NCBI RefSeq assembly: GCF_027497175.1
Contig: NZ_CP114901.1
Coordinates: 6,324,001 to 6,388,000, forward strand
Source of the DNA: Verrucosispora sp. WMMD573
GTDB lineage: Bacteria; Actinomycetota; Actinomycetes; Mycobacteriales; Micromonosporaceae
DNA: 64,000 bases
Direction of reading: 5' to 3'
The translations under genes and the position numbers were made by a program. The first letter of the stretch is position 1; every line of letters starts with the position of its first letter. Positions 1 to 64,000 of this stretch are shown piece by piece. Under the pieces are notes generated by a model. The model ran no database searches. It saw only the letters and a list, made by a program, of their open reading frames with translations, and was not told the origin of the DNA.

Positions 1-2
1 AG

Positions 3-566
3 ACCCTGCACCTGAGTGTCCTGGTCGGCCGGGAAGCCACCGACATCCTGTTCATCGAGAGCAGCCAGTCGGTGCGGTTCACCTCGTCGGTCGGCAAGCG
101 AATGCCGCTGCACGCCAGCGCAGCCGGCAAGATCCTCCTCGCCTGGCGTCCGCCCGGTGATGTGGACGGGCTGTTGGACGCGACACTGCCCGCGTACACG
201 ACCGAGACGGTGACCGATCGCACGGAGCTGGACCAGCATCTGGCCGAGGTCCGTGACCGTGGTTACGCGGTCAACCTCGGCGAGCTGGATCCGTCGGTGC
301 GCTGCATCGCCGGACCGATCCGTGACCGCAACGGCCAAGTGGTCGCCGCGCTGAGCATGTCCGCCCCGGTGTTCCGCTTTCCAGACAACTCCGTCCACGC
401 GCTACAGGACCTGATGGCCAGGACCGTGCGGGCGATCAGCGACCAGATGAGCCTCAGCACCAACCGCAGCACGCTCAGCAGCCACGGCGATGCCGCGGGA
501 CCGATCAGCCACGACACACCGATCTCCCCGGCACCGGGGGTCGGAGCAGGAGGAAGGACAGCATGA
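3..566 (+). CDS. IclR-family transcriptional regulator, C-terminal part (5' end outside window)
   Basis: The open frame runs in from the left edge without a start, so the N-terminal winged helix is missing. The visible part matches the IclR effector-binding domain: a segment ending in RMPLHASAAGK, then RGYAVNLGELDPSVRCIAGPI and a DRNGQVVAALSMSAP strand. About 45 disordered residues follow. The stop overlaps the next start as ATGA (563-566), so it is translationally coupled to the beta-galactosidase gene. IclR proteins usually sense a small metabolite and control an adjacent catabolic operon. The inference here is that it controls the sugar operon to its right. The effector is unknown. Confidence 0.85.
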   Translation, partial: TLHLSVLVGREATDILFIESSQSVRFTSSVGKRMPLHASAAGKILLAWRPPGDVDGLLDATLPAYTTETVTDRTELDQHLAEVRDRGYAVNLGELDPSVRCIAGPIRDRNGQVVAALSMSAPVFRFPDNSVHALQDLMARTVRAISDQMSLSTNRSTLSSHGDAAGPISHDTPISPAPGVGAGGRTA

Positions 567-3055
567 CCAGCCGCGTCCGTATCGCCCGCAAGAGCATCCT
601 GATCGACGACGAACCGATCTACGTACGCTCCGGCGAACTCCCCTACTACCGCACCGACCCGGCAAGTTGGCGGCACCGTCTCGACGAGGCCCGCAACGCC
701 AATCTGAACTGTGTCGCCAGCTACATCCCCTGGGAGTGGCACGAGCCCACCGAGGGCACGCTCGACCTGGACGGCCGTACCCACCCCCAGCGTGACCTCG
801 TGCGCTACCTGGACCTGGTCGCCGACAGCGGGCTGCACCTGATGATCCGGCCCGGCCCGTTCATCAACTCGGAGTTCCGCTACGGCGGGCACCCGGCCTG
901 GGTCTTCGACAACCACCCACAGCTGTGGAGCCGCGACTCGGACGACAAGCCGGCGCTGTGGCGGGGACATGGCGTGCCGATTCCGGCCCAGTTGCACCCC
1001 GATTTCCTGTCCCTGGTGGACCGCTGGTACGAGCAGGTGGTACCGCTGCTGGCCCGGTACACCATCGGCAACGGCGGACCGATCGTGCTCAGCCAGCCGG
1101 ACAACGAGATGAACATCGCCTTCACCTACGGGCTGGGGCACTCCCTCTACGACACGCACTCCATCGGCGACGGCACCACGCCAGGGTTGTGGCAGCGCTG
1201 GTTGTTGGAGCGGTACGGCTCGGTCGAGGCGGTGGCCCGCCGCCACGGGCTCCGCGTGAGCGGCGTGGCCGAGTTGGCCCCGCCCCGTCGGGCGGCGGCG
1301 GACCCGGCCGGGCGGCGGCGGATCGCCGACTGGCTGGACTACAAGACCTGGTACATCTTCACCTACGCCAGCCACCTGGTGGACCGCTTTCGGGACCTCG
1401 GCCTTGATGTGCCGTTCACCATGAACGAGCCGGTCAACATGATGTTCAAGGGCGGCGACCACGCCGCGGCGTCGGACTTCTTCCGGCACGAGGAAGGCCA
1501 GTACTTCACCACCGGGCACCTCTACCTCACCGGCGGCGAGCAGGACCTGATCGGTGTGCCGACCACGCTGTACCGGCTGGAGCTGGTAAAGCTGCTGGAT
1601 CTCGCCGGGCCGACATTCGTCGCCGAACTCGCCTCCGGGTGGGTCGACCTGACCCGCAACCGGGCGCACTACAACTTCGACCTGCTGACCCGGCTGGCGC
1701 TCGGGCACGGTCTGGACGGCTACAACATCTACATGTTCTCCGGCGGGTACAACGCGCCGGGTTCAAACAACTACGGTCGGGACTACCACTGGAACGCACC
1801 GGTCCTACCTGACGGCACCCGGCACCCCACCTTCGACCGGCTGGCCCGCACCGGCGCGTGGATCTCCGGCTGGCAGCCGGAGTTGGTCGACACCGAGAAG
1901 GAGTTCGACTTCTACCTGGCGCTCTCCACAGACCTGGCTTACCAGGCCCGCTGGATGGACGAGGTCACCGTGCTCAGCCCCGGTAGCGACGACACCTTCG
2001 GGTACGCGACCGTGGCGACCAAGGCCAGCCACGACGCGTACGACGGAGTCGACGGCGTGATCCGGATCATGACCGAGTTCAACGCCCACTTCACGTTCCT
2101 CAACCCGTACCACCCGCCGCAACGGCCGATCGCCGACCGCCCGATCGTGGTGCCGACCAGCGGCCGGCTGCCCCGGCAGGGCTTTGACCTGCTGCGCCGG
2201 CAACTGGAGGCCGGGCAGACGGTGGTGTTCTTCCCGACCGTGCCGACCATGGACCTCGACAGTGAGCCGGCCACCGATTTTCTGCGGTTCACCGGGCTGG
2301 ACCAGGTCACCGAGACCGAGGTCCCGATCCCGGGCATGGAGCCGGGGCGGACCCGGTTCCTGACCATCGACGGCACCGGCGACGGCGACGCCGGGATCCC
2401 GGAGGTGGCCGTCGACCGGGGGCTGCGGACGTTCGCCGGCATCGGCGATGACGCCGAGGTGCTGGCCACCCACGAAGGCCAGCCGGTGATCTTCAGCAAG
2501 CCGGCCGGTCGCGGCCGGGTGCTCGTGATGGGTGTCTACCCGTCCTACCTGACCCGCGACAGTCAGGACTTCTTCCGTACCGTCCTGCTCGACGCCGCCG
2601 GGGTGCGCCGCCGGGTCAGCACCACCGGGGAGCGGTTGCACGCGGTGCTACGTCGCCGGCCCGATTCTCCAGCAAAGCTCGTCACCGTCGCCAACGTCGC
2701 GGGTGGTGACGGCATCGGCCGGGTCACCGTCGCGCTCGACGGCGAGCCTCCGGTCACCTTCCCGCGCGTCGGTGAGCTGACGGTCGACCCGAAGAGCATC
2801 TACCAGCTCTGGCTCGATCTGGATCTCGGGTACACGCGGATGCTCTATGCGACGACCGAGCTGACCCCGACGAACACCGAACGGACCGAGTTCGCCGCCC
2901 GTGGTGACCGGCTCGCACCCGTGGAGTTGGCGTTCGACCGGCCGACCAGCGGGTCGTGGAACGGCCAGTCGTTCCGCTCCGAGCCGGTGGACGACCTGCA
3001 CGTGGTGTCGCTACGCCACCACGACGGCACGGCCACCCTGCACCTCGACAAGTGA
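563..3055 (+). CDS. Glycoside hydrolase family 35 beta-galactosidase
   Basis: The 830-residue protein has a GH35 TIM-barrel N-terminal half: SGELPYYR, then NLNCVASYIPWEWHEP and LMIRPGPFINSEF near residues 25-110. The likely acid/base is E182 (in QPDNEMN) and the likely nucleophile is E355 (in VAELASGW), by analogy with the family's two glutamates. The C-terminal half is beta-rich and looks like the accessory domains. No signal peptide is visible, so it should act in the cytoplasm on an imported galactoside. It overlaps the IclR gene by four bases, and an importer lies downstream, which fits an uptake-then-hydrolysis route. The exact substrate cannot be read from the sequence. Confidence 0.9.
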   Translation: MTSRVRIARKSILIDDEPIYVRSGELPYYRTDPASWRHRLDEARNANLNCVASYIPWEWHEPTEGTLDLDGRTHPQRDLVRYLDLVADSGLHLMIRPGPFINSEFRYGGHPAWVFDNHPQLWSRDSDDKPALWRGHGVPIPAQLHPDFLSLVDRWYEQVVPLLARYTIGNGGPIVLSQPDNEMNIAFTYGLGHSLYDTHSIGDGTTPGLWQRWLLERYGSVEAVARRHGLRVSGVAELAPPRRAAADPAGRRRIADWLDYKTWYIFTYASHLVDRFRDLGLDVPFTMNEPVNMMFKGGDHAAASDFFRHEEGQYFTTGHLYLTGGEQDLIGVPTTLYRLELVKLLDLAGPTFVAELASGWVDLTRNRAHYNFDLLTRLALGHGLDGYNIYMFSGGYNAPGSNNYGRDYHWNAPVLPDGTRHPTFDRLARTGAWISGWQPELVDTEKEFDFYLALSTDLAYQARWMDEVTVLSPGSDDTFGYATVATKASHDAYDGVDGVIRIMTEFNAHFTFLNPYHPPQRPIADRPIVVPTSGRLPRQGFDLLRRQLEAGQTVVFFPTVPTMDLDSEPATDFLRFTGLDQVTETEVPIPGMEPGRTRFLTIDGTGDGDAGIPEVAVDRGLRTFAGIGDDAEVLATHEGQPVIFSKPAGRGRVLVMGVYPSYLTRDSQDFFRTVLLDAAGVRRRVSTTGERLHAVLRRRPDSPAKLVTVANVAGGDGIGRVTVALDGEPPVTFPRVGELTVDPKSIYQLWLDLDLGYTRMLYATTELTPTNTERTEFAARGDRLAPVELAFDRPTSGSWNGQSFRSEPVDDLHVVSLRHHDGTATLHLDK

Positions 3056-3116
3056 CCCGTCAGCAGTTCGACACCTGACCACGACGAACTAGACAGAAAG
3101 GCCGGAGGGCACCGCC

Positions 3117-3890
3117 ATGTCCCACGACATCATCGACGTCCACGCGCATATCGGCATCAGCTCTACTCTCGCGGTCGCCGGCAACGCGGAGGATGTGCTC
3201 CGGAAAATGGACGACAACGGCATCTCGCAGGCCGTCATCTCACCCATTCCCGGATACGAGGATCCGAAAGGCATCGCAGATTCTGCGACGCAGAACGACA
3301 ATATCGCCCAGGCGGTGCGCAAGTGGCCGGACCGCTTTCCGCGCGGCCTCGGCGTGGTGGAGCCACGGCACGGCGCACCCGCTCTCGACGAGGTGGACCG
3401 GGCAGTCGAGGGTCTCGGTCTGCACGGACTCATGTTCCACAACGACTTCGCCGGCCTGCCGCTGGACCATCCGTCGATGTTCTCCATCCTGGAACGTCTG
3501 GCCAGATACGACGGTCAGGTGGTGCAGGCGCACACCGCCCAGCACTCGATCCTGGAGGCGCCGTTCCAACTCGGCAAGCTCGCTGCGGCGTTCCCGTCGG
3601 TGACGTTCGTCAACGCTCACCCGATGATGGACACCACCCACCTGTCGGCGAGCATCGATCTCGCCTCGCGGGCACCGAACATGGTCTTCGACACCTGCAT
3701 CTCGCATCACCACCTGTGGCCCATCGAGAAGGCTGTCGCCGGCATCGGCGAGGACCGCCTGCTGTTCGGCAGCGACAACCCCTATTTCGACCATTCGATC
3801 GACATCGACATCATTAATCACTCCTCCGTATCCGACGCAGTGAAGCAGAAAATTTTCGCCGGAAACGCCCGACGCGTTTTCCGCCTTTGA
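3117..3890 (+). CDS. Amidohydrolase-2 family metal-dependent hydrolase
   Basis: The 257-residue protein starts with the metal-binding DVHAH motif (D7, H9, H11). Conserved histidines follow in QAHTAQ and NAHPMMD, and it ends with LLFGSDNPYFD, the family's C-terminal aspartate region. Amidohydrolase-2 proteins hydrolyse lactones or decarboxylate and hydrate small acids and aromatics. In a sugar operon a lactonase-like role is plausible but is inference only. A purine-rich site (ggaggg, about 10 bases upstream) supports the ATG. It sits 61 bp after the beta-galactosidase gene and 23 bp before the lipoprotein gene, so probably within one operon. Confidence 0.85.
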   Translation: MSHDIIDVHAHIGISSTLAVAGNAEDVLRKMDDNGISQAVISPIPGYEDPKGIADSATQNDNIAQAVRKWPDRFPRGLGVVEPRHGAPALDEVDRAVEGLGLHGLMFHNDFAGLPLDHPSMFSILERLARYDGQVVQAHTAQHSILEAPFQLGKLAAAFPSVTFVNAHPMMDTTHLSASIDLASRAPNMVFDTCISHHHLWPIEKAVAGIGEDRLLFGSDNPYFDHSIDIDIINHSSVSDAVKQKIFAGNARRVFRL

Positions 3891-3913
3891 AAAGCGCGCA
3901 AAGGGAGGTAGTC

Positions 3914-5194
3914 ATGAAACGGAACATCACACGTGCGGCGCGGATGGTCGCCGCGGCCACGGCGGTCACTCTGGTGGCCACCGCCTGCGGTAGCGGCGGC
4001 GGCTCCGACTCGGACAACCCGTACGACGGGGTCACGCTGCGATTCCTGCGCCACGCCGGTTACGACGCCGAGCTGATGCAGGAGAAGCTGGCCGACTTCA
4101 CCGCCGAGACCGGCATCGAGGTCGAGATGGACACGGTCCCCTACTCCGACCTGCACAACAAGCAGGTGCTGGAGCTCTCCGGCGGGGGCGGCTCGTACGA
4201 CGTCACCGCGGTGCCTGACTTCTGGCTCGGGGAGTACCAGGCCGCGGGCTGGCTGCGCCCGCTGGACGACTACCTCGCCGACGAGGATCTGTACGACCCT
4301 GACTTCGACATCGACGGCATCCCGGACGCGCTGCTGGAGGCGAACCGGGTGGACGGGCAGTTGCTCGCCCTTCCGTGGAAGTTCAACACGCTGATCATGT
4401 TCTACCGCAGCGACCTCATCGAGCAGCCTCCGGTGGACTGGGACGCCTGGCTGGCGTCGGCACGGGCCGCCAGCGGCGACGGCGTGTCCGGGGTCGGCCT
4501 GAGCCTGGCACCTGCGTCGTTCACCGAACTGTTCATGGATCTCGTAGTGCTCAACGGCGGCCAGTTCCTCAACGACGAGGGCACCGAGGCGGCGTTCAAC
4601 TCGGCGGAAGGCGTGGCCGCGCTGGAGTTCCTGCGCGAGCTGACCGGTGTGTCGCCGCAGGGTTACCTCAACCGCACCTACGACGACAACGCCGCGCTGA
4701 TGGCGCAGGGCGCCACCGCCACCGACCTGCTGGTGCCGTACCAGGCAAGCGTCGTCGAGGGCGACGACTCGCAGGTGGCCGGCGACATCGGCTACGCCAC
4801 CCTGCCGCCGGCCACCGCCGGCGAGCCCAGCACCTCCAAGCTGAACACGTGGGCGCTGGCGGTCACCGCCGGCAGCCCGAACCCGGAGGCGGCCTACCAG
4901 CTCGTCCAGTACCTGATGTCACCTGACCTGGTGGAGTGGATGACCACCAGCGCCGACGGCGCGATCGTGCCGGCCCGTGCCGACCTGCTGACGCGCCTGC
5001 AGGATCAGTATCCATCGTTCGCGTCGGCCGAGCAGGCGGCCCAGAACGCCTGGTCGTATCCGAAACTACCGGAGATCTCGTCGATCGAGAACCTCATCGC
5101 GACCGAGTTGCAGGCCACCCTGGCCGGCGGCGGTTCGGCGCAGGCCGGCCTCGACGCGGCAGCCGCCGCAGTCAACCGGGAACTGGATTCGTAA
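3914..5194 (+). CDS. Sugar ABC transporter substrate-binding lipoprotein
   Basis: Family 1 extracellular solute-binding protein of 426 residues. The start at 3914 is chosen over an upstream in-frame ATG at 3887 because GGGAGG lies at 3903-3908 and the signal peptide then begins properly with MKRN. The lipobox VATAC places the lipidated cysteine at C25. The body has the usual features of oligosaccharide binders, including a late LNTWALAVTAGSPNPEAAYQLV segment. The mature protein should sit on the outer face of the membrane and deliver sugar to the two permeases that follow (2 bp to the next gene). No ATPase gene is present in the operon, so a shared MsiK-type ATPase is likely. Confidence 0.92.
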   Translation: MKRNITRAARMVAAATAVTLVATACGSGGGSDSDNPYDGVTLRFLRHAGYDAELMQEKLADFTAETGIEVEMDTVPYSDLHNKQVLELSGGGGSYDVTAVPDFWLGEYQAAGWLRPLDDYLADEDLYDPDFDIDGIPDALLEANRVDGQLLALPWKFNTLIMFYRSDLIEQPPVDWDAWLASARAASGDGVSGVGLSLAPASFTELFMDLVVLNGGQFLNDEGTEAAFNSAEGVAALEFLRELTGVSPQGYLNRTYDDNAALMAQGATATDLLVPYQASVVEGDDSQVAGDIGYATLPPATAGEPSTSKLNTWALAVTAGSPNPEAAYQLVQYLMSPDLVEWMTTSADGAIVPARADLLTRLQDQYPSFASAEQAAQNAWSYPKLPEISSIENLIATELQATLAGGGSAQAGLDAAAAAVNRELDS

Positions 5195-5196
5195 CC

Positions 5197-6138
5197 ATGC
5201 CCGCCGCGCTCACGCGTCGTGCGCGTGCCGCCGCCCCGCCACCGGTCACCACGTCCGGGGCGCGGCGGCGGCCCGCCCGCCGATTCCGCTTCTCGACCGG
5301 GCACCTGTACGTACTGCCGGCGTTCCTGGTGGTCGGTGTGGTCAGTCTGTTCCCCCTGCTGTACACCCTGTGGCTGAGCACCCGCAACCACGAACTGATC
5401 AGCCAGAACCGGGACTTCGCCGGGTGGGAAAACTATCGGGCGGTGCTGGCCGACCCGGCAGTGCGCTCGGCAGCGGTCAACACGACGGTCTACACGGTCA
5501 GCACGGTGCTGCTGTCGCTGCTGTTCGGCCTGCTGCTGGCAATGCTGGTCAACCAGATCGGCTGGGGTAGGCGGATCTTCCGGACCGCCTTCTTCATGCC
5601 GATGCTGATGGCGCCGGCGGTGGTCGGGGTGATGTGGCGGTTCCTCTTCAACGATCAGGTGGGCCTGGTCACGCTGATCGGCGATGCCGTCGGATACAAC
5701 GGCAGTTGGCTGGGCAATCCGACGATGGCCATGGTCGCCATCATCGTGGTCGACGTCTGGCAGTGGACACCGTTCGTGTTCATGCTCCTGCTGGCCGGCT
5801 TGGAGGCGGCGCCGGGGGAACCCGTCGAGGCGGCCCGCATCGACGGAGCCAACGCCTGGCAGATCTTCCGCAACGTCACCCTGCCGGCGATCATGCCGTT
5901 GATCGTAATCGCCCTGCTGTTCCGCTTCACCTGGGCGTTCCGGGGCTTCGACCACGTCTACACGATGACCCAGGGTGGCCCCGGCGGCGCGACCGAGTTG
6001 CTGTCGCTGGCCGTGTGGCGCAGGGCGTTCGTCAATCTCGACTTCGGCCAGAGTTCGGCCATCGCCATGCTCATGTTCTTGCTGATGACCGCCATCGCCA
6101 TCGGGCTGATGCGCAGCACCCGGACGGATCGGGGGTGA
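5197..6138 (+). CDS. Sugar ABC transporter permease (MalF/UgpA type)
   Basis: The start is the ATG at 5197, two bases after the preceding stop. The longer upstream frame only overlaps the lipoprotein gene. The product has 313 residues with a basic cytosolic N-terminus (about 40 residues) and about six membrane segments. The EAA loop (EAARIDGANAWQIFRNVTLP) contacts the ATPase. It forms the channel with the next gene product. The substrate is inferred to be a galactose-containing saccharide from the neighbouring GH35 gene. Confidence 0.9.
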   Translation: MPAALTRRARAAAPPPVTTSGARRRPARRFRFSTGHLYVLPAFLVVGVVSLFPLLYTLWLSTRNHELISQNRDFAGWENYRAVLADPAVRSAAVNTTVYTVSTVLLSLLFGLLLAMLVNQIGWGRRIFRTAFFMPMLMAPAVVGVMWRFLFNDQVGLVTLIGDAVGYNGSWLGNPTMAMVAIIVVDVWQWTPFVFMLLLAGLEAAPGEPVEAARIDGANAWQIFRNVTLPAIMPLIVIALLFRFTWAFRGFDHVYTMTQGGPGGATELLSLAVWRRAFVNLDFGQSSAIAMLMFLLMTAIAIGLMRSTRTDRG

Positions 6139-6142
6139 TTCG

Positions 6143-7036
6143 ATGACCACGACGACCATGCCGTCGCCGCCGCTGGGGCAGGCCGGTCCGACCGGCGGCA
6201 ACCGGCGACCGAACCGACGCCGGACGACCATCACCGTCGTCAAGTACGCGCTCGTGACGCTCCTGGCAGTCGGATATCTGGTGCCCATCTACTGGATCCT
6301 GATGACCTCGTTCAAGAGCCGCACCGAGGCGTACGAGATCCCGCCACGGATCTTCGTGGCCCCGGACTGGACCAACTACGTCGCCTACCTCAGCCAGTCG
6401 CGGGTGGTGTCGTTCCTGACGAACAGCCTGGTCATCACCGGCACGTCGACGTTGATCACGATGGTGCTGGGGGTGCTGGCGGCCTATGGTCTGGCCCGGT
6501 TGCGTCCGTCGGGCAGCGCGACGATCAGCTTCCTGTTCCTGTCCACCCGGTTCGTGCCGCCGATCAGCACGGTGGTGCCACTGTTTCTCGGTCTGAAGGC
6601 GCTGGAGGTGTTCGACACCCGATTCAGCATGATCATCATTTACTCGGCGATGAACATCCCGTACGCGGTGTGGATGATGCACGGCTTCTTCCAAGACCTG
6701 CCGGTCGAGGTGGAGGAGGCGGCCTGGGTGGACGGTTGTTCCCGGCTCGCTGCGCTATGGCGGGTGGTGCTGCCGATGTCGTCCGGTGGACTGGCCGCGA
6801 CCAGCGTTCTGGTCGGGATGTTCGCCTGGAACGAGTTCCTGTACGCGCTGATGTTAACCAGCCGCGAGGCCAACACGTTGCCACTGTCGATGACCGCGTT
6901 CCTCGGTGAACAGGGCACCGACTGGGGCGGCATGGCCGCCGCCGGCACCCTGATCATGATTCCAGCCCTGATCTTCTCGATCTTCGTGCAGAAGCAGATG
7001 GCCCGTGGCCTGAGCTTCGGCGCGGTCAAGGGCTGA
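6143..7036 (+). CDS. Sugar ABC transporter permease (MalG type)
   Basis: The 297-residue partner permease has about six membrane segments and an EAA loop (EEAAWVDGCSRLAALWRVVLP). It ends with the family's typical KQMARGLSFGAVKG tail. It begins four bases after the preceding permease, a classic MalF-MalG arrangement. The N-terminus has about 28 polar, proline-rich residues before the first membrane helix. It completes the importer encoded with the lipoprotein at 3914. Confidence 0.92.
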   Translation: MTTTTMPSPPLGQAGPTGGNRRPNRRRTTITVVKYALVTLLAVGYLVPIYWILMTSFKSRTEAYEIPPRIFVAPDWTNYVAYLSQSRVVSFLTNSLVITGTSTLITMVLGVLAAYGLARLRPSGSATISFLFLSTRFVPPISTVVPLFLGLKALEVFDTRFSMIIIYSAMNIPYAVWMMHGFFQDLPVEVEEAAWVDGCSRLAALWRVVLPMSSGGLAATSVLVGMFAWNEFLYALMLTSREANTLPLSMTAFLGEQGTDWGGMAAAGTLIMIPALIFSIFVQKQMARGLSFGAVKG

Positions 7037-7065
7037 GCATGTCGCAACAAGCGGGGAGACACACG

Positions 7066-8238
7066 ATGAAGATCCGTTCGGCCGTGCTGCGGCACACCAC
7101 GTCGCAGCGGCCATACCGTGACAGCGCACCTGTCACGGTCGAAGAGCTGACACTCGGCGCTCCGCGCCCAGGGGAACTACTGGTCGCGGTACAGGCCGCC
7201 GGCCTCTGCCATTCGGATCTGTCGGTGGTGGACGGCAACCGGGTACGCCCACTACCGATGGCGCTCGGCCACGAAGCGGTCGGTGTCGTCGCTCGGGTCG
7301 GCCCCGGTGTCACCGACGTCAGTCCCGGCGACCACGTGGTGCTGGTGTTCGTGCCCAGTTGCGGGCGCTGCCGGCAATGCGCGGCCGGGCGGGCGGCGCT
7401 GTGCGCCCGGGGTGCGGCAGCCAACGCCGCCGGAGAACTACTGCACGGCCCGCCGCTGTTAGCGGATCACACCGGCACCCCGGTACGCCATCAGTTGGGC
7501 GTGTCGGCCTTTGCCGACCACGTGGTCGTGGCGCGCGAGTCGGCGGTGGTGATCGACCCGGACGTGCCGTTCGAGGTGGCCGCGATGTTCGGCTGCGCGG
7601 TGCTGACCGGGGCCGGTGCGGCATTGCACACCGCCGCCGTACGCCCTGGCGAGGCGGTCGCGGTGTACGGGCTCGGCGGTGTCGGGCTGTCCGCGGTGAT
7701 GGGCGCCCGGCTCGCCGGTGCCGATCCGATCGTCGCCGTCGACCCGGTACCGGCCAAGCGGGAGGTCGCCCTACAGGTCGGCGCCACCGTCGCGGTGGAC
7801 CCGGCCGACGCAGCGGCGCTGATCGCCGGGCTACCAGAGGGCGGAGTCGACGTGGCGGTCGAGACGGCCGGCAGCGCCGGCGTGCTGGACGCCTGCCTCG
7901 CGGCGCTCGTCCGCGGCGGCCGGGCCGTCGCCGTCGGCCTGCCCCACCCGGACAGTCGTCTCGGCACCTCGGCGCTGGCCTTCGCCGGCGAGGGCAAGCA
8001 GCTGCTCGGCTCCTACCTCGGCGACTGCGTGCCACAGCGGGACATTCCACGTTTCCTGGCGCTGTGGCGCGCCGGTCGGCTGCCCGTCGAGAAACTGCAC
8101 ACCGCGACGCTGACCCTTGATGACATCAACCAGGCGTTGGACGACCTCGCCGACGGCCGGGCCATCCGGCAACTGCTGCGCTTCGGGGCGAGCTGCGACT
8201 CGGCCGACGCCGCGACACCGGCGAAGACGGAGGACTGA
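7066..8238 (+). CDS. Zinc-dependent alcohol dehydrogenase (MDR family)
   Basis: Medium-chain dehydrogenase of 390 residues. The start at 7066 is favoured by GGGGAG at 7053-7058, seven bases upstream; an in-frame ATG at 7039 would add nine poorly conserved residues. The catalytic zinc ligands are likely C48 (LCHSD) and H69 (GHEAVG). The structural zinc set is C99, C102, C105 and C113. The NAD site is YGLGGVGLSAVMG. It probably oxidises an alcohol to an aldehyde for the next enzyme, whose gene starts three bases after this stop. The pairing suggests alcohol to aldehyde to acid oxidation of a product of the operon. The substrate is not identifiable. Confidence 0.9.
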   Translation: MKIRSAVLRHTTSQRPYRDSAPVTVEELTLGAPRPGELLVAVQAAGLCHSDLSVVDGNRVRPLPMALGHEAVGVVARVGPGVTDVSPGDHVVLVFVPSCGRCRQCAAGRAALCARGAAANAAGELLHGPPLLADHTGTPVRHQLGVSAFADHVVVARESAVVIDPDVPFEVAAMFGCAVLTGAGAALHTAAVRPGEAVAVYGLGGVGLSAVMGARLAGADPIVAVDPVPAKREVALQVGATVAVDPADAAALIAGLPEGGVDVAVETAGSAGVLDACLAALVRGGRAVAVGLPHPDSRLGTSALAFAGEGKQLLGSYLGDCVPQRDIPRFLALWRAGRLPVEKLHTATLTLDDINQALDDLADGRAIRQLLRFGASCDSADAATPAKTED

Positions 8239-8241
8239 CTC

Positions 8242-9705
8242 GTGTCCACATCCACTCTCACCACAGAACTCCTGGACCGTCTTCCCGGTCAACTACTCAT
8301 CGGCGGGCAGTGGCGGGACGGATCCGGCGGCATCTTCGACGTGGTCGATCCGGCCACCGGTCAACCTCTGCGGTCGGTCGCCGACGCCACTGCGGCCGAC
8401 GCCCTCGACGCGCTGGACGCCGCCGCGGCGGCGCAGTCGAGCTGGGCGGCGACTCCGGCCCGCCAGCGGGCGGAGATTCTCCGCCGAGCGTACGAGCTGA
8501 TGCGCGACCGCGCCGAGCAACTCGCCCTGCTGGCCACGCTGGAGATGGGCAAGCCACTGGTCGAGTCACGGGCCGAGGTGGCCTATGCGGCCGAGTTCTT
8601 CCGCTGGTTCTCCGAGGAGGCGTCCCGGATTGAGGGCGACTTCCGTCGCACCCCCGAGGGCACACACCGGATCCTGGTGATGCGCCAACCGGTCGGCCCC
8701 AGCCTGCTGATCACTCCGTGGAACTTTCCGCTGGCGATGCCGACCCGCAAGATTGCCCCGGCACTCGCCGCCGGCTGCACCACGGTGCTCAAACCGGCGG
8801 AGGAGACTCCGTTGTGTGCGCTGGCGATCGCCGAGATCCTGGTCGAAGCCGGCCTGCCCCCCGGGGTGCTGAACGTGGTGACCGCTGCGGACCCGGCACC
8901 GGTCAGCGCGGCACTGATGAACGACGCCCGGCTGCGCAAGGTGTCGTTCACCGGCTCCACGCCCGTCGGATCCCACCTGCTGCGGACCGCCGCCGACCGG
9001 GTGCTACGGGTGTCACTGGAGCTGGGTGGCAACGCACCGTTCATCGTCTTCGACGATGCCGACCTGGACGACGCGGTGGCCGGGGCGATGGCGGCGAAGA
9101 TGCGCAACATCGGCGAGGCGTGCACGGCGGCGAATCGGTTCTTCGTCGCCGAGCCGGTGGCTGAGGAGTTCGTCCGCCGTCTGGCGCAGCGCATGTCGGA
9201 GTTGGCGATCGGTCCCGGCATCGACCCGCGGTCGCAGGTCGGACCACTGATCAATGCCGTGGGACGCGACAAGGTCGCCGGCCTGGTCGACGACGCACTC
9301 GCTCGGGGCGCGACGCCGGTGCTCGAAGGCGGTCCGATGCCCGGCGCCGGGTTCTTCTTCGCCCCGACAGTGCTTACCGGTATCTCGCCGGACTCCCGGC
9401 TACTGACCGAGGAGATTTTCGGCCCGGTCGCTCCCGTGTTGACCTTTCGTGACGAGGATGAGGTCATCGCTGCCGCCAATGACACTGATTTCGGCTTGCT
9501 GGCCTACGTGTACACCGCCGACCTGCGCAGGTCGCTGCGGGTGGCGGAGCGGTTGGAGGTCGGCATGGTCGGCCTCAACCAGGGGGTGGTGTCCAACGCG
9601 GCGGCACCCTTCGGTGGGATCAAGCTCTCCGGCCTCGGTCGGGAGGGCGGTCGTGATGGTATCGAGGAGTACCTGGAGACAAAGTACGTCGGCATGGCCG
9701 AGTAA
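8242..9705 (+). CDS. NAD(P)-dependent aldehyde dehydrogenase, succinate-semialdehyde dehydrogenase-like
   Basis: The 487-residue protein starts with GTG three bases after the alcohol dehydrogenase stop. It carries the ALDH signatures: cofactor-binding TPWNFPLAMPTRK, general base E260 in LELGGNAPF and nucleophile C294 in GEACTAANR. The C-terminal NAAAPFGGIKLSGLGREGG is typical of the GabD-type subgroup. It is the last gene of the operon. It may not act on succinate semialdehyde; in this context any short polar aldehyde is possible. Confidence 0.9.
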   Translation: MSTSTLTTELLDRLPGQLLIGGQWRDGSGGIFDVVDPATGQPLRSVADATAADALDALDAAAAAQSSWAATPARQRAEILRRAYELMRDRAEQLALLATLEMGKPLVESRAEVAYAAEFFRWFSEEASRIEGDFRRTPEGTHRILVMRQPVGPSLLITPWNFPLAMPTRKIAPALAAGCTTVLKPAEETPLCALAIAEILVEAGLPPGVLNVVTAADPAPVSAALMNDARLRKVSFTGSTPVGSHLLRTAADRVLRVSLELGGNAPFIVFDDADLDDAVAGAMAAKMRNIGEACTAANRFFVAEPVAEEFVRRLAQRMSELAIGPGIDPRSQVGPLINAVGRDKVAGLVDDALARGATPVLEGGPMPGAGFFFAPTVLTGISPDSRLLTEEIFGPVAPVLTFRDEDEVIAAANDTDFGLLAYVYTADLRRSLRVAERLEVGMVGLNQGVVSNAAAPFGGIKLSGLGREGGRDGIEEYLETKYVGMAE

Positions 9706-9706
9706 C

Positions 9707-9723
9707 GCGACCGGCCCGGTCGC
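9707..9723. terminator. Hairpin between convergent genes
   Basis: An 8-bp perfect inverted repeat (GCGACCGG / CCGGTCGC) with one central base begins two bases after the aldehyde dehydrogenase stop. It has no U tract, which is common for terminators in very GC-rich genomes. It could stop the long sugar operon before the minus-strand gene ending at 9833. Confidence 0.45.
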
Positions 9724-9832
9724 CCACACGCGGGAATGCGTTCGCGTCCCGGTGCGGGCGGCCGGGCCGCCATAGCAGGAGGCCGAGGTTGTGCCGCTCG
9801 CCGCCAGCGTCTGGGCATCGACACCATGAGGA

Positions 9833-10873
9833 TCAGCCGTACGGCGGCCGGGCGTACGCGGCCCGCAGCGCGGCCAGACCGGTCGCCTTCGGGTTGAGGG
9901 TGCCCCAGCCGGAGTTGAAGTAGTTCGTCCGGGCGATGAGCGGGCCGCGCTCGGCGTTGAGCCGGGCGATGGCCGGTGGCACCGTGGCGATCCAGGCCGC
10001 CTGGTCGGGGATCTCGATGACCCGTACGCCCCACTCGGCGATGAGCACCGGACGGGACAACGCCACCGGGCCGAGATCGGCCACCGCCCAGTCCTTGGTG
10101 CGCCGGAACCGCTCCAGCGCGGTGTGGCTGGGACTTGTCGCGTAGACGTTCCACTGGAGGTAGTCCAGCCGGGTCATCAACGCCTCGGGGTGGGTGCGCC
10201 GGAAGCAGGCGCGGTCGAACCCGCCGACCCCGACCGAGAAGGTGCTGCCCTGCGGCAGCCCCTTGGCTCCGAACCAGTTGACGATGTACGTCACCGCCTG
10301 CACCGCCCGCGCGTCGGACTCGGCCCAGGTGTACGCCTTGCCGGCCTCCGTGGTGCCGAACTCGTGATCGGTGTCCAACTCGGAGGCGAGCTGGATGTTC
10401 ACCGCGAAGCCCATCGTCCGGTACTGCGACAGCGCCCGGGCGAACAGTCCGTCGCACTGCCCGGCGAGGACCTGGCCGTAGCCGTACGCCTTCGGCCAGA
10501 TCGCGCCGGGCCGCTGCTGAATGGTCATCGCGGGCGCCGGCACCGTGTACCGCACCCCGTCCACGGTGAAGCTCTGCGGTCCGGTGTCGGGCGCGCCGTA
10601 GTGCTTCAGTTCGAGCACCATGTTGAGCTGCACCCCGGCCCGACCCAACGTGATCAGCCAGGGGCGTTGGTAGCCGGGAAAGATGTAGGCGTCGGCGAAG
10701 CTGCGGTACTGGGTCAGCGACCGGAAGTTGCCGCCGACCATGTCGGCCGTCGGGTCCGCGCCGCCGGAGAGGTAGTACCCGCCCAGCACCGGCGGCAGCA
10801 CGGTGTAGGCGACGCTGGCGCTGGCGGTCCGGTTGGCGGAGTCACGCACGGTGACGGTCACCCTCGGCATCAC
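9833..10873 (-). CDS. Hypothetical protein, Ig-like start followed by a glycoside-hydrolase-like barrel
   Basis: The 346-residue protein is not recognised as a named family. The first 27 residues look like the end of an Ig/PKD-type strand set (RVTVTVRDSANRTASASVAY). The rest alternates strands and helices like a TIM barrel, with acidic strand ends (LASELDTDHEFG, LIAEWGVR) reminiscent of glycosidase catalytic positions. There is no signal peptide or membrane segment. The start overlaps the upstream gene's stop (10870-10873), so it is translationally coupled. Such unsecreted Ig-plus-barrel proteins also occur among phage tail proteins, which is an alternative reading. Confidence 0.6.
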   Translation of the reverse strand: MMPRVTVTVRDSANRTASASVAYTVLPPVLGGYYLSGGADPTADMVGGNFRSLTQYRSFADAYIFPGYQRPWLITLGRAGVQLNMVLELKHYGAPDTGPQSFTVDGVRYTVPAPAMTIQQRPGAIWPKAYGYGQVLAGQCDGLFARALSQYRTMGFAVNIQLASELDTDHEFGTTEAGKAYTWAESDARAVQAVTYIVNWFGAKGLPQGSTFSVGVGGFDRACFRRTHPEALMTRLDYLQWNVYATSPSHTALERFRRTKDWAVADLGPVALSRPVLIAEWGVRVIEIPDQAAWIATVPPAIARLNAERGPLIARTNYFNSGWGTLNPKATGLAALRAAYARPPYG

Positions 10874-11139
10874 GCCACCGCCCGGTAGACGGCGACCGCA
10901 CCGTTGTCGGAGACCCGCGACCAGGCGCGCCCCGAGTCGTCGGCGACGGTGACGGTGAGCGGATCGATCACCGCGGTCACCGAAACGGGGGCGCTACGGT
11001 TGCCCTGCGCGTCGGCCACCGTGACCGTCACGGTCAACCGCTGGTGATCCGGGTCGCCGTAGTTGACGGTCAGCAGCATCTGCTCGCCCGGCGAGTAGGT
11101 GGTGGGATTCATCGAGGCGTTGGCGGTGGGAGCGGCCAT
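10870..11139 (-). CDS. Small Ig-like hypothetical protein coupled to the 9833 gene
   Basis: The 89-residue protein starts at an ATG preceded by AAGGAG five bases upstream. A longer upstream frame has no such site. The sequence is a single beta-rich Ig/cadherin-like unit (YSPGEQMLLTVNYGDPDHQ, LTVTVTVADAQGNR) with no secretion signal. Its stop overlaps the next start, and the next protein begins with a similar strand pattern, so the two may assemble together or derive from one split gene. Function unknown. Confidence 0.6.
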   Translation of the reverse strand: MAAPTANASMNPTTYSPGEQMLLTVNYGDPDHQRLTVTVTVADAQGNRSAPVSVTAVIDPLTVTVADDSGRAWSRVSDNGAVAVYRAVA

Positions 11140-11371
11140 GGCGGCTCCTTCCTGGCTTGGTCGCCGTGACCAGCGGTGCAACACCGTCGGTGCGGCTGGT
11201 CTGCGACGGCGGGCCGGAGCCGGGTGGCGCGGCGGCGCGCCCCGGCGGGATCCGTACTAGCGGCCGGCGGGACGTCACGCTGCCCGCCCCGGGCCGGAGG
11301 ATCGGATGTGGCCCGCCATCCGCAGCCTCGCTACCTGCTACAACAGTGCGTCGGGGCACGCTCCGGCGTCT

Positions 11372-11387
11372 TGTCCGTTTCCGGACA
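11372..11387. promoter_or_regulatory. Dyad in the promoter region of the first DGPF/ECF42 pair
   Basis: Perfect inverted repeat TGTCCG-TTTC-CGGACA, 25 bp before the DGPF start at 11412. The left arm resembles the TGTCGA -35 element recalled for ECF42 sigma factors, but no CGTC or CGAC follows at 17 bp. A repressor operator or a diverged sigma site are both possible. Confidence 0.4.
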
Positions 11388-11411
11388 TATTGACCATTAT
11401 GGAGGCGACAC

Positions 11412-11774
11412 GTGAAGTATCTGATGTTGATCTACGGCAACGAGGAGATCTGGGGCAGCCTCCCGGACGACGACCTGACCACCCTGATCGAGCGGGTCGA
11501 CGCCTTCAACGAGGCGCTGCGGGCCTCCGGCGAGTTGGTCGACGTGCAGGGGCTGGTGTCCCGGCCCCGGTCGGTGCGGATCACCGGGGACGCTCCGGTG
11601 GTCACGGACGGGCCGTACCTGGAGGCCAAGGAGTACGTCGGCTCGTACTTCGTGGTCGACGTCGAGGACGAACGGCGCGCGTTGGAGATCGCCCGTGACT
11701 ATCCGGGCCTGCGGTTCGGCACCGCCAGCGGCGGCTTGGAGATCTGGCCGCTGATGACCGGAGCGGACCACTGA
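11412..11774 (+). CDS. DGPF (YCII-related) domain protein, copy 1
   Basis: The 120-residue protein opens with KYLMLIYGNEE and carries the family's DGP motif in VVTDGPYLEAKEY. Proteins of this family are small ferredoxin-like-fold dimers that are regularly encoded beside ECF42 sigma factors and are their usual target genes. The biochemical role is unsettled. GGAG lies near 11401, though its spacing to the ATG is short. Its stop coincides with the probable non-canonical start of the sigma gene (CTGA, 11771-11774). A second DGPF gene lies at 17878. Confidence 0.85.
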   Translation: MKYLMLIYGNEEIWGSLPDDDLTTLIERVDAFNEALRASGELVDVQGLVSRPRSVRITGDAPVVTDGPYLEAKEYVGSYFVVDVEDERRALEIARDYPGLRFGTASGGLEIWPLMTGADH

Positions 11775-13048
11775 GCCTCGATGCGACAAGCGTCGACCTG
11801 CTGCGCCGGCTCGCACCGCAGCTGCTGGGTACGCTCGTTCGCCGGTACGGCGACTTCGGTCGGGCCGAGGAGGCCGTGCAGGAGGCCCTGGTCGCCGCCG
11901 TCGAGAGGTGGCCCCTCGACGGCGTGCCCGAGCAGCCGTCGGGCTGGCTGCACACCGTCGCCGCCCGCCGCTACGTCGACCTGGTACGCACCGAGGCCGC
12001 CCGCGCCCGCCGCGAGCGGACGGCGTTGGACCTCGCCCCACGCGACGCGCTGGTCGCCCCACCGCCCGACGCCGAGACGCCCCGCGACGACCTGCTGGAG
12101 TTGTTCCTGCTCTGCTGCCATCCGGCGCTGCCGGCACCCGCGCAGTTGGCCCTGACCCTGCGCGCGGTGGGTGGGCTCACCACCGCCGAGATCGCCACAG
12201 CCTTCCTGGTGTCGGAGCGGACCATGGGGCAACGGATCTCCCGGGCCAAACAGCGGCTGCGGGAGGCGGGCGCCCGGTTCGCACCGCCGCCGGCGGCGGA
12301 ACGCAGGGCCCGGCTGTCCGTCGTACGCCAGGTGCTGTACCTGATGTTCAACGAGGGCTACAGCGCCAGCAGCGGCCCCCGGCTGCGTCGCGCCGACCTG
12401 ACCGGGCAGGCCCTGCGGCTGACTCGCCGGTTGCACGAGCAACTGCCCGACGACGGGGAGACGGCCGGCCTGCTCGCGCTGATGGTGCTCACCGAGGCCC
12501 GGGCGGCGGCCCGGGTCGGCCCGGACGGTGAACTGGTGCCGCTGGCGGAGCAGGACCGCAGGCGGTGGGACCGGACGGCGATCGACGAGGGTCGCGCTCT
12601 GGTCGAGCGGAGCCTGGCCGCCGCACCACCCGGGCCGTACCGGATCCAGGCCGCCATCGCGGCGGTGCACGCGGAGGCGTCGAGCACCGAGGCCACCGAC
12701 TGGCCGCAGGTGCTCGCCCTGTACCAGCTGCTGGAGCAGGTCGCACCCAACCCGGTGGTCACCTTGAACCGGGCGGTGGCGGTGGGCATGGTCCACGGGC
12801 CGGCCGCCGCGCTGGCCCTGCTGTCCGAGGTGGAGTCGGGGCCGCTGGCCGGGCACCACCGACTGCACGCCGTCCGCGCCCATCTGCTGGAACTCGCCGA
12901 CGATCGGGCCGCCGCGGCAGCGCAGTGGCGGGCGGCGGCGGACCATGCCGGCAGCTATCCCGAACGGCGATACCTGCTGCGCCGCGCCGCCGCCGCGAGC
13001 GACCCGAGCCAGGTTACCTGTGAGCCAGGTCACTCTCGGATCCGGTAG
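11771..13048 (+). CDS. ECF42-type RNA polymerase sigma factor, copy 1 (probable CTG start)
   Basis: The frame encodes sigma regions 2 and 4 (RRYGDFGRAEEAVQEALVAA; TLRAVGGLTTAEIATAF) and then the long helical, TPR-like C-terminal extension typical of ECF42. No ATG, GTG or TTG lies between an in-frame stop at 11696 and a GTG at 11876, yet region 2 begins well before that GTG. A CTG at 11771 lies exactly where an ATGA/GTGA overlap with the DGPF stop would be expected and gives a full-length 425-residue protein. If CTG is not used, the GTG at 11876 would remove about 35 residues of region 2. The partner of this sigma is the DGPF gene upstream. Confidence 0.8.
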   Translation: MSLDATSVDLLRRLAPQLLGTLVRRYGDFGRAEEAVQEALVAAVERWPLDGVPEQPSGWLHTVAARRYVDLVRTEAARARRERTALDLAPRDALVAPPPDAETPRDDLLELFLLCCHPALPAPAQLALTLRAVGGLTTAEIATAFLVSERTMGQRISRAKQRLREAGARFAPPPAAERRARLSVVRQVLYLMFNEGYSASSGPRLRRADLTGQALRLTRRLHEQLPDDGETAGLLALMVLTEARAAARVGPDGELVPLAEQDRRRWDRTAIDEGRALVERSLAAAPPGPYRIQAAIAAVHAEASSTEATDWPQVLALYQLLEQVAPNPVVTLNRAVAVGMVHGPAAALALLSEVESGPLAGHHRLHAVRAHLLELADDRAAAAAQWRAAADHAGSYPERRYLLRRAAAASDPSQVTCEPGHSRIR

Positions 13049-13124
13049 AAGCGGGCCGTGCTGCTCCGATCCACCTGTGGATCGGCATCCACGGTGGGTG
13101 CCGACGGATCCGGGAGGAACGGAC

Positions 13125-13814
13125 ATGACGAAGGTGACCGCCCAACTGTCGGTGTCGCTGGACGGCTACTACGCCGGCCCACAGCACGACGGCGACGGCG
13201 ACTGGCTGCGGTCGGCGGAGAGCCACGGGTTCTTTCGGGTGACCCGGTGGGCCACCGAGGCGATGGCGTGGCGCGAGCGGCAGGGCTTCGCCGGCGGCCG
13301 GCACGATGCCGACTCCGAGATCATCGCCGAGTCGTTCGCCGCGGCCGGCGCGTACGTGATGGGTCGCCGGATGGCCGACGGCGGCGAGGTGCCGTGGGGC
13401 GACGAACCACCGTTCCGCGCTCCGGTGTTCGTGGTGACCCACCGGCCCCGCCCGACCCTGCACCGTCAGGGTGGCACCAGCTTCACCTACGTCACCGACG
13501 GACTGGCCAGCGCGGTGGCACAGGCGCGGGCCGCAGCGGGCGGCCGGGACGTCGCAGTGGCCGGCGGCGGCAGCCTGGTCCGGCAGGCGCTGCGGGCCGG
13601 GCTGCTCGACGAGTTGGAGCTGCACGTGGTGCCGGTCGTTCTCGGTGCCGGGCTCCGCCTCTTCGACGACCTGGGCCTCGACGATTTCGAGGCGATCGAG
13701 CTTGTCGCCGAGCGGGTGGTCCCCGGCCCGCAGGTCACCCACATCCGGTACGCGGTGCGCGGCCGTGCCCCGCTGGTCCTCGATGATCGCGGTCGCGGCA
13801 CCGGCACCCCGTAG
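13125..13814 (+). CDS. Dihydrofolate-reductase-fold protein (RibD C-terminal type)
   Basis: The 229-residue protein starts at the ATG at 13125 with GGGAGG at 13112-13117. It shows VTAQLSVSLDGYYAGP at the N-terminus, YVMGRRMADGGE in the middle, and VAVAGGGSLVRQALRAGLLDELELHVVPVVLGAG, typical of RibD C-terminal/DHFR-like oxidoreductases. These bind NADPH, but most have no assigned substrate. It follows the ECF42 gene by 76 bp, and such reductases are often found near ECF42/DGPF loci, so co-regulation is possible. Confidence 0.85.
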   Translation: MTKVTAQLSVSLDGYYAGPQHDGDGDWLRSAESHGFFRVTRWATEAMAWRERQGFAGGRHDADSEIIAESFAAAGAYVMGRRMADGGEVPWGDEPPFRAPVFVVTHRPRPTLHRQGGTSFTYVTDGLASAVAQARAAAGGRDVAVAGGGSLVRQALRAGLLDELELHVVPVVLGAGLRLFDDLGLDDFEAIELVAERVVPGPQVTHIRYAVRGRAPLVLDDRGRGTGTP

Positions 13815-13881
13815 GGCGTGCCGTCAGCCGGCGGCGAGGAAGGCGAGCACCTCGGCCCGCCCGTCCCCCTGGCGCGGCCCG

Positions 13882-14826
13882 TCACGGCGGACTCTCGTCG
13901 GTGAGGATCGCCTGGAGGCGGGCCCGGCACTCGGCCACGAACGCCGGGTAGCTGTGCTGGTAGTACGAGATACCGCTGACGGCCACGGCGATCGCCCAGG
14001 CACGGGCGCGGATCCAGGCCGAGTCGTCCACGTCGGCGGCGTTCCGGTAGGCGTGGCGGGCCTCGGCCGGCAGATCCCACACCGGGGCGTGCTCGGCGTC
14101 GGGCAGGCCGACCGACAGGCCACCGAAGTCGATGACCGCGTGCAGCCTGCCGTGCCGGACCAGGAGGTTGGCGGGTCTCAGATCGCCGTGCAACCACACC
14201 TGCGGCCCGGACGGCTCGGGCCGGGCGAGCGCCGCCTGCCACAGCCGTTCCACGTTGTCGATGTCGATCTCCGCGCCGACGATGTCCCGGCAGTCGGCGA
14301 GGGCGCGGCCGATCCAGTCGGCGCAGGGCCGCAGCTGCCCGCCGCGGTACCAGCTCAGCTCGCCCGTGCGGGTCGCCCCCATGAGGTCGAGGCCGTGCAG
14401 CTGCCGCACCACCCCCGCCAGGTCGGTGCCGAAGGCAACCCAGTCCGAGACGGTCTCCGGCCCGACCTCGTCACCGTCGATCCACCGGTACACCGACCAG
14501 GGCAGCGGGAAGGCGCCGGTGGGTACGCCGGTGTGCAGTGGCTCCGGGATCCGGCAGGCGAGCACGGGTGCCAGCCGGGGCAGCCAGCGCTGTTCCTTGC
14601 GCAGCGCCGGCGCCTTGTCGGCGGTACGCGGCAGCCGTACGAGCAGGTCCGCGCCGAGCCGGTACATGGTGTTGTCGGTGCCCGCGCCCGCCGGCGACAA
14701 CGGCAGGTCCGCCCACTGTGGGCACTGCTGGGCCACCAGCGACCTGACGACATCCTCGTCGACCGGAATCTCACCCTGGTGCAGCGTCACGCCGCGATAC
14801 TGCTGGAGAGCCCGAGAAGAAGCCAT
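13882..14826 (-). CDS. Aminoglycoside phosphotransferase-fold protein, copy A
   Basis: The 314-residue protein has the catalytic HGDLRPANLL motif (Brenner-type loop), the metal-binding VIDFGG, and LRKEQRWLPRL in the N-lobe. The family phosphorylates aminoglycosides, choline-like compounds or other small hydroxylated molecules. Resistance cannot be claimed from sequence alone. The start at 14826 is chosen because the frame upstream runs into the neighbouring gene. It follows another kinase-fold gene (14849-15802) by 22 bp in the same direction; the two are too different to be a recent duplication. Confidence 0.8.
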   Translation of the reverse strand: MASSRALQQYRGVTLHQGEIPVDEDVVRSLVAQQCPQWADLPLSPAGAGTDNTMYRLGADLLVRLPRTADKAPALRKEQRWLPRLAPVLACRIPEPLHTGVPTGAFPLPWSVYRWIDGDEVGPETVSDWVAFGTDLAGVVRQLHGLDLMGATRTGELSWYRGGQLRPCADWIGRALADCRDIVGAEIDIDNVERLWQAALARPEPSGPQVWLHGDLRPANLLVRHGRLHAVIDFGGLSVGLPDAEHAPVWDLPAEARHAYRNAADVDDSAWIRARAWAIAVAVSGISYYQHSYPAFVAECRARLQAILTDESPP

Positions 14827-14848
14827 CCATTTCTCCGCGTGGGGCCCC

Positions 14849-15802
14849 TCACCGCAGGTCGCCTGCGCGCACCGCCAGCAGAAGGGTTTCCAGCAGTTCG
14901 CGGGTGTGTGGCTCGTCAAGAACCTCATCGATCCATGCCGCGGAGTCGGCGCGCTCCGGGGAGCGGGCGTTCGGTGCCAGCCAGTCGGTCGCGGCGACCT
15001 CGGTGATGTGTCCGAGCTGCGCGATGAGCATGGAGAAGTGCCCCCGCCGATGTACCGATGCCGGTCCAGCGGCCTGCCGGTAGGCGTCGACCAGGGCGCG
15101 GGCCCGCCCCGCATCGGCACGGGCGAACTCGAAGAGCACACAGCCGAGTTCGTGGCTCGGGTCAGCCGGCCCGCTGTTCTCCCAGTCGATGACGCACACT
15201 CCGCCGTCCATGGTCGACAAGACGTTGTCGGCCCACAGGTCTCGGTGGCAGGTCCGCAGCGTCTGGGGTGGCTCGATCCAGGACTCCAACGCGACCAGCT
15301 CATCACGCAGTTCGGCCAACCGGCCGGCGAACGGCGCTCGCGCTTCCACAAGCAGCTCGACCAGTCGGTCCCAGCGATCGGCGCCGACCGGTTCGTGGTA
15401 CCACGGGTCCACCTTTCCGCACGTCGCGATCGGTACGCGATGGATGGCCGCCACCACCGCTCCCACCAGCGCCGGATCGAGCATGGGGTCGGGGGCCTTG
15501 ACGTCGACCCACTCGTACACCCTGAGTTGCCTGCCCGCGATGGTGGCGAGCACGTCCCCCTCACTGGTCCGCCGCACCTGCGGCGTCGGGACACCGGCGG
15601 CGTGGGCCGCCTCCTGGAACGCTGCCGCCGGCCGCACCTCGTCCTCGCTGGCCTGGTGCAGCGGCAATTTCACCGCCCAGCTGCCGTCTGCCGTATCCAG
15701 CCGCCAGACGAGCCCCTGCTTGCCGCGCGCCACGGGCCCATCCGACAGGCTTGCCGCTCGGCCAAGCGCGAAGCGACGGGCGATCTCCACCGGATCCACC
15801 AT
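14849..15802 (-). CDS. Phosphotransferase-fold protein (APH family), copy B
   Basis: The 317-residue protein has LVWRLDTADGSWAVKLPL (glycine-rich loop and lysine), CHRDLWADNVL (catalytic loop) and VCVIDWENSGPADPSHELG (metal-binding aspartate). The WADNV form is common in actinobacterial kinases of unknown substrate. It is first in a two-gene unit with copy A. A third APH-fold gene is at 19658. Confidence 0.8.
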   Translation of the reverse strand: MVDPVEIARRFALGRAASLSDGPVARGKQGLVWRLDTADGSWAVKLPLHQASEDEVRPAAAFQEAAHAAGVPTPQVRRTSEGDVLATIAGRQLRVYEWVDVKAPDPMLDPALVGAVVAAIHRVPIATCGKVDPWYHEPVGADRWDRLVELLVEARAPFAGRLAELRDELVALESWIEPPQTLRTCHRDLWADNVLSTMDGGVCVIDWENSGPADPSHELGCVLFEFARADAGRARALVDAYRQAAGPASVHRRGHFSMLIAQLGHITEVAATDWLAPNARSPERADSAAWIDEVLDEPHTRELLETLLLAVRAGDLR

Positions 15803-15835
15803 GTCACTTCAGCACACCTACCGTAAGAAGGACCA

Positions 15836-15873
15836 GCAGGCGGGCGTCCGACCGAACTCACTCGCCCGCCTGC
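15836..15873. terminator. Hairpin after the LysR gene
   Basis: Perfect 11-bp stem GCAGGCGGGCG / CGCCCGCCTGC with a 16-base loop, 30 bp beyond the stop of the minus-strand LysR gene. It separates that gene from the kinase pair. Confidence 0.6.
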
Positions 15874-15902
15874 CGCCGCCAACGCGCTGGACCGGCCCGG
15901 TG

Positions 15903-16811
15903 TCACGCCCTGCCCGCCCGGCCTGGGCGGATGGCCAAGGCAGCGGCCCGCAAGGCGGCCACGCTCGCGGCGACCGCAGGATGGCCGCCCGCGCCCTGTC
16001 GGTAGGCGATCCGGGTACGCCGCCGGATGGTGAGGGGGACGAGAACCACCCCGGTGGGCGGCCGTTCGACCGCCAGTTGGGGTACCAGTCCGACGCCCTG
16101 GCCGGCGGCCACCAGGGCGAGCACGGCGGTGAAGTCGTCGGCGTGGTGCCGCACGGTCGGGCGGAAGCCGGCCAACTCACCGGCGTGCAGGGTCACCGCG
16201 TGGCAGAGCGTGCCCGGGCTGCCCAAGATCCAGTCCGCGTCGTGTACCGAGCGCATCGGGTCACCGGTGAGATTGTGGTCCTTCCCGACGGCCAGGAACA
16301 CCGTCTCGTCCAGCAGTGGCACCGAGTCCAGGGCCGGATCCGGCTCGACGGGCACGATGTCGTAGTCGTGCACCAGAGCCACGTCGAGGCGGCGGTCGCG
16401 CAGCGCGGCGGGCACCGCGACCGGATCCAGCTCGGCCACCATCAGGTCCAGCGCGGGATGGTCACGGCCGAGCGCGACCAGGGCGGGCAGCAGCAGCGTA
16501 CGCACGGCACTGGGGTACGCGCCGATGCGTACCGTGCCGGAGAGCCCGCCCCGCGCGGCGGCGAGGGTCGCGTCGGCCGCCTCCAAGACGGCGAGGACGA
16601 CCTCGGCGTGCCGGACCAGCGCCTCGCCGGTGGGAGTCAGGGTGACCCGCCGGCCGGCCCGCTCCAGCAGCGCGACGCCGGCCTCACGTTGCAGCGCGGC
16701 GAGTTGCTGGGAGACGGCGGACGGAGTGTAGGTGTGCGCCTCGGCCACGGCGGCGATGGTGCCCAGGTGGGACAGGTCCCGCAGCAGGCGTAGACGGCGA
16801 ACGTCAAGCAT
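15903..16811 (-). CDS. LysR-family transcriptional regulator
   Basis: The 302-residue protein has an N-terminal winged helix (RLRLLRDLSHLGTIAAVAEA, then TPSAVSQQLAALQREAG) and a periplasmic-binding-fold effector domain. It is divergent from the DapA-like gene at 16882, with a 70-bp spacer holding a T-N11-A site. The usual LysR arrangement suggests that it controls itself and that gene. Confidence 0.9.
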   Translation of the reverse strand: MLDVRRLRLLRDLSHLGTIAAVAEAHTYTPSAVSQQLAALQREAGVALLERAGRRVTLTPTGEALVRHAEVVLAVLEAADATLAAARGGLSGTVRIGAYPSAVRTLLLPALVALGRDHPALDLMVAELDPVAVPAALRDRRLDVALVHDYDIVPVEPDPALDSVPLLDETVFLAVGKDHNLTGDPMRSVHDADWILGSPGTLCHAVTLHAGELAGFRPTVRHHADDFTAVLALVAAGQGVGLVPQLAVERPPTGVVLVPLTIRRRTRIAYRQGAGGHPAVAASVAALRAAALAIRPGRAGRA

Positions 16812-16820
16812 CAGCTCAGC

Positions 16821-16839
16821 TTACGTATTCGGTGAGTAA
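16821..16839. promoter_or_regulatory. LysR-type T-N11-A operator
   Basis: TTAC-N11-GTAA, a perfect dyad of the LysR T-N11-A class, lies in the 70-bp divergent spacer 10 bp from the LysR start. The position fits autorepression and inducer-dependent control of the DapA-like gene. Confidence 0.6.
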
Positions 16840-16881
16840 TCGGAACTGGTGCTTCATTTTCCGCTGGCGAAGGCTGGCAGC

Positions 16882-17760
16882 ATGACACCTGCCGGGCTCT
16901 ACGTACCCATGATCACGCCGTTCGACGGGAACGGTGCCGTCGCACTCGACGCGCTGAGCGCTCTCGCCCACGAGGTGCTGAAGGCCGGCGCGGCCGGTCT
17001 GGTCGCCCTCGGCACCACCGCCGAGCCGCACGCCCTCAGCGCCGTCGAGCAGCGGGGGGTTCTCGACGCGGTCGCCGCGGCCTGCCGGGAACACCGGGCC
17101 GGTCTCCTGGTCGGCGCGCACACCGCGCCGGAGCTGCGGGCACTCGCCGAGCGACCCGAGGCCACAGCGGCGCTCTGCCTGGTCCCGCCGTTTCTCCGCC
17201 CCGGGGAAGAGGCGGTACTCGGGCACTACGCCCGGTTGGCCGAGGACTCCCCGGTGCCGCTGATCGCGTACCACATCCCGTACCGCACCGGGCAGCAGCT
17301 TGGCGTCGGCACGCTGCGCCGCCTCGCCGGGCTGCCCGGCCTGGTGGGCGTCAAGCACGCGGTCGGCGGCATCGACGCCGACACGATCGCCCTTCTCGCC
17401 GACCCGCCGTCCGGCTTCGCGGTGCTGTGCGGCGAGGACGCGTACGTCTCGCCGCTGCTGGCACTCGGCGCGGCCGGCGGGATCCTCGCCTCCGCGCATC
17501 TCGCCACCGCCGACTACGCCGACCTGGTCGCCGCCTGGCGGTCCGGCGACGTCGCCCGGGCCCGGCCGCTCGGACACCGGCTCGCCACCCTCTCGGCCGC
17601 GCTGTTCGCCGAACCCAACCCCGCCGTGGTCAAGGCGGTGCTGCACGCCCAGGGGCGGATACCGACGCCGCTCGTCCGCCCGCCGCTGCTGCCCGCCACC
17701 TCGACGGCCACCGCTTGGGCGCTTACCTGCCTGGCCGGGGTGCCGGACGGACCAACATGA
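16882..17760 (+). CDS. DapA-family aldolase/synthase (dihydrodipicolinate synthase-like)
   Basis: The 292-residue TIM-barrel protein has the Schiff-base lysine K158 (GLVGVKHAVGG) and the catalytic tyrosine Y130 (AYHIPYRTG). The N-terminus MTPAGLYVPMITPFDGNGAV fits the family, so the ATG at 16882 is preferred over a GTG 33 bases upstream. The GTTAEPHALS segment replaces the GTTGE of true DapA. The enzyme could act on another 2-keto acid, and its divergent LysR regulator argues for an inducible catabolic role rather than lysine synthesis. Confidence 0.85.
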   Translation: MTPAGLYVPMITPFDGNGAVALDALSALAHEVLKAGAAGLVALGTTAEPHALSAVEQRGVLDAVAAACREHRAGLLVGAHTAPELRALAERPEATAALCLVPPFLRPGEEAVLGHYARLAEDSPVPLIAYHIPYRTGQQLGVGTLRRLAGLPGLVGVKHAVGGIDADTIALLADPPSGFAVLCGEDAYVSPLLALGAAGGILASAHLATADYADLVAAWRSGDVARARPLGHRLATLSAALFAEPNPAVVKAVLHAQGRIPTPLVRPPLLPATSTATAWALTCLAGVPDGPT

Positions 17761-17801
17761 GGGGCATCCGGCGAACTTCGGCGAGAAATTTCCCGGCGGC
17801 A

Positions 17802-17828
17802 TGTCGAGAAGTCGGGTCGGGCTCCGTC
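17802..17828 (+). promoter_or_regulatory. Probable ECF42 promoter of the second DGPF gene
   Basis: TGTCGA at 17802-17807, 17 bases, then CGTC at 17825-17828. As I recall from work on ECF42 in Streptomyces venezuelae, its promoters carry TGTCGA at -35 and CGA/TC at -10. The site lies 49 bp before the DGPF start at 17878, which fits autoregulation by the sigma factor encoded two genes on. Confidence 0.6.
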
Positions 17829-17877
17829 CCTGCTGCGAACGCGGCCACAATGGCCCGTACCTGACAAGGAGCATCCG

Positions 17878-18285
17878 ATGGCCAAGTACCTGCTGCTCAA
17901 GCACTACCGTGGCGGCCCGACCCCGCTGTACGACGCGCCGATGGATCAGTGGACGCCCGAGGAGATCTCGGCCCACGTGCAGTACATGCGCGACTTCGCG
18001 GCTCGGCTCGAAGACTCCGGCGAGTTCGTCGAGGGTCAGGCGCTCTCCCCCGAGGGAACGTTCGTCCGCTACGACGGCGAGGGGCGACCGCCGGTCACCG
18101 ACGGCCCGTTCGCCGAGACCAAGGATCTGATCGCCGGCTGGATGGTGATCGACGTCGAGACCTACGACCGGGCGCTGGAGCTGGCCGGTGAGCTGTCCGC
18201 GGCACCAGGGGCCGGCGGCAAGCCGCTGCACGAGTGGCTCGAGGTGCGGCCGTTCCTCACCGAGCCGCCGACCATCTCGGAGTGA
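17878..18285 (+). CDS. DGPF (YCII-related) domain protein, copy 2
   Basis: The 135-residue protein has the family signature PPVTDGPFAETKDLIAGWMVI and starts KYLLLKHYRGG. AAGGAG lies six bases before the ATG. It pairs with the ECF42 sigma gene six bases downstream and follows a good ECF42 promoter match. It resembles copy 1 only moderately, so the two pairs are not a recent duplication. Confidence 0.9.
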   Translation: MAKYLLLKHYRGGPTPLYDAPMDQWTPEEISAHVQYMRDFAARLEDSGEFVEGQALSPEGTFVRYDGEGRPPVTDGPFAETKDLIAGWMVIDVETYDRALELAGELSAAPGAGGKPLHEWLEVRPFLTEPPTISE

Positions 18286-18291
18286 CGCACG

Positions 18292-19437
18292 GTGGATGAG
18301 GCCGTCCTACGGACCCTTACTCCCGCCGTCATCGGCATCCTCGTCCGTCGCGGGGTCGACTTCGCGACGGCCGAGGATGCCGTGCAGGACGCGCTGGTCG
18401 AGGCCGTCCGGGCATGGCCTACCGACCCGCCGCGCGACCCCAAGGGCTGGCTGGTCGCCGTGGCCTGGCGGAAGTTCCTCGACGCGGCTCGCGCGGACAC
18501 CTCGCGGCGACGACGCGAGGCCCTGGTGGAGGTCGAGCCCACGCCCGGGCGGGGCGAGCTGGTGGACGACACGCTCGCGCTGTATTTCCTGTGCGCGCAT
18601 CCGTCGTTGACCCCGGCCTCGGCGGTGGCGCTGACGCTGCGGGCGGTGGGCGGACTGACCACACGCCAGATCGCGCGGGCCTACCTGGTGCCGGAGACGA
18701 CAATGGCGCAACGGATCAGCCGGGCCAAGCGGACCGTCACCGGAGTCCGGTTCAACCAACCCGGTGACGTCAGCACCGTGCTGCGCGTGCTCTACCTGGT
18801 CTTCAACGAGGGCTACTCCGGCGATGTCGACCTCGCCGCAGAGGCGATCCGACTCACCCGCCAGTTGGCGGCCAGGATCCGACACGAGGAGGTGGCCGGC
18901 CTGCTCGCGCTCATGCTGCTCCATCACGCCCGTCGCGCGGCACGGACCACCGACGGAGGCCGGCCGGTACCGCTGGCCGAACAGGACCGTGGCCGCTGGG
19001 ACACCCGCCTGATCGCCGAGGGCGTGCAGGTGCTCCAGAACGCGCTGGCCCGGGACCGCCTGGGCGAATTCCAGGCGCAGGCCGCCATCGCCGCGCTGCA
19101 CGCCGACGCCCGCACCGCCGAGGAGACCGACTGGGTGCAGATCGTCGAATGGTACGACGAACTGGTGCGGCTCACCGACAGCCCGGTGGCCCGCCTCAAC
19201 CGGGCCGTCGCGGTCGGCGAGGCCGACGGGCCACGGGCTGGCCTGGCCGCCCTGGCGGATCTCGACCCCGCGCTGCCCCGGTACGCCGCTGTCGCCGCCT
19301 ACCTGCACGAGCGTGACGGCGACCTGGCGACCGCGGCACGCCTCTACGCCAAGGCCGCCCGATCGGCGCCCAGCCTTCCCGAAATCGACCATCTCACCCG
19401 TCAGGCCGCCCGACTCAACGCGCTGCTGCGCCGTTGA
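18292..19437 (+). CDS. ECF42-type RNA polymerase sigma factor, copy 2
   Basis: The 381-residue protein starts with GTG. It has region 2 (RRGVDFATAEDAVQDALVEA), region 4 (ALTLRAVGGLTTRQIARAY) and the long C-terminal helical extension with LNRAVAVGEADGP. The extension is thought to be a TPR-like regulatory domain in this group in place of an anti-sigma factor. There is no anti-sigma gene nearby. It is probably co-transcribed with the DGPF gene. Confidence 0.9.
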   Translation: MDEAVLRTLTPAVIGILVRRGVDFATAEDAVQDALVEAVRAWPTDPPRDPKGWLVAVAWRKFLDAARADTSRRRREALVEVEPTPGRGELVDDTLALYFLCAHPSLTPASAVALTLRAVGGLTTRQIARAYLVPETTMAQRISRAKRTVTGVRFNQPGDVSTVLRVLYLVFNEGYSGDVDLAAEAIRLTRQLAARIRHEEVAGLLALMLLHHARRAARTTDGGRPVPLAEQDRGRWDTRLIAEGVQVLQNALARDRLGEFQAQAAIAALHADARTAEETDWVQIVEWYDELVRLTDSPVARLNRAVAVGEADGPRAGLAALADLDPALPRYAAVAAYLHERDGDLATAARLYAKAARSAPSLPEIDHLTRQAARLNALLRR

Positions 19438-19453
19438 CCGCCCCGGCAGCCGC

Positions 19454-19575
19454 TCAGGGCAGTGGGACGACGTAGGAGTCGACGCGGGCGATCAGTCCGT
19501 CGGGGAAGGTGAGCAGGTCGTTGAGGGCGAACCGTCACCCTCCAGGTCGACGCTCGCGAGCGGCCTCGTACCGTC
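19454..19575 (-). pseudogene. Remnant of a SnoaL/NTF2-like gene, frameshifted
   Basis: On the minus strand the last codons read FALNDLLTFPDG then LIARVDSYVVPLP and a stop at 19454, typical of a SnoaL-like C-terminus. Immediately upstream the sense continues in another frame (PLASVDLEGDG), so a one-base change near 19533 breaks the frame. No N-terminal part of the domain is present. It looks like the tail of a deleted gene. Confidence 0.5.
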
Positions 19576-19657
19576 GTACGGTCAGGTTCGGTCGGCCGGC
19601 GCGTGGCCGGCTGATCGGTGCGGGGTCGGACGGACGTCGACGCGACAGGTGGGCGGG

Positions 19658-20440
19658 ATGATCGAGCGGGAGATCCTGGCGGGCGGCGGCGTCAACGAGG
19701 TCGTTCGGATCGGCGACACGGTGCGCCGACCTACCGGACCGTGGTCCGAACTGGTCCACGACCTGCTGCGGCATCTCGCCGCCCAGGGCTTCACGGCGAC
19801 GCCCCGGGTACGCGACACGAGCGAACCCGGCTTCGAGATCCTCGATTTCCTGCCGGGCGAGGTGTCGAACTATCCACCCACCCCCGCGGCGGCCTCGGTC
19901 GAGGCGTTGCAGAGTGCCGCCGCGCTGCTGCGGGCCTATCACGACGCGACAGCCGAGTACGCGAGGCAAGCGCCCCGCGACGGCTGGCAGGTGCCGGCGA
20001 CCGAACCGGTCGAGGTCATCTGTCACGGCGACTACGCGCCACACAACTGCGTGCTCGACGGCAACCGCGTCGTGGGCATCATCGACTTCGACCACGCCCA
20101 GCCCGGCCCCCGGATCTGGGATGTCGCTTACGCGGCCTACCGGTGGGTGCCGATGACCGCACCGGAGAACACGGACGGCTTCGGAACCCCGGAGGAACAG
20201 GCCGATCGGCTCCGGACGTTCTGCGACCGCTACGGGCTCGACGACAGCGCCCGATCCGACCTGGTCGATGTCACCGCCGCCCGGCTGCACGCACTCGTCG
20301 ACTTCATGCAGACCCAGGCAGCCGCCGGCAACGCCGCCTTCGCCGGTCACCTCGCGGACGGACACCACATCCAGTACCTGAACGACGCGAATTATGTACG
20401 CGCGAACCGCGTGATCTTCGAACGCGCCCTGCATCCCTGA
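19658..20440 (+). CDS. Phosphotransferase-fold protein (APH family), copy C
   Basis: The 260-residue protein has CHGDYAPHNCVLDGN (catalytic loop) and GIIDFDHAQPGPRIWD (metal site). The start at 19658 (ATG, with gggcggg just upstream) gives an N-lobe beginning IEREILAGGGVNEVVRIGDTV. The frame extends further upstream, but that part overlaps the sigma gene. The substrate is unknown. HGDYAPHN occurs in actinobacterial small kinases of this fold that have no proven resistance function. Confidence 0.85.
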   Translation: MIEREILAGGGVNEVVRIGDTVRRPTGPWSELVHDLLRHLAAQGFTATPRVRDTSEPGFEILDFLPGEVSNYPPTPAAASVEALQSAAALLRAYHDATAEYARQAPRDGWQVPATEPVEVICHGDYAPHNCVLDGNRVVGIIDFDHAQPGPRIWDVAYAAYRWVPMTAPENTDGFGTPEEQADRLRTFCDRYGLDDSARSDLVDVTAARLHALVDFMQTQAAAGNAAFAGHLADGHHIQYLNDANYVRANRVIFERALHP

Positions 20441-20506
20441 GCCGGCCATCCTGCGGCTGTCGTCGCCCGACAGCCGATCTCGCAGGTGGGCGCTGCACAG
20501 GGGACA

Positions 20507-20532
20507 GCGCCGCGTCCGTGCGGACGCGGCGC
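20507..20532. terminator. Bidirectional terminator between convergent genes
   Basis: A perfect 12-bp stem (GCGCCGCGTCCG / CGGACGCGGCGC) with two central bases sits between the phosphotransferase stop (20440) and the minus-strand permease stop (20549). It can serve both. Confidence 0.7.
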
Positions 20533-20548
20533 CGTTCCGTGCGATCGG

Positions 20549-21313
20549 CTAGCTGATCTTCTTGCGGTAGATCGCCGTCGCGGCGACGTAGGCCACCACC
20601 AGCAGGCCGACACACCAGGCGAGGGCGATCCAGATGTCGTTGCCGACGGGTTGCTGCGCGAAGAGGCCGCGGAGGGTGTTCACGATGGACGTCACCGGCT
20701 GGTTCTCGGCGAACCAGGCGACCGGGCCGGGCATCGAGTCGGTGGGGACGAACGCCGAGCTGATGAAGGGCAGGAAGATCAACGGATAGCTGAAGCCGCT
20801 GGCGCCGTCGATGGTCTTTGCGGTCAGGCCCGGCATCACGGCGACCCAGCTGAGGGCGAGGGTGAACAGGACCAGGATGCCGGCGGCGGCCAGCCAGTCG
20901 ACCACGGATGCGCTGGTCCGGAATCCCATGATCAGCGCGACGCCGATGACGATCACGAGCGAGGCCAGGTTGGCGATGAGCGAGGTCAGGACATGCGCCC
21001 AGAGCACGGAGGGGCGCGAGATCGGCATCGACTGGAAGCGCTCGAAGATGCCGCCCTGCATGTCCAGGAACAGACGGTACGCCGTGTAGGCGATGCCGGA
21101 GGCGATGGTGATGAGCAGGATCCCCGGCAGCATGTAGTTGATGTACGACTCACCGGTGCCGGTGTTGATGGCCCCGCCCAGCACGTACACGAAGAGCAGC
21201 AGCAGCGCGATCGGGGTGATCGCCGTGGTGATGATGGTGTCCGGGCTGCGGAGGATGTGGCGCAGGGAGCGGCCGGTGAGGGTTGCGGTGTCGCTGAGGA
21301 CGTGGGCGGTCAT
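20549..21313 (-). CDS. ABC-2 type exporter permease (DrrB-like)
   Basis: The 254-residue protein has about six membrane segments (TTAITPIALLLLFVYVLGGA, then TSLIANLASLVIVIGVALI and others). A cytosolic loop (DMQGGIFERFQSMPISRPS) is typical of the daunorubicin-type ABC-2 family. It is the last gene of a PadR-controlled operon and overlaps the ATPase stop by four bases. It should export a lipophilic compound; which one is unknown. Confidence 0.9.
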   Translation of the reverse strand: MTAHVLSDTATLTGRSLRHILRSPDTIITTAITPIALLLLFVYVLGGAINTGTGESYINYMLPGILLITIASGIAYTAYRLFLDMQGGIFERFQSMPISRPSVLWAHVLTSLIANLASLVIVIGVALIMGFRTSASVVDWLAAAGILVLFTLALSWVAVMPGLTAKTIDGASGFSYPLIFLPFISSAFVPTDSMPGPVAWFAENQPVTSIVNTLRGLFAQQPVGNDIWIALAWCVGLLVVAYVAATAIYRKKIS

Positions 21314-22122
21314 CGGGATTCCTCTCCCGCTTCGATGGCCGCCTCGTCGGTGGTGTCACTGCTGTCACCGACGAGGGCGAGGAAGACGTCTTCAAGGGTC
21401 GGCTGCTTCTCGACGTACTCGACCTTCGCGGACGGGAGGAGCTGCCGCAGCTCGGCGAGGGTGCCGTGCTGAATGATGGTGCCCTTGTGCAGGATCGCGA
21501 TTCGGTCGGCGAGTTGCTCGGCCTCGTCGAGGTACTGAGTGGTCAGCAGAATGGTCGTGCCGTCCTTGGCGAGTTGCTTCACCGTCTGCCAGACCTCGAT
21601 GCGGGCCTGTGGGTCGAGGCCGGTGGTCGGCTCGTCGAGGAAGACGACCGGCGGGTTGCCGACCAGACTCATCGCGATGTCCAGCCGCCGGCGCATGCCG
21701 CCCGAGTACGTCACCGCCCGGCGGTTGCCGGCATCGGTGAGCGAGAAGCGGGCGAGCAGGTCGTCGGCGATCGCACCCGGATTCCTCTGATGGCGGAGCT
21801 TCGCGATCAGGACCAGATTCTCCCGACCGGTGAGCACGCCGTCGACTGCGGCGAACTGGCCGGTCAGGCTGATCGACCTGCGTACGTCGGCCGGCACCGA
21901 GGAAACGTCGAAGCCGTGGACGGTCGCGTTGCCGCTGTCCGCCTTCAGCAACGTCGACAGAATCCGCACCAGCGTGGTCTTTCCGGCGCCGTTCGAGCCG
22001 AGCAGCGCGAAGATGTTCCCGGCCGCCACGTCGAAGTCGACACCCCGCAGCACGTGCAGGTCCTGGTAGGACTTGGTGACGGCCCGCACTCTGATCGCGG
22101 GTTCACGCGTCTCGGTGATCAC
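21310..22122 (-). CDS. ABC exporter ATP-binding protein (DrrA-like)
   Basis: The start is the GTG at 22122 with GGAGG seven bases upstream; the longer frame runs into the DUF1048 gene. The product has 270 residues with Walker A GSNGAGKTT, Q-loop LTGQFAAVDGVLTG, signature YSGGMRRRLDIA, Walker B VVFLDEPTTGLDP and a C-terminal DrrA-type tail. It powers the permease at 20549. It overlaps the DUF1048 stop by four bases. Confidence 0.93.
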   Translation of the reverse strand: MITETREPAIRVRAVTKSYQDLHVLRGVDFDVAAGNIFALLGSNGAGKTTLVRILSTLLKADSGNATVHGFDVSSVPADVRRSISLTGQFAAVDGVLTGRENLVLIAKLRHQRNPGAIADDLLARFSLTDAGNRRAVTYSGGMRRRLDIAMSLVGNPPVVFLDEPTTGLDPQARIEVWQTVKQLAKDGTTILLTTQYLDEAEQLADRIAILHKGTIIQHGTLAELRQLLPSAKVEYVEKQPTLEDVFLALVGDSSDTTDEAAIEAGEESR

Positions 22123-22505
22123 GACCTGTCCTCCTGCCCGCTGTTGTGGTCGGCGGCGTCGATCGCCTTCCGGAGACGCTCGCGCTCCTTGTCGATCCAC
22201 TGCCGGCCGGCGTATGCCTGTAGGAAGGTCTCGGCGAACTCGACCGGATCGTCGCCGACGACGGCGCGGACCGGCGTTCCGTCGGCGACCGCACGCTCCC
22301 AGAGGTCGACGAAGTCGCCGAGCATCGTGGTGATCGTGTCGCCGTCGAGGATGCCACCGTGGTACATGAAGTACCTGTGCAGCGCCTTGGCGGAGCCGCG
22401 ATAGGGCTCCGGCAGGGCCTCGATCCGGGCCATGTGGTGCTTGTACTGCTTCTTCTGCTCCAGCGATCCGACGAGCGTCTCGATCCACTTCGCGGCCATG
22501 CTCAT
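22119..22505 (-). CDS. DUF1048 family protein
   Basis: The 128-residue helical protein is typical of DUF1048, which usually sits between a PadR regulator and an ABC exporter. It has KKQYKHHMARIEALPEPYR near residue 20. The ATG at 22505 overlaps the PadR stop (ATGA). An alternative ATG at 22499 has better spacing to GGGAG, so the first two residues are uncertain. The function is unknown; it may assist regulator or transporter assembly. Confidence 0.85.
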   Translation of the reverse strand: MSMAAKWIETLVGSLEQKKQYKHHMARIEALPEPYRGSAKALHRYFMYHGGILDGDTITTMLGDFVDLWERAVADGTPVRAVVGDDPVEFAETFLQAYAGRQWIDKERERLRKAIDAADHNSGQEDRS

Positions 22506-22849
22506 GCTCCCTGGTCGTTTTGGTTGCCGTTGTGACGGAGTTGCTCGATGCGATCCGTGAGGACGCTCCAGGTCCTCCAGAACTCGGCGAGTTGGTCCCG
22601 CCCCTTCGCGTTTAGCGAATACACCTTCCGCGGGGGCCCCTTCTCGGAGGGCACCTTCTCCACGTCCACGAACCCCCGTTGCTCCACGCGGACGAGCAGT
22701 GCGTAGATGGTGCCTTCCGCGATGTCCGAGAAACCGCGGTCGCGCAGCCACGCGGTGATCTCGTAGCCGTACGCGGACCTGCGGGCCAGGATCGCCAGGA
22801 CGATGCCTTCGAGGGTGCCCTTCAGCATCTCGGTCATCTGGTTGCCCAT
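22502..22849 (-). CDS. PadR-family transcriptional repressor
   Basis: The 115-residue protein has a winged helix (LKGTLEGIVLAILARR, SAYGYEITAWLRDRGF, EGTIYALLVRVEQRGF) and a short dimerising C-terminal helix. PadR repressors of this size usually control adjacent multidrug exporters, as LmrR does. It leads the operon with DUF1048 and the exporter, and operator-like repeats lie about 35 bp upstream. Confidence 0.93.
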   Translation of the reverse strand: MGNQMTEMLKGTLEGIVLAILARRSAYGYEITAWLRDRGFSDIAEGTIYALLVRVEQRGFVDVEKVPSEKGPPRKVYSLNAKGRDQLAEFWRTWSVLTDRIEQLRHNGNQNDQGA

Positions 22850-22882
22850 GCCTTCATCCCTTCGCTACCAAGCGACGCTGAC

Positions 22883-22908
22883 TACTGGTAGACAGTACCG
22901 CTAGGTAC
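22883..22908. promoter_or_regulatory. Probable PadR operator, two overlapping dyads
   Basis: Two adjoining inverted repeats: TACTG-N5-CAGTA (22883-22897) and GTACC-GCTA-GGTAC (22895-22908). They overlap and lie 34-59 bp upstream of the PadR start, where its promoter should be. A further GGTAG follows. Confidence 0.55.
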
Positions 22909-23329
22909 CGGTAGATAGCAACACTGAATACCAAGGAATTCGGACAGGCGCCGGGATCTGGAGAGGCGTCGCGCGGAGCGCCCGGCACGTCACTGATACA
23001 AGGAAACGCCGCCCACAGTGATCAAGGGGCACGAGCGGGCAGCCATCACCGAGGGCCCGCCTCGCGGGGCCGTCACGGGTGGGTGGCCTGCGGAATACTC
23101 CTCAACCGCGGCACCGCGACAGGGCCACCCAGAGGGTGGCGGCCGAGATGTCTACCGCCCCATCGCCATGGACGCGAACGGACTCACCTGGGTCGAAGCG
23201 GCTGGTGAAGCGCGGCCCGTCACGCGCGACGAAGGTCAACGACACCATCGCCGATCTGGAACCACCTTACCCGGCCGTTTGGTACAAAAGGGGAATTCCC
23301 CCGGCCGGGGGCGACAGTGGGAGTCGATC
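22909..23329. other. Gene-free stretch before the O-antigen-ligase-like gene
   Basis: No convincing coding region. A frame open from 23018 joins the gene at 23330, but its first 104 codons read as low-complexity, arginine- and glycine-rich sequence without a ribosome site. A short minus-strand frame (about 23265 down to 23120) has protein-like composition but no known family. Only a GGGAG near 23319 is clear. Confidence 0.5.
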
Positions 23330-24715
23330 ATGCCGGCGCACAGGAGTCGTGTGACCGCACACCAACGCACATCCGAAGCCGCCATCATGATCATTGTGCT
23401 GGCCACGTTCGGCCCGTACCTTGCAGCCGGCATCCGCACCGAACAGGCCGCCGTCTGCGCTGTTGCAGGGCTGGCGCTGCTGGCCGGCGCGCGTCACCTC
23501 CGCAAAATCCCCGCACGGGCGATGCTGGTAATCGCAGCGATGGCAACCTACCTAGCCGTGGCCGCATTTGCCGCGATCGGCCCCAGCAACCAAGCCACCG
23601 GTTACGGACCCGTCGGTTTCCTCGCCGGCCTCGACAACCTGCTGCTGCCGGTTATCGCCCTCACCGCTGGCTACCTGATCGCCGCCGGCCACCCCGACCG
23701 GCGTCGCCTCCTACGGGTCGCCGCACTAACCCTGGTGGCCGCGCTCGCCGCCAACGCAGCCGTGTCCTATCTGATGCTGATGAGCCCCGGCGAGTACGAC
23801 CAACTGCTGTCCGCGTGGTGGGTAGGCGACACCGGCGTTTCCACGGCGGAGCGGGCCACGACGATGGGCCGCTACTCGGGGATCTTCAACCAGCCCGCCG
23901 AGGCCGGGGTGGCGTACTCGCTGGGACTGATCGCCGCCGTGTACGCGTTGCGCCGCCAGCCCATGATGCTCGCCGCTGCCGGTGTCGTACTCACGATCGG
24001 TGGGCTCCTTACCGCGTCGAAGATATTCCTCCTGATCGGGTTGCCTGTCGCGCTTTGGCAGACCTGGACGGGATCGTCGTGGCGCACCCGGGCCGGTGCC
24101 GCTCTCGCCGTTTGCGGTGTCCTAGCCGTCTTCGATCACCAGGCGCGACAACCTGACACACCGATCGGCGGTGTTCTCCTCGGCGCGTGGCTCGACCCCG
24201 GCAGCCGCAGCGGCAGCCTCATCGACCTCTACACCGCATCGCGATTCGGCGACAACTCGACCCTCAGCCGGCCGGTGGACATTGTCCTCACCCACTCGCC
24301 GTGGTTCGGTTTCGGGTTGGACGGGTTACGTGTCGCATACGACAGCGCCTGGGTGGAGGCGCTGGTGATGGCCGGCATCGTCGGAGTGGCGGCACAGGCC
24401 GCGATCGTTGCCGCACTGGGGTGGTGTTGGCTCGGCGTGCGTCGGTGGACGGACCCGGCGGTGGCACGGTTCGGCGCCGGGGTGCTGGTCGTTGTAGCCG
24501 CCGGATCGCTTGGCCTACCCACGACTACCGCCAACCGGATCTCTTCGGTGGTATGGCTTCTGGTCGCGTTGTCGCTGGTGTCGCCTCCGTCACGCAGATG
24601 GGCCGAGAAGGCCCCTGACCCGTTGCCTGACGGTCGCATTGGGGTGCCGCCGGTGCGTCAGCTCCCGCCAGCAAGCACCACGTCGACGCTGAGCCGATAC
24701 CAGCAAGGCCAGTAG
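23330..24715 (+). CDS. O-antigen ligase/polymerase-like polytopic membrane protein
   Basis: The 461-residue protein starts at the ATG at 23330 with GGGAG upstream. It has about 11 predicted membrane segments and a large extracytoplasmic loop after GGLLTASKIFLLIGLP that contains HSPWFGFGLDGLR, a pattern seen in Wzy/WaaL-type proteins. Such proteins polymerise or ligate surface glycans. No glycan genes are adjacent, so it is an orphan here. Family assignment is moderate. Confidence 0.65.
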   Translation: MPAHRSRVTAHQRTSEAAIMIIVLATFGPYLAAGIRTEQAAVCAVAGLALLAGARHLRKIPARAMLVIAAMATYLAVAAFAAIGPSNQATGYGPVGFLAGLDNLLLPVIALTAGYLIAAGHPDRRRLLRVAALTLVAALAANAAVSYLMLMSPGEYDQLLSAWWVGDTGVSTAERATTMGRYSGIFNQPAEAGVAYSLGLIAAVYALRRQPMMLAAAGVVLTIGGLLTASKIFLLIGLPVALWQTWTGSSWRTRAGAALAVCGVLAVFDHQARQPDTPIGGVLLGAWLDPGSRSGSLIDLYTASRFGDNSTLSRPVDIVLTHSPWFGFGLDGLRVAYDSAWVEALVMAGIVGVAAQAAIVAALGWCWLGVRRWTDPAVARFGAGVLVVVAAGSLGLPTTTANRISSVVWLLVALSLVSPPSRRWAEKAPDPLPDGRIGVPPVRQLPPASTTSTLSRYQQGQ

Positions 24716-25073
24716 GCGGCGCAGTCCCGGCGACGCCCGGAGGCGTGTCCGCTGTGGGCGCGGCGGTACCGTCGGAACGGTCCCTCCCGCCCCGAACCGG
24801 GCAACCGCCGACTGGGGCATTTCCGAACGTGCGCGAGCTGCGCCTGACTCCGACCTCGAGGCTCGCGAAGCGCCCGAACCGCACGACTGAGCTTGAACGC
24901 CAGCCGCGCCGCGTCGGACGCCTCCGCGGCTCCGGGCTCAGCCACGCGCCGGTCGCACATGGCGGCCCAGTCTGGCCCGTCCACCCGCTGCCCAGCCTCC
25001 CGACGCGGCGTGTCTCGTCAACACAGCGAGTCAACGCCCCACGCGCCCGATCGACCTCTCGCTCGTCACACCC
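24716..25073. other. Gene-free stretch upstream of the YefM/Txe module
   Basis: No supported gene; only long arginine-rich shadow frames occur on both strands. It forms the left margin of the accessory island. Confidence 0.5.
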
Positions 25074-25108
25074 TTGACGTACCATTACACGTACGTTTGA
25101 TCGTACGT
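25074..25108 (+). promoter_or_regulatory. Promoter/operator of the YefM-Txe toxin-antitoxin module
   Basis: TTGACG at 25074-25079 could be a -35 box. A perfect dyad ACGTACG-TTTGAT-CGTACGT (25089-25108) lies 20 bp before the antitoxin start. YefM-type antitoxins usually repress their own promoter at such a palindrome. A -10 box is not obvious. Confidence 0.55.
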
Positions 25109-25127
25109 TCTGTTCTTGGGGGCCGAG

Positions 25128-25415
25128 ATGAAGGTGCTGACAATCAGCGACGTTCGCAAGAACCTCGCCGCCGTGGTCGATGCGGTGATCGATGATGCCG
25201 AGGAGTGCGTCATCCCACGCGGCGGCGGCAAGGCCGTCGTCATGGTTTCGCTCGACGAGTGGAACGCCATGAACGAGACGCTGCATGCTCTCGGTTCCGC
25301 CTCGAACGCCCGCCGACTGTTGGAGAGCATCGCCCAGGCCGATGCCGGCCTACTCGAGGAGCATCCGCTCGACTCGAGCTCCTACTCTCCGAAACCCGGC
25401 AAGAAAGCCGCATGA
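25128..25415 (+). CDS. Type II antitoxin, YefM/Phd family
   Basis: The 95-residue protein has an N-terminal Phd/YefM DNA-binding domain (MKVLTISDVRKNLAAVVDAV; AVVMVSLDEWNAMNETLHAL) and a polar C-terminal tail for toxin binding. The ATG at 25128 has a G-rich site near 25118. The stop overlaps the toxin start (ATGA). It neutralises the Txe-type nuclease and should repress the module at the dyad upstream. Confidence 0.92.
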   Translation: MKVLTISDVRKNLAAVVDAVIDDAEECVIPRGGGKAVVMVSLDEWNAMNETLHALGSASNARRLLESIAQADAGLLEEHPLDSSSYSPKPGKKAA

Positions 25416-25684
25416 GCCTGCGCATCGTTTTCACCCCCAACGCATGGGAGGACTACGACGGCTGGTTACGCCGGGACGTGAAGATGGTCCGCCGCATCAG
25501 CAAACTGATCCTCGACGTTCAACGAGATCCACACGGAACCGGTCTCGGCAAGCCCGAACTGCTGAAAGGCCCACTCTCTGGATGGTCGTCCCGCCGCATC
25601 AACGACGAACACCGGCTCATCTACCGCGTCCGTGGCGGCGACCTGGAAATCGCCGCCTGCCACGGCCACTACCTCGACAAGTAG
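25412..25684 (+). CDS. Txe/YoeB family toxin (ribosome-dependent mRNA interferase)
   Basis: The 90-residue protein contains the YoeB residues by alignment to the E. coli protein: E49 (GKPELL), R68 (DEHRLIY) and H86-Y87 (ACHGHYLDK). This family cleaves mRNA at the ribosomal A site. It overlaps its antitoxin by four bases. Its stop lies at the broken end of a nucleotidyltransferase gene on the other strand (25685-25731), suggesting that the module arrived by insertion or replacement. Confidence 0.93.
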   Translation: MSLRIVFTPNAWEDYDGWLRRDVKMVRRISKLILDVQRDPHGTGLGKPELLKGPLSGWSSRRINDEHRLIYRVRGGDLEIAACHGHYLDK

Positions 25685-25731
25685 GCATCCTCGATCGCCG
25701 CGCGGTCCAGCAGTGGATCATCAAGGCTCAC
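25685..25731 (-). pseudogene. N-terminal stub of a DUF6036-like nucleotidyltransferase gene
   Basis: On the minus strand a GTG at 25731, overlapping the previous stop as GTGA, begins SLDDPLLDRAAIEDAYL and then runs into the end of the Txe gene. LDRAAIEDA is how I recall AbiEii-like DUF6036 nucleotidyltransferases beginning. The rest, including any GG(S/A)-DxD catalytic site, is absent. Read as a truncated relic. Confidence 0.5.
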
Positions 25732-26106
25732 GCGACGTTCAACTCCTGCGCCGACACGAACACGCCCCGACGACGGAACGCCGCCGGCGCGTGTACCACC
25801 GCGTCGACCCGGGCGGCAGGAGTGTTGAAGGGGAACCAGAACCGCCGGAGCGACCGCGCCTGGACCCATGGCGGCGCGCGCTGCCAAGTGTTCCGTCAAC
25901 GCCGCGAGGAACACGTCCCAGCGCTCGTCGCCGGTACACGTGGGCTCCTGGTCCAGCAGACCGGCGCGCATCTCAGCCGGCTCCCAGCGGTACTCCTCGA
26001 GGAACTCCGCCACCAACCGCCACCGTCGCGTCTCGTCGGAGCCGACGAGCAGAGCCCCTAGGCGTGCCACCGTCAGTGGCTCGTACCTCGCGGCGCGATT
26101 CTTCAT
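25728..26106 (-). pseudogene. Frameshifted partner gene of the lost nucleotidyltransferase
   Basis: The frame from an ATG at 26106 reads KNRAARYEPLTVARLGALL ... GDERWDVFLAALTEHLAAR. It then loses sense near 25867-25882 in a run of GCGCG. One frame over it resumes as WVQARSLRRFWFPFNTPAAR and ends RRRGVFVSAQELNVA, the family's usual ending. The total of 379 bases is one more than a multiple of three, consistent with a single inserted base. I recall this protein as the regular upstream partner of DUF6036 nucleotidyltransferases. A sequencing error would restore the gene, but its partner is truncated anyway. Confidence 0.6.
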
Positions 26107-26223
26107 TCCCCTGACGCTAGCGCATTCGGCGACGGATCCGTGGCCAGCCAGCCGCGTCGGGCAGCCAACCAGAGCGTCACGACGCGCTGCGATCGCCTGG
26201 TTCGCATCAAAGATCAACAAAGT

Positions 26224-26437
26224 GGGCCGGAGGTACCACCATGCGAACCGAAGTGCGACGATCGTCGGTCAGCCGCTTCCACTCAGGTTGGCCGCTCCAA
26301 GGGCGTCAGGCCGATGATCCTCGGGCGGCCAACGTCAGGAGGCCACGAGCAGTCGGATCTCGCAGCAGACGCCGTTGGCTGTGGCGAGCCGACGATCATC
26401 GGTAACGAGTGGGCACGCCATCAACTCCGCCGCCGCG
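26224..26437. repeat. Dispersed repeat, copy A (with vapC tail)
   Basis: About 200 bp aligns without gaps to 27532-27735 at a constant offset of 1297 bp, by eye about three quarters identical. Its first 26 bases also recur at 29133-29158 with one mismatch. The right part contains the end of a decayed vapC gene. Confidence 0.7.
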
Positions 26438-26442
26438 CCCCT
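26335..26442 (-). pseudogene. 3' remnant of a vapC (PIN toxin) gene
   Basis: The last 35 codons read AAAELMACPLVTDDRRLATA then NGVCCEIRLLVAS and a stop. They match the end of the intact VapC at 27632 (AAAELLACPLVTGDGRLAKA). The part encoding the first PIN aspartate and glutamate is missing, so it cannot be active. It lies within repeat copy A. Confidence 0.75.
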
Positions 26443-26532
26443 AACCGCTTGCAGGTCTGTCCCGAGATCAACCGGTGAACCCGGCGACGTACGCCGCGAG
26501 CGACATGCCGCCCGACCCGACACCGCCGACTG

Positions 26533-27129
26533 TCAACAGCCGTCGGCCGGAGCACGCTTCCCAGCGGGATGCGCGACCACCCGCAACGGATGCTGGAAGT
26601 GCACGGTGAGGAAGCGCCAAGCCGCCGCGTTCAGCTCCGGTTGCCGAGAATTGGCCACCTCACCCTGGTCGCCCGCGTGAAACAGCAACAGGGCACCTGC
26701 GCGATCCCGCAGCGCCCAGCCGAGGGCCAGTCGCTCAGGGCAGCGTTCGCAGGTCAAAAACCCTTCGTCAGTGCCGTCGAAGCCAGCGGACAACAACTCT
26801 GCGAACCCATCCTCCGGCCAGCCGGCAAGGTAGGCCGGAAGGGGTATGTCCAGGTCGCCGTCCGCGTCCAGCATCGCCGGCAGCACACCGCTCTCCATCT
26901 GACGGTGCAGTTCCGGATCCCAGTCGTGAGTCACCCGAAGCTGGTGACCGACATGGTCGGCAAGCAGCTTCCACAACGCGCTGGACGGTAGCCGGGACTG
27001 CGAGAAGACCGGCTCACCAGGATTGCCGGCATACCTGATGACAGCGCCGCCGGGCTGCTCACTCAACGGCTTGCCGAGCCCCCAGCAGATCCGGTTACAC
27101 GCGCAGTAGAGAAACGCCGATGCCCCCAC
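26533..27129 (-). CDS. Hypothetical protein, probable immunity partner of the 27141 toxin
   Basis: The 198-residue soluble protein is not recognised. It starts with GTG at 27129, with AGAGGGG seven bases upstream, only 11 bp after the putative toxin gene. Features include an N-terminal cysteine cluster (LYCACNRICWGLGKPL) and CERCPERLALGWALRD. A small soluble protein directly after a nuclease toxin domain is the normal place for an immunity protein, so the role is inferred from position. It could also be unrelated. Confidence 0.6.
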   Translation of the reverse strand: MGASAFLYCACNRICWGLGKPLSEQPGGAVIRYAGNPGEPVFSQSRLPSSALWKLLADHVGHQLRVTHDWDPELHRQMESGVLPAMLDADGDLDIPLPAYLAGWPEDGFAELLSAGFDGTDEGFLTCERCPERLALGWALRDRAGALLLFHAGDQGEVANSRQPELNAAAWRFLTVHFQHPLRVVAHPAGKRAPADGC

Positions 27130-27140
27130 CTGTCACCCCT

Positions 27141-27548
27141 CTAACCGGATACGCCCATTCCACGAGCCCCCAGCATCCACAACCCTGCCGGCCGACCATC
27201 CGGCGTGTGGAACGCAACGTACACGTCCGCGTACCTCGCCAAGCGGCGATCGTCGCGATTCTTGGCCCAGAACGCCTCCATCAGCCGTTGTATGTCCGTA
27301 CCTCTGGATACCTGCACATACAACTCACCCCGGTAGTCCAACTTCTTCGCATAGTCCTCGAACTGCCGAGCGAACGTGGTCGGCGCCCCACTAAAGGTCT
27401 TGACCTCTCTCCGGTACACCTCCCGCCCGCTGGCATCTCGGAAGGAAACGTCGGGTGGGGGCTTATTGGCGCCGGCCAGCATCGGCGTCGAGCCGGCTGG
27501 CCCGTACAGTGCCCGCTCCGCGTTCGCCGGCACCACCATGCGAACCAC
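27141..27548 (-). CDS. Orphan nuclease toxin domain, PD-(D/E)xK-like
   Basis: The frame of 135 codons reads like the C-terminal domain of a polymorphic toxin. The possible catalytic set is D33 (PPPD) with E48-V-K50 (RREVK), followed by helices (FARQFEDYAKKLDYRGELYV) and a late VYVAFHTPDGRPAGLWML. The start lies inside dispersed repeat copy B with no visible ribosome site, so it may be the displaced tail of a larger toxin and not expressed alone. The downstream gene is the likely immunity protein. No delivery domain is in the window. Confidence 0.6.
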   Translation of the reverse strand: MVRMVVPANAERALYGPAGSTPMLAGANKPPPDVSFRDASGREVYRREVKTFSGAPTTFARQFEDYAKKLDYRGELYVQVSRGTDIQRLMEAFWAKNRDDRRLARYADVYVAFHTPDGRPAGLWMLGARGMGVSG

Positions 27549-27735
27549 GCCGCCACGATCGCCGGCGATCCGCTTCCACTCAGGTTGGCCTGCCCACGGG
27601 CGTCAGGCCGACGATCCTCGGGCAGCCACCGTCAGGACACCGCGAGCAGTCGGAACTCGCAGCGGACGCCACTGGCCTTGGCGAGCCGGCCATCACCGGT
27701 CACGAGTGGGCAGGCCAACAGTTCCGCCGCCGCGA
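27532..27735. repeat. Dispersed repeat, copy B (with intact vapC tail)
   Basis: Pairs with copy A (26235-26437) at an offset of 1297 bp. The left end supplies the start region of the orphan toxin frame and the right end is the 3' end of the intact vapC. It looks like a recombination junction. Confidence 0.7.
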
Positions 27736-28033
27736 CGTAAGCCGCGTCGTACGCCGTGACATTGCCCCGCAACTGCCATATCCGGTCGAGCAGCACGACA
27801 ACACCAACCTCATCAATGACCAACGAGGGCAGGGTGTCGATCGCCTCCTGAGCCCGGGCAAGGCCCAGTTTCCCACCGAGGACCTTGCCTCTGATCACCG
27901 ACATGACCTCGACCAGAAGATGGCTCGGTGCGGCCCAGTGCGGATCGCCGGTCAGCTCCGCCCGCGCCGCATCGCCGACCGGCCCGTCGTCGACCAGGGC
28001 ATCGGTCAGAACCGACGCATCCACGACGATCAC
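27632..28033 (-). CDS. VapC family PIN-domain ribonuclease toxin
   Basis: The 133-residue PIN protein has all four acidic positions: D5 (VVDASV), E42 (LLVEVMS), D96 (TAYDAAY) and D114 (LVTGDGRLA). It cleaves RNA in a magnesium-dependent way, usually a tRNA or rRNA. The ATG overlaps the VapB stop (ATGA at 28030-28033). The 3' end is duplicated in decayed form at 26335. Confidence 0.93.
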   Translation of the reverse strand: MIVVDASVLTDALVDDGPVGDAARAELTGDPHWAAPSHLLVEVMSVIRGKVLGGKLGLARAQEAIDTLPSLVIDEVGVVVLLDRIWQLRGNVTAYDAAYVAAAELLACPLVTGDGRLAKASGVRCEFRLLAVS

Positions 28034-28284
28034 GCGGCGCTTCCCCCTGGTCCGCGCTGCTCCCGCTGGTCATCCAACTCGGCCGCGCTCTCCCCCGGCA
28101 GGGCGCGAGCACCGTCCAATCGGCCGGCGAAGCGATCAAGGGCCGCCGTGTTGCGCAGCCGCCGAGCCTGCGTCTCCACCAGATCCAGCAGGTACGCCTG
28201 GAGCGACTGCCCGCGCGCCCTGGCCTGCGCCGCCAAGGCGTCTCGTACTTCTTCCGGCACGTCCCGAATCTGAAGAGCAACCAT
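28030..28284 (-). CDS. VapB antitoxin, ribbon-helix-helix type
   Basis: The 84-residue protein starts MVALQIRDVPEEVRDALAAQ, a ribbon-helix-helix start. ARGQSLQAYLLDLVE follows, and then a tail that wraps VapC. The start at 28284 is preferred to 28299 because a -10-like CATAAT (28296-28291) ends six bases before it, predicting a leaderless message. An operator dyad overlaps this start. Confidence 0.88.
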   Translation of the reverse strand: MVALQIRDVPEEVRDALAAQARARGQSLQAYLLDLVETQARRLRNTAALDRFAGRLDGARALPGESAAELDDQREQRGPGGSAA

Positions 28285-28300
28285 GCATTTATTATGCATG
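28282..28300. promoter_or_regulatory. Shared operator between divergent VapBC and Phd/VapC modules
   Basis: A perfect dyad CATGCAT-TTATT-ATGCATG lies in a 41-bp divergent spacer. On the minus strand it contains the CATAAT box of vapB and reaches its start codon. On the plus strand its centre supplies TATTAT, 17 bp before TACACT (28313-28318), which lies seven bases before the ATG at 28326. Binding here could control both modules. Confidence 0.65.
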
Positions 28301-28325
28301 CAGCGTCAGTTCTACACTCCTGTCC

Positions 28326-28604
28326 ATGGAACGCATCGGTGTCCGGGAGCTGAACCAGAACACGAGCCAGGTTCTGGCTCGGGTAAGTGGCGGCGAGACC
28401 GTTGAGATCACCGACCGGGGACACCCGATCGCCCGACTTGTTCCGGTAGGCGACGACAGGTCGATACTGGCCAAGCTGGTAGCGGCAGGACGAGCCGTCG
28501 CCCCCACCGGCGGTGGCTCTGTGCCACTTCCGCCAAAACTCGGTGACGAGAACGTGGACGTGGCTGCCTCGCTCGCCGCGATGCGTGACGAGGAGCGCTG
28601 GTGA
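28326..28604 (+). CDS. Type II antitoxin, Phd/YefM family
   Basis: The 92-residue protein starts MERIGVRELNQNTSQVLARV, with the family DNA-binding strand ITDRGHPIARLVPV. TACACT seven bases before the ATG suggests a leaderless start. It overlaps the PIN toxin start as GTGA. It neutralises the downstream VapC-like protein. Confidence 0.92.
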   Translation: MERIGVRELNQNTSQVLARVSGGETVEITDRGHPIARLVPVGDDRSILAKLVAAGRAVAPTGGGSVPLPPKLGDENVDVAASLAAMRDEERW

Positions 28605-29011
28605 TCTATCTCGATTCAGCTGCCGTCGTCAAGCTGGTTCGGCAGGAAATGTGCAGTACCGACCTTGTCTCCTGGCTCAACAAGCACGACGACGTGCCGC
28701 TGGTCTCCTCCGCTCTTGTCGAGGTGGAAGTGCCCAGAGCGCTGCGCCGATCAGCTCCGCAAGCGTTGATCGGAGTGCCGGCCGCCGTCGGACGGCTCTT
28801 CCGACTGGAGATCGACAGCACGATCCGCGCGACCGCAGCCGCGTTCGCCGAGCCGACGCTCCGCAGCCTCGACGCCATCCACCTGGCCACCGCCCAGGTT
28901 CTGACCAACGAGTCCGGCACGGCACTGACCGCCTTCGTCACCTACGACCGGCGACTGCTCGAATGCGCCAAGGAAGCAGGACTACCCGTAGCAAGCCCAG
29001 GCCAGAACTGA
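28601..29011 (+). CDS. VapC-like PIN-domain toxin, second module
   Basis: The 136-residue protein starts with GTG overlapping the antitoxin stop. PIN acidic residues are D5 (IYLDSAAVVKL), E41 or E43 (SALVEVEV), the aspartate in SLDAIHLATA and the one in VTYDRRLLE. Phd/PIN pairing is common in actinobacteria. It is distinct from VapC at 27632, not a recent copy. Confidence 0.92.
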   Translation: MIYLDSAAVVKLVRQEMCSTDLVSWLNKHDDVPLVSSALVEVEVPRALRRSAPQALIGVPAAVGRLFRLEIDSTIRATAAAFAEPTLRSLDAIHLATAQVLTNESGTALTAFVTYDRRLLECAKEAGLPVASPGQN

Positions 29012-29132
29012 CCCACGAATCCACCACCCGGGTACAAGGTTCCGGCCGCCGCCCGGCAGTGCGGCCACGGCATCGACCATGGCCCGCGCTTCTGCCGCCT
29101 TGCACCCCTCTGTTCGGGTATCCGTTTCGGAT

Positions 29133-29158
29133 GGGCCGGAGGCACCACCATGCGAACC
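29133..29158. repeat. Dispersed repeat, copy C (short)
   Basis: 26 bases identical to 26224-26249 except one, followed by about 40 weakly similar bases. It lies 122 bp after the second vapC gene in a stretch without genes (29012-29238). Confidence 0.6.
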
Positions 29159-29238
29159 AGTCGGTGATCATCGCCGGTGGCCCATTACCGCTGCGAACGG
29201 GCCGGCCAGCCCAATGAAGCGCGATTCCAGACGTGGCC

Positions 29239-29547
29239 CTAGAAGCGGTAGGCGTCGCGTCGGTGGCGGATCGAGTGGATCTCCACGACACGCTTGGCCT
29301 CGTTGATCCGGTAGATGATCCGGTAGGTGCCGCGGCGGGCGGAGTGGAAGCCGTCGAAGGGTTCGTCGAGTGGTTTGCCCGCCCGATAGGGGTTGACCGC
29401 TATCGCGTGCTGGATGGTCTCCGTCGCCGCGACCGCGACCTCCAGCGGCAGGTCCTCGTGCAGGTTGCGGCGGGCCTGCCGCGAGAACATCACCGTGTAC
29501 GGGCTGGCCTCGCCCGTGTCGTCCCGCCGCCCGCCTTGCGACGGCAT
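29239..29547 (-). CDS. RelE/ParE-superfamily toxin
   Basis: The 102-residue protein has the RelE fold signature in RQARRNLHEDLPLEVAVAAT, KPLDEPFDGFHSARRGTYRI and VVEIHSIRHRRDAYRF. RelE toxins cut mRNA in the ribosome while some ParE relatives act on gyrase; the RRGTYRIIYRI core favours RelE. Its start overlaps the antitoxin stop by one base (TGATG). Confidence 0.9.
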   Translation of the reverse strand: MPSQGGRRDDTGEASPYTVMFSRQARRNLHEDLPLEVAVAATETIQHAIAVNPYRAGKPLDEPFDGFHSARRGTYRIIYRINEAKRVVEIHSIRHRRDAYRF

Positions 29548-29831
29548 CAGGCCGCCCTACCGCGACGCCGTTCCAACTCGGCGCGAACCTCGTCCATCGA
29601 GAACGTGTCGCCGTCCGCGAAATCCTCCCGCGACTGGCGCAGATCCGCGAGGGCCTCGTCGTCGGAGAGCAGGTCGAGCGTCTCCCGCATCGACTCGTAC
29701 TCGGCGACCGAGATCAGCATCACGTCGGCGCGGCCGTTCCGGGTGATCGTGAAGTGGTCGTGTTCCCGAGCGACCCGGTCGGCAAGCTCGGCGATCCGGG
29801 CCTTGGCTTCCGTGATCGGAATGGTCTCCAT
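29547..29831 (-). CDS. Type II antitoxin, Phd/YefM family (partner of RelE)
   Basis: The 94-residue protein from the ATG at 29831 starts METIPITEAKARIAELADRV and has ITRNGRADVMLISVAEYESM, a Phd/YefM DNA-binding domain. The ATG at 29831 lies seven bases after a TAGAAT -10 box, suggesting a leaderless message. An ATG at 29840 would overlap that box and is disfavoured. Confidence 0.9.
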   Translation of the reverse strand: METIPITEAKARIAELADRVAREHDHFTITRNGRADVMLISVAEYESMRETLDLLSDDEALADLRQSREDFADGDTFSMDEVRAELERRRGRAA

Positions 29832-29838
29832 AGCGACC

Positions 29839-29866
29839 ATTCTAGCGACTGGTCAGAATTCTGACC
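29839..29866 (-). promoter_or_regulatory. Promoter and operator of the RelE-type module
   Basis: TAGAAT on the minus strand (29844-29839) is a good -10. A perfect 16-bp palindrome GGTCAGAATTCTGACC (29851-29866) occupies the -35 side. This is the expected place for antitoxin autorepression. Confidence 0.65.
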
Positions 29867-29998
29867 ACGTTCTTCGCCCCACCCCCGAGGCGGCGCTGTC
29901 CGGGGTTGCGGCGTCGAGCCGCGATACCAGCACACGAGATATCGGCCGTGGCCTGCGGCTTCACCGCACTGGCCCTCCGTTTGGGTATCCGTCTGAGG

Positions 29999-30072
29999 TG
30001 GGGCGGGCGGGACTCGAACCCGCGACCGAGGGATTATGAGTCCCCTGCTCTAACCGGCTGAGCTACCGCCCC
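29999..30072 (-). tRNA. tRNA with CAU anticodon (elongator Met or Ile2)
   Basis: A full cloverleaf on the minus strand. The acceptor pairs 30066-30072 with 30000-30006, the D arm reads GCTCAGCCGGTTAGAGC, the anticodon CAT is at 30038-30036 and the T arm is GGGTTCGAGTCCC. CCA is not encoded. Whether it is methionine or lysidine-modified isoleucine tRNA cannot be decided by eye. It borders the toxin-antitoxin island. Confidence 0.93.
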
Positions 30073-30222
30073 GGCACCGGGCCGGATCTTATCCCGCCCA
30101 GTCGATCATCGGCCAACGAGCCTTCCCGGCCTCCTCGCGGTCCGACGGACCGCAAGGTCGGACGCTGGATGCGAGCGCCGTGCGGTGCAGGTCGGGAGAC
30201 ATCCGGCGGCCACGGTCTCTCC

Positions 30223-31920
30223 TCACCGGCGTCGCCCTCGTGTCAGCAGCACGATGGGCAACGCGAGGATAACAGTGAGCAGCCAGCCGATCGCGACCGC
30301 ACCCCACAGGACGGCGACGTCCTCCTCGGCGGTGGGGCTGATCAGCATGCCGATGGTGAGCAGCAGGGTGAATCCGCCCACCACCAGCGTCGCCAAGCCG
30401 CTGAGCACCATCAGCAGGATCTCCCAACCGGCCCGCTTCGGCCGGGCCAGGTGCTCGCGGGCCGCGCGGAGGGCACGCGGTTGCGGAATGCTCTGCGGGT
30501 CGCGGGGCGGCATGGTGATCTGCCGGTCGATCGGTACTCCGCTGTCGATGAGGTGCATCGCAGCCGGGCGCATGTCGAACAGGGTCGGCTCGATGTGCAG
30601 CACGATCGCGTCGTGACCGATGAGCTGCCGGGCGCCGTCGGGCCAGGCCAGCATCACGGCGCAGTCGGCGAACGTGACGGTGATGGTGCCACCGGCGCTG
30701 AGGTGGCTGACCCCCTCGGTGCCGATGAGCAGTCGACTGTCGTCGTCGCGGGCACGGTAGGTGGTGCCCGGGACGGTCGACTCCGACGAGGTGGGCGCGG
30801 CGGTGAAGCCGGCCCAGTCGGCGCTGGTTCCGTTCGGCACCATCAGCAGGGCCGAGGCGTACGCCTCCTGGGCGACCTCGTGCAGGTCGGCGAGGGTGAC
30901 CGCCTTCAGCTGCGCGAGCTGCTCGTCGATGGTGCGGTTGGGCTCGCCGGTGAGCAGGTTGAAGGCGTACGCGGGCAACCGGGTGGCGTCGGCCTCGGCG
31001 GTGGCGTACATGTCGATTCGCTTGGCCACCACGGCGTCGAGGTCGCTCTGCTCGATCCGGCCCACCCTAAGCTTGGCCAGCACGTCGATGAATCCGCCGA
31101 GCACGGCGTCCTGCTTCTCGGCCAGCGAGTCGGCGAGGGCCCGCAGGTGGGCCTGGCCGTCGCCACGCGGTTCGTAGCCGCTGCCGATGGTGTAGGAGAG
31201 ACCGGCGTCCTGGCGCAGCGCCCGGAACAGTTCGCGCTCCAGCACCTCGGCGAAGACGTTCGCGGCGGTGCGGCGCCGCACGACGGCGTCGAGCACCACC
31301 GCCCGTGAGCCGTGCACGAAGTACGCCGGGGTGGTCGGCAGCGCCGACGAGGCCGCCGGTACCGGCTGCCGGGTGCCGGCGGGCAGGTCCAGCCGCAGCC
31401 CGTCGGGCACCCGGTCACCGGCGATCCAGAGCACCGCGTTCTCCCGGGTGAACCAGCGTGCGGCCCACTGGCGCAGTTCCTCGGCGGTGAGCCTGCCCAG
31501 TCCCCATTCCGGGTAGCTGCTGAGCCCGTGGTCGCGGGCGCCGTGGCGCCACAACGGGATGTCGTCGATGGCTGCGCCGCCCCGGCTGCTCCACTCGGTG
31601 CGCAGGATGTCCTTCTCCACCTCAAGCCGCCCGGTCGGCAGGTCGGTCAGGTTGGTGCAGACGGAGGTGAGGAAGGTGGCGATGTCGGGTGCGGAGCCCT
31701 GCATGTGGAAGGTGGTGAAGGTTGGTCCGGTGGCGCCGTTGAAGTGGTAGTCGGCGGTGCCGAGCGGGGCGAGAACGAGGTGTTCGAGCAGGTGGGTGAT
31801 GCCGTGGCGGGCCAGCGTCTCGTCGGCGGTGCCGACCCGGAAGGTCAGCCCGGCACGCATAGGCCCGCCGGTGGGGGCGAGCAGGGTCGGCACTCCGTCG
31901 GTTTCGAGGTGTTGGATCAC
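30223..31920 (-). CDS. M16-family zinc metallopeptidase with C-terminal membrane segments
   Basis: The 565-residue protein has the inverted zinc motif HLLEH at H43-E46-H47, with the distal glutamate probably in RLEVEKDILRTEW. The second, inactive M16 domain includes FRALRQDAGLSYTIGSGYEP. The last 80 residues hold two membrane helices (ILLMVLSGLATLVVGGFTLL; WGAVAIGWLLTVILALPIVL), unusual for M16. The GTG start overlaps the upstream stop (31917-31920). Without a signal peptide the peptidase domain should face the cytoplasm. Confidence 0.85.
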   Translation of the reverse strand: MIQHLETDGVPTLLAPTGGPMRAGLTFRVGTADETLARHGITHLLEHLVLAPLGTADYHFNGATGPTFTTFHMQGSAPDIATFLTSVCTNLTDLPTGRLEVEKDILRTEWSSRGGAAIDDIPLWRHGARDHGLSSYPEWGLGRLTAEELRQWAARWFTRENAVLWIAGDRVPDGLRLDLPAGTRQPVPAASSALPTTPAYFVHGSRAVVLDAVVRRRTAANVFAEVLERELFRALRQDAGLSYTIGSGYEPRGDGQAHLRALADSLAEKQDAVLGGFIDVLAKLRVGRIEQSDLDAVVAKRIDMYATAEADATRLPAYAFNLLTGEPNRTIDEQLAQLKAVTLADLHEVAQEAYASALLMVPNGTSADWAGFTAAPTSSESTVPGTTYRARDDDSRLLIGTEGVSHLSAGGTITVTFADCAVMLAWPDGARQLIGHDAIVLHIEPTLFDMRPAAMHLIDSGVPIDRQITMPPRDPQSIPQPRALRAAREHLARPKRAGWEILLMVLSGLATLVVGGFTLLLTIGMLISPTAEEDVAVLWGAVAIGWLLTVILALPIVLLTRGRRR

Positions 31921-32879
31921 GGCTGGCCGCCCTTCGCGTACGCCTTGTCGCGGAACCGCTGGAACTGCGCGACCGCGTCGCCGAAGTAGCCGAACATCGA
32001 CTCGTCGCCGAGGTCACCGAGGGCGGCGAACTGCTGCGCCGCCGACGTCCACTCCTGCATCAGGCAGAAGGCGAGAGCGAAGGTGCTGCGTACCCGGACC
32101 CAGCCCCAACCGTGGCGGAACTCGGGGTGCCAGATGGAGCGCTGGGCCGCGTCGTGGATCGCGGCGCGCACCTGTTGGCCGCGCAGGAATGCCCGCGCAG
32201 CGGACAGGGTGCCGTGGTCGAATGCCTGTTCCAGGTGCACCTCGACGATGAGGACGGCGTTGGGCGCGCCGGGCGGTGCGGCCGCAGTGCATTCCCGGGT
32301 GAAGTCGTGCGCCTTCTCCCAGGTGCCGCTCCACTTCGGGCAGAGCTGCTGTAACAGGGAACTCTGGGCCGGCAGGTGGTGTGGATGCCTGGCGGCGAGG
32401 CGGTCGTAGCGGCGGCGGGCCTCGGCCTGGCCGAGTTGCAGGCCGCGGGCGCTGGTGACCCGCTGGGTCCAGGCTGCCGCGTCGTCCGGGTGGCGGGCGG
32501 TGGCCTCGATGAGGACCTGCTCGGCCCGGCGCAGATGATCGAAGAACTGGGCGAACTGTTCCCGGCTGACATCCTGCGCCCGCTGGGCGGTCCGGATCCG
32601 CCACCCGGCGCGGATCAGGTGCGCCCCCAGCATTGCGGCGGCCACCGGGTCGTCCGGTTGTGCGGCGAGCACCTTTCGGAGGAAGGTCTCGGCGTCCGCC
32701 GCGTCTTCTACCCCACCGACGAGGACCGTTCTACCGTGGGCGTCCTGGGCGTCGACCACGGCCCGCATCGCCGGCCAGTCGCCAGCGGCCAGCGCGTCAC
32801 GGGCGGCGGCCACCTGGGGGTACGCCGCCGCGGTGTCGAACACCGGCGGCGCGAGGGGTCGGGGCATGGCGAAGATCAT
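31917..32879 (-). CDS. Helical repeat hypothetical protein coupled to the M16 peptidase
   Basis: The 320-residue all-helical protein has TPR-like repeats (AARDALAAGDWPAMRAVVDA; DDPVAAAMLGAHLIRAGW; HPDDAAAWTQRVTSARGLQL). No enzymatic motif or secretion signal was seen. It overlaps the M16 gene by four bases, so it may be a scaffold or regulator of the peptidase. The start could be the ATG at 32867, four residues in. Function unknown. Confidence 0.75.
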   Translation of the reverse strand: MIFAMPRPLAPPVFDTAAAYPQVAAARDALAAGDWPAMRAVVDAQDAHGRTVLVGGVEDAADAETFLRKVLAAQPDDPVAAAMLGAHLIRAGWRIRTAQRAQDVSREQFAQFFDHLRRAEQVLIEATARHPDDAAAWTQRVTSARGLQLGQAEARRRYDRLAARHPHHLPAQSSLLQQLCPKWSGTWEKAHDFTRECTAAAPPGAPNAVLIVEVHLEQAFDHGTLSAARAFLRGQQVRAAIHDAAQRSIWHPEFRHGWGWVRVRSTFALAFCLMQEWTSAAQQFAALGDLGDESMFGYFGDAVAQFQRFRDKAYAKGGQP

Positions 32880-32913
32880 AAGTGATCATCATTGGGCCTG
32901 GTGACTTCGAATT

Positions 32914-34149
32914 TCAGTGCTCGCGCAGGTGCCGCAGGGTGGCGCCGGCGGTGCGCCATCCGCTGGCGAGTGCCCCTTGGATCGACGGGCTGTCGCGGTG
33001 GTCACCGGCGACGAACAGCCCGTTTCCCAGCGCCACCGGCTTTCGTAGCCGGCCCTGCGGGGGCGGCGCGGCGGGCAGCGCGGCGGGGATCGTCACAGTG
33101 GTCAGGTGCTCCCAGCCGCCGGTGGGCCGCCCGTACAGCCGGGTCAGTTCCAGCCGCACGGCCGACTCGGACGGTACCGACGGCCCGACCACGGAGGTGG
33201 CGATCAGGTGCCGGCCGGGCGGCGCGTAGCTGGGCGCGGCGCGGCTGACCACCACCGTGTTGGCGATCATCTCGCGGCGGTCCCCGTCGATGAGCAGGAT
33301 CGGCTCGGCCACCGACGGCTCGGTGGTGGCATGGTAGTAGGTGGTGTAGCCGTGCATGAGCACCGGCGGCAGGTCCAGCAGCCGGGCGGCGGCGGGCGGG
33401 TCGACGGCGACGACGACGGCCCGGCAGCGCAACTCCCCGGCGGTGGTCCGGACCCGCCCCGGCGCCACCTCGACGACTGTGGTGTTGAGGTCCAGCAGCC
33501 CGGCCGGTAGCGCGGCAGCGACGGCTCGGGGCAACGCCGCCATCCCGTCGGCGGGCAGGCCGACCCGACCTCGGGCGAACGAGCGCAGCACCATGGCCAG
33601 GACGTGGCTGGAGGTGGCCAGTTCCCGGTCGAGCAGCACGCCGGACAGGAACGGGCGCAGCAGGTCCTCGATGATGGCGTGGGACAGACCGGCGCTGCGC
33701 AGCGCCGTCTCGGCGCTGGTCTCGGGCCTGGCGAGCAGACGTTCGGCGGGCAGCGTGGCGTAGCTCGCGGCGAGGGCGGCGAAACGCAGCCGGTCGGGCA
33801 GCGACCCGACGGAGGCCAGGGCGGTGCCCGGGCCACCGGCGGGATCGCGCAGCGGATTGACCAGTCGCAGCAGCCGGTCGCCCTTGCGTACCAGCACCCC
33901 GGGAACGAAGAAGCCGAGGTCGAGACGGTCCACGTCGAGCAGCGCGCCGAGCCGGGGATACGCCGTGTTGAGGACCTGGAAGCCACGATCCAGCAGGAAG
34001 CCGTCGACGCTGTCGGTGGCGACCCGGCCACCGAGCCGGTCGGCGGCCTCGACCAACCGCCAGGACACCCCGGCGCGGTGCAGGCGGCGGGCCGCGGCGA
34101 GGCCGGCGAGGCCGCCGCCCACGACCACGACGTCGATGTCGGCGGGCAT
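32914..34149 (-). CDS. FAD-dependent oxidoreductase, amine oxidase/phytoene-desaturase-like
   Basis: The 411-residue protein has the dinucleotide-binding fold VVVVGGGLAGLAAARRLHRA, then DRLGGRVATDSVDGFLLDRG. The C-terminal FAD motif is LFVAGDHRDSPSIQGALASG. The ATG at 34149 is chosen because the conserved motif begins eight residues in; the longer frame upstream has no such support. Close relatives are carotenoid-type dehydrogenases or flavin amine oxidases, and the substrate is unknown. Confidence 0.88.
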   Translation of the reverse strand: MPADIDVVVVGGGLAGLAAARRLHRAGVSWRLVEAADRLGGRVATDSVDGFLLDRGFQVLNTAYPRLGALLDVDRLDLGFFVPGVLVRKGDRLLRLVNPLRDPAGGPGTALASVGSLPDRLRFAALAASYATLPAERLLARPETSAETALRSAGLSHAIIEDLLRPFLSGVLLDRELATSSHVLAMVLRSFARGRVGLPADGMAALPRAVAAALPAGLLDLNTTVVEVAPGRVRTTAGELRCRAVVVAVDPPAAARLLDLPPVLMHGYTTYYHATTEPSVAEPILLIDGDRREMIANTVVVSRAAPSYAPPGRHLIATSVVGPSVPSESAVRLELTRLYGRPTGGWEHLTTVTIPAALPAAPPPQGRLRKPVALGNGLFVAGDHRDSPSIQGALASGWRTAGATLRHLREH

Positions 34150-34431
34150 CAGGTGCGCCCTGCCCCGGTCGTGCCGGGTGTGACCCGGTGGCGAGCGGAC
34201 AGCGCTGCCACGCCGGGGCACACGACCGCCCCGGGCGGCCGCATCATGGCCGAGCGGATCTTCCAGATTCCGGACATCCCACCCACCGGCTGTCGTCGCA
34301 GGATCGACGCGCACCAGCGTAGACCCGGCTGGCCGGGTACCGCCGGCTGAGTGCGGCGTCGGCCCGATCTGGTGGAGAAACGGGTGACGCCCACCGGCCG
34401 GATCCGGTGGGCGTCGTGGTGAGGAGGGAAG

Positions 34432-34504
34432 CTCCCCCGTTTGGACTCGAACCAAAAACCTGCCGGTTAACAGCCGGCTGCTCTGCCAATTGAGCTACGG
34501 GGGA
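34432..34504 (-). tRNA. tRNA-Asn (GUU)
   Basis: Cloverleaf on the minus strand. The acceptor is TCCCCCG/CGGGGGA (34498-34504 with 34433-34439), the anticodon GTT lies in GGCTGTTAACC and the T arm is TTGGTTCGAGTCCAA. CCA is not encoded. Confidence 0.95.
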
Positions 34505-34780
34505 CCGCAACAACGCCCGGAGCGGATCGCTCCGCACCGCGCGCCGGGCACAAGAGTACAGGACGGCGGGGGGTGTTGGTCCAGGGGGTTGATCGGTGAC
34601 CACCGAGCGGCTCGGCGGCCGTTTACCAGACAAATCGTCATCCTGGCACAAGGAGGTATGAGCGGAGAGCAGGATGGGTAGTTAGCTGCCGACGACAGGA
34701 CGCAGGCGCGGATCGGTCAGTCCCGCCCCCCGGGCATCCGGGAGCGGGACGACGGCGCGTCAGGTACGAAAGGAGCCGCC

Positions 34781-35164
34781 ATGCGCGGAAAGATCATGTT
34801 CCTTGGCGGGCTGGCTGCAGGGTTCGTCCTGGGCGCCCGTGCCGGCCGGGAGAAGTACGAGGAGCTGGTGGTCCGGGGCCGCAAGGTGCTCGACCACCCG
34901 ACCGTCCAGGAGGCGGCCGGGGTCGCGCAGGCCCAGGCCAACCGTCTCTACCACGAGGGCAGGGACAAGCTCGGCAACTCCAAGCTGGGCGAGAAGCTCA
35001 ACGCCAACGGCAAGGCGGGGCTCACCCCCGCCGACGACACGTTCGCCGGTACGCCGGCCACGGCCGGCACCAAGTCGGGTTCCGGCTCGTCGGGTTCCAG
35101 CTCGACGTCTGCCACCCCCCGCAGCAAGCCGTCCGGCTCCGGAGCCAACGGCAGCACCCTCTGA
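34781..35164 (+). CDS. Small YtxH-like membrane-anchored hypothetical protein
   Basis: The 127-residue protein has a short membrane helix at the N-terminus (IMFLGGLAAGFVLGARAGRE), then a helical stretch (KYEELVVRGRKVL) and a serine/glycine-rich tail. AAAGGAG precedes the ATG at a good distance. The helix plus RAGREKYEEL is typical of actinobacterial YtxH-like proteins of unknown role. A strong terminator follows, so it is a single-gene unit. Confidence 0.8.
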   Translation: MRGKIMFLGGLAAGFVLGARAGREKYEELVVRGRKVLDHPTVQEAAGVAQAQANRLYHEGRDKLGNSKLGEKLNANGKAGLTPADDTFAGTPATAGTKSGSGSSGSSSTSATPRSKPSGSGANGSTL

Positions 35165-35172
35165 GCACCCCC

Positions 35173-35212
35173 GGACGGGCCCGGCAACCGACCTCGGTGG
35201 CCGGGCCCGTCC
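35173..35212. terminator. Strong terminator hairpin
   Basis: A perfect 13-bp stem GGACGGGCCCGGC / GCCGGGCCCGTCC. The 14-base loop itself contains ACCGA-CC-TCGGT, giving a nearly continuous 18-bp hairpin. It begins eight bases after the 34781 gene. Confidence 0.85.
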
Positions 35213-35334
35213 GTGTGCCCGGCCGACAGCAAATCACCCCGGACCGCCGCAGCGGCAGGCGTTGACAGGTCCGCTCCCGGTCGGCCACTGGTCTGAAACA
35301 CCGCCGTGGAACACTCCGCACGGAGGTGGTCGAG

Positions 35335-36513
35335 ATGGCCCTGGTCCGACCGGAGAATCCGCAGCAGGCACGGTTGGTCCGGCTACTGCGGGACGAGGGT
35401 CCCCGCTCCCGGGTGGAGCTGGGTGACCTGCTGGGCCTGTCCCGGACGGCCCTCACCACCGAGCTGGACCGGCTCACCGCCCGAGGGCTGGTCGAGACGG
35501 CCGGGCCGGCAGCCTCCCGGGGCGGGCGTCGATCGTCGCTGCTGCGCCTCAACGGCGGCGTGCGCTTCGGCAGCGTGGTGGTCGCCACCGACCGAGTCAC
35601 CGTCGCGATCACCGACGGCGAGCTGAACGTGCTGGCCGAGACCGGCGAGGTGGCGGACGTGCGCGACGGACCGGAGCTGGTCATCGGCCGGGCCGTCGAG
35701 CTGGTCGACAAGCTCCGCGCCGAGTTGGGCGTCACCGAACTCACCGGGGTCGGTGTCGCCCTTCCCGGGCCGGTCGACGGCGGCACCTCCACCGCACCGG
35801 CCGCCCTGCCCCGTTGGCAGCGCTTTCCGGTGCGGGACGCGTTCGCCGCCGAGCTGGGCTGCCCGGTGCTTGTCGACAATGACGCGAACGTGCTCGCCCT
35901 GGGCGAGCGGCACGCCGGCATCGGCCGCACCGTCGAGGATTTCCTCTACCTGAAGCTCGGCACGGCGATCGGCTGCGGGCTGGTGCTCGGCGGGTCGCTC
36001 TACCGGGGTGCGACCAGCAGCGCCGGCGACATCGCGCACCTACCGATCGGCGAGGAGGGCCCGCCCTGCGCCTGTGGTGAGGCCGGTTGCCTTGAGGCGT
36101 ACTGCGGGGATGTCGGGTTGGTCCGGGCGGCGCTGGCGGTCGCCCGGTCGGATCGCTCCCCGGCGCTGGCCGCGCGGCTGGCCGAGGCGGGCACGCTCAC
36201 CGTCGCGGACGTGGCCACGGCCGCCACCGCCGGGGACGCGGCCACCCAGTTGCTGGTCCGCGATGCCGCCCGCCGGCTCGGTCGGGTGCTGGTCGGTCTG
36301 GTCAGCTTCTTCAATCCCGGCATCGTGGTGATCGGTGGGGCCCCCGACGGGCTCGGCCACCTGCTGCTCTCCGAGATCCGTGGTGTGGTCTACCGGCGCT
36401 CGGCGCCGCTGGCCACCGGCACCATGCCGATCGTCCTGTCCGATCTGGCGGGCCGGGCCGCCGTGGTGGGCGCGGCCCACCTGGCCAGCGAGCACGTCTT
36501 CAGCGCCGGCTGA
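35335..36513 (+). CDS. ROK-family transcriptional regulator, copy 1
   Basis: The 392-residue protein has an N-terminal winged helix (RVELGDLLGLSRTALTTELD) and a sugar-kinase-like domain with the zinc motif CACGEAGCLEAYC and DNDANVLALGERHAG. The ATG at 35335 has GGAGG eight bases upstream. ROK repressors respond to sugars. The kinase-type DNDAN motif is intact, but regulators of this class normally have no kinase activity. It is convergent with the isomerase gene at 36568 and may control the nearby sugar genes. A second ROK regulator of identical length lies at 56527. Confidence 0.92.
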   Translation: MALVRPENPQQARLVRLLRDEGPRSRVELGDLLGLSRTALTTELDRLTARGLVETAGPAASRGGRRSSLLRLNGGVRFGSVVVATDRVTVAITDGELNVLAETGEVADVRDGPELVIGRAVELVDKLRAELGVTELTGVGVALPGPVDGGTSTAPAALPRWQRFPVRDAFAAELGCPVLVDNDANVLALGERHAGIGRTVEDFLYLKLGTAIGCGLVLGGSLYRGATSSAGDIAHLPIGEEGPPCACGEAGCLEAYCGDVGLVRAALAVARSDRSPALAARLAEAGTLTVADVATAATAGDAATQLLVRDAARRLGRVLVGLVSFFNPGIVVIGGAPDGLGHLLLSEIRGVVYRRSAPLATGTMPIVLSDLAGRAAVVGAAHLASEHVFSAG

Positions 36514-36521
36514 CCATCGGC

Positions 36522-36559
36522 GACGCCCGGGGGCGGCTGCGGGCCGACCCCCGGGCGTC
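36522..36559. terminator. Bidirectional terminator between ROK and isomerase genes
   Basis: A perfect 12-bp stem GACGCCCGGGGG / CCCCCGGGCGTC with a 14-base loop between two convergent stops (36513 and 36568). Confidence 0.8.
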
Positions 36560-36567
36560 CGGACGGT

Positions 36568-37575
36568 TCAATCCTTGCTGCTGAACGCCGCGTCGAACGC
36601 GGCGGACGGCGCGTCGAAGGCGAGCCGGCGGACGAACTGGAGCGCCTCCGGGGCACCGACGAGCCGGTCCATCCCGGCGTCCTCCCATTCGATGGAGATC
36701 GGCCCGGAGTAACCGATGGCGTTCAGCGCCCGGAAGCAGTCTTCCCAGGGCACGTCGCCGTGGCCGGTGGAGACGAAGTCCCAGCCCCGGCGCAGATCGG
36801 CCCAGGGCAGGTGCGAGGCCAGCCGACCGCGACGGCCGTCGCCGGTACGCACCTTCGCGTCCTTGCAGTCGACGTGGTAGATCCGGTCGGCGAAGTCGAA
36901 GATGAAGTTGACCGGGTCGAGTTCCTGCCAGACGAAGTGCGACGGGTCCCAGTTCAGCCCGAACGCGGGCCGGTTTCCGATCGCCTCCAGGGTCCGCTTC
37001 GTCGTCCAGTAGTCGTACGCGATCTCGCTGGGGTGCACCTCGTGGGCGAAGCGGACCCCGACGGAGTCGAAGACGTCGAGGATCGGATTCCACCGGTCGG
37101 CGAAGTCCTGGTAGCCGCGCTCGATCATCTCCGGCGGCACCGGCGGGAACATCGCCAGGGTGTGCCAGATCGACGAGCCGGTGAAGCCGACGACGGTGTC
37201 CACGCCGAGCTTCGCCGCCGCCCGGGCGGTGTCCTTGATCTCCTCTGCGGCCCGCTGGCGTACCCCTTCGGGCTCGCCGTCGCCCCAGATCCGGGCGGGC
37301 AGGATGCCCTGGTGCCGCTCGTCGATCGGGTGGTCGCAGACCGCCTGGCCGACCAGGTGGTTCGAGATGGTGAAGACCTGGAGGTTGTGCTTGGCGAGCG
37401 TCTCCCGCTTGCGTTCGACGTACGAGTCGTCGGCCATGGCCTTGTCGACCTCGAAGTGGTCGCCCCAGCAGGCGATCTCCAGCCCGTCGTAGCCCCACTC
37501 GGCGGCGAGCCGGCACACCTCGTCGAACGGAAGGTCGGCCCACTGGCCGGTGAACAGCGTGATCGGTCGCGCCAT
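36568..37575 (-). CDS. Sugar phosphate isomerase/epimerase-like TIM barrel
   Basis: The 335-residue xylose-isomerase-like barrel starts [20 protein letters not shown]. Probable metal ligands lie in [11 protein letters not shown] (glutamate), [11 protein letters not shown] (aspartate, histidine), HVDCKDAKV and [18 protein letters not shown] precedes the ATG. The family includes epimerases and dehydratases acting on free or oxidised sugars. Secreted sugar enzymes follow at 37814 and 39612, so a role on keto-sugar products is plausible. Confidence 0.88.
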
Positions 37576-37774
37576 GTGTCCTTTTCCCCTGTCGTGTTGG
37601 GGATTCCGTTACCTGCGGGACCGGGGCGAGGGATGACCGGATGCGGCGGCCCCGACGATGTACCGGTGGACGCTTGTCGCGTCTGGGGCCGACGGGTTGC
37701 GCCTCCCGCCGACTCACCGGCCACCTCACGGTCGCCGTCCCTCACTCTAGGCGGGCGGCGGTCGGTAGGAAAGT

Positions 37775-37807
37775 GCCCCGGCGCGACGGCGAGCGCCGCA
37801 CCGGGGC
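37775..37807. terminator. Terminator after the ThuA-DUF1080 gene
   Basis: GCCCCGG / CCGGGGC arms with further pairing inside (CGC/GCG), directly after the minus-strand stop at 37814. Confidence 0.6.
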
Positions 37808-37813
37808 GTTCAG

Positions 37814-39532
37814 CTACGGCAGTACCCAGCGCTGGTTGGCGCCGGTGTGGCAGGTCCACAGGTGCACCGCCTGCCCGTCGGCGGAGCTGTTGCTCGACAC
37901 GTCCAGGCACTTGCCCGAACTCGGGTTACGCAACGTGCCGTTGGACTGCGCCGACCAGTTCTGCGCACCACTGCCGTTACAGGTCCACAACTGGATCTTC
38001 GTGCCGTCAGCCGAGCCGGCACCATTGACGTCCAGGCACTTGCCGAAAGCCCGGATCGTCGAGTTCGGCGTCACCGTCCACGTCTGCGCCGCCGTACCGT
38101 TGCAGGTGTAGATCTGAATCTGCGTACCGTCGGCCGTCGCCGCGTTACGCACGTCCAGACACTTGCCGGCCAACCCGGTGATCCGACCGGTCCGGTCACC
38201 GCCCGGGGGCGGGTTCGAGCCGCCGAGTTCCTTGATCCGGATGTTGCGGAAGGACACGTCGTCGCCGGTGCCGTGGTTCTGGATGCCGACGTGGCCGGCC
38301 AGCGACCGGACCGGGTCGGTGTTGGTGAAGTCGTTGATCTTCGAGCCGTTCAGGAAGACCTGGAGGCGCTCCCCCTCTACCAGCAGCTCGTAGGTGTTCC
38401 ACTCCCCCGCCGGGTTCAGCGCGGCGTCCCGGGCGGCGAGGTCGGCGGACTTGAAGCCGTAGACCGCGCCGGTGGTCCGGTCGGCGGCGTCGGTGGGGTC
38501 GATCTGCACCTCGTAGCCGTTGTTGATGGCGGAGTTCGGGTCGCTCGACGGTGGGAAGCCGATGAAGACCCCGGAGTTGTCGTCCCCGGCCACCCGCCAG
38601 TCCAGCTTCAGCGAGTAGTTGGTGAACTGCTTGGCGCTGTGCCAGAACAGCCCCATCCCGCCGACCGAGGTCAGCGTGGCGTCGGAGTTGCTGAAGCTGC
38701 CCGGCCCGGCCTGGGACCAGCCGCTTGTCGAGCCGTTGTAGAGGGTGGTGTAGCCGGTCTCCGGCCGGCAGTCGGCCTTGGTGCGGCCGGCCGCGTACCG
38801 GATGCCGCCGAGCAGGTGCGCCCGGAAGGCCGGTTCGGCGTACGACGCCTGGGTGTGCCCGCCGCCGGTGTAGAAGGACCGACCGCCGTTGTACGTCTTG
38901 CACCAGGCGATCGGGTGGTCGGCGCCCATCACACCGCCCGAGTACGTGGACTCGTTCAGGTTCGCCAGCACCCGCGCGCCGGAGCGGGGGTTGCTCTGGA
39001 AGTCGTACCACTCGTCGGTGCGGACCCAGTTCTGCGGCAGGTGGGCGGTGGCCGCGTGGGCGCGGTTCTCCACCCGGACGGTGGCCTGCTGGATCGCCGG
39101 GTGGGAGCGGAAGTACGCCCCGACCAGGTTGCCGTAGAAGGACCAGCCGTACTCGGTGTCGGCGGCGGAGTGCACGCCGACGTAGCCGCCACCGGAGCCG
39201 ATGTACGACTCGAACGCGCCCTGCTGGCTGTTGTTGAGCACATCGCCGGTGGTGTTGAGGAAGATCACCGCCTCGTACTGGGCGAGGTTGCCGGTGGTGA
39301 AGACGTTGGCGTCCTCGGTGGCGGTGACGGTGAAGCTGTTCGCCGCGCCCAGATCCCGGATGGTCTGGGTGCCTACGGCGATCGAGTCGTGCCGGAAGCC
39401 GGCCGTCTTGGAGAAGACCAGTACGTCGTACGGGGCGTCGGCGGCGCTGGCCGGGGTGGCCGGGGTGGTGCAGGCGAGTACGGCGAGGGCCGCGGTGGCC
39501 AGGCCGACGGCGGTTCTGAGGAGTCTGCGCAT
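37814..39532 (-). CDS. Secreted ThuA-DUF1080-ricin lectin protein
   Basis: The 572-residue protein starts at the ATG at 39532, with GGGAG seven bases upstream. A signal peptide (LLRTAVGLATAALAVLACTT) ends near ASA. A ThuA-like domain follows (about 35-250; VLVFSKTAGFRHDSI, YVGVHSAADTEYGW), then a DUF1080 domain (about 260-430; LFWHSAKQFTNYSLKLDWRV). DUF1080 proteins include 3-keto-disaccharide hydrolases. A ricin-type lectin (about 440-572) with QxW repeats completes it. The lectin DNA is nearly identical to that of the next gene. It is exported and probably binds polysaccharide while cutting or modifying oxidised glycosides. Confidence 0.9.
   Translation of the reverse strand: MRRLLRTAVGLATAALAVLACTTPATPASAADAPYDVLVFSKTAGFRHDSIAVGTQTIRDLGAANSFTVTATEDANVFTTGNLAQYEAVIFLNTTGDVLNNSQQGAFESYIGSGGGYVGVHSAADTEYGWSFYGNLVGAYFRSHPAIQQATVRVENRAHAATAHLPQNWVRTDEWYDFQSNPRSGARVLANLNESTYSGGVMGADHPIAWCKTYNGGRSFYTGGGHTQASYAEPAFRAHLLGGIRYAAGRTKADCRPETGYTTLYNGSTSGWSQAGPGSFSNSDATLTSVGGMGLFWHSAKQFTNYSLKLDWRVAGDDNSGVFIGFPPSSDPNSAINNGYEVQIDPTDAADRTTGAVYGFKSADLAARDAALNPAGEWNTYELLVEGERLQVFLNGSKINDFTNTDPVRSLAGHVGIQNHGTGDDVSFRNIRIKELGGSNPPPGGDRTGRITGLAGKCLDVRNAATADGTQIQIYTCNGTAAQTWTVTPNSTIRAFGKCLDVNGAGSADGTKIQLWTCNGSGAQNWSAQSNGTLRNPSSGKCLDVSSNSSADGQAVHLWTCHTGANQRWVLP
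37826..38164. repeat. Near-identical lectin-domain segment, copy 1
   Basis: 339 bp matching 39624-39962 with a constant offset of 1798 bp, no gaps and about three mismatches by eye. It encodes most of the ricin-type domain of the ThuA-DUF1080 protein. Outside these limits the sequences differ at once. Confidence 0.9.
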
Positions 39533-39558
39533 GTGCTCTCCCAACGATTGGTGGTGTC

Positions 39559-39607
39559 AGGAGGGGCCCCTGTTTCCAACCCTAGGCGTTGACCAGGAGC
39601 CCCTCCT
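39559..39607. terminator. Terminator after the PQQ-type dehydrogenase gene
   Basis: 14-bp arms AGGAGGGGCCCCTG / CAGGAGCCCCTCCT pair with one mismatch around a 21-base loop. The hairpin lies five bases after the stop of the 39612 gene and before the ribosome site of the 39532 gene. Confidence 0.7.
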
Positions 39608-39611
39608 CGGA

Positions 39612-42461
39612 TCAGGGCAGGACCCAGCGCTGGTTGGCGCCGGTGTGGCAGGTCCACAGGTGCACCGCCTGCCCGTCGGCGGAGCTGTTGCTCGACACGT
39701 CCAGGCACTTGCCCGAACTCGGGTTACGCAACGTGCCGTTGGACTGCGCCGACCAGTTCTGCGCACCACTGCCGTTACAGGTCCACAACTGGATCTTCGT
39801 GCCGTCAGCCGAGCCGGCACCGTCGACGTCGAGGCACTTGCCGAAAGCCCGGATCGTCGAGTTCGGCGTCACCGTCCACGTCTGCGCCGCCGTACCGTTG
39901 CAGGTGTAGATCTGAATCTGCGTACCGTCGGCCGTCGCCGCGTTACGCACGTCCAGACACTTACCGCCCAGGCCGACGATCGGACCGGTTCCGCCCGTAC
40001 CACCGCTGCCGGTGGTGAAGGTGAACGAGTCCAGGTCGTAGAGCGAGCCGGTCCCGGTGCCGGCGAAGGTCAGGTAGAGCGTGGTGGTGCCGGACGGCGG
40101 GTTGCTGATGGTGCCGGTGACCGTGGTGAAGGTGTCCCAGGCGCCGGTGACCGGGACGGTGGCCGAGCCGAGCACGGTGCCGGTGGCCGAGCCGGCCCGC
40201 ACCTGGAGGGTGCCGCCGGAGCCGGCCGAGGAGACCCGGGCGCTGAACGACGTCACATTGTTGATCCGGTACGGCTCGAAGGCGATCCAGTCACCGTTGT
40301 TGATGTTGCCGACGGTCTTGCCGCCCTCGGCGGCCGCCTTGTCGAAGGTGGCGATGCCGGAGGAGGTCTTGTAGTGCTCGGCCTGCCGGCTACGGGGCTG
40401 GAGGGTGTGCTGGGTGTGGGTGGTCAGCCCGCCGGCATCGGTGTACTCGGCGTCGAAGATGGCGAAGATGTTCGCCGCGTAGTCGTGCTCCCCGTCCACC
40501 GGGATCGTGATCGAACCGGAGCACCCGTTGCGTGAGGTGATCTGGTGGCCGTGGCTGTCGTGGCCCAGCACGTAGGTCATTCTGACCTTGGTGCAGTCGA
40601 TGGTGCCGTCCTCCGGGTCGGTCACCGTGATGCTGAACGGCACGGTGTCGCCGAAGGAGAACAGCGATCCGTTGACCGGGCCGTTGATGGTGACCGTCGG
40701 CGCGGTGTTGCCGACCCGGATCTGCACGCTGGCGGTGCCGGTCGCGCCCTGCGGGTCGCGTACGGTCAGGGTGGCGGTGTAGCTGCCGTTGGCGGTGTAC
40801 GTCTTGCTCGGGTTGGCCGCCGTGGAGGTGGTGCCGTCACCGAACGCCCACGAGTAGGTCAACGCCCCACCCTCCGGGTCCGACGACCCGGCCGAGGAGA
40901 AGTTCACGCTCAACGGGGCGACCCCGGAGGTCCGGTTGGCCGAGGCGACCGCCGTGGGTGCCCGGTTGCCTCCGGCGACGTAGTCGTAACGGTAGAGCGC
41001 CGAGTTGGCGTCGCCGTTGAAGTAGCCGGTGCCGTAGTCCAGCACGTAGAGCGCACCGTCCGGCCCGAAGGCCATGTCCATGACCTGCTTGCCGTTCCAC
41101 GGGAACGACGCGTCGATCGCGCCCACCGAGCCGTCGCTGTTGACGTGGATCGGCTTGATCCAGCCCCGGCCGAACTCACCGGCGAAGAAGAGCCCGTCGA
41201 AGCTCTGCGGCCACTTGGTGGTCGACGTCGACGCCGCGTTGTAGCGGTAGACCGGGCCGGCGCTCGGCGACTCGGAGCCGCCGCCGAACTCCGGCGGGCT
41301 GCCGGCGTCACCGGCGTAGCGGATCCAGGACGGCTTGGCGGCCGGCAGGGTGGCCAGGCCGGTGTTGCGGAACGAGTTGTTCGTCGCGCCGCCGGTGCAG
41401 TTGTACTTCGGACCGGCGGTGCCGTTGGCGAAGTTCCACTCGGCGTACGTCTCGTTTGTGGTGTTGGTGCCGGTGCAGTACGGCCAGCCGTAGAAGCCGG
41501 GCCCGGTGACCCGGTTGAACTCCACCTGCCCGCTGGGCCCGCGTGCGGAGGTCGAGCCCGCGTCCGGCCCGTAGTCGCCGACGTAGACGACGCCGGTGGC
41601 CTTGTCGACGCTCATCCGGAACGGGTTGCGGAAGCCCATCGCGTAGATCTCGGGGCGGGTCCGGGCGGTGCCGGGCGCGAACATGTTGCCGGCCGGGATC
41701 GAGTACGACCCGTTGGCGTTGACCTTGATGCGCAGGATCTTGCCGCGCAGGTCGTTGGTGTTGGCGGCGCTGCGCTGGGCGTCGTACGCCGGGTTGCGGT
41801 TGGTGCGCTCGTCCAGCGGCGAGTAGCCGCCCGAGTCGAACGGGTTGGTGTCGTCGCCGGTGGAGAGGTACAGGTTGCCCGCCGCGTCGAAGTCGATGTC
41901 GCCGCCGACGTGGCAGCACATGCCCCGGTCGGCGGGCACGTCGAGGACGTCGACCTTGCTGGACTGGTTGAGCGTGAAGTCGGCGTTGAGGGTGAACCGG
42001 GACAGCCGGTTCACTCCCTGCCAGGCGGAGAAGTCGCTGGCGGTGGCCGGTGCGTCGCCGCTCGGAGTGGACAGCGGCGGCGCGTAGTAGAGGAAGATGT
42101 GCCGGTTGCTGGCGAAGTTCGGGTCGACGCCGATGCCCTGCAAACCCTCCTCGTCGTGGGTGTAGACCGATACGGTACCGATCACGGTCGTGGTGCCGGC
42201 CGCATCGGTGCGACGCACGGTGCCGTTGCGGGCGGTGTGCAGGACCGAGCGGTCCGGCAACACCGCGAGGGTCATCGGTTCACCGACCTCGGCCACCCCC
42301 TTGGCGAGGGTGACCTGCTGGAAGTCGCTGGCGACGATGGGGTGGGCGCGGGCCGGGGTCGGGCCGGCAATGGCAACGGTGCCGGCTGTGACGACCAGGA
42401 GCAGCGCCGAAGCGCTGGTGGACCACCGTGCGGGGTGGCGGGTGGTGCGCATGGTGGACAT
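39612..42461 (-). CDS. Secreted PQQ-type sugar (sorbosone) dehydrogenase with PKD, CBM6 and ricin domains
   Basis: The 949-residue protein starts at the ATG at 42461 with AGGAAGGGA upstream. A signal peptide ends at ARA before HPIVASDF. A beta-propeller of the glucose/sorbosone dehydrogenase type spans about 40-520 (EGLQGIGVDPNF; MGFRNPFRMSVDKATG; FGPDGALYVLDYG). A PKD domain follows (about 525-610; PLSVNFSSAGSSDPEGG, YSWAFGDGTTS), then a CBM6-like carbohydrate-binding domain (about 700-815) and a ricin lectin (about 825-949). It should oxidise sugars outside the cell using PQQ. Its products could be substrates for the neighbouring ThuA-DUF1080 protein. Confidence 0.9.
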   Translation of the reverse strand: MSTMRTTRHPARWSTSASALLLVVTAGTVAIAGPTPARAHPIVASDFQQVTLAKGVAEVGEPMTLAVLPDRSVLHTARNGTVRRTDAAGTTTVIGTVSVYTHDEEGLQGIGVDPNFASNRHIFLYYAPPLSTPSGDAPATASDFSAWQGVNRLSRFTLNADFTLNQSSKVDVLDVPADRGMCCHVGGDIDFDAAGNLYLSTGDDTNPFDSGGYSPLDERTNRNPAYDAQRSAANTNDLRGKILRIKVNANGSYSIPAGNMFAPGTARTRPEIYAMGFRNPFRMSVDKATGVVYVGDYGPDAGSTSARGPSGQVEFNRVTGPGFYGWPYCTGTNTTNETYAEWNFANGTAGPKYNCTGGATNNSFRNTGLATLPAAKPSWIRYAGDAGSPPEFGGGSESPSAGPVYRYNAASTSTTKWPQSFDGLFFAGEFGRGWIKPIHVNSDGSVGAIDASFPWNGKQVMDMAFGPDGALYVLDYGTGYFNGDANSALYRYDYVAGGNRAPTAVASANRTSGVAPLSVNFSSAGSSDPEGGALTYSWAFGDGTTSTAANPSKTYTANGSYTATLTVRDPQGATGTASVQIRVGNTAPTVTINGPVNGSLFSFGDTVPFSITVTDPEDGTIDCTKVRMTYVLGHDSHGHQITSRNGCSGSITIPVDGEHDYAANIFAIFDAEYTDAGGLTTHTQHTLQPRSRQAEHYKTSSGIATFDKAAAEGGKTVGNINNGDWIAFEPYRINNVTSFSARVSSAGSGGTLQVRAGSATGTVLGSATVPVTGAWDTFTTVTGTISNPPSGTTTLYLTFAGTGTGSLYDLDSFTFTTGSGGTGGTGPIVGLGGKCLDVRNAATADGTQIQIYTCNGTAAQTWTVTPNSTIRAFGKCLDVDGAGSADGTKIQLWTCNGSGAQNWSAQSNGTLRNPSSGKCLDVSSNSSADGQAVHLWTCHTGANQRWVLP
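39624..39962. repeat. Near-identical lectin-domain segment, copy 2
   Basis: Partner of 37826-38164 at an offset of 1798 bp. It encodes the C-terminal lectin of the PQQ-type dehydrogenase. Confidence 0.9.
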
Positions 42462-42644
42462 CGCAGTGCTGTCCCTTCCTGACGAGTGCTTCTGCCAGGG
42501 CGGGGCGCGCGCCGTCGCGCCGGATGCCGTAGCCGGGGGGGTGCCGAGGGGGGTCCCGCGCCGCCGGTTCACCTCGACGAAACAATTCGGTGCTAGCGAC
42601 GACACTAAGCGTCATTCGTCTATGTGTCTATATCTTCTGCCCGC

Positions 42645-42673
42645 CGGATACTGACTTTCGTCAGTTCGGTCAA
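42645..42673 (-). promoter_or_regulatory. Promoter with internal operator for the PQQ-type dehydrogenase
   Basis: On the minus strand TTGACC (42673-42668), 17 bases, then TATCCG (42650-42645). The spacer is almost filled by a perfect dyad ACTGAC-N4-GTCAGT (42650-42665 on plus). A regulator bound there would block polymerase. The leader is long (about 180 bases), and a second -10-like TATAGA lies nearer the gene. Confidence 0.45.
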
Positions 42674-42707
42674 AAGCCGCCCGGCTGCCGCGCTGCCGCA
42701 GTGGCGC

Positions 42708-43775
42708 TCAGCGCTGCCGGTCGATGGCCTGGGCGGCCAGCTCCGTCAGGGCGGTCCGGCTGTCCGCGGTCACCTCGGTGTGTTCCAGCGCCGCCAACCC
42801 GGCCTCGGCGCGGACCTGGATCATCTGCTCGATCTTCCGGCGTGCCCCGGTGCTCTCGATGATCTCGCGCAGCTCGGCGGCGCCGTCGGCGTCCAGGTCG
42901 GGATTGCCGAACAGCTCACGCAGCCGGGCACCCTGCGCCCGGTCGGCGGCATCGCGGGCCAGCGCCATCATCACCGTCGGTTTGCCCTCGCGCAGATCGT
43001 CAAGTACGGACTTGCCGGTGACCGCCGGGTCACCGAAGACCCCCAGCACGTCGTCGCGGAGCTGGAAGGCGTCCCCGAGCGGGTCGCCGAACTCGGCCAG
43101 CGCGTCGAGCAGCTCGACGGGCGCACCCGCCAGCGCAGCGCCGATCTGCAACGGCCGGGTGACCGTGTAGCGGGCCGCCTTCATCCGGATCACCGTGAGC
43201 GCACTGGCCACCGAGCCGTCGCCCACCCCGGACACCAGGTCGAGGTACTCCCCCGCGATCACCTCGGTACGCATCAGCGCGAACACGGCGTACCCCTGGT
43301 GCACCTGGTCGGGGCTCAACCCGCACTCGTGGAACATCTGATCCGACCAGGCGGCGCAGAGGTCACCACAGAGCAGGGCGGTGTTGCGTCCGTACGCCTC
43401 GGGGTCACCCCGCCACGACGAGCGGGCGTGCAGGTCGGCGAAGATCCGGTGCACCGAGGGCTCCCCCCGGCGGCGGTCGCTGCCGTCCAGGATGTCGTCG
43501 TGGATCAGCGCGAACGCGTGGAACAGCTCCAGCGCGGCGGCGGCGACCACGATCGGCGTGCCGTCCGGGCCGCCCGCGCCCCGCCAGCCCCAGTAGCAGA
43601 ACAGTGGTCGCAGGCGCTTCCCGCCGGCCAGCACGAACCGGTGCAACGTGGTGAAGACCCCTCGGGGCGCGCCGTCCGGCCAGTCCGGATCCTGCCGGTC
43701 GAGGAAGGCGGTCAGCTCGGCGTCGAAGCGGGCCCGCAGCCCGGCGGAGTCGACAGCTGCCTCGGCGAGGGTCAC
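42708..43775 (-). CDS. Polyprenyl diphosphate synthase (GGPP synthase-like)
   Basis: The 355-residue all-helical protein has the first aspartate-rich motif HDDILDGSD and the second QLRDDVLGVFGD. Substrate-binding LAGGKRLRP also fits trans-prenyl diphosphate synthases. It joins isopentenyl units onto an allylic diphosphate in the cytoplasm; the product length cannot be read reliably. The GTG start overlaps the EboF-like stop (GTGA). It ends the ebo-type operon, where it could supply the prenyl donor for the UbiA-family enzyme at 48854. Confidence 0.9.
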   Translation of the reverse strand: MTLAEAAVDSAGLRARFDAELTAFLDRQDPDWPDGAPRGVFTTLHRFVLAGGKRLRPLFCYWGWRGAGGPDGTPIVVAAAALELFHAFALIHDDILDGSDRRRGEPSVHRIFADLHARSSWRGDPEAYGRNTALLCGDLCAAWSDQMFHECGLSPDQVHQGYAVFALMRTEVIAGEYLDLVSGVGDGSVASALTVIRMKAARYTVTRPLQIGAALAGAPVELLDALAEFGDPLGDAFQLRDDVLGVFGDPAVTGKSVLDDLREGKPTVMMALARDAADRAQGARLRELFGNPDLDADGAAELREIIESTGARRKIEQMIQVRAEAGLAALEHTEVTADSRTALTELAAQAIDRQR

Positions 43776-45160
43776 CGTCCCTCCACTCCGGCCAGTTCCA
43801 GCAGCAGCCCCTTCACCTCCGTGGCCGCTATCCGGTCCCGGGCCACCGACGCGTCGGAGCAGAGCAGCACCGGCCCGTCGGCCGGATCGGCGGGCAGCCG
43901 TCCGTGTGAGCCCCGGACCGCCCGCGCGCCGGCATCCAACCCGACCACGTTCATCAGGTACCGCATGCCGAGCTTCTTGCGGGCCAGCGCGACCCCGGCG
44001 CGGCGCTTCGCCGCGCCCGGCGCGGCCGGGTCGAAGAACAGCTCCGCCGGGTCGTACCCGGGCTTACGGTGGATCTCCACCAGCCGGGCGAAGTCGGGCG
44101 CACCCGCGTCGTCCAGCCAGTAGTAGTACGTGAACCAGGCGTCCGGCTCGGCCACCAGCACCAGCTCACCGGCGCGTGCATGGTCCAACCCGTGTGCCGC
44201 CTTGCCGTCGGCGTCGAGCACCTCGGCCACCCCGGGCAGGCCGGCGCAGAGCTTCATCACCGCCGGCACGTCGGCCGGGTCGCGCACGTACACGTGCGCG
44301 ACCTGGTGGTCGGCCACCGCGAAGGCGCGAGAGGTCCACGGGTCGAGGTACTCCATGCCCGCCTGGGTGTGCACCCGGAGCAGCCCCTCGGCGCGCAGCA
44401 ACCGGTTCACGTCCACCGGACGGGACACCTCGGTGATGCCGTACTCCGACAGCACCACCACGGTCGCGTCGCGGGCCTGCGCGGCGTCCAGCAGCGGCGC
44501 GAGCACGCCGTCGAGTTCCGCCGCCGCGGCGGCGGACCGGGGCGACGACGGGCCGAACCGTTGCAGGTCGTAGTCCAGGTGCGGCACGTAGACCAGGGTC
44601 AGGTCGGGCGACGACTCGGCGAGGATCTGCTCGGCCGCCCGGCAGATCCAACGGGACGACGGCAGGCCCGCACCCGGTCCCCAGTAGGTGAACAGCGGGA
44701 AGGTGCCGAGCCGGTCGGTGAGCGCGTCGTGCAGTTGCGGCGGATCCGTGTAGCAGTCCGGCTCCTTGCGACCGTCGGCGTAGTAGACAGGTCGGGGTGT
44801 GACCGTCCAGTTCACGTCCGCGCCCATCGCGTACCACCAGCAGACGTTCGCCACCGTGTAGCCGGGCCGGGCGCGGCGCGCGGCCTGCCACAGCTTCTCC
44901 CCGCCGACAAGCGCGTTGTGCTGCCGCCAGAGCAGCACCTCGCCGAGATCCCGGAAGTACCAGCCGTTGCCGACGATGCCGTGTTCCACGGGTAGCGCGC
45001 CGGTGAGGAAGGTCGACTGCACCGAGCAGGTCACCGCCGGCAGCACGGTGCCCAACTCGGCGCGGAACCCGGTGTCGGCGACCGCACGCAGCCGGGGCAT
45101 GTGCGCCAGCAACCGAGGCGTCAACCCCACCACGTCGAGCACCACCAGTTGCCTGCTCAT
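43772..45160 (-). CDS. eboF: EboF-like nucleotide pyrophosphatase/phosphodiesterase
   Basis: The 462-residue protein of the alkaline phosphatase superfamily starts VVLDVVGLTPRLLAHMP, with a probable metal/nucleophile region CSVQSTFLTGALPVEHGI. Further sites are YVPHLDYDLQRFG and VVVLSEYGI. No signal peptide. In ebo clusters EboF is this type of phosphodiesterase. Its ATG overlaps the EboE stop (ATGA). Confidence 0.85.
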   Translation of the reverse strand: MSRQLVVLDVVGLTPRLLAHMPRLRAVADTGFRAELGTVLPAVTCSVQSTFLTGALPVEHGIVGNGWYFRDLGEVLLWRQHNALVGGEKLWQAARRARPGYTVANVCWWYAMGADVNWTVTPRPVYYADGRKEPDCYTDPPQLHDALTDRLGTFPLFTYWGPGAGLPSSRWICRAAEQILAESSPDLTLVYVPHLDYDLQRFGPSSPRSAAAAAELDGVLAPLLDAAQARDATVVVLSEYGITEVSRPVDVNRLLRAEGLLRVHTQAGMEYLDPWTSRAFAVADHQVAHVYVRDPADVPAVMKLCAGLPGVAEVLDADGKAAHGLDHARAGELVLVAEPDAWFTYYYWLDDAGAPDFARLVEIHRKPGYDPAELFFDPAAPGAAKRRAGVALARKKLGMRYLMNVVGLDAGARAVRGSHGRLPADPADGPVLLCSDASVARDRIAATEVKGLLLELAGVEGR

Positions 45161-46392
45161 GCTGTCACCGCCTCAGCTAACGGGGTCAGCCCGAGGGCGA
45201 CCAGCTCGTCCCGGGTGAAGGCCAGTTCGTCCGCGATTCCGGCGGCCAGCTCCGCGTCGGTGCGCGGGCGCCGTGCGGCCGGCAGCACCCCCCAGGTGTA
45301 CGTCTCGACGTCGAGGTGGTCGCAGCCGGCATCCGCACCGGCGAAGAGCGCGGTCAGCGCGGCGCGCAGCACCGGCAGGGTCGAGCCCAGCGGTGGTTCG
45401 GGTGGGGCGTGCAGTGGCACGTGGTAGTGCACCCGCCATGGCCCGGGCAGCGCGGCGTCCAGAGCGACGTCGAGATCGTCGGCCGCCCAGCTCGGATCCG
45501 CCGGATCGGCAGCCCGCGGCCCACCGGCCGGCGCGGTGGCGGTGGTCGGCGCGGTGGCGGTGGCGCAGCCGGCGGTGCGGGTCTGGTGCAGGAAACGCGG
45601 CTCGACCCAGCGGCGCAGGGCGGCGGCGTCGGCGGCCGGGTCGGCCGCCTCCAGCGCGGCGGACACCTGCACCTTGACCACCGGCAGGCCGGCGACGGCC
45701 AGCCGCTCCAGGGCGGCGGCGGGCTCCTCCCAGGCGCAGGCGAGGTGGGCCAGATCCAGGCAGATTCCGAGCCGATCGGTGTCCATTCCGGACAGGGCGG
45801 CGACCGCCTGCGGGGTGCTCTCCACCACGCAGCCGGGCTCCGGCTCGAAACCGACCCGCACCGGCCGGCCGGTCTCCCGCTCGACGGCGGCGAGTCCGCT
45901 GGCGAGCTGGTCGAGTCGGCGACGGGCGGCGTCCGCGTGGCTGCGGTCCCACGGCGTGCGCCAGGCCAGTGGCAGGGTGGAGACCGAGCCACGGGCGGCG
46001 TCGTCGGGCAGCAGGTCGGCCAAGACCCGGGCCAGGTCGAGGGTGTACCCGAGCCGCTCGTGCGTGGTCCAGTCCGGCCGGTACACCGCGCCCTTGACCA
46101 CCGGCGCCTGGAAGGCCGCGTACGGGAAGCCGTTGAGGGTGACCACCTCCAGCCCGCGTACGGTCAGCTCGGTGCGCAACCGGCGACGGGCGGCCGGGTC
46201 GGCGGCCAGTTCGGCGGCCACCGGGGCGGCCAGCCACAGGCCCAGCCCGAGCGGATCGGCACCGAGCGTCTCGCGGACCGGCACCGCGTAGGTGTCGAGT
46301 TGGGCGACGATGCCGGCGAGGTCCTCGGCGGGGTGCACGTTTGTGCAGTAACCGAGGTGGACGGTGCGCCCACCGGCGTGCCGCAGCCGCAT
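45157..46392 (-). CDS. eboE: EboE-like xylose-isomerase-type TIM barrel
   Basis: The 411-residue protein starts VHLGYCTNVHPAEDL, the typical EboE opening. It continues with TLNGFPYAAFQAPVVKGAVY, FEPEPGCVVESTPQAV and DHLDVETYTWGVLP. EboE is described as a metabolite traffic protein with an isomerase fold. An alanine/threonine/proline-rich insert near residue 275 looks like lineage-specific expansion. It overlaps EboB by one base and EboF by four. Confidence 0.88.
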   Translation of the reverse strand: MRLRHAGGRTVHLGYCTNVHPAEDLAGIVAQLDTYAVPVRETLGADPLGLGLWLAAPVAAELAADPAARRRLRTELTVRGLEVVTLNGFPYAAFQAPVVKGAVYRPDWTTHERLGYTLDLARVLADLLPDDAARGSVSTLPLAWRTPWDRSHADAARRRLDQLASGLAAVERETGRPVRVGFEPEPGCVVESTPQAVAALSGMDTDRLGICLDLAHLACAWEEPAAALERLAVAGLPVVKVQVSAALEAADPAADAAALRRWVEPRFLHQTRTAGCATATAPTTATAPAGGPRAADPADPSWAADDLDVALDAALPGPWRVHYHVPLHAPPEPPLGSTLPVLRAALTALFAGADAGCDHLDVETYTWGVLPAARRPRTDAELAAGIADELAFTRDELVALGLTPLAEAVTA

Positions 46393-47243
46393 CAGCTGCC
46401 GCCGCGCAGGATCGAGTTGCCGGCGAAGGTCGGCTCGGCAAGGTCGTCGTCGGACAGGTCGAGCCGCCCGGACTGCCCGTAGAACTCGACAGGATTACGC
46501 CACAGCACCCGGTCGACGTCGTCGTCGGTGAAACCGGCGAGCAGCATCGCCTCGCCGGTGGCCCGGGTGAGCAGCGGGTCGGAGCGTCCCCAGTCGGCGG
46601 CCGAGTTGACAAGCATCCGTTCGGTCCCGTACGCCCTGAGCAGCTCGACCATTCGCGGCGGCGACATCTTGGTGTCCGGATAGATGGAGAAGCCGAGCCA
46701 GCAGCCGGTGTCCCGGACCAGTTTCACTGTCGTCTCGTTGAGGTGGTCGAGCACCACCCGCTGCGGCGCGATGCCGGACTCGGCGACCACGGCCAGGCTG
46801 CGTTCGACACCCCGGGCCTTGTCCCGGTGCGGAGTGTGCACCATCGCCGGCAGGTCGTGCGCCACGGCCAGGGCGAGCTGGGCGGCGAAGGCGTCGTCCT
46901 CCTCGGGGGTCATCGAGTCGTACCCGATCTCGCCGACCGCCACCACGCCGTCCTTCTCCAGGTAGCGGGGCAGTTCGTCGAGCACCGGCCGGCAACGCCT
47001 GTCGTTGGCCTCCTTCGGGTTGAGCGCGATCGTGGCGTGATGACGGATGCCGAACTGCCCGGCCCGGAACGGTTCCCACCCGATTAACGAGTCGAAGTAG
47101 TCGGTGAACGAGCCGACGTTGGTGCGCGGCTGGCCCAGCCAGAACGCCGGCTCCACCACCGCCCGGACGCCGGCGGCGGCCATCCGCTCGTAGTCGTCGG
47201 TGGTCCGCGACGTCATGTGGATGTGCGGGTCGAAGATCCGCAT
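46392..47243 (-). CDS. eboB: EboB-like TatD-family metal-dependent hydrolase
   Basis: The 283-residue TIM barrel starts MRIFDPHIHMTSRTTDDYER, with a DPHIH metal motif. It also has GEIGYDSMTPEED, VHTPHRDKARGVE, LDHLNE and NSAADWGRSDPL. The ATG at 47243 has GGGAGG upstream, and a longer frame overlaps the EboA gene. This is the standard EboB type. Confidence 0.9.
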   Translation of the reverse strand: MRIFDPHIHMTSRTTDDYERMAAAGVRAVVEPAFWLGQPRTNVGSFTDYFDSLIGWEPFRAGQFGIRHHATIALNPKEANDRRCRPVLDELPRYLEKDGVVAVGEIGYDSMTPEEDDAFAAQLALAVAHDLPAMVHTPHRDKARGVERSLAVVAESGIAPQRVVLDHLNETTVKLVRDTGCWLGFSIYPDTKMSPPRMVELLRAYGTERMLVNSAADWGRSDPLLTRATGEAMLLAGFTDDDVDRVLWRNPVEFYGQSGRLDLSDDDLAEPTFAGNSILRGGS

Positions 47244-47860
47244 CACACCTCCCTGGGCTGGGGCTGGCTGGCGGCGGTGAGCCGATCCAGCAGTTCGGTG
47301 GCGTCGGCGGGCATGCTCCGACCGGCGGCCCGGCGCTCGGCGGCCAGCGCGGCGAGCATCTGCGCCAGTTCCCCGTCGGCGCGGGCGTCGAGGTCGGCCA
47401 CCACCCCCAGCGACACGTCGGTGAAAACGCACTTGAGCACCGCCTGCCGCCAGGCCGACGGGTCGAGGTGGCGGGCGTACGGGCCGAGGGCCGCGGCCAC
47501 CAACCGGGTGTCGTTGGTGCGGATCGCATCGTGCAGCAGCGGCACTCCGGCCGCGCCGATCGGCAACAACGGCAGCGCCTTGAGCACGGCCCGCTTCTCG
47601 GCGGCGTCCCCGGTGCGGTAGAGCGTCTCGGCCTGCTCGGCGTGGTCGGCGGGCAGGCTGGCCAGCAGCAGGGCCCGGGCGGCCTCGTCGGCGGTCCAAC
47701 CGGGCAGGTCGGGCAGGTCGTGTCGGCCGCAGCGACGGCCGGCCGCCGGGAAGAACCGCGCGATGGCGGTGGGTTCGGCCGCGACGCGGTCCAGGGCCGT
47801 GGCCAACCAGTCCGGATCGGGTACGCCCCGCAGGGCCGCCCGCAGCTCGTCCACTGTCAT
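47243..47860 (-). CDS. eboA: EboA-like helical protein
   Basis: The 205-residue protein starts MTVDELRAALRGVPDPDWLA, with a GGGAGGAG ribosome site. It is all-helical, with LLHDAIRTNDTRLVAAALGP and LKCVFTDVSLGVV, which matches EboA. EboA has no known enzymatic activity. It overlaps the EboB start by one base. It is separated from the upstream isomerase gene by 70 bp holding an inverted-repeat element. Confidence 0.85.
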   Translation of the reverse strand: MTVDELRAALRGVPDPDWLATALDRVAAEPTAIARFFPAAGRRCGRHDLPDLPGWTADEAARALLLASLPADHAEQAETLYRTGDAAEKRAVLKALPLLPIGAAGVPLLHDAIRTNDTRLVAAALGPYARHLDPSAWRQAVLKCVFTDVSLGVVADLDARADGELAQMLAALAAERRAAGRSMPADATELLDRLTAASQPQPREV

Positions 47861-47917
47861 CGCGTCTCCTCCCTCGTCCGCCGCCGTCGACGGCCGTGGC
47901 GGTGGTACCGCGTGCGT

Positions 47918-48000
47918 CCTTTGCTCTGCTTCACTCCACGCGTCGGTGGTTGTCCGGATAGCGGACGCCTGGTGGTGCGCCGGTTGAAGCAGAGCAAAGG
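47918..48000. repeat. 83-bp inverted-repeat element within the ebo operon
   Basis: Perfect 16-bp ends CCTTTGCTCTGCTTCA / TGAAGCAGAGCAAAGG enclose 51 bases that contain their own small dyad (GTCCG-GATAG-CGGAC). It overlaps the last codons of the minus-strand isomerase gene. I recall similar ends elsewhere in Micromonospora, but that is unverified. It may be a miniature mobile or palindromic repeat. Confidence 0.65.
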
Positions 48001-48857
48001 GTGTGCCGCGCGGCGGCGTTGCGCAGGAAATCCAGCGAGCGGGCGGCGACGGTGGGAGCGGCGTGCGAGTGCCGGGGCAACTCGACCGCCACCAGGCCCC
48101 GGTAGCCGATCTCGCGCAGCGCGGCCAGCACCGGCGGAAAGTCGATCTCGCCGGCACCGAACTCCAGGTGCTCGTGCACCCCCCGCCGCATGTCGTCGAT
48201 CTGCACGTTCACCAGGTGTGCGGCGATGTCACGGACGCAGTCGGGCACCGCCTGCGGCTCCAGGCAACGGCAGTGTCCGATGTCGAGAGTGATGCCGAGG
48301 CGGGCGGGCGAGCCGAGGGCGGTGTGCAGGCGACGCCAGTCGGCGATGTCCTCGACAAGCATCCCCGGTTCCGGCTCGAAGCCCAGCGTCACCCCGACGG
48401 CCTCGGCCGCCTCGATCACGGTGGCGCAGCCGGCGACCAGGCGGTCCCAGGCCACCGCCGGGGTGACCGTGCCCGGCCGGACACCGGCCCAGAACGAGAC
48501 CGCCTCGGCGCCGAGATCCGCGCCGATGGCCACCGCCCGGCGCAGGAACTCGATCCGGAGCGCGGGGTCGTCGTGCAGCAGCGTCGGGGCGTGCTTGTGC
48601 CAGGGGTCGAGCAGGAACCGCGCGCCGGTCTCGATCACCAGGCCGAGGCCGAGTTCGGCGAGCCGGCGAGCGACGGCGTCGACGCGCCCCGCCAGCCCGG
48701 GCGCGAACGGGTCGAGGTGGTCGTGGTCCAGGGTGAGGGCGACACCTGCGTAACCGAGATCGGCGATGACCGCGAGCGCGTCGTCGAGGCGGTGGTTGGC
48801 GAAGCCGTTGGTTCCGTACCCGAAGCGCAGTCCGTCGGGGGCGGTGGCGGCCGTCAT
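47931..48857 (-). CDS. Sugar phosphate isomerase/epimerase, second TIM barrel of the ebo-type operon
   Basis: The 308-residue protein starts LRFGYGTNGFANHRLDDALA. Metal ligands are probable in FEPEPGML, TLDIGHCRC, VQIDDMRRGVHEH and VAVELPRHSH. In this lineage it sits inside the ebo operon, overlapping the UbiA gene by four bases. The last 24 or so residues after FLRNAAA are encoded by an inverted-repeat element and look foreign. It probably acts on a cyclitol or sugar; inference. Confidence 0.87.
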   Translation of the reverse strand: MTAATAPDGLRFGYGTNGFANHRLDDALAVIADLGYAGVALTLDHDHLDPFAPGLAGRVDAVARRLAELGLGLVIETGARFLLDPWHKHAPTLLHDDPALRIEFLRRAVAIGADLGAEAVSFWAGVRPGTVTPAVAWDRLVAGCATVIEAAEAVGVTLGFEPEPGMLVEDIADWRRLHTALGSPARLGITLDIGHCRCLEPQAVPDCVRDIAAHLVNVQIDDMRRGVHEHLEFGAGEIDFPPVLAALREIGYRGLVAVELPRHSHAAPTVAARSLDFLRNAAARHTLCSASTGAPPGVRYPDNHRRVE

Positions 48858-49831
48858 GTCGGTGAGACCTTCCGGGCCAGCCGCCGGCCCAACGGCGCGG
48901 CCGCCGCCACCGCCAGTCCGAGCAGACCGGACCCGACGCGGGCGGTCAGCGCCCCCTGCAACGCGGGCAGGCCGGTGATACCGGCGCCCACCGCCGCACG
49001 GACCCGCGCGGCGGTCGGCTCGGCCGCCACCCGGGCCTGCGCGGTGCCGTAGCGGGTGGCGTACCAGCCGGCGAGGACGGCGGGCAGCGCCGCCGCCGCG
49101 CTGCCGAGGGCACGCCGACCGTGCCCGACGTCGCCGGCTCGCCGACCGTCGGTGCGGACGACAGGTGCGCGCCGGCCGGACTCCCCCGGGCCACCGGTCC
49201 GGATGGCGCTCGTGGTGAGCGGCCGGCCGGGCGGCAGCGCGGCGCTCGCCGCGATCAGGGCGGTGCCGGCGAGGGTACGCAGCGGCAGGGCGCGGTCGGT
49301 GCCGCTGACCTCCCGACGGGACAACGCGGTGACGGTCCAGGTGTGCACGGCGACGGTGACCGCGGCCGGCAACGCCCGCGCCGTCCGGCCTCCGGCGGCA
49401 CCGAGTAGCACGTCCAGCCCTCGGCAGGTGGCCATCATGGCGGGGCCGGCGGCGGTGTTCTTGGCCGCCAGGTCGTACCCCCAGACGGCGGCGGCGAGCG
49501 GCAACGCCACGGCGGTGGCCCGCCGGCCGCCGGCTGCGGCGGCGAGCCCGACGCCGGCCACGGTGAGACCGGCGGCGAGGCCGACCGCGAGGCCGGGACC
49601 GACCCGGCCGCTCGGTATCGGCCGCTCGGGGCGTTCCACGGCGTCCAGCTCGCGGTCGGCCCAGTCGTTGGCGGCCATGCCGGCCCAGTACAGCAGCACC
49701 GACGCGGCGGCGAGGGCGGGGGTACGCGGACCGAGGCTGCCCGCCGCGGCGGCACCGGCGATCACGTCCCCGGGTACCGAGAGCGCGGCCGGGGCGCGGA
49801 CCAGCTCGGCCAGGTCAGCCACGCGCGGCAT
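48854..49831 (-). CDS. eboC: EboC-like UbiA-family prenyltransferase
   Basis: The 325-residue membrane protein has about eight segments and the UbiA first motif NDWADRELDAVERPERPIPSG. YDLAAKNTAAG and MMATCRGLDVLLGA follow in the second motif region; the DxxxD second motif is weak, as is usual in EboC. A charged segment near 230-255 may be an insert. It overlaps the upstream synthase gene by 17 bases. Confidence 0.88.
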   Translation of the reverse strand: MPRVADLAELVRAPAALSVPGDVIAGAAAAGSLGPRTPALAAASVLLYWAGMAANDWADRELDAVERPERPIPSGRVGPGLAVGLAAGLTVAGVGLAAAAGGRRATAVALPLAAAVWGYDLAAKNTAAGPAMMATCRGLDVLLGAAGGRTARALPAAVTVAVHTWTVTALSRREVSGTDRALPLRTLAGTALIAASAALPPGRPLTTSAIRTGGPGESGRRAPVVRTDGRRAGDVGHGRRALGSAAAALPAVLAGWYATRYGTAQARVAAEPTAARVRAAVGAGITGLPALQGALTARVGSGLLGLAVAAAAPLGRRLARKVSPT

Positions 49832-50975
49832 CGGTGTCTCCGGCGTCCAGGCTGCCCGCGAAGACGCACAGCCGGGACCACTGGTCGGCCAGCGAGTGGG
49901 TCGCGGTGCCCAGCGGATCCTTGAAGAAGAAGGCCAGGTCGGTAAGCGCTCCGGTGTGGCCGGCGGCGTGCGCGGCGGCGGTGAGCCGGGCCAGGTCGAG
50001 CACGAGCGGGGCGGCCAGCGCCGAGTCGCAGCCGTGCCAGGTGAACTCCAGCCGCATTCCGGTACCCAGGAATCCCGCGAAGGTGATCAGATCCCAGGCG
50101 GTCTTGAAGTCACCGAGTTCCTCGACGTACCCGATCCGGGTGTCGCCCTGCGGCAGGTAGCCGAGCGTCTCCCCGAGCACCCGTTGCTTGCTGCGCACCT
50201 TCGCGGCGTTGGCGTCGGGATCGGCCAGGGTCGCGCCGTCGCCGCCGCCGAGCAGGTTGAGCCCGGACCAGGACCGGACGGTGAGGTGACGCATCGCGAA
50301 CATCGGGGCGAGCACCGACTTGAGCAGGGTTTCCCCGGTCTTGCCGTCGTGGCCGGCGTACGGCACGCCGTGGCGGTCGGCAAGCGCGGTAAGCGCCGGC
50401 AGCCGCAGGCCGGTCGACGGGGTGAAGTCGACGTACGGACAGCCCGCCGCGACGGCCGCGTACGCGTAGAGCGAGCTGGGCGGCAGCACCTCGCCAGGGC
50501 CGGCGAGGGCGGCCCGCAGCGCGTCCGGGTCGGCGTGCCCGGGATGCGGGCGGGGCGCCGGTTCGGTCGCGGCGACGTTCACCACCACCACCCGGGCCAG
50601 CTCGTGTCGCTGTCGGAAGGCGGTGAGATCCCGGACCAGCGCGGCGGCCCGGTCGGCCTGTGTCCCGGCGGTGGGCGCGGGGCGTAGTTCCCGTTCCACG
50701 GCGGCCAGTTCCTCGGGCAGCGCGGCGACCAGTCGGGCCGGCAGCACACCCGCGGCGGCGAGTTCCTCGGCGCGTTTGGCGATCGGCGTGGCGACCACGT
50801 CGTGGCCACCAAAGACCAGGTCGGCGAAGCCCGGCAGGGCGGCGCTGTTGACCCCGGTCAGTTCGGTGACGCAGCCGGTCGGCCCGGTCAAGCCGGCACG
50901 CAGCGCGAGCGCCCCGACGATGCTTGTGGTCGCGACCGAGCCACGCGCCCCCACCAGCCAGACACCTGTACGCAT
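49815..50975 (-). CDS. myo-Inositol-1-phosphate synthase family protein
   Basis: The 386-residue protein starts MRTGVWLVGARGSVATTSIV, an NAD-binding loop. It shows YVDFTPSTGLRLPALTALAD, AGHDGKTGETLLKSVLAPMF, LNLLGGGDGATLADPDANAA and the catalytic-region lysines typical of MIPS. The enzyme normally cyclises glucose 6-phosphate by internal NAD redox and aldol chemistry. The ATG at 50975 has GGAAGGAG six bases upstream. It is the first gene of the operon, upstream of EboC, and a good candidate to replace EboD, another NAD-dependent cyclase. It may be a paralog rather than the housekeeping MIPS. Confidence 0.9.
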   Translation of the reverse strand: MRTGVWLVGARGSVATTSIVGALALRAGLTGPTGCVTELTGVNSAALPGFADLVFGGHDVVATPIAKRAEELAAAGVLPARLVAALPEELAAVERELRPAPTAGTQADRAAALVRDLTAFRQRHELARVVVVNVAATEPAPRPHPGHADPDALRAALAGPGEVLPPSSLYAYAAVAAGCPYVDFTPSTGLRLPALTALADRHGVPYAGHDGKTGETLLKSVLAPMFAMRHLTVRSWSGLNLLGGGDGATLADPDANAAKVRSKQRVLGETLGYLPQGDTRIGYVEELGDFKTAWDLITFAGFLGTGMRLEFTWHGCDSALAAPLVLDLARLTAAAHAAGHTGALTDLAFFFKDPLGTATHSLADQWSRLCVFAGSLDAGDTDAARG

Positions 50976-51421
50976 AGCGCTCCTTCCGGTGTCCAGGAAA
51001 CCGACATGCATCAATTGAATCTTGATATCAGGAAAAAGCTGAAAAAGATACGGGTTAGGCCGATGCGCCCCGTCCGCCGCCCGCTCCGGTGAACACGCCG
51101 GCCGACGCCGAGGTCGGCGGCGACGACGTCGGGCCGGCGTACCGGTTGGGTCGGTCGGACGGGGCTGGCAGGCAGGGGCGGTCGGCGTCTCGCCCCTGCC
51201 TCCCCCGCATCCGGCCAGTCGGGACGACGGTGTCCCGATCGGACGGCTCATCGGACGCGGTCCGCCTGGCGGCGGGAGTCTCCAGGTGGACGGCAACGAA
51301 GTGGTCGATGGGCGGCGGCCCTCCGGTGCTGCCGGGGAATCCCGGTCCGGCCGCACCGGAGGAACCGCATTGCTCGTACCGCCGGTCGCCCGGGGCACGC
51401 CCTCCGGACCCGACCCGTACC
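50976..51421. other. Intergenic region with the ebo-operon promoter
   Basis: No supported gene. An unusually AT-rich stretch at 51007-51056 contains ATCAA-N7-TTGAT (51010-51026) and TGATATCA nearby, probably the promoter and operator of the MIPS-led operon. An 11-bp perfect hairpin AGGCAGGGGCG / CGCCCCTGCCT lies at 51170-51201. Confidence 0.5.
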
Positions 51422-51444
51422 GGCCACGGGGCGCAACCGTGGCC
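51422..51444. terminator. Terminator after the Gfo/Idh/MocA gene
   Basis: A perfect 8-bp stem GGCCACGG / CCGTGGCC with a 7-base loop, 29 bp after the minus-strand stop at 51474. The inverted repeat at 51170 may be a second one. Confidence 0.6.
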
Positions 51445-51473
51445 GGCCCTCGCCGGTCGGCTCCGGAGGTGGT

Positions 51474-52682
51474 TCAGGCGGCGACCGTCGCCATCGACGG
51501 CTCCACCGCGGCCCAGGAGGAGCCCAGTTCGGCCGAGCGGGTCACCGCGTCCAGCACCAGTTGCACCTGCAACGCATCGGCGAACGAGGGCGACGGGTCG
51601 ACGCCGGTCGCCACCGCCTCGATGAAGTCGCGCATCTGGTGGGTGAAGGAGTGTTCGTACCCGATGATGTGCCCCGGCGGCCACCAGGCCGACAGGTACG
51701 GGTGCTCGGCCTCGGTCACCAGTATCCGGTTGAAGCCCTGCTCGGCGGCGGGCCGGGTGGCGTCGAGGAACTCCAGTTCGTTGAGGCGTTCCAGATCGAA
51801 GGCGACGCTGCCCAGCGAGCCGTTGATCTCCACGCGGAGGGCGTTCTTGCGCCCGGTGGCGAACCGGGTCGCCTCGTACGTGGCAAGTGCCCCGCCGTCG
51901 AGGCGGGCCACGAAGATCGCCGCGTCGTCGACGGTGACCGGGCCGGTGGCGGCCCCGGCCCCGTCGGCCTGCGCCGCCAACCCGCTCGACTCGGCCGGCA
52001 ACGGCCGCTCCTTGACGAACGTCTCGGTCACCGCGCTGACCCCGCTGATCCGCTGTCCGGTGACGTACTGGGTCAGGTCGATGATGTGCGCACCGATGTC
52101 ACCCAGTGCACCGGAGCCCGACACCTCCTTGCGGAGCCGCCAGACCAGGGGGAACTGCGGGTCCACGATCCAGTCCTGCAGGTAGGCGGCCCGGACGTGC
52201 CGGATCTCGCCGAGCCGCCCGTCGGCGACGAGCTGACGCATCAGCGCCACCGCGGGCACCCGCCGGTAGTTGAAGCCACACATCGACCGGGCCCCGCCGG
52301 CCTGGGCGGTGGCCGCCGCGGCGGCCATCTCCCGGGCCTCGGCGACCGTGTTGGCCAACGGCTTCTCACACAGCACGTGCTTGCCCGCGGCCAGCGCGGC
52401 CAGCGCGATCTCGGCGTGGCTGTCACCCGGTGTGCAGATGTCGACCACGTCGATGTCCGGACGGTTCACCAGTTCCCGCCAGTCCGTGGTGTGCTCATCC
52501 CAGCCGAGCCGGTCGGCGGCCTCGGCCACCTTCGCGGAGTCCCGGCCGCAGATGAGCGCCATCCGGGCTCGCGCGGGCAGGTCGTACACCCGGTTCACGG
52601 TGCGCCACGCCTGCGAGTGCGCGGCCCCCATGAACGCGTAGCCGACCATGCCGACCCGCAGTTCGTTGTTTGTCGTGGACAA
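51474..52682 (-). CDS. Gfo/Idh/MocA family dehydrogenase
   Basis: The 402-residue protein starts at a TTG (52682) with GGGAGA seven bases upstream. Rossmann start ELRVGMVGYAFMGAAHSQAW and CTPGDSHAEIALAALAAGKH precede VLCEKPLANT, the signature of the family (EKP lysine). The GSGALGDIGAHIIDLTQYVTG motif carries the likely histidine. It oxidises sugars or inositols with NAD(P). It closes the operon with the sugar importer (21 bp after the binding protein). Confidence 0.92.
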   Translation of the reverse strand: MSTTNNELRVGMVGYAFMGAAHSQAWRTVNRVYDLPARARMALICGRDSAKVAEAADRLGWDEHTTDWRELVNRPDIDVVDICTPGDSHAEIALAALAAGKHVLCEKPLANTVAEAREMAAAAATAQAGGARSMCGFNYRRVPAVALMRQLVADGRLGEIRHVRAAYLQDWIVDPQFPLVWRLRKEVSGSGALGDIGAHIIDLTQYVTGQRISGVSAVTETFVKERPLPAESSGLAAQADGAGAATGPVTVDDAAIFVARLDGGALATYEATRFATGRKNALRVEINGSLGSVAFDLERLNELEFLDATRPAAEQGFNRILVTEAEHPYLSAWWPPGHIIGYEHSFTHQMRDFIEAVATGVDPSPSFADALQVQLVLDAVTRSAELGSSWAAVEPSMATVAA

Positions 52683-52703
52683 GGTGGGTCTCCCCCCGTT
52701 GTG

Positions 52704-53756
52704 TCAGAACCCGAGCTTGAGGTAGTCGCTCGCGTTCTCCTTGGTGATCGTTTCGGAGGCGAGGACGATCTCCTTGGGAACCTGGAGTTCCACCAGGTCG
52801 GACATGCCCCTGCCCTGGCCGATGAGACGGGCCAGCGAGATCGCCGAGGACGCCATCGACGGGCTGTAGGTCACCGTGGCCTTCAGCACCGTGTTGTCGG
52901 CCTGGATGTCCTCCATCGCCTTCTTCGAGCCGGCGCCGCCGACCATGAAGAACTCGCTGCGGTTGGCCTGGCTGATCGCGGCCAGCACACCGATGCCCTG
53001 GTCGTCGTCGTGGTTCCAGAGAGCGTCGATCTTCGGCTCGGCCTGCAGCAGCTGGGCCGCCTCCCGCTGACCGGTGTCCACAGTGAATTCCGCCGCCCGA
53101 CGGTTGGCCACCCGCAGACCGTGCTGGGCCAGGGTGTCGGCGAAGCCCTTCGACCGCTCCTGGGTCAGCTCCAGCGAGTCGATGCCGGCGATCTCGGTGA
53201 TCACCGGGTTGCTGACCCCCTTGGCCTTGAGCTGCTCGGCGATGAAGGTGGCCGCGGAGACGCCCATACCGTAGTTGTCGCCCTTGATCTGCAACCGGTA
53301 CGCCTTGGCGTCGGGGAAGGCCCGGTCCAGGTTGACCACCGGGATGCCGGCCTGCATCGCCTCCAGCCCGAACGAGTTGAGCTCCTTGCCGTCGTGCGGC
53401 AGCAGCACGATCACGTCGGGCCGCTGGGAGATCAGGGTGGACAGCGCCGCCCGCTGGGCCGCCGCGTCCGCACCCGCCTCGACGATGTTGAAGTTCACGT
53501 CGGAATACGCGGCGGCCTGCGCCTTCGCGTTGTTGGTGATCGCGGCGATCCAGCCGTGATCCGCGGCCGGTGCGGAGAAGCCGATGGTCACCTCCTGGCC
53601 GGGCTCGGCGTTGGCGTTGCCGTCGGCCGCCTTGGTCTGCGCCTCGGTCGGCGACTGCTCGTTGCTGGTACAACCGGCGAGCAGTACGCCGGCGCCGACG
53701 GCCGCCCCGCCGAAGAGCAGCCGGCGCCGCGACATGTCGCGACTGTGCTGGGTCAT
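52704..53756 (-). CDS. Sugar ABC transporter substrate-binding lipoprotein, Tat-type signal
   Basis: The 350-residue protein of the ribose/inositol-binding fold starts at the ATG at 53756, with AGGAGG upstream. SRRRLLFGGAAVGAG with lipobox LLAGC (C29) suggests Tat export and lipidation. The body has the periplasmic-binding type 1 pattern: VTIGFSAPAADHGWIAAITN, ISQRPDVIVLLPHDG, VNLDRAFPDA and ALWNHDDDQGIGV. Substrate inferred to be a monosaccharide or inositol. Confidence 0.92.
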   Translation of the reverse strand: MTQHSRDMSRRRLLFGGAAVGAGVLLAGCTSNEQSPTEAQTKAADGNANAEPGQEVTIGFSAPAADHGWIAAITNNAKAQAAAYSDVNFNIVEAGADAAAQRAALSTLISQRPDVIVLLPHDGKELNSFGLEAMQAGIPVVNLDRAFPDAKAYRLQIKGDNYGMGVSAATFIAEQLKAKGVSNPVITEIAGIDSLELTQERSKGFADTLAQHGLRVANRRAAEFTVDTGQREAAQLLQAEPKIDALWNHDDDQGIGVLAAISQANRSEFFMVGGAGSKKAMEDIQADNTVLKATVTYSPSMASSAISLARLIGQGRGMSDLVELQVPKEIVLASETITKENASDYLKLGF

Positions 53757-53846
53757 GACGACCTCCTGGTTATTCACTGGTAAGGATTTTGGGTGTACGA
53801 GGCCCGGCCACCGTCGATTGCGCGGGTGGCCCGGATGCAGTGGTGC

Positions 53847-54953
53847 TCAGCTCGTGGTGAGCCGGTTGCGACGGAAGAACTGCGAGAGGGTGCCGAACTG
53901 GATCTGCTGGATCAGGACGGCGGCGACGATGATGCCGCCCTTGACCATGTTCTGCGCCTCCGTGGAGAGGCCGTTGATGGCGAAGAGGTTGGTGATGGTG
54001 GCGAAGATGATCACGCCGAGCAGGGAGCCGATGATGGTGCCCCGCCCGCCGCTGAGCAGCGTGCCGCCGATGATCACGGCGGCGATCGCGTCCAGCTCGT
54101 AGAGGTTCGCCATCGCTGCCTGGGCCGAGGTGGCCTGGGCGGTGAGCATGATGGCGGCGATGCCGCAGCACAGGCCGGACAGCGCGTACAGCAACAGGGT
54201 GTGCAGCCGGACGTTGATGCCGGCCAGGCGGGCGGCTTCGGGGTTGCCGCCGACGGCGACGGTGCGCCGCCCGAACGTGGTGCGGTTCAGCAGCACCCAG
54301 CCCGCGGCCACCACGGCGGCCAGGATGTAGACCAGCAGCGGAATGCCGAGCAGATCGGTGCTGGCGATGCCGTTGATGGTGCTGTTCTGCGAGATCTGGG
54401 TCTGCTTCTGGGAGATCTCGGCGGCCAGTCCCCGAGCGGCGACGAGCATGGCCAGCGTCGCGATGAACGGCACCAGCCGCCCGTACGCGATGAGCGTCCC
54501 GTTGACCAGGCCGACCGCCAACCCGACGATGATCGCGGTGAAGATCATCCCGCCGGCGCCGAAGCTCTGGGTCGCCACCGTGGTGCACCAGACCCCGGCC
54601 AGCGCCACGATCGCCCCGACCGAGAGATCGATACCACCCCCGATGATCACGAAGGTCATCCCGACGGTGACCACGCCGACCACCGAGGCGAGCTTGAGGA
54701 TGCTGAGCATGTTCGCCCACACCCAGTCCGGGTTGGAGTACAGGTCCCACCGGGTGGCCGCACCGATCACGAAGAGTGCCAGCAGCACCCCGATCAGGGC
54801 GAGGTTCCGCTTGGCGCCCTCACCGCCGTCGCCGTGCCACCAGGAGAGCCCGCCGGTGGGGCCCGCCGTGGCGTGTCCCGCCGCCTCGGTCTCGGCCGGG
54901 TCCACCGGTGGCGACTGCGCCGGCAGCTTAGTCGTGGGCGGACTATCGGTCAT
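53847..54953 (-). CDS. Sugar ABC transporter permease (RbsC type)
   Basis: The 368-residue protein has a 55-residue cytosolic lead and about ten membrane segments. VGMTFVIIGGGIDLSVGAIV is the hallmark RbsC segment, followed by NPEAARLAGINV and IIGGTLLSGGRGTIIGSLLG. Its ATG overlaps the ATPase stop (ATGA). Confidence 0.93.
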   Translation of the reverse strand: MTDSPPTTKLPAQSPPVDPAETEAAGHATAGPTGGLSWWHGDGGEGAKRNLALIGVLLALFVIGAATRWDLYSNPDWVWANMLSILKLASVVGVVTVGMTFVIIGGGIDLSVGAIVALAGVWCTTVATQSFGAGGMIFTAIIVGLAVGLVNGTLIAYGRLVPFIATLAMLVAARGLAAEISQKQTQISQNSTINGIASTDLLGIPLLVYILAAVVAAGWVLLNRTTFGRRTVAVGGNPEAARLAGINVRLHTLLLYALSGLCCGIAAIMLTAQATSAQAAMANLYELDAIAAVIIGGTLLSGGRGTIIGSLLGVIIFATITNLFAINGLSTEAQNMVKGGIIVAAVLIQQIQFGTLSQFFRRNRLTTS

Positions 54954-56530
54954 GCCGCTGCGCCTTCCATCAGGGACCCCGCCATCACGAGGTCGAGCAC
55001 CGTGGGTTCGTCGAGTTCGTCGGCGGGGGCGGTCCGGACGACCCGCCCTTCCCGCATCACCAGCACCCGGTCGGCCAGACCGAGCACCTCGGGCACCTCG
55101 CTGGAGACCAGCAGCACTCCGACCCCCTGGGCCGCGAGCTGCCGGATCACCTGGTACAACTCGGCCCGGGCACCGACGTCCACCCCCCGGGTGGGCTCGT
55201 CGAGCAGCAGCAGCTTCGTGTCGCCGAGCAGCCAGCGACCGACCACCACCTTCTGCTGGTTGCCGCCGGAGAGCGTGCGTACCGCCCGGCGGACGTCGCG
55301 CGGGCGCATCTCCAGGCTCTCGGCGATCCGGTCGGCCTCCGTCCGCTCCCGACCCATGTCGGTGAACCCGAAGCGGGCGTAGCGAGCGAAGGTGGCGAGG
55401 GTGACGTTGCGGTAGATCGGCTCACCGAGCAGCAGCGCCTGACTCTTGCGCTCCTCGGGAGCCATGCCCATGCCGGCCTTGACCGCCGCGCCGACGCTGC
55501 CGGGTCGCAGTGCCCGGCCGGCCATCCGCACCGAACCGGTCTCGGCCGCCCGCGCTCCGTAGATCGTCTCCAGTAGTTCGGAGCGGCCCGAGCCGACCAG
55601 GCCCGCGATGCCGACGATCTCTCCCGCTCGGACGGTGAGTGACACGTCGACGAACTCGCCGTGGCGGGTCAACCCGTCGACCTGGAGCAGTTCGTCACCG
55701 ACCACGGTGTCGGCGGGGCGGTCCGGGAAGACGTACTCGATGTCGCGGCCGGTCATCCGGGAAACCAGGTCGCTGGTCGGGGTCGCGCGGGCCGGCAGGT
55801 TCGCCGCCGTGGTCCGGCCGTCCTTGAGTACGGTCACCCGGTCGCCGATCTCGCGGATCTCCTCCAACCGGTGCGAGATGTAGATGACCGCGATGCCCTG
55901 GGCGGTGAGTTCGCGGATGATCCGGAAGAGGTTCTCCACCTCGTCGTGGGCGAGCACGGCGCTCGGCTCGTCCATGATGATCAGTCTGGCCTCGTGGGAC
56001 AGCGCCCGGGCCATGCTGACCACCTGCTTGCCGGCCGCCGGCAGTGCCCGCACCATCCGGTTGGGTGGGATCTCGGCGTGACCGAGCCGGCCGAGGATCT
56101 GGCGCGTCCGATTGGCCATGTGGCGCCGGCGGATGAACCCGAGCCGACGGGGCTCGTGCCCCAGGAAGGCGTTCTCCGCCACCGACAGGTCGTCGACCAG
56201 GTCTAGTTCCTGGTAGATGGTGGCGATCCCGGCGCGCATCGCGGCCTGCGGATTGGCGAAGGTGACCCGCTCGCCGCGCCACTCGACCTGGCCCGAGTCC
56301 GGCCGGTGCACCCCGGCGAGAACCTTGATCAAGGTGGACTTGCCGGCACCGTTCTGCCCGAGCAGGCAGTGCACCTCGCCCGCGCGGACCTCCAGTTGCA
56401 CGCCGTCCAGGGCGCGTACGCCCGGGAAGGTCTTGACCACGTCGGTCAGGCGCAGCACCACCTCGCCCTCGCCGGTGGTCGTCGCGACCGGCGTGCCGCC
56501 GGTCGAGCTTGCCACGTCGTGCTCGGTCAT
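54950..56530 (-). CDS. Sugar ABC transporter ATP-binding protein (RbsA type, two nucleotide domains)
   Basis: The 526-residue double ATPase. Domain 1 has Walker A GQNGAGKST and Walker B LIIMDEPSAVL, with an altered signature (ALPAAGKQVVSMARAL). Domain 2 has GLVGSGRSELLE in place of canonical Walker A, signature LSGGNQQKVVVGRWL and Walker B LLLLDEPTRGVDVG. This asymmetry is typical of RbsA/MglA. The ATG at 56530 overlaps the ROK stop. Confidence 0.93.
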   Translation of the reverse strand: MTEHDVASSTGGTPVATTTGEGEVVLRLTDVVKTFPGVRALDGVQLEVRAGEVHCLLGQNGAGKSTLIKVLAGVHRPDSGQVEWRGERVTFANPQAAMRAGIATIYQELDLVDDLSVAENAFLGHEPRRLGFIRRRHMANRTRQILGRLGHAEIPPNRMVRALPAAGKQVVSMARALSHEARLIIMDEPSAVLAHDEVENLFRIIRELTAQGIAVIYISHRLEEIREIGDRVTVLKDGRTTAANLPARATPTSDLVSRMTGRDIEYVFPDRPADTVVGDELLQVDGLTRHGEFVDVSLTVRAGEIVGIAGLVGSGRSELLETIYGARAAETGSVRMAGRALRPGSVGAAVKAGMGMAPEERKSQALLLGEPIYRNVTLATFARYARFGFTDMGRERTEADRIAESLEMRPRDVRRAVRTLSGGNQQKVVVGRWLLGDTKLLLLDEPTRGVDVGARAELYQVIRQLAAQGVGVLLVSSEVPEVLGLADRVLVMREGRVVRTAPADELDEPTVLDLVMAGSLMEGAAA

Positions 56531-57705
56531 GCCGCCTCCCCGAAGGCCAGGTCGCTGGCGAGCACCGCGGCGCCGGCCACGCCGGCCCGCGGGCCGAGCT
56601 CGGAGAGCACCACCGGCAGGTTCCCGGTGGCCAGCGGCAGCGAGCGGCGGTACACGACACTGCGGATCTCGGCGAGCAGGATGTGTCCGAGTTGGGCGAG
56701 TCCACCGCCGATCACGATCATCGAAGGGTTGGTGAAGCTGACCAGCCCGGCGAGCACTCCGCCGACCCGACGTCCCCCCTCGCGGATGAGCTGGATGCAG
56801 GTCACGTCCCCTTCGAGCGCGCCGGCGGCGACATCGAGAGCGCTGACCGAACCGTTCGCGTCCAACCGTTCGGCCAGAGCGGGTGAGGTGCCGGCCCTGG
56901 CCGCGGCGGTGGCGTCCTTGGCCAGGGCCGCTCCGCTGAAGAGCGCCTCCAGGCAGCCGGCGTTGCCACAGGAGCAGATCGGCCCCTGCTGATCGACCTG
57001 GATGTGGCCGATGTCGCCGGCACACCCGTCGGTGCCCCGGTAGACGTCGCCGCTGAGGTATATCCCGCAGCCGATGCCGGTGCCGATCTTGACGAAGAGG
57101 AAGTCGTCGACCGAGTGGGCCACCCCGCCGTGCCGCTCGCCGATGGCCATGATGTTCACGTCGTTGTCGACCACCGCCGGGCATCCGTGCTCGCGGGTGA
57201 GCAGCTCCCGGACGGGGAAGCGATCCCAGCCGGGCATGATCGGCGGTGAGACCGGTACTCCGTCGCGGAAGCTGACCGGGCCGGGCACCCCGACGCCGAC
57301 CGCGTCGAGTCGCTCGTAGACCCCGTCGACCTGGGCCTTGTGCAGCAGCTCGTTGACGCGCTGGAGGATCACCTTCGGGCCGGACCGGATGTCGGCCGTC
57401 TCCGCGTACGCCGCCACCGGCTCCAGCCGGCCGTTGACGACCTCCACGTCGATCGAGCTGGCGCCCAGGTCGACGGCCGCGAAACGCAGTTCGGGGCTCA
57501 GTTCGACAAGCGTCGACCGCCGCCCGCCCCGGGAGGCCGCCTTGCCCGCCTCCGCCACATAGCCGAGGGCGACCAACCGTTCCAGTTCGGCGAGCAGCCG
57601 GGGCCGGGGCATCTCCAGGCGGTCGGCGAGTTCGGCCCGCGACAGCGCTCCCTCGTCGCGTAACAACCGCAACAACCGGACGTGCAGGGGGTCGGCGTTG
57701 GGCAC
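56527..57705 (-). CDS. ROK-family transcriptional regulator, copy 2
   Basis: The 392-residue protein starts at the GTG at 57705 with GAGGTGAG upstream. It begins PNADPLHVRLLRLLRDEGAL, has the winged helix LSRAELADRLEMPRPRLLAE, DNDVNIMAIGERHGG and the zinc motif CSCGNAGCLEALF. Length and layout match the ROK protein at 35335, so they are paralogs. It leads the sugar importer operon, and an operator-like dyad lies upstream. Effector probably the imported sugar. Confidence 0.93.
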   Translation of the reverse strand: MPNADPLHVRLLRLLRDEGALSRAELADRLEMPRPRLLAELERLVALGYVAEAGKAASRGGRRSTLVELSPELRFAAVDLGASSIDVEVVNGRLEPVAAYAETADIRSGPKVILQRVNELLHKAQVDGVYERLDAVGVGVPGPVSFRDGVPVSPPIMPGWDRFPVRELLTREHGCPAVVDNDVNIMAIGERHGGVAHSVDDFLFVKIGTGIGCGIYLSGDVYRGTDGCAGDIGHIQVDQQGPICSCGNAGCLEALFSGAALAKDATAAARAGTSPALAERLDANGSVSALDVAAGALEGDVTCIQLIREGGRRVGGVLAGLVSFTNPSMIVIGGGLAQLGHILLAEIRSVVYRRSLPLATGNLPVVLSELGPRAGVAGAAVLASDLAFGEAA

Positions 57706-57821
57706 GGGCTCACCTCTCCCACCGGGGGCGTTCACATCGACGAAATGCCGACGTGTGGTGCCCGACACAGTAGGAGGCTTCAGTGCGCCCTGTCCAGACC
57801 TTAGAACCAATCTGTGCCCAA

Positions 57822-57843
57822 CTTTTGCTGGATCTAGCAAAAG
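57822..57843. promoter_or_regulatory. Operator-like dyad upstream of the ROK/sugar importer operon
   Basis: A perfect 8-bp dyad CTTTTGCT-N6-AGCAAAAG, 117 bp before the GTG at 57705 in a notably AT-rich patch. It is likely the binding site of the ROK repressor. Confidence 0.6.
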
Positions 57844-57884
57844 CTACCGTCCCGGCTGGCACCGGTCAGGGACTACAACGACCC

Positions 57885-59087
57885 TCAGCCGGCACGCTCG
57901 CCACCACCCTTCGAGCGCAGCTTGCGGTCGTCGCGCAACTCGACGTAGGGCTCCCGATCGACCGGCCGGAGGCCGCCATTGATCGCCCGCGCACGCGCCA
58001 GCTCGGCGTCGAGTTCCGCACCGAGCAGAATCGCGATGTTGCTCAGCCAGAGCCAGACCAGGAAGATGATCACCCCGGCGAGCGCCCCGTAGGTCTTGTT
58101 GTACGAGCCGAAGTTGCCGACGTAGAAGGCGAACAGACCGGAGACCAGCAGCCAGATCAGCACCGCCAGCACCCCACCGGGGCTCACCCAGCGGAAGCCG
58201 CCCTGGCGCGCGTTCGGCGACGCCCAGAAGAGGATGGCGAACATCAGGCTGACCAGGACCAGCAGCACCGGCCACTTGGCGATGTCCCACACCGCCACGG
58301 CCGTGCCTCCCACCCCCAGCGCCGCGCCGACCTCCTCGGCGAAGCGGCCGGTGAAGACCACGATCACCGCGCTGGCCAGCAGCATCACGCCGATCACCGC
58401 GGTCACCCCTACCCGGATCGGCAGGGTCTTCCAGATCGGTCGGCCCTCCGGCACGTCGTAGATCGCGTTGGAGGCGCGCATGAAAGCGGCGACGTAGCCG
58501 GAGGCGGACCAGAAGGCGGCGAGCAGACCGATGATCGCGGCGATACCGGCCAACCCGCCGCTCCGATGCGCCTGTTCGATCGCGGCGTCGAGGATCTCGC
58601 GGATGTTCTGCTCGGGCACCGATTCCGCGACGGTGTCGCGTACCGTCCGGGTGGCCGCCGGGCCCAGCAGGCCCAGCAGCGAGACCAGCACCAGCAGGCC
58701 CGGGAAGATGGAGAGCACGCCATAGTAGGTGAGTGCCGCGGCCCGGTCGGTCAGGCCGTCGTCGCCGAATTCGCGCACCGTCCGGCGCGCCGCCGCCAAC
58801 CACTCGCCGCGCGACAACCGGCCCGGATGCGCCGGCGCGTCACTCACCTGCTGCCCTACCGGCACCTCGTCGCGGTCGGCACCCGCCTCGCTCCGCCGCC
58901 CCTCGCGGTCGCCCGGCCGCTGGGCATCGGCGCGACCGGTGCCCGACTCGTTCCGCCGCTCCTCGGAGACGCGGTCCCGCCGCTCCGCACGGTCGCGGTC
59001 GACACCCGCCTCGTGCCGCCGCCCCTCGGGTGCGGGGTCGGCACCCGGGCCACGCCGGTCTGGACGGGAAGACTCCTCGGAGGCCAT
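57885..59087 (-). CDS. YihY/BrkB family membrane protein
   Basis: The 400-residue protein has a 95-residue, highly charged N-terminal tail built of degenerate RRxEAGxDRD-like repeats. About six membrane segments of the YihY/BrkB family follow (ALTYYGVLSIFPGLLVLVSL; GYVAAFMRASNAIYD; VGNFGSYNKTYGALAGVIIF), then a basic C-terminal tail. The function of YihY is not established; some members affect transport or stress. The ATG at 59087 is close to GGGAGAGG. Confidence 0.88.
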   Translation of the reverse strand: MASEESSRPDRRGPGADPAPEGRRHEAGVDRDRAERRDRVSEERRNESGTGRADAQRPGDREGRRSEAGADRDEVPVGQQVSDAPAHPGRLSRGEWLAAARRTVREFGDDGLTDRAAALTYYGVLSIFPGLLVLVSLLGLLGPAATRTVRDTVAESVPEQNIREILDAAIEQAHRSGGLAGIAAIIGLLAAFWSASGYVAAFMRASNAIYDVPEGRPIWKTLPIRVGVTAVIGVMLLASAVIVVFTGRFAEEVGAALGVGGTAVAVWDIAKWPVLLVLVSLMFAILFWASPNARQGGFRWVSPGGVLAVLIWLLVSGLFAFYVGNFGSYNKTYGALAGVIIFLVWLWLSNIAILLGAELDAELARARAINGGLRPVDREPYVELRDDRKLRSKGGGERAG

Positions 59088-59702
59088 CGCCTCTCCCCTC
59101 GGCTCCGCTCACGGTGATCGTTGAGGTCACATGCCCAGCGACCGACGTGAAGTAACCCAGACAGTCGCGCCAGCCGACCCGGCTTCGCGTCGGCAGCCAT
59201 CGGACGGTCGGCGACGCGGGCCGCCTCGGACGACCCCGAAGCCGCCCGGCGGGGCGTGAAACAGTCGACGCAGGCCCGGTCTCCTATGTACGGGAAATGC
59301 GCCAACGTGGCTTCCCACCGACGGGAGCGGGGCAAATGCGATCACTACGCGAATGGTCTGGCAGTGCCCGCCAGGGACCGACCAACAGGCTGGCCATTCA
59401 CGCCGGTCGTACCGCATCGGTTTTCCGGTCGGTGCCGACCACCCGGCGACCCAGGCGGTTCGGTACGACACCTAACGTAGTCATGGATACGGAGAGTAGC
59501 CATCCGAGTCAATTTCTCTGCCGACCGACACGGTCGCGAGATGTCTGCTAACTCGACAATGCGGACAGTTCGCGCCACCCCGCCCGGCGACCTGGAACCT
59601 CTTATCGGCACGTCCGGGTCAATCATGAATGCGATTCTTAAATTCCCCTGTTACATGGGACGCGAAAGAATGTAAAGTCACGCAGCGAAGCGATGTTCGA
59701 CT
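59088..59702. other. Gene-free region before the TRAP operon, with a probable promoter
   Basis: No supported gene; a minus-strand frame from about 59335 reads cysteine-containing but low-conviction sequence and runs into the YihY gene. AT-rich near the right end. GTTACA (59650-59655), 17 bases, TAAAGT (59673-59678) is a plausible promoter for the TRAP gene. Confidence 0.4.
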
Positions 59703-61916
59703 ATGTCCCCCAACGTGGGGTCAATTCGCGTATCGTCCCCCCTCGTGTCGGCTATCCGATTCATCGAAGATTCCGGACCTGAGCGTCGCGGCGGACATAG
59801 CCGAGTCGCGGAGGCGGAGGCACCCGCCGTCGGGTCCGATCCCGTTCAGATCGATCCGACCGACCTCGCCGGGCGGTTCGAGGACGAGAAGCCGGGCCGG
59901 GTGCTGACCGGACCGGTCGCCCTCGCGCTGACCGCAGCCACCCTGGCGATCAGCCTGCTGGCCCTCTGGCAGGTGTTCCGGCCGCTGGCACAGGGCAGCA
60001 AGTACTACCTGATCTTCTTCCTGGCCGGCGTACTCCCGCTGGTCTTTCTCGCCTATCCGGCCGACCTGCGACTGCCGCGCCGCCTGCGGGCGCGCGCAGG
60101 TAGGGAACCGTCAGCGTCGGCATCCCGCCCGACCAGGCCCGCCCGGTCCGGGCCCAGCCGCGTCGACTGGCTGCTCGCCGCCGCGGCGCTGGCCGGCTGC
60201 CTGTACCCGGTGCTGCCGATCGCCCTGGCCGGCGGTGGTGGCGGCTACGACGCCTTCCTCGACCGGCAGGGGCTGCTGGTCGGGATGGACGTGGCGATGG
60301 GCACCGTCCTGCTGCTCCTGCTGCTGGAGGGCTGCCGACGCACCACCGGCTGGATCCTGCCCGCCGTCTGTCTGGTCTTCCTCGGCTACGGCTACTACGG
60401 CGGGCTGCTGCCGCAGACCTGGGCGGTGGCGCACGCCGGGCTGGACTTCGGACAGTTGGTCGACGCCTTCTACAACTCCGACAGCGGCTTCTACGGCACC
60501 CCGCTGGACGTGGCCGCCACGTACATCGTGCTGTTCACCATCTACGGGGCGGTGCTCGACCTCTCCGGCGCCGGCCGGTTCTTCGTGAACCTGTCCGCCG
60601 CGGCGTTCCGGCGCTCGCGCACCGCCGCCGGCCGTACGGCGGTGGCCTCCGGGTTCCTGCTCGGCACCGTCTCCGGCTCCGGGGCTGCCACCACCGTCAG
60701 CATCGGCGCGGTCACCTGGCCGATCCTGCGTCGCGCCGGGTATCCGGCGGAGCGGGCCGGCGGGATGCTCGCCGCCGCCGGGGTGGGCGCCATCTTGTCC
60801 CCACCGACGCTCGGCGCGGCAGCTTTCATCATCGCCGAGTACCTCGGCGTGTCCTACCTCCAGGTACTCGGCTGGGCGGTGGTGCCGACCGTCCTCTACT
60901 ACCTCGGCATCGTGCTCTCGGTGGAGATCGACGCGCGCCGCTCCGGGGTACGGCCCGCGGCTCTCGCGGCCGGTTCCGCCTGGCGGCTGCTGGCCCGGTC
61001 CGGGTATCACTTCGCCTCCCTCTTCGCCATCGTCGGGTTGCTCGCCGTCGGGCTGTCGGCAACCCGGGCCGTGGTGCTGGCCACCGTCCTCGCGATCGCC
61101 CTGTCCTTCCTGGACCGGGCGGACCGGCTCAGCCCGGCCCGGCTGGTCGCCGCGCTCTCCAACGGCGTACGCGGAGTTCTCGCGGTCACCGTCGTCTGCG
61201 CGGCGGCCGGCGTCATCACCGCCACCACCACCAAGACCGGTCTCGGTCCGCAGGCCGCCGCGCTCCTGGTCGGCGCCGCGAGTGCGGTCAGCTCCGAGCC
61301 GGCCGTGGTGCTCGCGCTGACCGCGCTGCTCGCCGCCGTCGCGCTCAGCCTGCTCGGCCTGGCGGTCCCGGTGACCGCGTCGTTCGTGATCGGCTGGGTG
61401 ATCATCGGGCCGGCCCTGCTGGACCTCGGGGTCAGCGCTCCCGCCGCCGCCATGTTCGTCTTCTACTTCGCGGTGCTGTCCGAGGTGTCGCCACCGACCG
61501 CGCTCGCCGCCGTCGCCGCCGCCGCGGTCACCGGCGGACGGCTGGTGCCGACCATGTGGCACACCCTGCGGTACGCGCTGCCGGCGTACCTGATTCCGCT
61601 GGCATTCGTGATCACCCCGACCGGGCTCGGCCTGCTCGGCATCGGCGGGCCCCGGCGCATCCTCGTCGCAGCCGTCGTCACGGCCCTCGGTGTCGCGGTG
61701 CTGGCAGTCGCGGCGGGCGGCTGGCTGCCCGGTGTCGGCCCGGCGGGCGCGGCGGAACGCGTCATCGGCGGGGCCGCCGGCCTGACGCTGCTCTGGCTGC
61801 AACCCGTGCCCGTCGCGATCGGTGCCGTGCTGGCCGGCGTCATGGCGGTGGGCGTGTTCATACGACGCGGATCCGCCGGTCCCTCCGGCGGAACGCGAGC
61901 CGGATCACCGGCATGA
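59703..61916 (+). CDS. TRAP transporter fused permease (4TM/12TM, TAXI type)
   Basis: The 737-residue membrane protein fuses the small and large TRAP permease subunits. The large subunit has GTVSGSGAATTVSIGAVTWP and AAGVGAILSPPTLGAAAFII, typical of TAXI-associated fused permeases. The N-terminal 60 residues are polar, and the true start may be the GTG at 59745. The stop overlaps ATG 61913. It imports organic acids by ion symport with the binding protein encoded next. Confidence 0.92.
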   Translation: MSPNVGSIRVSSPLVSAIRFIEDSGPERRGGHSRVAEAEAPAVGSDPVQIDPTDLAGRFEDEKPGRVLTGPVALALTAATLAISLLALWQVFRPLAQGSKYYLIFFLAGVLPLVFLAYPADLRLPRRLRARAGREPSASASRPTRPARSGPSRVDWLLAAAALAGCLYPVLPIALAGGGGGYDAFLDRQGLLVGMDVAMGTVLLLLLLEGCRRTTGWILPAVCLVFLGYGYYGGLLPQTWAVAHAGLDFGQLVDAFYNSDSGFYGTPLDVAATYIVLFTIYGAVLDLSGAGRFFVNLSAAAFRRSRTAAGRTAVASGFLLGTVSGSGAATTVSIGAVTWPILRRAGYPAERAGGMLAAAGVGAILSPPTLGAAAFIIAEYLGVSYLQVLGWAVVPTVLYYLGIVLSVEIDARRSGVRPAALAAGSAWRLLARSGYHFASLFAIVGLLAVGLSATRAVVLATVLAIALSFLDRADRLSPARLVAALSNGVRGVLAVTVVCAAAGVITATTTKTGLGPQAAALLVGAASAVSSEPAVVLALTALLAAVALSLLGLAVPVTASFVIGWVIIGPALLDLGVSAPAAAMFVFYFAVLSEVSPPTALAAVAAAAVTGGRLVPTMWHTLRYALPAYLIPLAFVITPTGLGLLGIGGPRRILVAAVVTALGVAVLAVAAGGWLPGVGPAGAAERVIGGAAGLTLLWLQPVPVAIGAVLAGVMAVGVFIRRGSAGPSGGTRAGSPA

Positions 61917-61933
61917 CCCAGGAAGGAGTCACT

Positions 61934-62953
61934 GTGGGACGGATCAACGCGCGGCTCGTGGCCGGGGTGGGAGCCCTCACCCTCGTCGCCGCCGGCGCCG
62001 CCGGTTGCGGAGGCCGCCAGGACGCCGCGGCCACGGACGACACCGCTAGCGCCGTCACCTGTGAGGTGGCCGAGAACACCCGGGTGGGCATCGCCACCGG
62101 CAACGCCACCGGCGTCTACTACGTGGTCGGAAACGCCCTGGCCGGGCAGCTCTCGGACAGCACCGGCGGCCGGTTGACCGGCACCGCAGCCGAGACCGGA
62201 GCCTCGGTCCAGAACATCGAACAGCTCGTCGGTGGCCAGTACGACGTGGCCTTCTCGCTGTTCGACACGGCCGTCAACGCGGTGGAGGGCAAGGACAGCT
62301 TCAGCGCACCGCAGCCGGTCGAGGCGCTGGCCCGCATCTACGACAACTACACCCAGGTGGTCGTCCGGGCCGACTCGGGGATCAACTCGGTGGCCGACAT
62401 GCGCGGCAAGAAGATCTCGACGGGCTCCCCCAAGTCCGGCACCGAGGTCATCGCGAACCGGCTGCTGGAGGCCGCCGGCCTGAACCCGGCCGCGGACGTG
62501 CAGGCCCAGCGGCTCGATCTCACCAAGACCGTGGAGGGAGTCAAGGACGGCACCGTCGACGGCTTCTTCTGGTCCGGCGGCCTGCCCACCGGCGGCCTGA
62601 CCGACCTGTTCACCACCGCCGGCGACAAGGTCAAATTCATCGACATCACGCCGCTGCTGCCTAAGATGAGCGATCTGAACCCCGCGTACCAGGCCGGCAC
62701 GATCGGCAAGGACGTGTACTCCACAGTGGCGGACACCCCGACCATCGTGGTCCCGAACGTGCTGCTCGTCCGCAACGACCTCGACGCCAACGTAGCCTGC
62801 GCCATCACCCGGACCGTGTTCGAGAAGAGGGACGCGCTGGCCCAGGCCAATCCCGCTGCCAAGGGCATCGCCCTGGACACCGCCCGCAAGACCGACCCGG
62901 TCGGTCTGCACCGGGGCGCGGCCAAGGCGTTGCAGGACCTCGGCGCGAGCTGA
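61934..62953 (+). CDS. TAXI family TRAP substrate-binding lipoprotein
   Basis: The 339-residue protein. The GTG at 61934 is chosen for GGAAGGAG five bases before it; the ATG at 61913, overlapping the permease stop, would add seven residues. Lipobox AAGAAGC places the lipidated cysteine at C25. TAXI features: RVGIATGNATGVYYVVGNAL, DVAFSLFDTAVNAVEG and GKKISTGSPKSGTEVIANRL. It captures the substrate, often an acidic compound such as glutamate or 2-oxoglutarate in the family. The substrate here is not known. Confidence 0.92.
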   Translation: MGRINARLVAGVGALTLVAAGAAGCGGRQDAAATDDTASAVTCEVAENTRVGIATGNATGVYYVVGNALAGQLSDSTGGRLTGTAAETGASVQNIEQLVGGQYDVAFSLFDTAVNAVEGKDSFSAPQPVEALARIYDNYTQVVVRADSGINSVADMRGKKISTGSPKSGTEVIANRLLEAAGLNPAADVQAQRLDLTKTVEGVKDGTVDGFFWSGGLPTGGLTDLFTTAGDKVKFIDITPLLPKMSDLNPAYQAGTIGKDVYSTVADTPTIVVPNVLLVRNDLDANVACAITRTVFEKRDALAQANPAAKGIALDTARKTDPVGLHRGAAKALQDLGAS

Positions 62954-62958
62954 CCGAC

Positions 62959-62997
62959 GGCGGCCGGGCCGGAGTTCTGACACCCGGCCCGGCCGCC
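62959..62997. terminator. Terminator after the TAXI gene
   Basis: A perfect 14-bp stem GGCGGCCGGGCCGG / CCGGCCCGGCCGCC around an 11-base loop, six bases after the stop. The sensor gene that follows therefore probably has its own promoter or only partial read-through. Confidence 0.75.
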
Positions 62998-63016
62998 CCG
63001 ACCTCGGGAGACCCCC

Positions 63017-64000
63017 GTGCCGCTGTCCTCGCTGGCCCGCGTACGCCGGCACAGCCGACCGTCCGGCCACACCGGCCGACTCTGGTCGGTGCGTACCCAA
63101 CTGCTCGCACCGATCCTGATCGCCACCGCCGGCCTGCTCGTGCTGGGGGCCATCCAGACCGGTGACGCCCTGGCCGCCTCCACCGACGCCGAACGGGCCC
63201 GGGTGCTGGCCGGCACCGCCACCGCCACCGTCTCGCTGGTGCACGAGCTGGAGCGGGAACTCGGCGAGACGGCGGCGCTCCGCCAGCGCGGCGGGACCTC
63301 CGGCCGCCAGTTGGTCGACGCCCAACGGCGTCGGGTCGACGAGGCCAGCGAGCGCTACCGCACCGCCAGCTCCGACGCCCGCCGCACCGCGCCGGACCTC
63401 GGCCACGACCTCGACGGCGTGACCGAACACCTCGACCAGCTCGACGAGGCCCGGATAGCCGCGCTCACCACCGACAATGCCGACGGGATGTACGTGGCAC
63501 TTGTGGAGTCGCTGCTCGCTGTCGCCGACGCGCTTCCCGCCCAGCTACGCGACCCCGAACTGGCCAACCGCGCCCGTGAGGTGGCCGCCGTCGCGGCCCA
63601 GGAACACCTGGCGTCGCTGGAACGTGACCTGCTCCGGGCCATCTTCGTCCGAGGTGAGCTGGTCGAGGGCGAACTCGCCCGGCTGGGCCGGCTGCGCGGC
63701 GCGCAGGAGCAGCGGCAGGCCGAGTTCTCCCGGATCGCCGGGGAACGCGCCACCGACGCGTACACCCGTCTGATCGCCGGCGGCGACGTCTCCACCGCCC
63801 GGCGGATGCGCGACAGCGCATTGAACGCCGACGCCGAGCCGACCGCGCTGCCCGCCGACGGAGACGCCTGGTACGTCGCCCAGAGCGGTGCCATCCGCCG
63901 GTTCAACCTGCTCGGCCGGGAGCTTTCCGACGAGCTGGACCAGCGCGCCGCCGAGTTGGCGACGGACGCCCGGCAACGGGCATTGGTCACCGGCGGCGCC
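63017..64000 (+). CDS. Membrane sensor (histidine kinase-like) with nitrate/nitrite-sensing-type domain, 3' end outside window
   Basis: An open frame of 328 codons runs off the right edge. The GTG at 63017 has GGGAG six bases upstream. A membrane helix (QLLAPILIATAGLLVLGAIQ) near residue 35 is followed by a long helical extracytoplasmic region. Features such as TLSLVHELERELGET-like spacing (here TATVSLVHELERELGETAAL) and ALRQRGGTSG resemble NIT domains of actinobacterial kinases. Kinase motifs lie beyond the window, so a chemoreceptor is an alternative. It may sense the substrate of the TRAP importer. Confidence 0.7.
   Translation, partial: MPLSSLARVRRHSRPSGHTGRLWSVRTQLLAPILIATAGLLVLGAIQTGDALAASTDAERARVLAGTATATVSLVHELERELGETAALRQRGGTSGRQLVDAQRRRVDEASERYRTASSDARRTAPDLGHDLDGVTEHLDQLDEARIAALTTDNADGMYVALVESLLAVADALPAQLRDPELANRAREVAAVAAQEHLASLERDLLRAIFVRGELVEGELARLGRLRGAQEQRQAEFSRIAGERATDAYTRLIAGGDVSTARRMRDSALNADAEPTALPADGDAWYVAQSGAIRRFNLLGRELSDELDQRAAELATDARQRALVTGGA

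Follow-up and report, generated by a model that had tools for sequence, protein, structure and literature searches.

We describe what is best explained, from the genes and genomes compared here, as a second type of ebo cluster, in which the cyclitol-forming step would be carried out by a myo-inositol-phosphate synthase (MIPS), usually with a TIM-barrel isomerase-like protein (ISO), and not by the dehydroquinate synthase (DHQS)-like EboD. The example analysed lies in a window of 64,000 nucleotides, the whole stretch of DNA that was studied, from Verrucosispora sp. WMMD573 (contig NZ_CP114901.1). We are highly confident that MIPS replaces EboD as the cyclase, and consider the whole account, a MIPS-type ebo cluster that makes a prenylated cyclitol, to be probable. 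The isoprenoid-cyclitol idea for ebo is already known, and goes back to 2016 (PMC5133447). The MIPS-type variant is new; we found no prior report in the literature of MIPS in an ebo or isoprenoid-cyclitol context.

Operon organization

The minus strand from 50975 to 42708 carries eight genes in tandem, as established by reading of the open reading frames and by Pfam and NCBIfam searches. Their order is MIPS, UbiA, ISO, EboA, EboB, EboE, EboF and a polyprenyl synthase, and the searches bear out all eight gene families of the Ebo-type run that a first-pass annotation had proposed. The same annotation reported overlaps of 1 to 17 bases at seven of eight junctions. The tight overlaps stand and the counts do not: eight genes have seven junctions, of which six overlap (in order by 17, 4, 1, 1, 4 and 4 bases). 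At the seventh junction ISO and EboA are 70 bases apart, and GGGAGGAG lies just upstream of the EboA start (ATG 47860). The overlap between EboA and EboB is 1 base if EboB starts at ATG 47243, and 4 bases if it starts at GTG 47246.

The first gene, in the place of EboD, encodes an archaeal-type MIPS (49815..50975, minus strand, 386 aa) in which both domains exceed their cut-offs (PF07994, 172 bits; PF01658, 99.8 bits). It is followed on the same strand by a UbiA-superfamily prenyltransferase in the EboC position (48854..49831, 325 aa, PF01040) and by ISO, which is typical of MIPS-type clusters (47931..48857, 308 aa; PF01261, 132 bits). EboA (47243..47860; NF035938, 159.4 bits, cut-off 50), the TatD-like metal-dependent hydrolase EboB (46392..47243; PF01026, 49 bits, cut-off 27), the TIM-barrel protein EboE (45157..46392; NF035939, 402.3 bits, cut-off 250) and EboF, of the type I phosphodiesterase/alkaline phosphatase superfamily (43772..45160; PF01663, 215.8 bits), all on the minus strand, each score as members of their families; a relative of EboB in the PDB is AF_1765 (95.6 bits). 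A short-chain polyprenyl diphosphate synthase ends the run (42708..43775, minus strand; PF00348, 156.9 bits). Ahead of MIPS is a stretch without a called gene (50976..51473, minus strand), a probable promoter region of which little is conserved in congeners, as seen on alignment with L093, L101 and L115.

The flanking genes, identified with Pfam, are also on the minus strand. A sugar module of a Gfo/Idh/MocA oxidoreductase, a sugar-binding protein, a permease and an ABC ATPase (51474..56500) is probably a unit of its own, and similar genes accompany some of the other ebo or MIPS loci. On the other side (36568..42605) are a TIM-barrel protein, a secreted ThuA and 3-keto-disaccharide hydrolase, and a secreted glucose/sorbosone dehydrogenase with PKD, CBM6 and ricin-B domains. 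The operon might be part of a catabolic island for oxidised sugars, acting on an imported sugar or inositol. As a raw count, 52 of 77 actinobacterial clusters, including that of the window, have at least one of six such neighbours nearby; glucose/sorbosone dehydrogenase or ThuA occurs at a few haloarchaeal loci, and in one cluster with no MIPS nearby (L099) the expected place of MIPS is taken by Gfo/Idh and sugar-binding protein genes. However, the cyclase and the prenyltransferase of the cluster proper are both biosynthetic, and all six neighbours are missing from the loci of three families (f2, f10 and f25; six loci in all). We find a catabolic role very improbable.

Replacement of EboD by MIPS

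Searches with PF01761 and NF004852 found no EboD in the operon or the host genome. Of the two PF01761 matches in the genome, one resembles glycerol-1-phosphate dehydrogenase and the other is AroB (TIGR01357, 319.3 bits, cut-off 305). NF004852 has no match at E 1e-60, and we reject an EboD hidden elsewhere in this genome. The proposal that MIPS stands in for a missing EboD also holds far beyond the host. Among 393 sampled actinomycete genomes, EboE and cluster MIPS occur together in 91, EboE alone in 7, MIPS alone in none and neither in 295. No EboD that might co-vary with the cluster was seen, as the EboD model exceeds its cut-off of 333 bits in none of the 393 (a canonical EboD scores 544.8 bits).

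A similar picture emerges from the loci themselves. MIPS is present in 79 of 84 actinobacterial clusters, ISO in 77 and EboD in none, while all 11 EboD-type loci lack both MIPS and ISO; MIPS and EboD are mutually exclusive in the clusters examined. These counts exclude 6 of 90 actinobacterial loci with a stand-alone EboE, and those scanned (L083, L105 and L113) are set among unrelated metabolic genes. Two of the five clusters without MIPS (L043 and L056) carry an inositol monophosphatase.

The best PDB match of the window MIPS is the Archaeoglobus fulgidus enzyme (1u1i, 231 bits). Residues N240, K259, K263, K291 and K352 are conserved in all 81 MIPS proteins aligned, the residues altered in PDB entries 3qvw, 3qvx and 3qw2 are retained, and, as read from the alignment, the active site is intact. 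It is conceivable, though unlikely, that this homologue makes another cyclitol phosphate, e.g. one with a five-membered ring, in which case the product would be a prenylated carbocycle other than inositol. A member of the MIPS superfamily so named (PDB 6k96) matches the window MIPS at 47.8 bits, and ISO could reshape the ring. Yet the window protein is far closer to the A. fulgidus MIPS and keeps the catalytic residues, and the inositol monophosphatase in two MIPS-less clusters also argues against a different ring.

A further question is whether MIPS supplies ordinary inositol, for phosphatidylinositol or mycothiol, and is merely linked to an ebo pathway that no longer needs a cyclitol. The window MIPS fails the model for the Ino1 of the mycothiol pathway (TIGR03450, 23.7 bits against a cut-off of 638) and resembles the actinobacterial Ino1 1gr0 only slightly (23 bits). 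A housekeeping role in the host genome is ruled out, as its own Ino1 is encoded elsewhere (658.8 bits with TIGR03450, which we used because PF07994 alone missed this gene). Of 80 ebo-MIPS genomes that were tested, 72 have a separate Ino1 above the cut-off, and in these a housekeeping role is unlikely; one more has Ino1 as a contig-end piece only, and seven have none. Five of those seven are all of the genomes in family f34, where no Ino1 matches at E 1e-100, and the cluster MIPS may therefore serve general inositol needs there. The first-pass annotation had named, as grounds for doubt, a MIPS that is the only inositol synthase: generally it is not, and in f34 it may be.

Distribution and evolution

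The archaea also bear on the ordinary-inositol explanation. Haloarchaea have a reduced MIPS–UbiA–EboB–EboF cluster: MIPS is found in 14 of 145 genomes and the cluster UbiA in the identical 14, without EboA or EboE. Of the 13 of these that were fetched, 12 have MIPS, EboF, EboB, UbiA and ISO grouped at one place, and in seven loci checked against the actinobacterial models EboF scores 339–396, EboB 286–302 and UbiA 165–189 bits. A distance of 242 kb separates MIPS from UbiA in the haloarchaeal genome G413. In favour of ordinary inositol, MIPS is not within the cluster at three haloarchaeal loci (L136, L225 and, amid glycosyltransferase genes, L119), and a review of haloarchaeal annotation (PMC8305020) lists the Haloferax volcanii homologue HVO_B0213 under membrane lipids, in a part that deals with inositol headgroups; f34 fits as well. 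Against it stand the separate Ino1 of most ebo-MIPS genomes, the lack of any ebo-MIPS without EboE among the 393 actinomycetes, and the restriction of haloarchaeal MIPS to genomes that all carry the cluster UbiA. We consider ordinary inositol supply an unlikely explanation.

Most planctomycete MIPS matches are not in ebo contexts, and at three non-actinobacterial loci (L161, L191 and L196) MIPS is accompanied by a DHQS-family gene (149–172 bits) but by no other ebo genes. In Thiohalocapsa, MIPS is on the same strand about 12 kb upstream of the cluster, a loose link given this distance and the intervening genes without an evident ebo role.

The cyclase swap occurs between otherwise homologous clusters, and more than once. 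Constraining the MIPS-type rows to one clade is rejected on both the EboF (p-AU 0.0003) and EboE (p-AU 0.0001) trees, hence the swap recurred and a single event is not supported; on the EboF tree the EboF of the actinobacterial rows is placed next to that of EboD-type clusters. That one cyclitol-forming enzyme was repeatedly exchanged for an unrelated one while most of the cluster was retained argues strongly, on genetic grounds, for a cyclitol as what the cluster needs. The idea of UbiA changing in step with the cyclase every time looked strong at first, and on the EboC tree it was weakened by added Bacteroidota EboC sequences, which are nearer to the MIPS-type UbiA, and by tests of single placements. 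Proteobacterial EboD-type sequences constrained with Thiohalocapsa or Gemmatirosa are not rejected (p-AU 0.40 and 0.30), and only the pairing of L242 with L243 is (p-AU 0.0013), with long branches. There is only a hint of a joint switch.

The prenyltransferase, isomerase and polyprenyl synthase

The window UbiA scores 368.4 bits with NF045897, the model of the SCO3242 family, above the cut-off of 260. It fails the models for canonical EboC (NF035940, 118.6 bits, cut-off 250) and DGGGP synthase (NF009521, 52.2 bits, cut-off 296), and carries the motifs NDxxDxxxD and YDxxxK. A profile of 24 rows, mixed from MIPS-type and EboD-type clusters, has archaeal DGGGP synthase as its best PDB match (6m31, E 1.9e-23), ahead of 4-hydroxybenzoate prenyltransferase (86 vs 45 bits). 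This profile, and the occurrence of MIPS and UbiA in the same haloarchaeal genomes, lend indirect support to the prenylated cyclitol suggested in the first-pass annotation.

The acceptor could also be an aromatic or quinoline compound, with the cyclitol as a separate head group or solute and the cluster serving metabolite export, as proposed for scytonemin precursors. EboC proteins (Ubi-297/EboC) of Maribacter, Zobellia and Algoriphagus are described as farnesylating quinolines, but not phenols or catechols, in vitro (PMC9235831), a transport role of ebo is described in Nostoc (PMC6282210), and the window UbiA on its own best matches chlorophyll synthase among solved structures (25.6 bits, with DGGGP synthase at 17.8 bits, E 0.023). 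The profile scores and the haloarchaeal pairing of MIPS with UbiA without EboA or EboE weigh on the other side, and export is compatible with a prenyl-cyclitol, which could itself be the carrier. Of the alternatives we take this one the most seriously, yet it has well under an even chance.

ISO has eight residues (E161, E163, D192, H195, D222, H228, H230 and E259) that are invariant in 16 aligned proteins, and by profile its nearest solved relatives are MJ1311, the L-ribulose-5-phosphate 3-epimerase UlaE, sugar isomerases and IolI. The polyprenyl synthase (310.8 bits to NF042416, below the cut-off of 600) is nearest in the PDB to an FPP synthase (8f8f, 252.5 bits) and a GGPP synthase (3lk5, 246.5 bits), from which we guess a product of C15–C20. 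It had been annotated as the operon's own part, but it occurs in just 11 of 84 actinobacterial clusters, in one of them on the opposite strand, and is absent from every haloarchaeal and EboD-type locus that was tabulated. We reject it as a core component and class it as accessory.

Proposed pathway

We propose that MIPS would convert glucose 6-phosphate to inositol 3-phosphate, that ISO, EboE, EboB and EboF may rearrange, dephosphorylate or otherwise modify the ring, and that UbiA would place a C15–C20 prenyl group on the cyclitol or its phosphate. The result would be a membrane-bound prenyl-cyclitol, a lipid or a carrier. Micromonospora may boost its donor supply with a dedicated FPP/GGPP synthase, where most relatives would use the general pool. 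A prenylated cyclitol is the likely product class of the ebo cluster. More tentatively, the specific product would be inositol, or its phosphate, carrying an ether-linked prenyl chain; inositol as the final moiety is something we infer.

More broadly, EboD and MIPS, which are unrelated NAD-dependent cyclases, may feed cyclitols to one bacterial and archaeal pathway in which UbiA adds C15–C20 prenyl groups as DGGGP synthase does to glycerol phosphate, giving an undescribed class of lipids or carriers; this is plausible, with the odds somewhat against it. The products of the two types need not match, as the ring made by MIPS is phosphorylated and the reaction of the EboD superfamily, as outlined in PMC5133447, loses phosphate.

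The swap suggests a prenylated cyclitol lipid as the answer to what ebo makes, a question that goes back to the naming of the clusters. If true, many actinobacteria and some haloarchaea would make membrane lipids or carriers of a class not yet described, and the orphan MIPS and UbiA of haloarchaea, and the NCBI "SCO3242 family prenyltransferase", would gain a context. The precursor in the MIPS type is ordinary inositol, which is sold labelled, hence the lipid could be followed directly in easily grown laboratory Streptomyces.

Comparison with known systems

The canonical six-gene ebo operon, described from eustigmatophyte plastids, Bacteroidota, Cyanobacteria and others (PMC5133447, PMC6282210), shares with the window a tight cluster of EboA, EboB, EboE, EboF and a UbiA-superfamily prenyltransferase. 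It has a DHQS-like EboD, whereas the window has MIPS, an extra TIM-barrel isomerase and an SCO3242-type UbiA. The family NF045897 includes the window UbiA by score, and its name gives no substrate. The A. fulgidus MIPS, the closest solved relative of the window MIPS, has the catalytic residues in common with it; the window protein is bacterial and sits in an ebo operon. DGGGP synthase (6m31), to which the UbiA profile is closest among solved structures, puts a prenyl group on a hydroxyl of a glycerol-phosphate lipid, according to PMC9385802. Its acceptor is an already prenylated glycerol phosphate, and the window protein alone matches it at E 0.023. Finally, BE-40644 is a prenylated cyclitol from Actinoplanes, according to a part of PMC5133447, and its pathway, like the window, has a sugar-phosphate cyclase clustered with a UbiA-superfamily prenyltransferase.

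The operon and its cyclase

Eight co-directional genes make up the ebo operon, which runs from 50975 to 42708 on the minus strand and encodes, with genes taken as open frames, a myo-inositol-phosphate synthase (MIPS), a UbiA prenyltransferase in the EboC position, a TIM-barrel isomerase/epimerase-like protein (ISO), EboA, EboB, EboE, EboF and a short-chain polyprenyl diphosphate synthase. The first-pass annotation had described stop/start overlaps of 1 to 17 bases at seven of eight junctions. The range of lengths stands, the count does not: eight genes have seven junctions, and six of these overlap (by 17, 4, 1, 1, 4 and 4 bases). ISO and EboA are separated by a 70-base gap, and GGGAGGAG precedes the EboA ATG. 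No gene is called in the roughly 500 bases between MIPS and the preceding genes, which Pfam identifies as Gfo/Idh/MocA, sugar-binding protein, permease and ATPase genes.

The flanks (36568-42605 and 51474-57840) carry genes for a secreted glucose/sorbosone dehydrogenase, ThuA with a 3-keto-disaccharide hydrolase, a TIM-barrel protein, Gfo/Idh and sugar-binding proteins. Of 77 actinobacterial ebo clusters, the window included, 52 have at least one such neighbour nearby, a raw count; genes of these kinds also occur near some haloarchaeal clusters.

MIPS converts glucose 6-phosphate to inositol 3-phosphate in an NAD-dependent reaction. The window protein scores over both MIPS Pfam models, and its best solved relative is the Archaeoglobus fulgidus enzyme (231 bits), against 23 bits for M. 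tuberculosis Ino1 and 47.8 bits for a five-membered-cyclitol-phosphate synthase. On the mycothiol Ino1 model it reaches just 23.7 bits (cut-off 638); the true Ino1 of the genome (658.8 bits) lies at C1:1452668-1453717. Its active site is intact: every residue altered in PDB entries 3qvw, 3qvx and 3qw2 is retained, and N240, K259, K263, K291 and K352 do not vary among the 81 MIPS of the alignment, where Archaeoglobus numbering served for the labels. Judged by its sequence, the enzyme would be catalytically active. Presumably S. coelicolor SCO3243 is likewise a MIPS adjoining SCO3242, the namesake of this UbiA family; in the open-access papers searched both genes appear in transcriptome papers only.

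Elsewhere, the five genomes of family f34 (G101, G183, G218, G266 and G298) all have an ebo-type MIPS and no Ino1 matching TIGR03450 at E 1e-100, so that inositol synthesis there may depend on the cluster MIPS alone. In L213 (G254:C1:1260424-1261146) MIPS was matched as two separate pieces, perhaps a decaying copy.

MIPS and EboD in bacterial clusters

The proposal that MIPS occupies the place of EboD, the sugar phosphate cyclase of canonical clusters, is supported at the level of the window genome, a single contig of 6.5 Mb. Its two PF01761 matches, considered as EboD candidates, are AroB and a glycerol-1-phosphate-dehydrogenase-like protein. The same pattern extends across the actinomycetes. 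The NF004852 model has a cut-off of 333 bits. A canonical EboD (L122) reaches 544.8 bits, and none of 393 actinomycete genomes exceeds the cut-off with at most four candidates scored per genome; two have weaker matches, at 213-220 bits. EboE passes its cut-off in 98 of these genomes and a window-type MIPS (at least 320 bits) is present in 91. Both are found in 91 genomes, EboE only in seven, MIPS only in none and neither in 295; as the species share ancestry, the Fisher value for this table cannot be taken as a probability. Counted by genus with looser thresholds, EboE is found in 32 of 122 genera and MIPS in 26.

We read 90 actinobacterial loci, covering 88 of the 102 places with a full-length EboE and two further loci, using locus-table thresholds of our own choosing. 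Six hold a lone EboE and 84 a cluster; among the clusters MIPS is present in 79, ISO in 77 and EboD in none. Eleven of the 84 clusters have a polyprenyl synthase, in one case on the opposite strand. Five clusters are without MIPS. L043 and L056 are second clusters in genomes whose MIPS is in the other cluster, L065 is close to a contig end with MIPS on another contig, and L061 is a fragment whose genome has its MIPS in L216 beside a sugar module. The fifth, L099, belongs to G024, one of the seven EboE-only genomes, which has a distant MIPS elsewhere.

Beside the MIPS-less second clusters (L043:15867-16802 and L056:15390-16325) are an inositol monophosphatase, identified by Pfam in L043 and by similarity in L056, and an amine-oxidase-like FAD protein; no other inositol monophosphatase was matched at E 1e-8 in the loci scanned. 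L216 and L215 carry ebo-type MIPS copies outside an ebo cluster, next to a sugar-dehydrogenase homologue and further sugar genes.

The other six EboE-only genomes have a lone EboE (L083, L102, L105, L113, L217 and L218). These paralogues pass the NCBI EboE model outside ebo clusters, and in the three such loci scanned (L083, L105 and L113) the surrounding genes encode dehydrogenases, E1/transketolase or aldehyde dehydrogenase. Because these neighbours are unrelated, the name EboE may be wrong for the stand-alone paralogues there.

MIPS and EboD are mutually exclusive in these samples. EboD is present in all 11 EboD-type loci, from Ketogulonicigenium, Salipiger (two plasmids of one strain), Mycetohabitans, Roseivivax, Azospirillum, two Deinococcus, Aureibacter (the one Bacteroidota locus covered) and two Pseudomonadota genomes; a MIPS or ISO homologue above our thresholds is found in none of them. 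A different sugar phosphate isomerase is annotated in the Ketogulonicigenium locus, together with two Gfo/Idh genes. In Mycetohabitans and Aureibacter the ebo genes follow genes for a ferritin-like protein and for a hypothetical protein of ~590-630 residues (L124:2999-4081 and L250:1859-3127).

MIPS-type clusters extend beyond the actinobacteria. EboE is found in three of 397 Pseudomonadota genomes, counting the centre genome Thiohalocapsa, which has ISO, EboC, EboA, EboB, EboE and EboF, with MIPS ~12 kb upstream on the same strand and no EboD within the stretch read. Gemmatirosa (Gemmatimonadota) has EboE, EboB, EboF, EboC, MIPS and ISO all together, and a planctomycete (L204), a Desulfobacula (L187) and L201 have MIPS with an EboC homologue in looser groupings. 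Four loci (L120, L121, L210 and L211) have MIPS and an ISO homologue outside ebo clusters, the ISO homologues of L210 and L120 being 52-54% identical to the window ISO. In Roseomonas (L120) the pair stands alongside methyltransferase, YcaO and glycosyltransferase genes and may belong to a different cyclitol pathway.

A reduced cluster in haloarchaea

Haloarchaeal loci were collected by plasmid searches and a species-genome scan (the best 80 of 564 confirmed loci). In their reduced cluster MIPS and EboF share one strand, and the opposite strand carries an EboB-like TatD, ISO, UbiA and a further ISO. Among the matches listed, 27 of 31 loci have the full set, with at least two pairs (L130/L224 and L141/L231) that look like one record twice. 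The remainder are MIPS alone (L136 and L225), a locus truncated at the end of its contig (L139) and L246, which holds the separate UbiA part from L225's genome. EboA was not found in these loci, and the EboE matches were weak ones that reflect the ISO genes. Scored with the actinobacterial models, seven loci give 339-396 bits for EboF, 286-302 for EboB, 165-189 for UbiA, 149-174 for ISO and 441-459 for MIPS, while the same UbiA proteins reach 83-101 bits on the EboD-type model. MIPS is found in 14 of 145 haloarchaeal genomes and the cluster UbiA in the identical 14, in one of them (G413) 242 kb apart.

An annotation review of Haloferax places the H. volcanii MIPS homologue in its section on membrane lipids (PMC8305020). 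The reduced cluster is also present in two Haloferax species (L138 and L140), and this context suggests a role other than that listing. Haloarchaeal MIPS genes (L116-L118, L128-L141 and L224-L236) are mostly within a UbiA/TatD/isomerase cluster; in Halomarina (L119, outside the 31-locus table) MIPS is among glycosyltransferase genes.

Probable exchange of the cyclase

In the MIPS tree, 27 sampled actinobacterial cluster proteins and two solo copies form one clade (100/100), the haloarchaeal proteins form another, and Gemmatirosa, Thiohalocapsa and Desulfobacula are placed elsewhere. Thiohalocapsa pairs with an EboD-type cluster on EboF (100/99), EboB (98/97) and, not strongly, EboE (86/88), and Gemmatirosa is among EboD-type rows on all three trees. 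Holding all MIPS-type rows together, in groups named after the data were seen, is rejected for EboF (p-AU 0.0003) and EboE (p-AU 0.0001), so the cyclase has probably been exchanged more than once.

Was UbiA exchanged jointly with the cyclase? Tests on the EboC tree reject a pairing of the Thiohalocapsa UbiA with the one from its EboF partner (p-AU 0.0013) but not a single clade of MIPS-type UbiA (p-AU 0.41). This is a hint of co-exchange and goes no further, because Bacteroidota-type EboC (the EboD-type Aureibacter and ten proteins of unknown context) is nearer to the MIPS-type than proteobacterial EboC is, the branches are long, and neither a single EboD-type clade (p-AU 0.31) nor looser UbiA placements (p-AU 0.40 and 0.30) are rejected.

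Proposed product and earlier work on ebo

UbiA enzymes transfer prenyl groups. They are said to group by acceptor (Hemmi et al., cited in PMC9385802). A profile built from 24 UbiA rows of both cluster types scores 86 bits with DGGGP synthase, an archaeal enzyme that prenylates a glycerol-phosphate lipid, 47 with chlorophyll synthase and 45 with 4-hydroxybenzoate prenyltransferase; for the window UbiA alone the values are 25.6 bits for chlorophyll synthase and 17.8 for DGGGP synthase. The closest matches to the polyprenyl synthase are FPP and GGPP synthases. ISO probably acts on the keto form of a sugar or cyclitol, given its invariant residues (E161, D192, H195, H228, H230 and E259) and its closest relatives, which are sugar epimerases and isomerases including IolI. 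The adjoining Gfo/Idh dehydrogenase could supply that ketone. We infer that the product would be a C15-C20 prenylated cyclitol.

Searches of the open-access literature did not find ebo, myo-inositol and UbiA together, nor EboC with inositol. The general idea has a precedent in Yurchenko et al. (2016; PMC5133447), where an isoprenoid-cyclitol is proposed as the ebo product, EboD is described as a sugar phosphate cyclase, actinobacterial EboA is fused to a xylose-isomerase-like protein and eboD is absent from two of three Planctomycetes; the word "inositol" is absent from the accessible main text. Klicki et al. (2018; PMC6282210) link the cluster to export of the scytonemin precursor and suggest a lipid carrier. 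Moghaddam et al. (2022; PMC9235831) discuss the ebo region of the actinobacterium Saccharomonospora and describe quinolines farnesylated with EboC.
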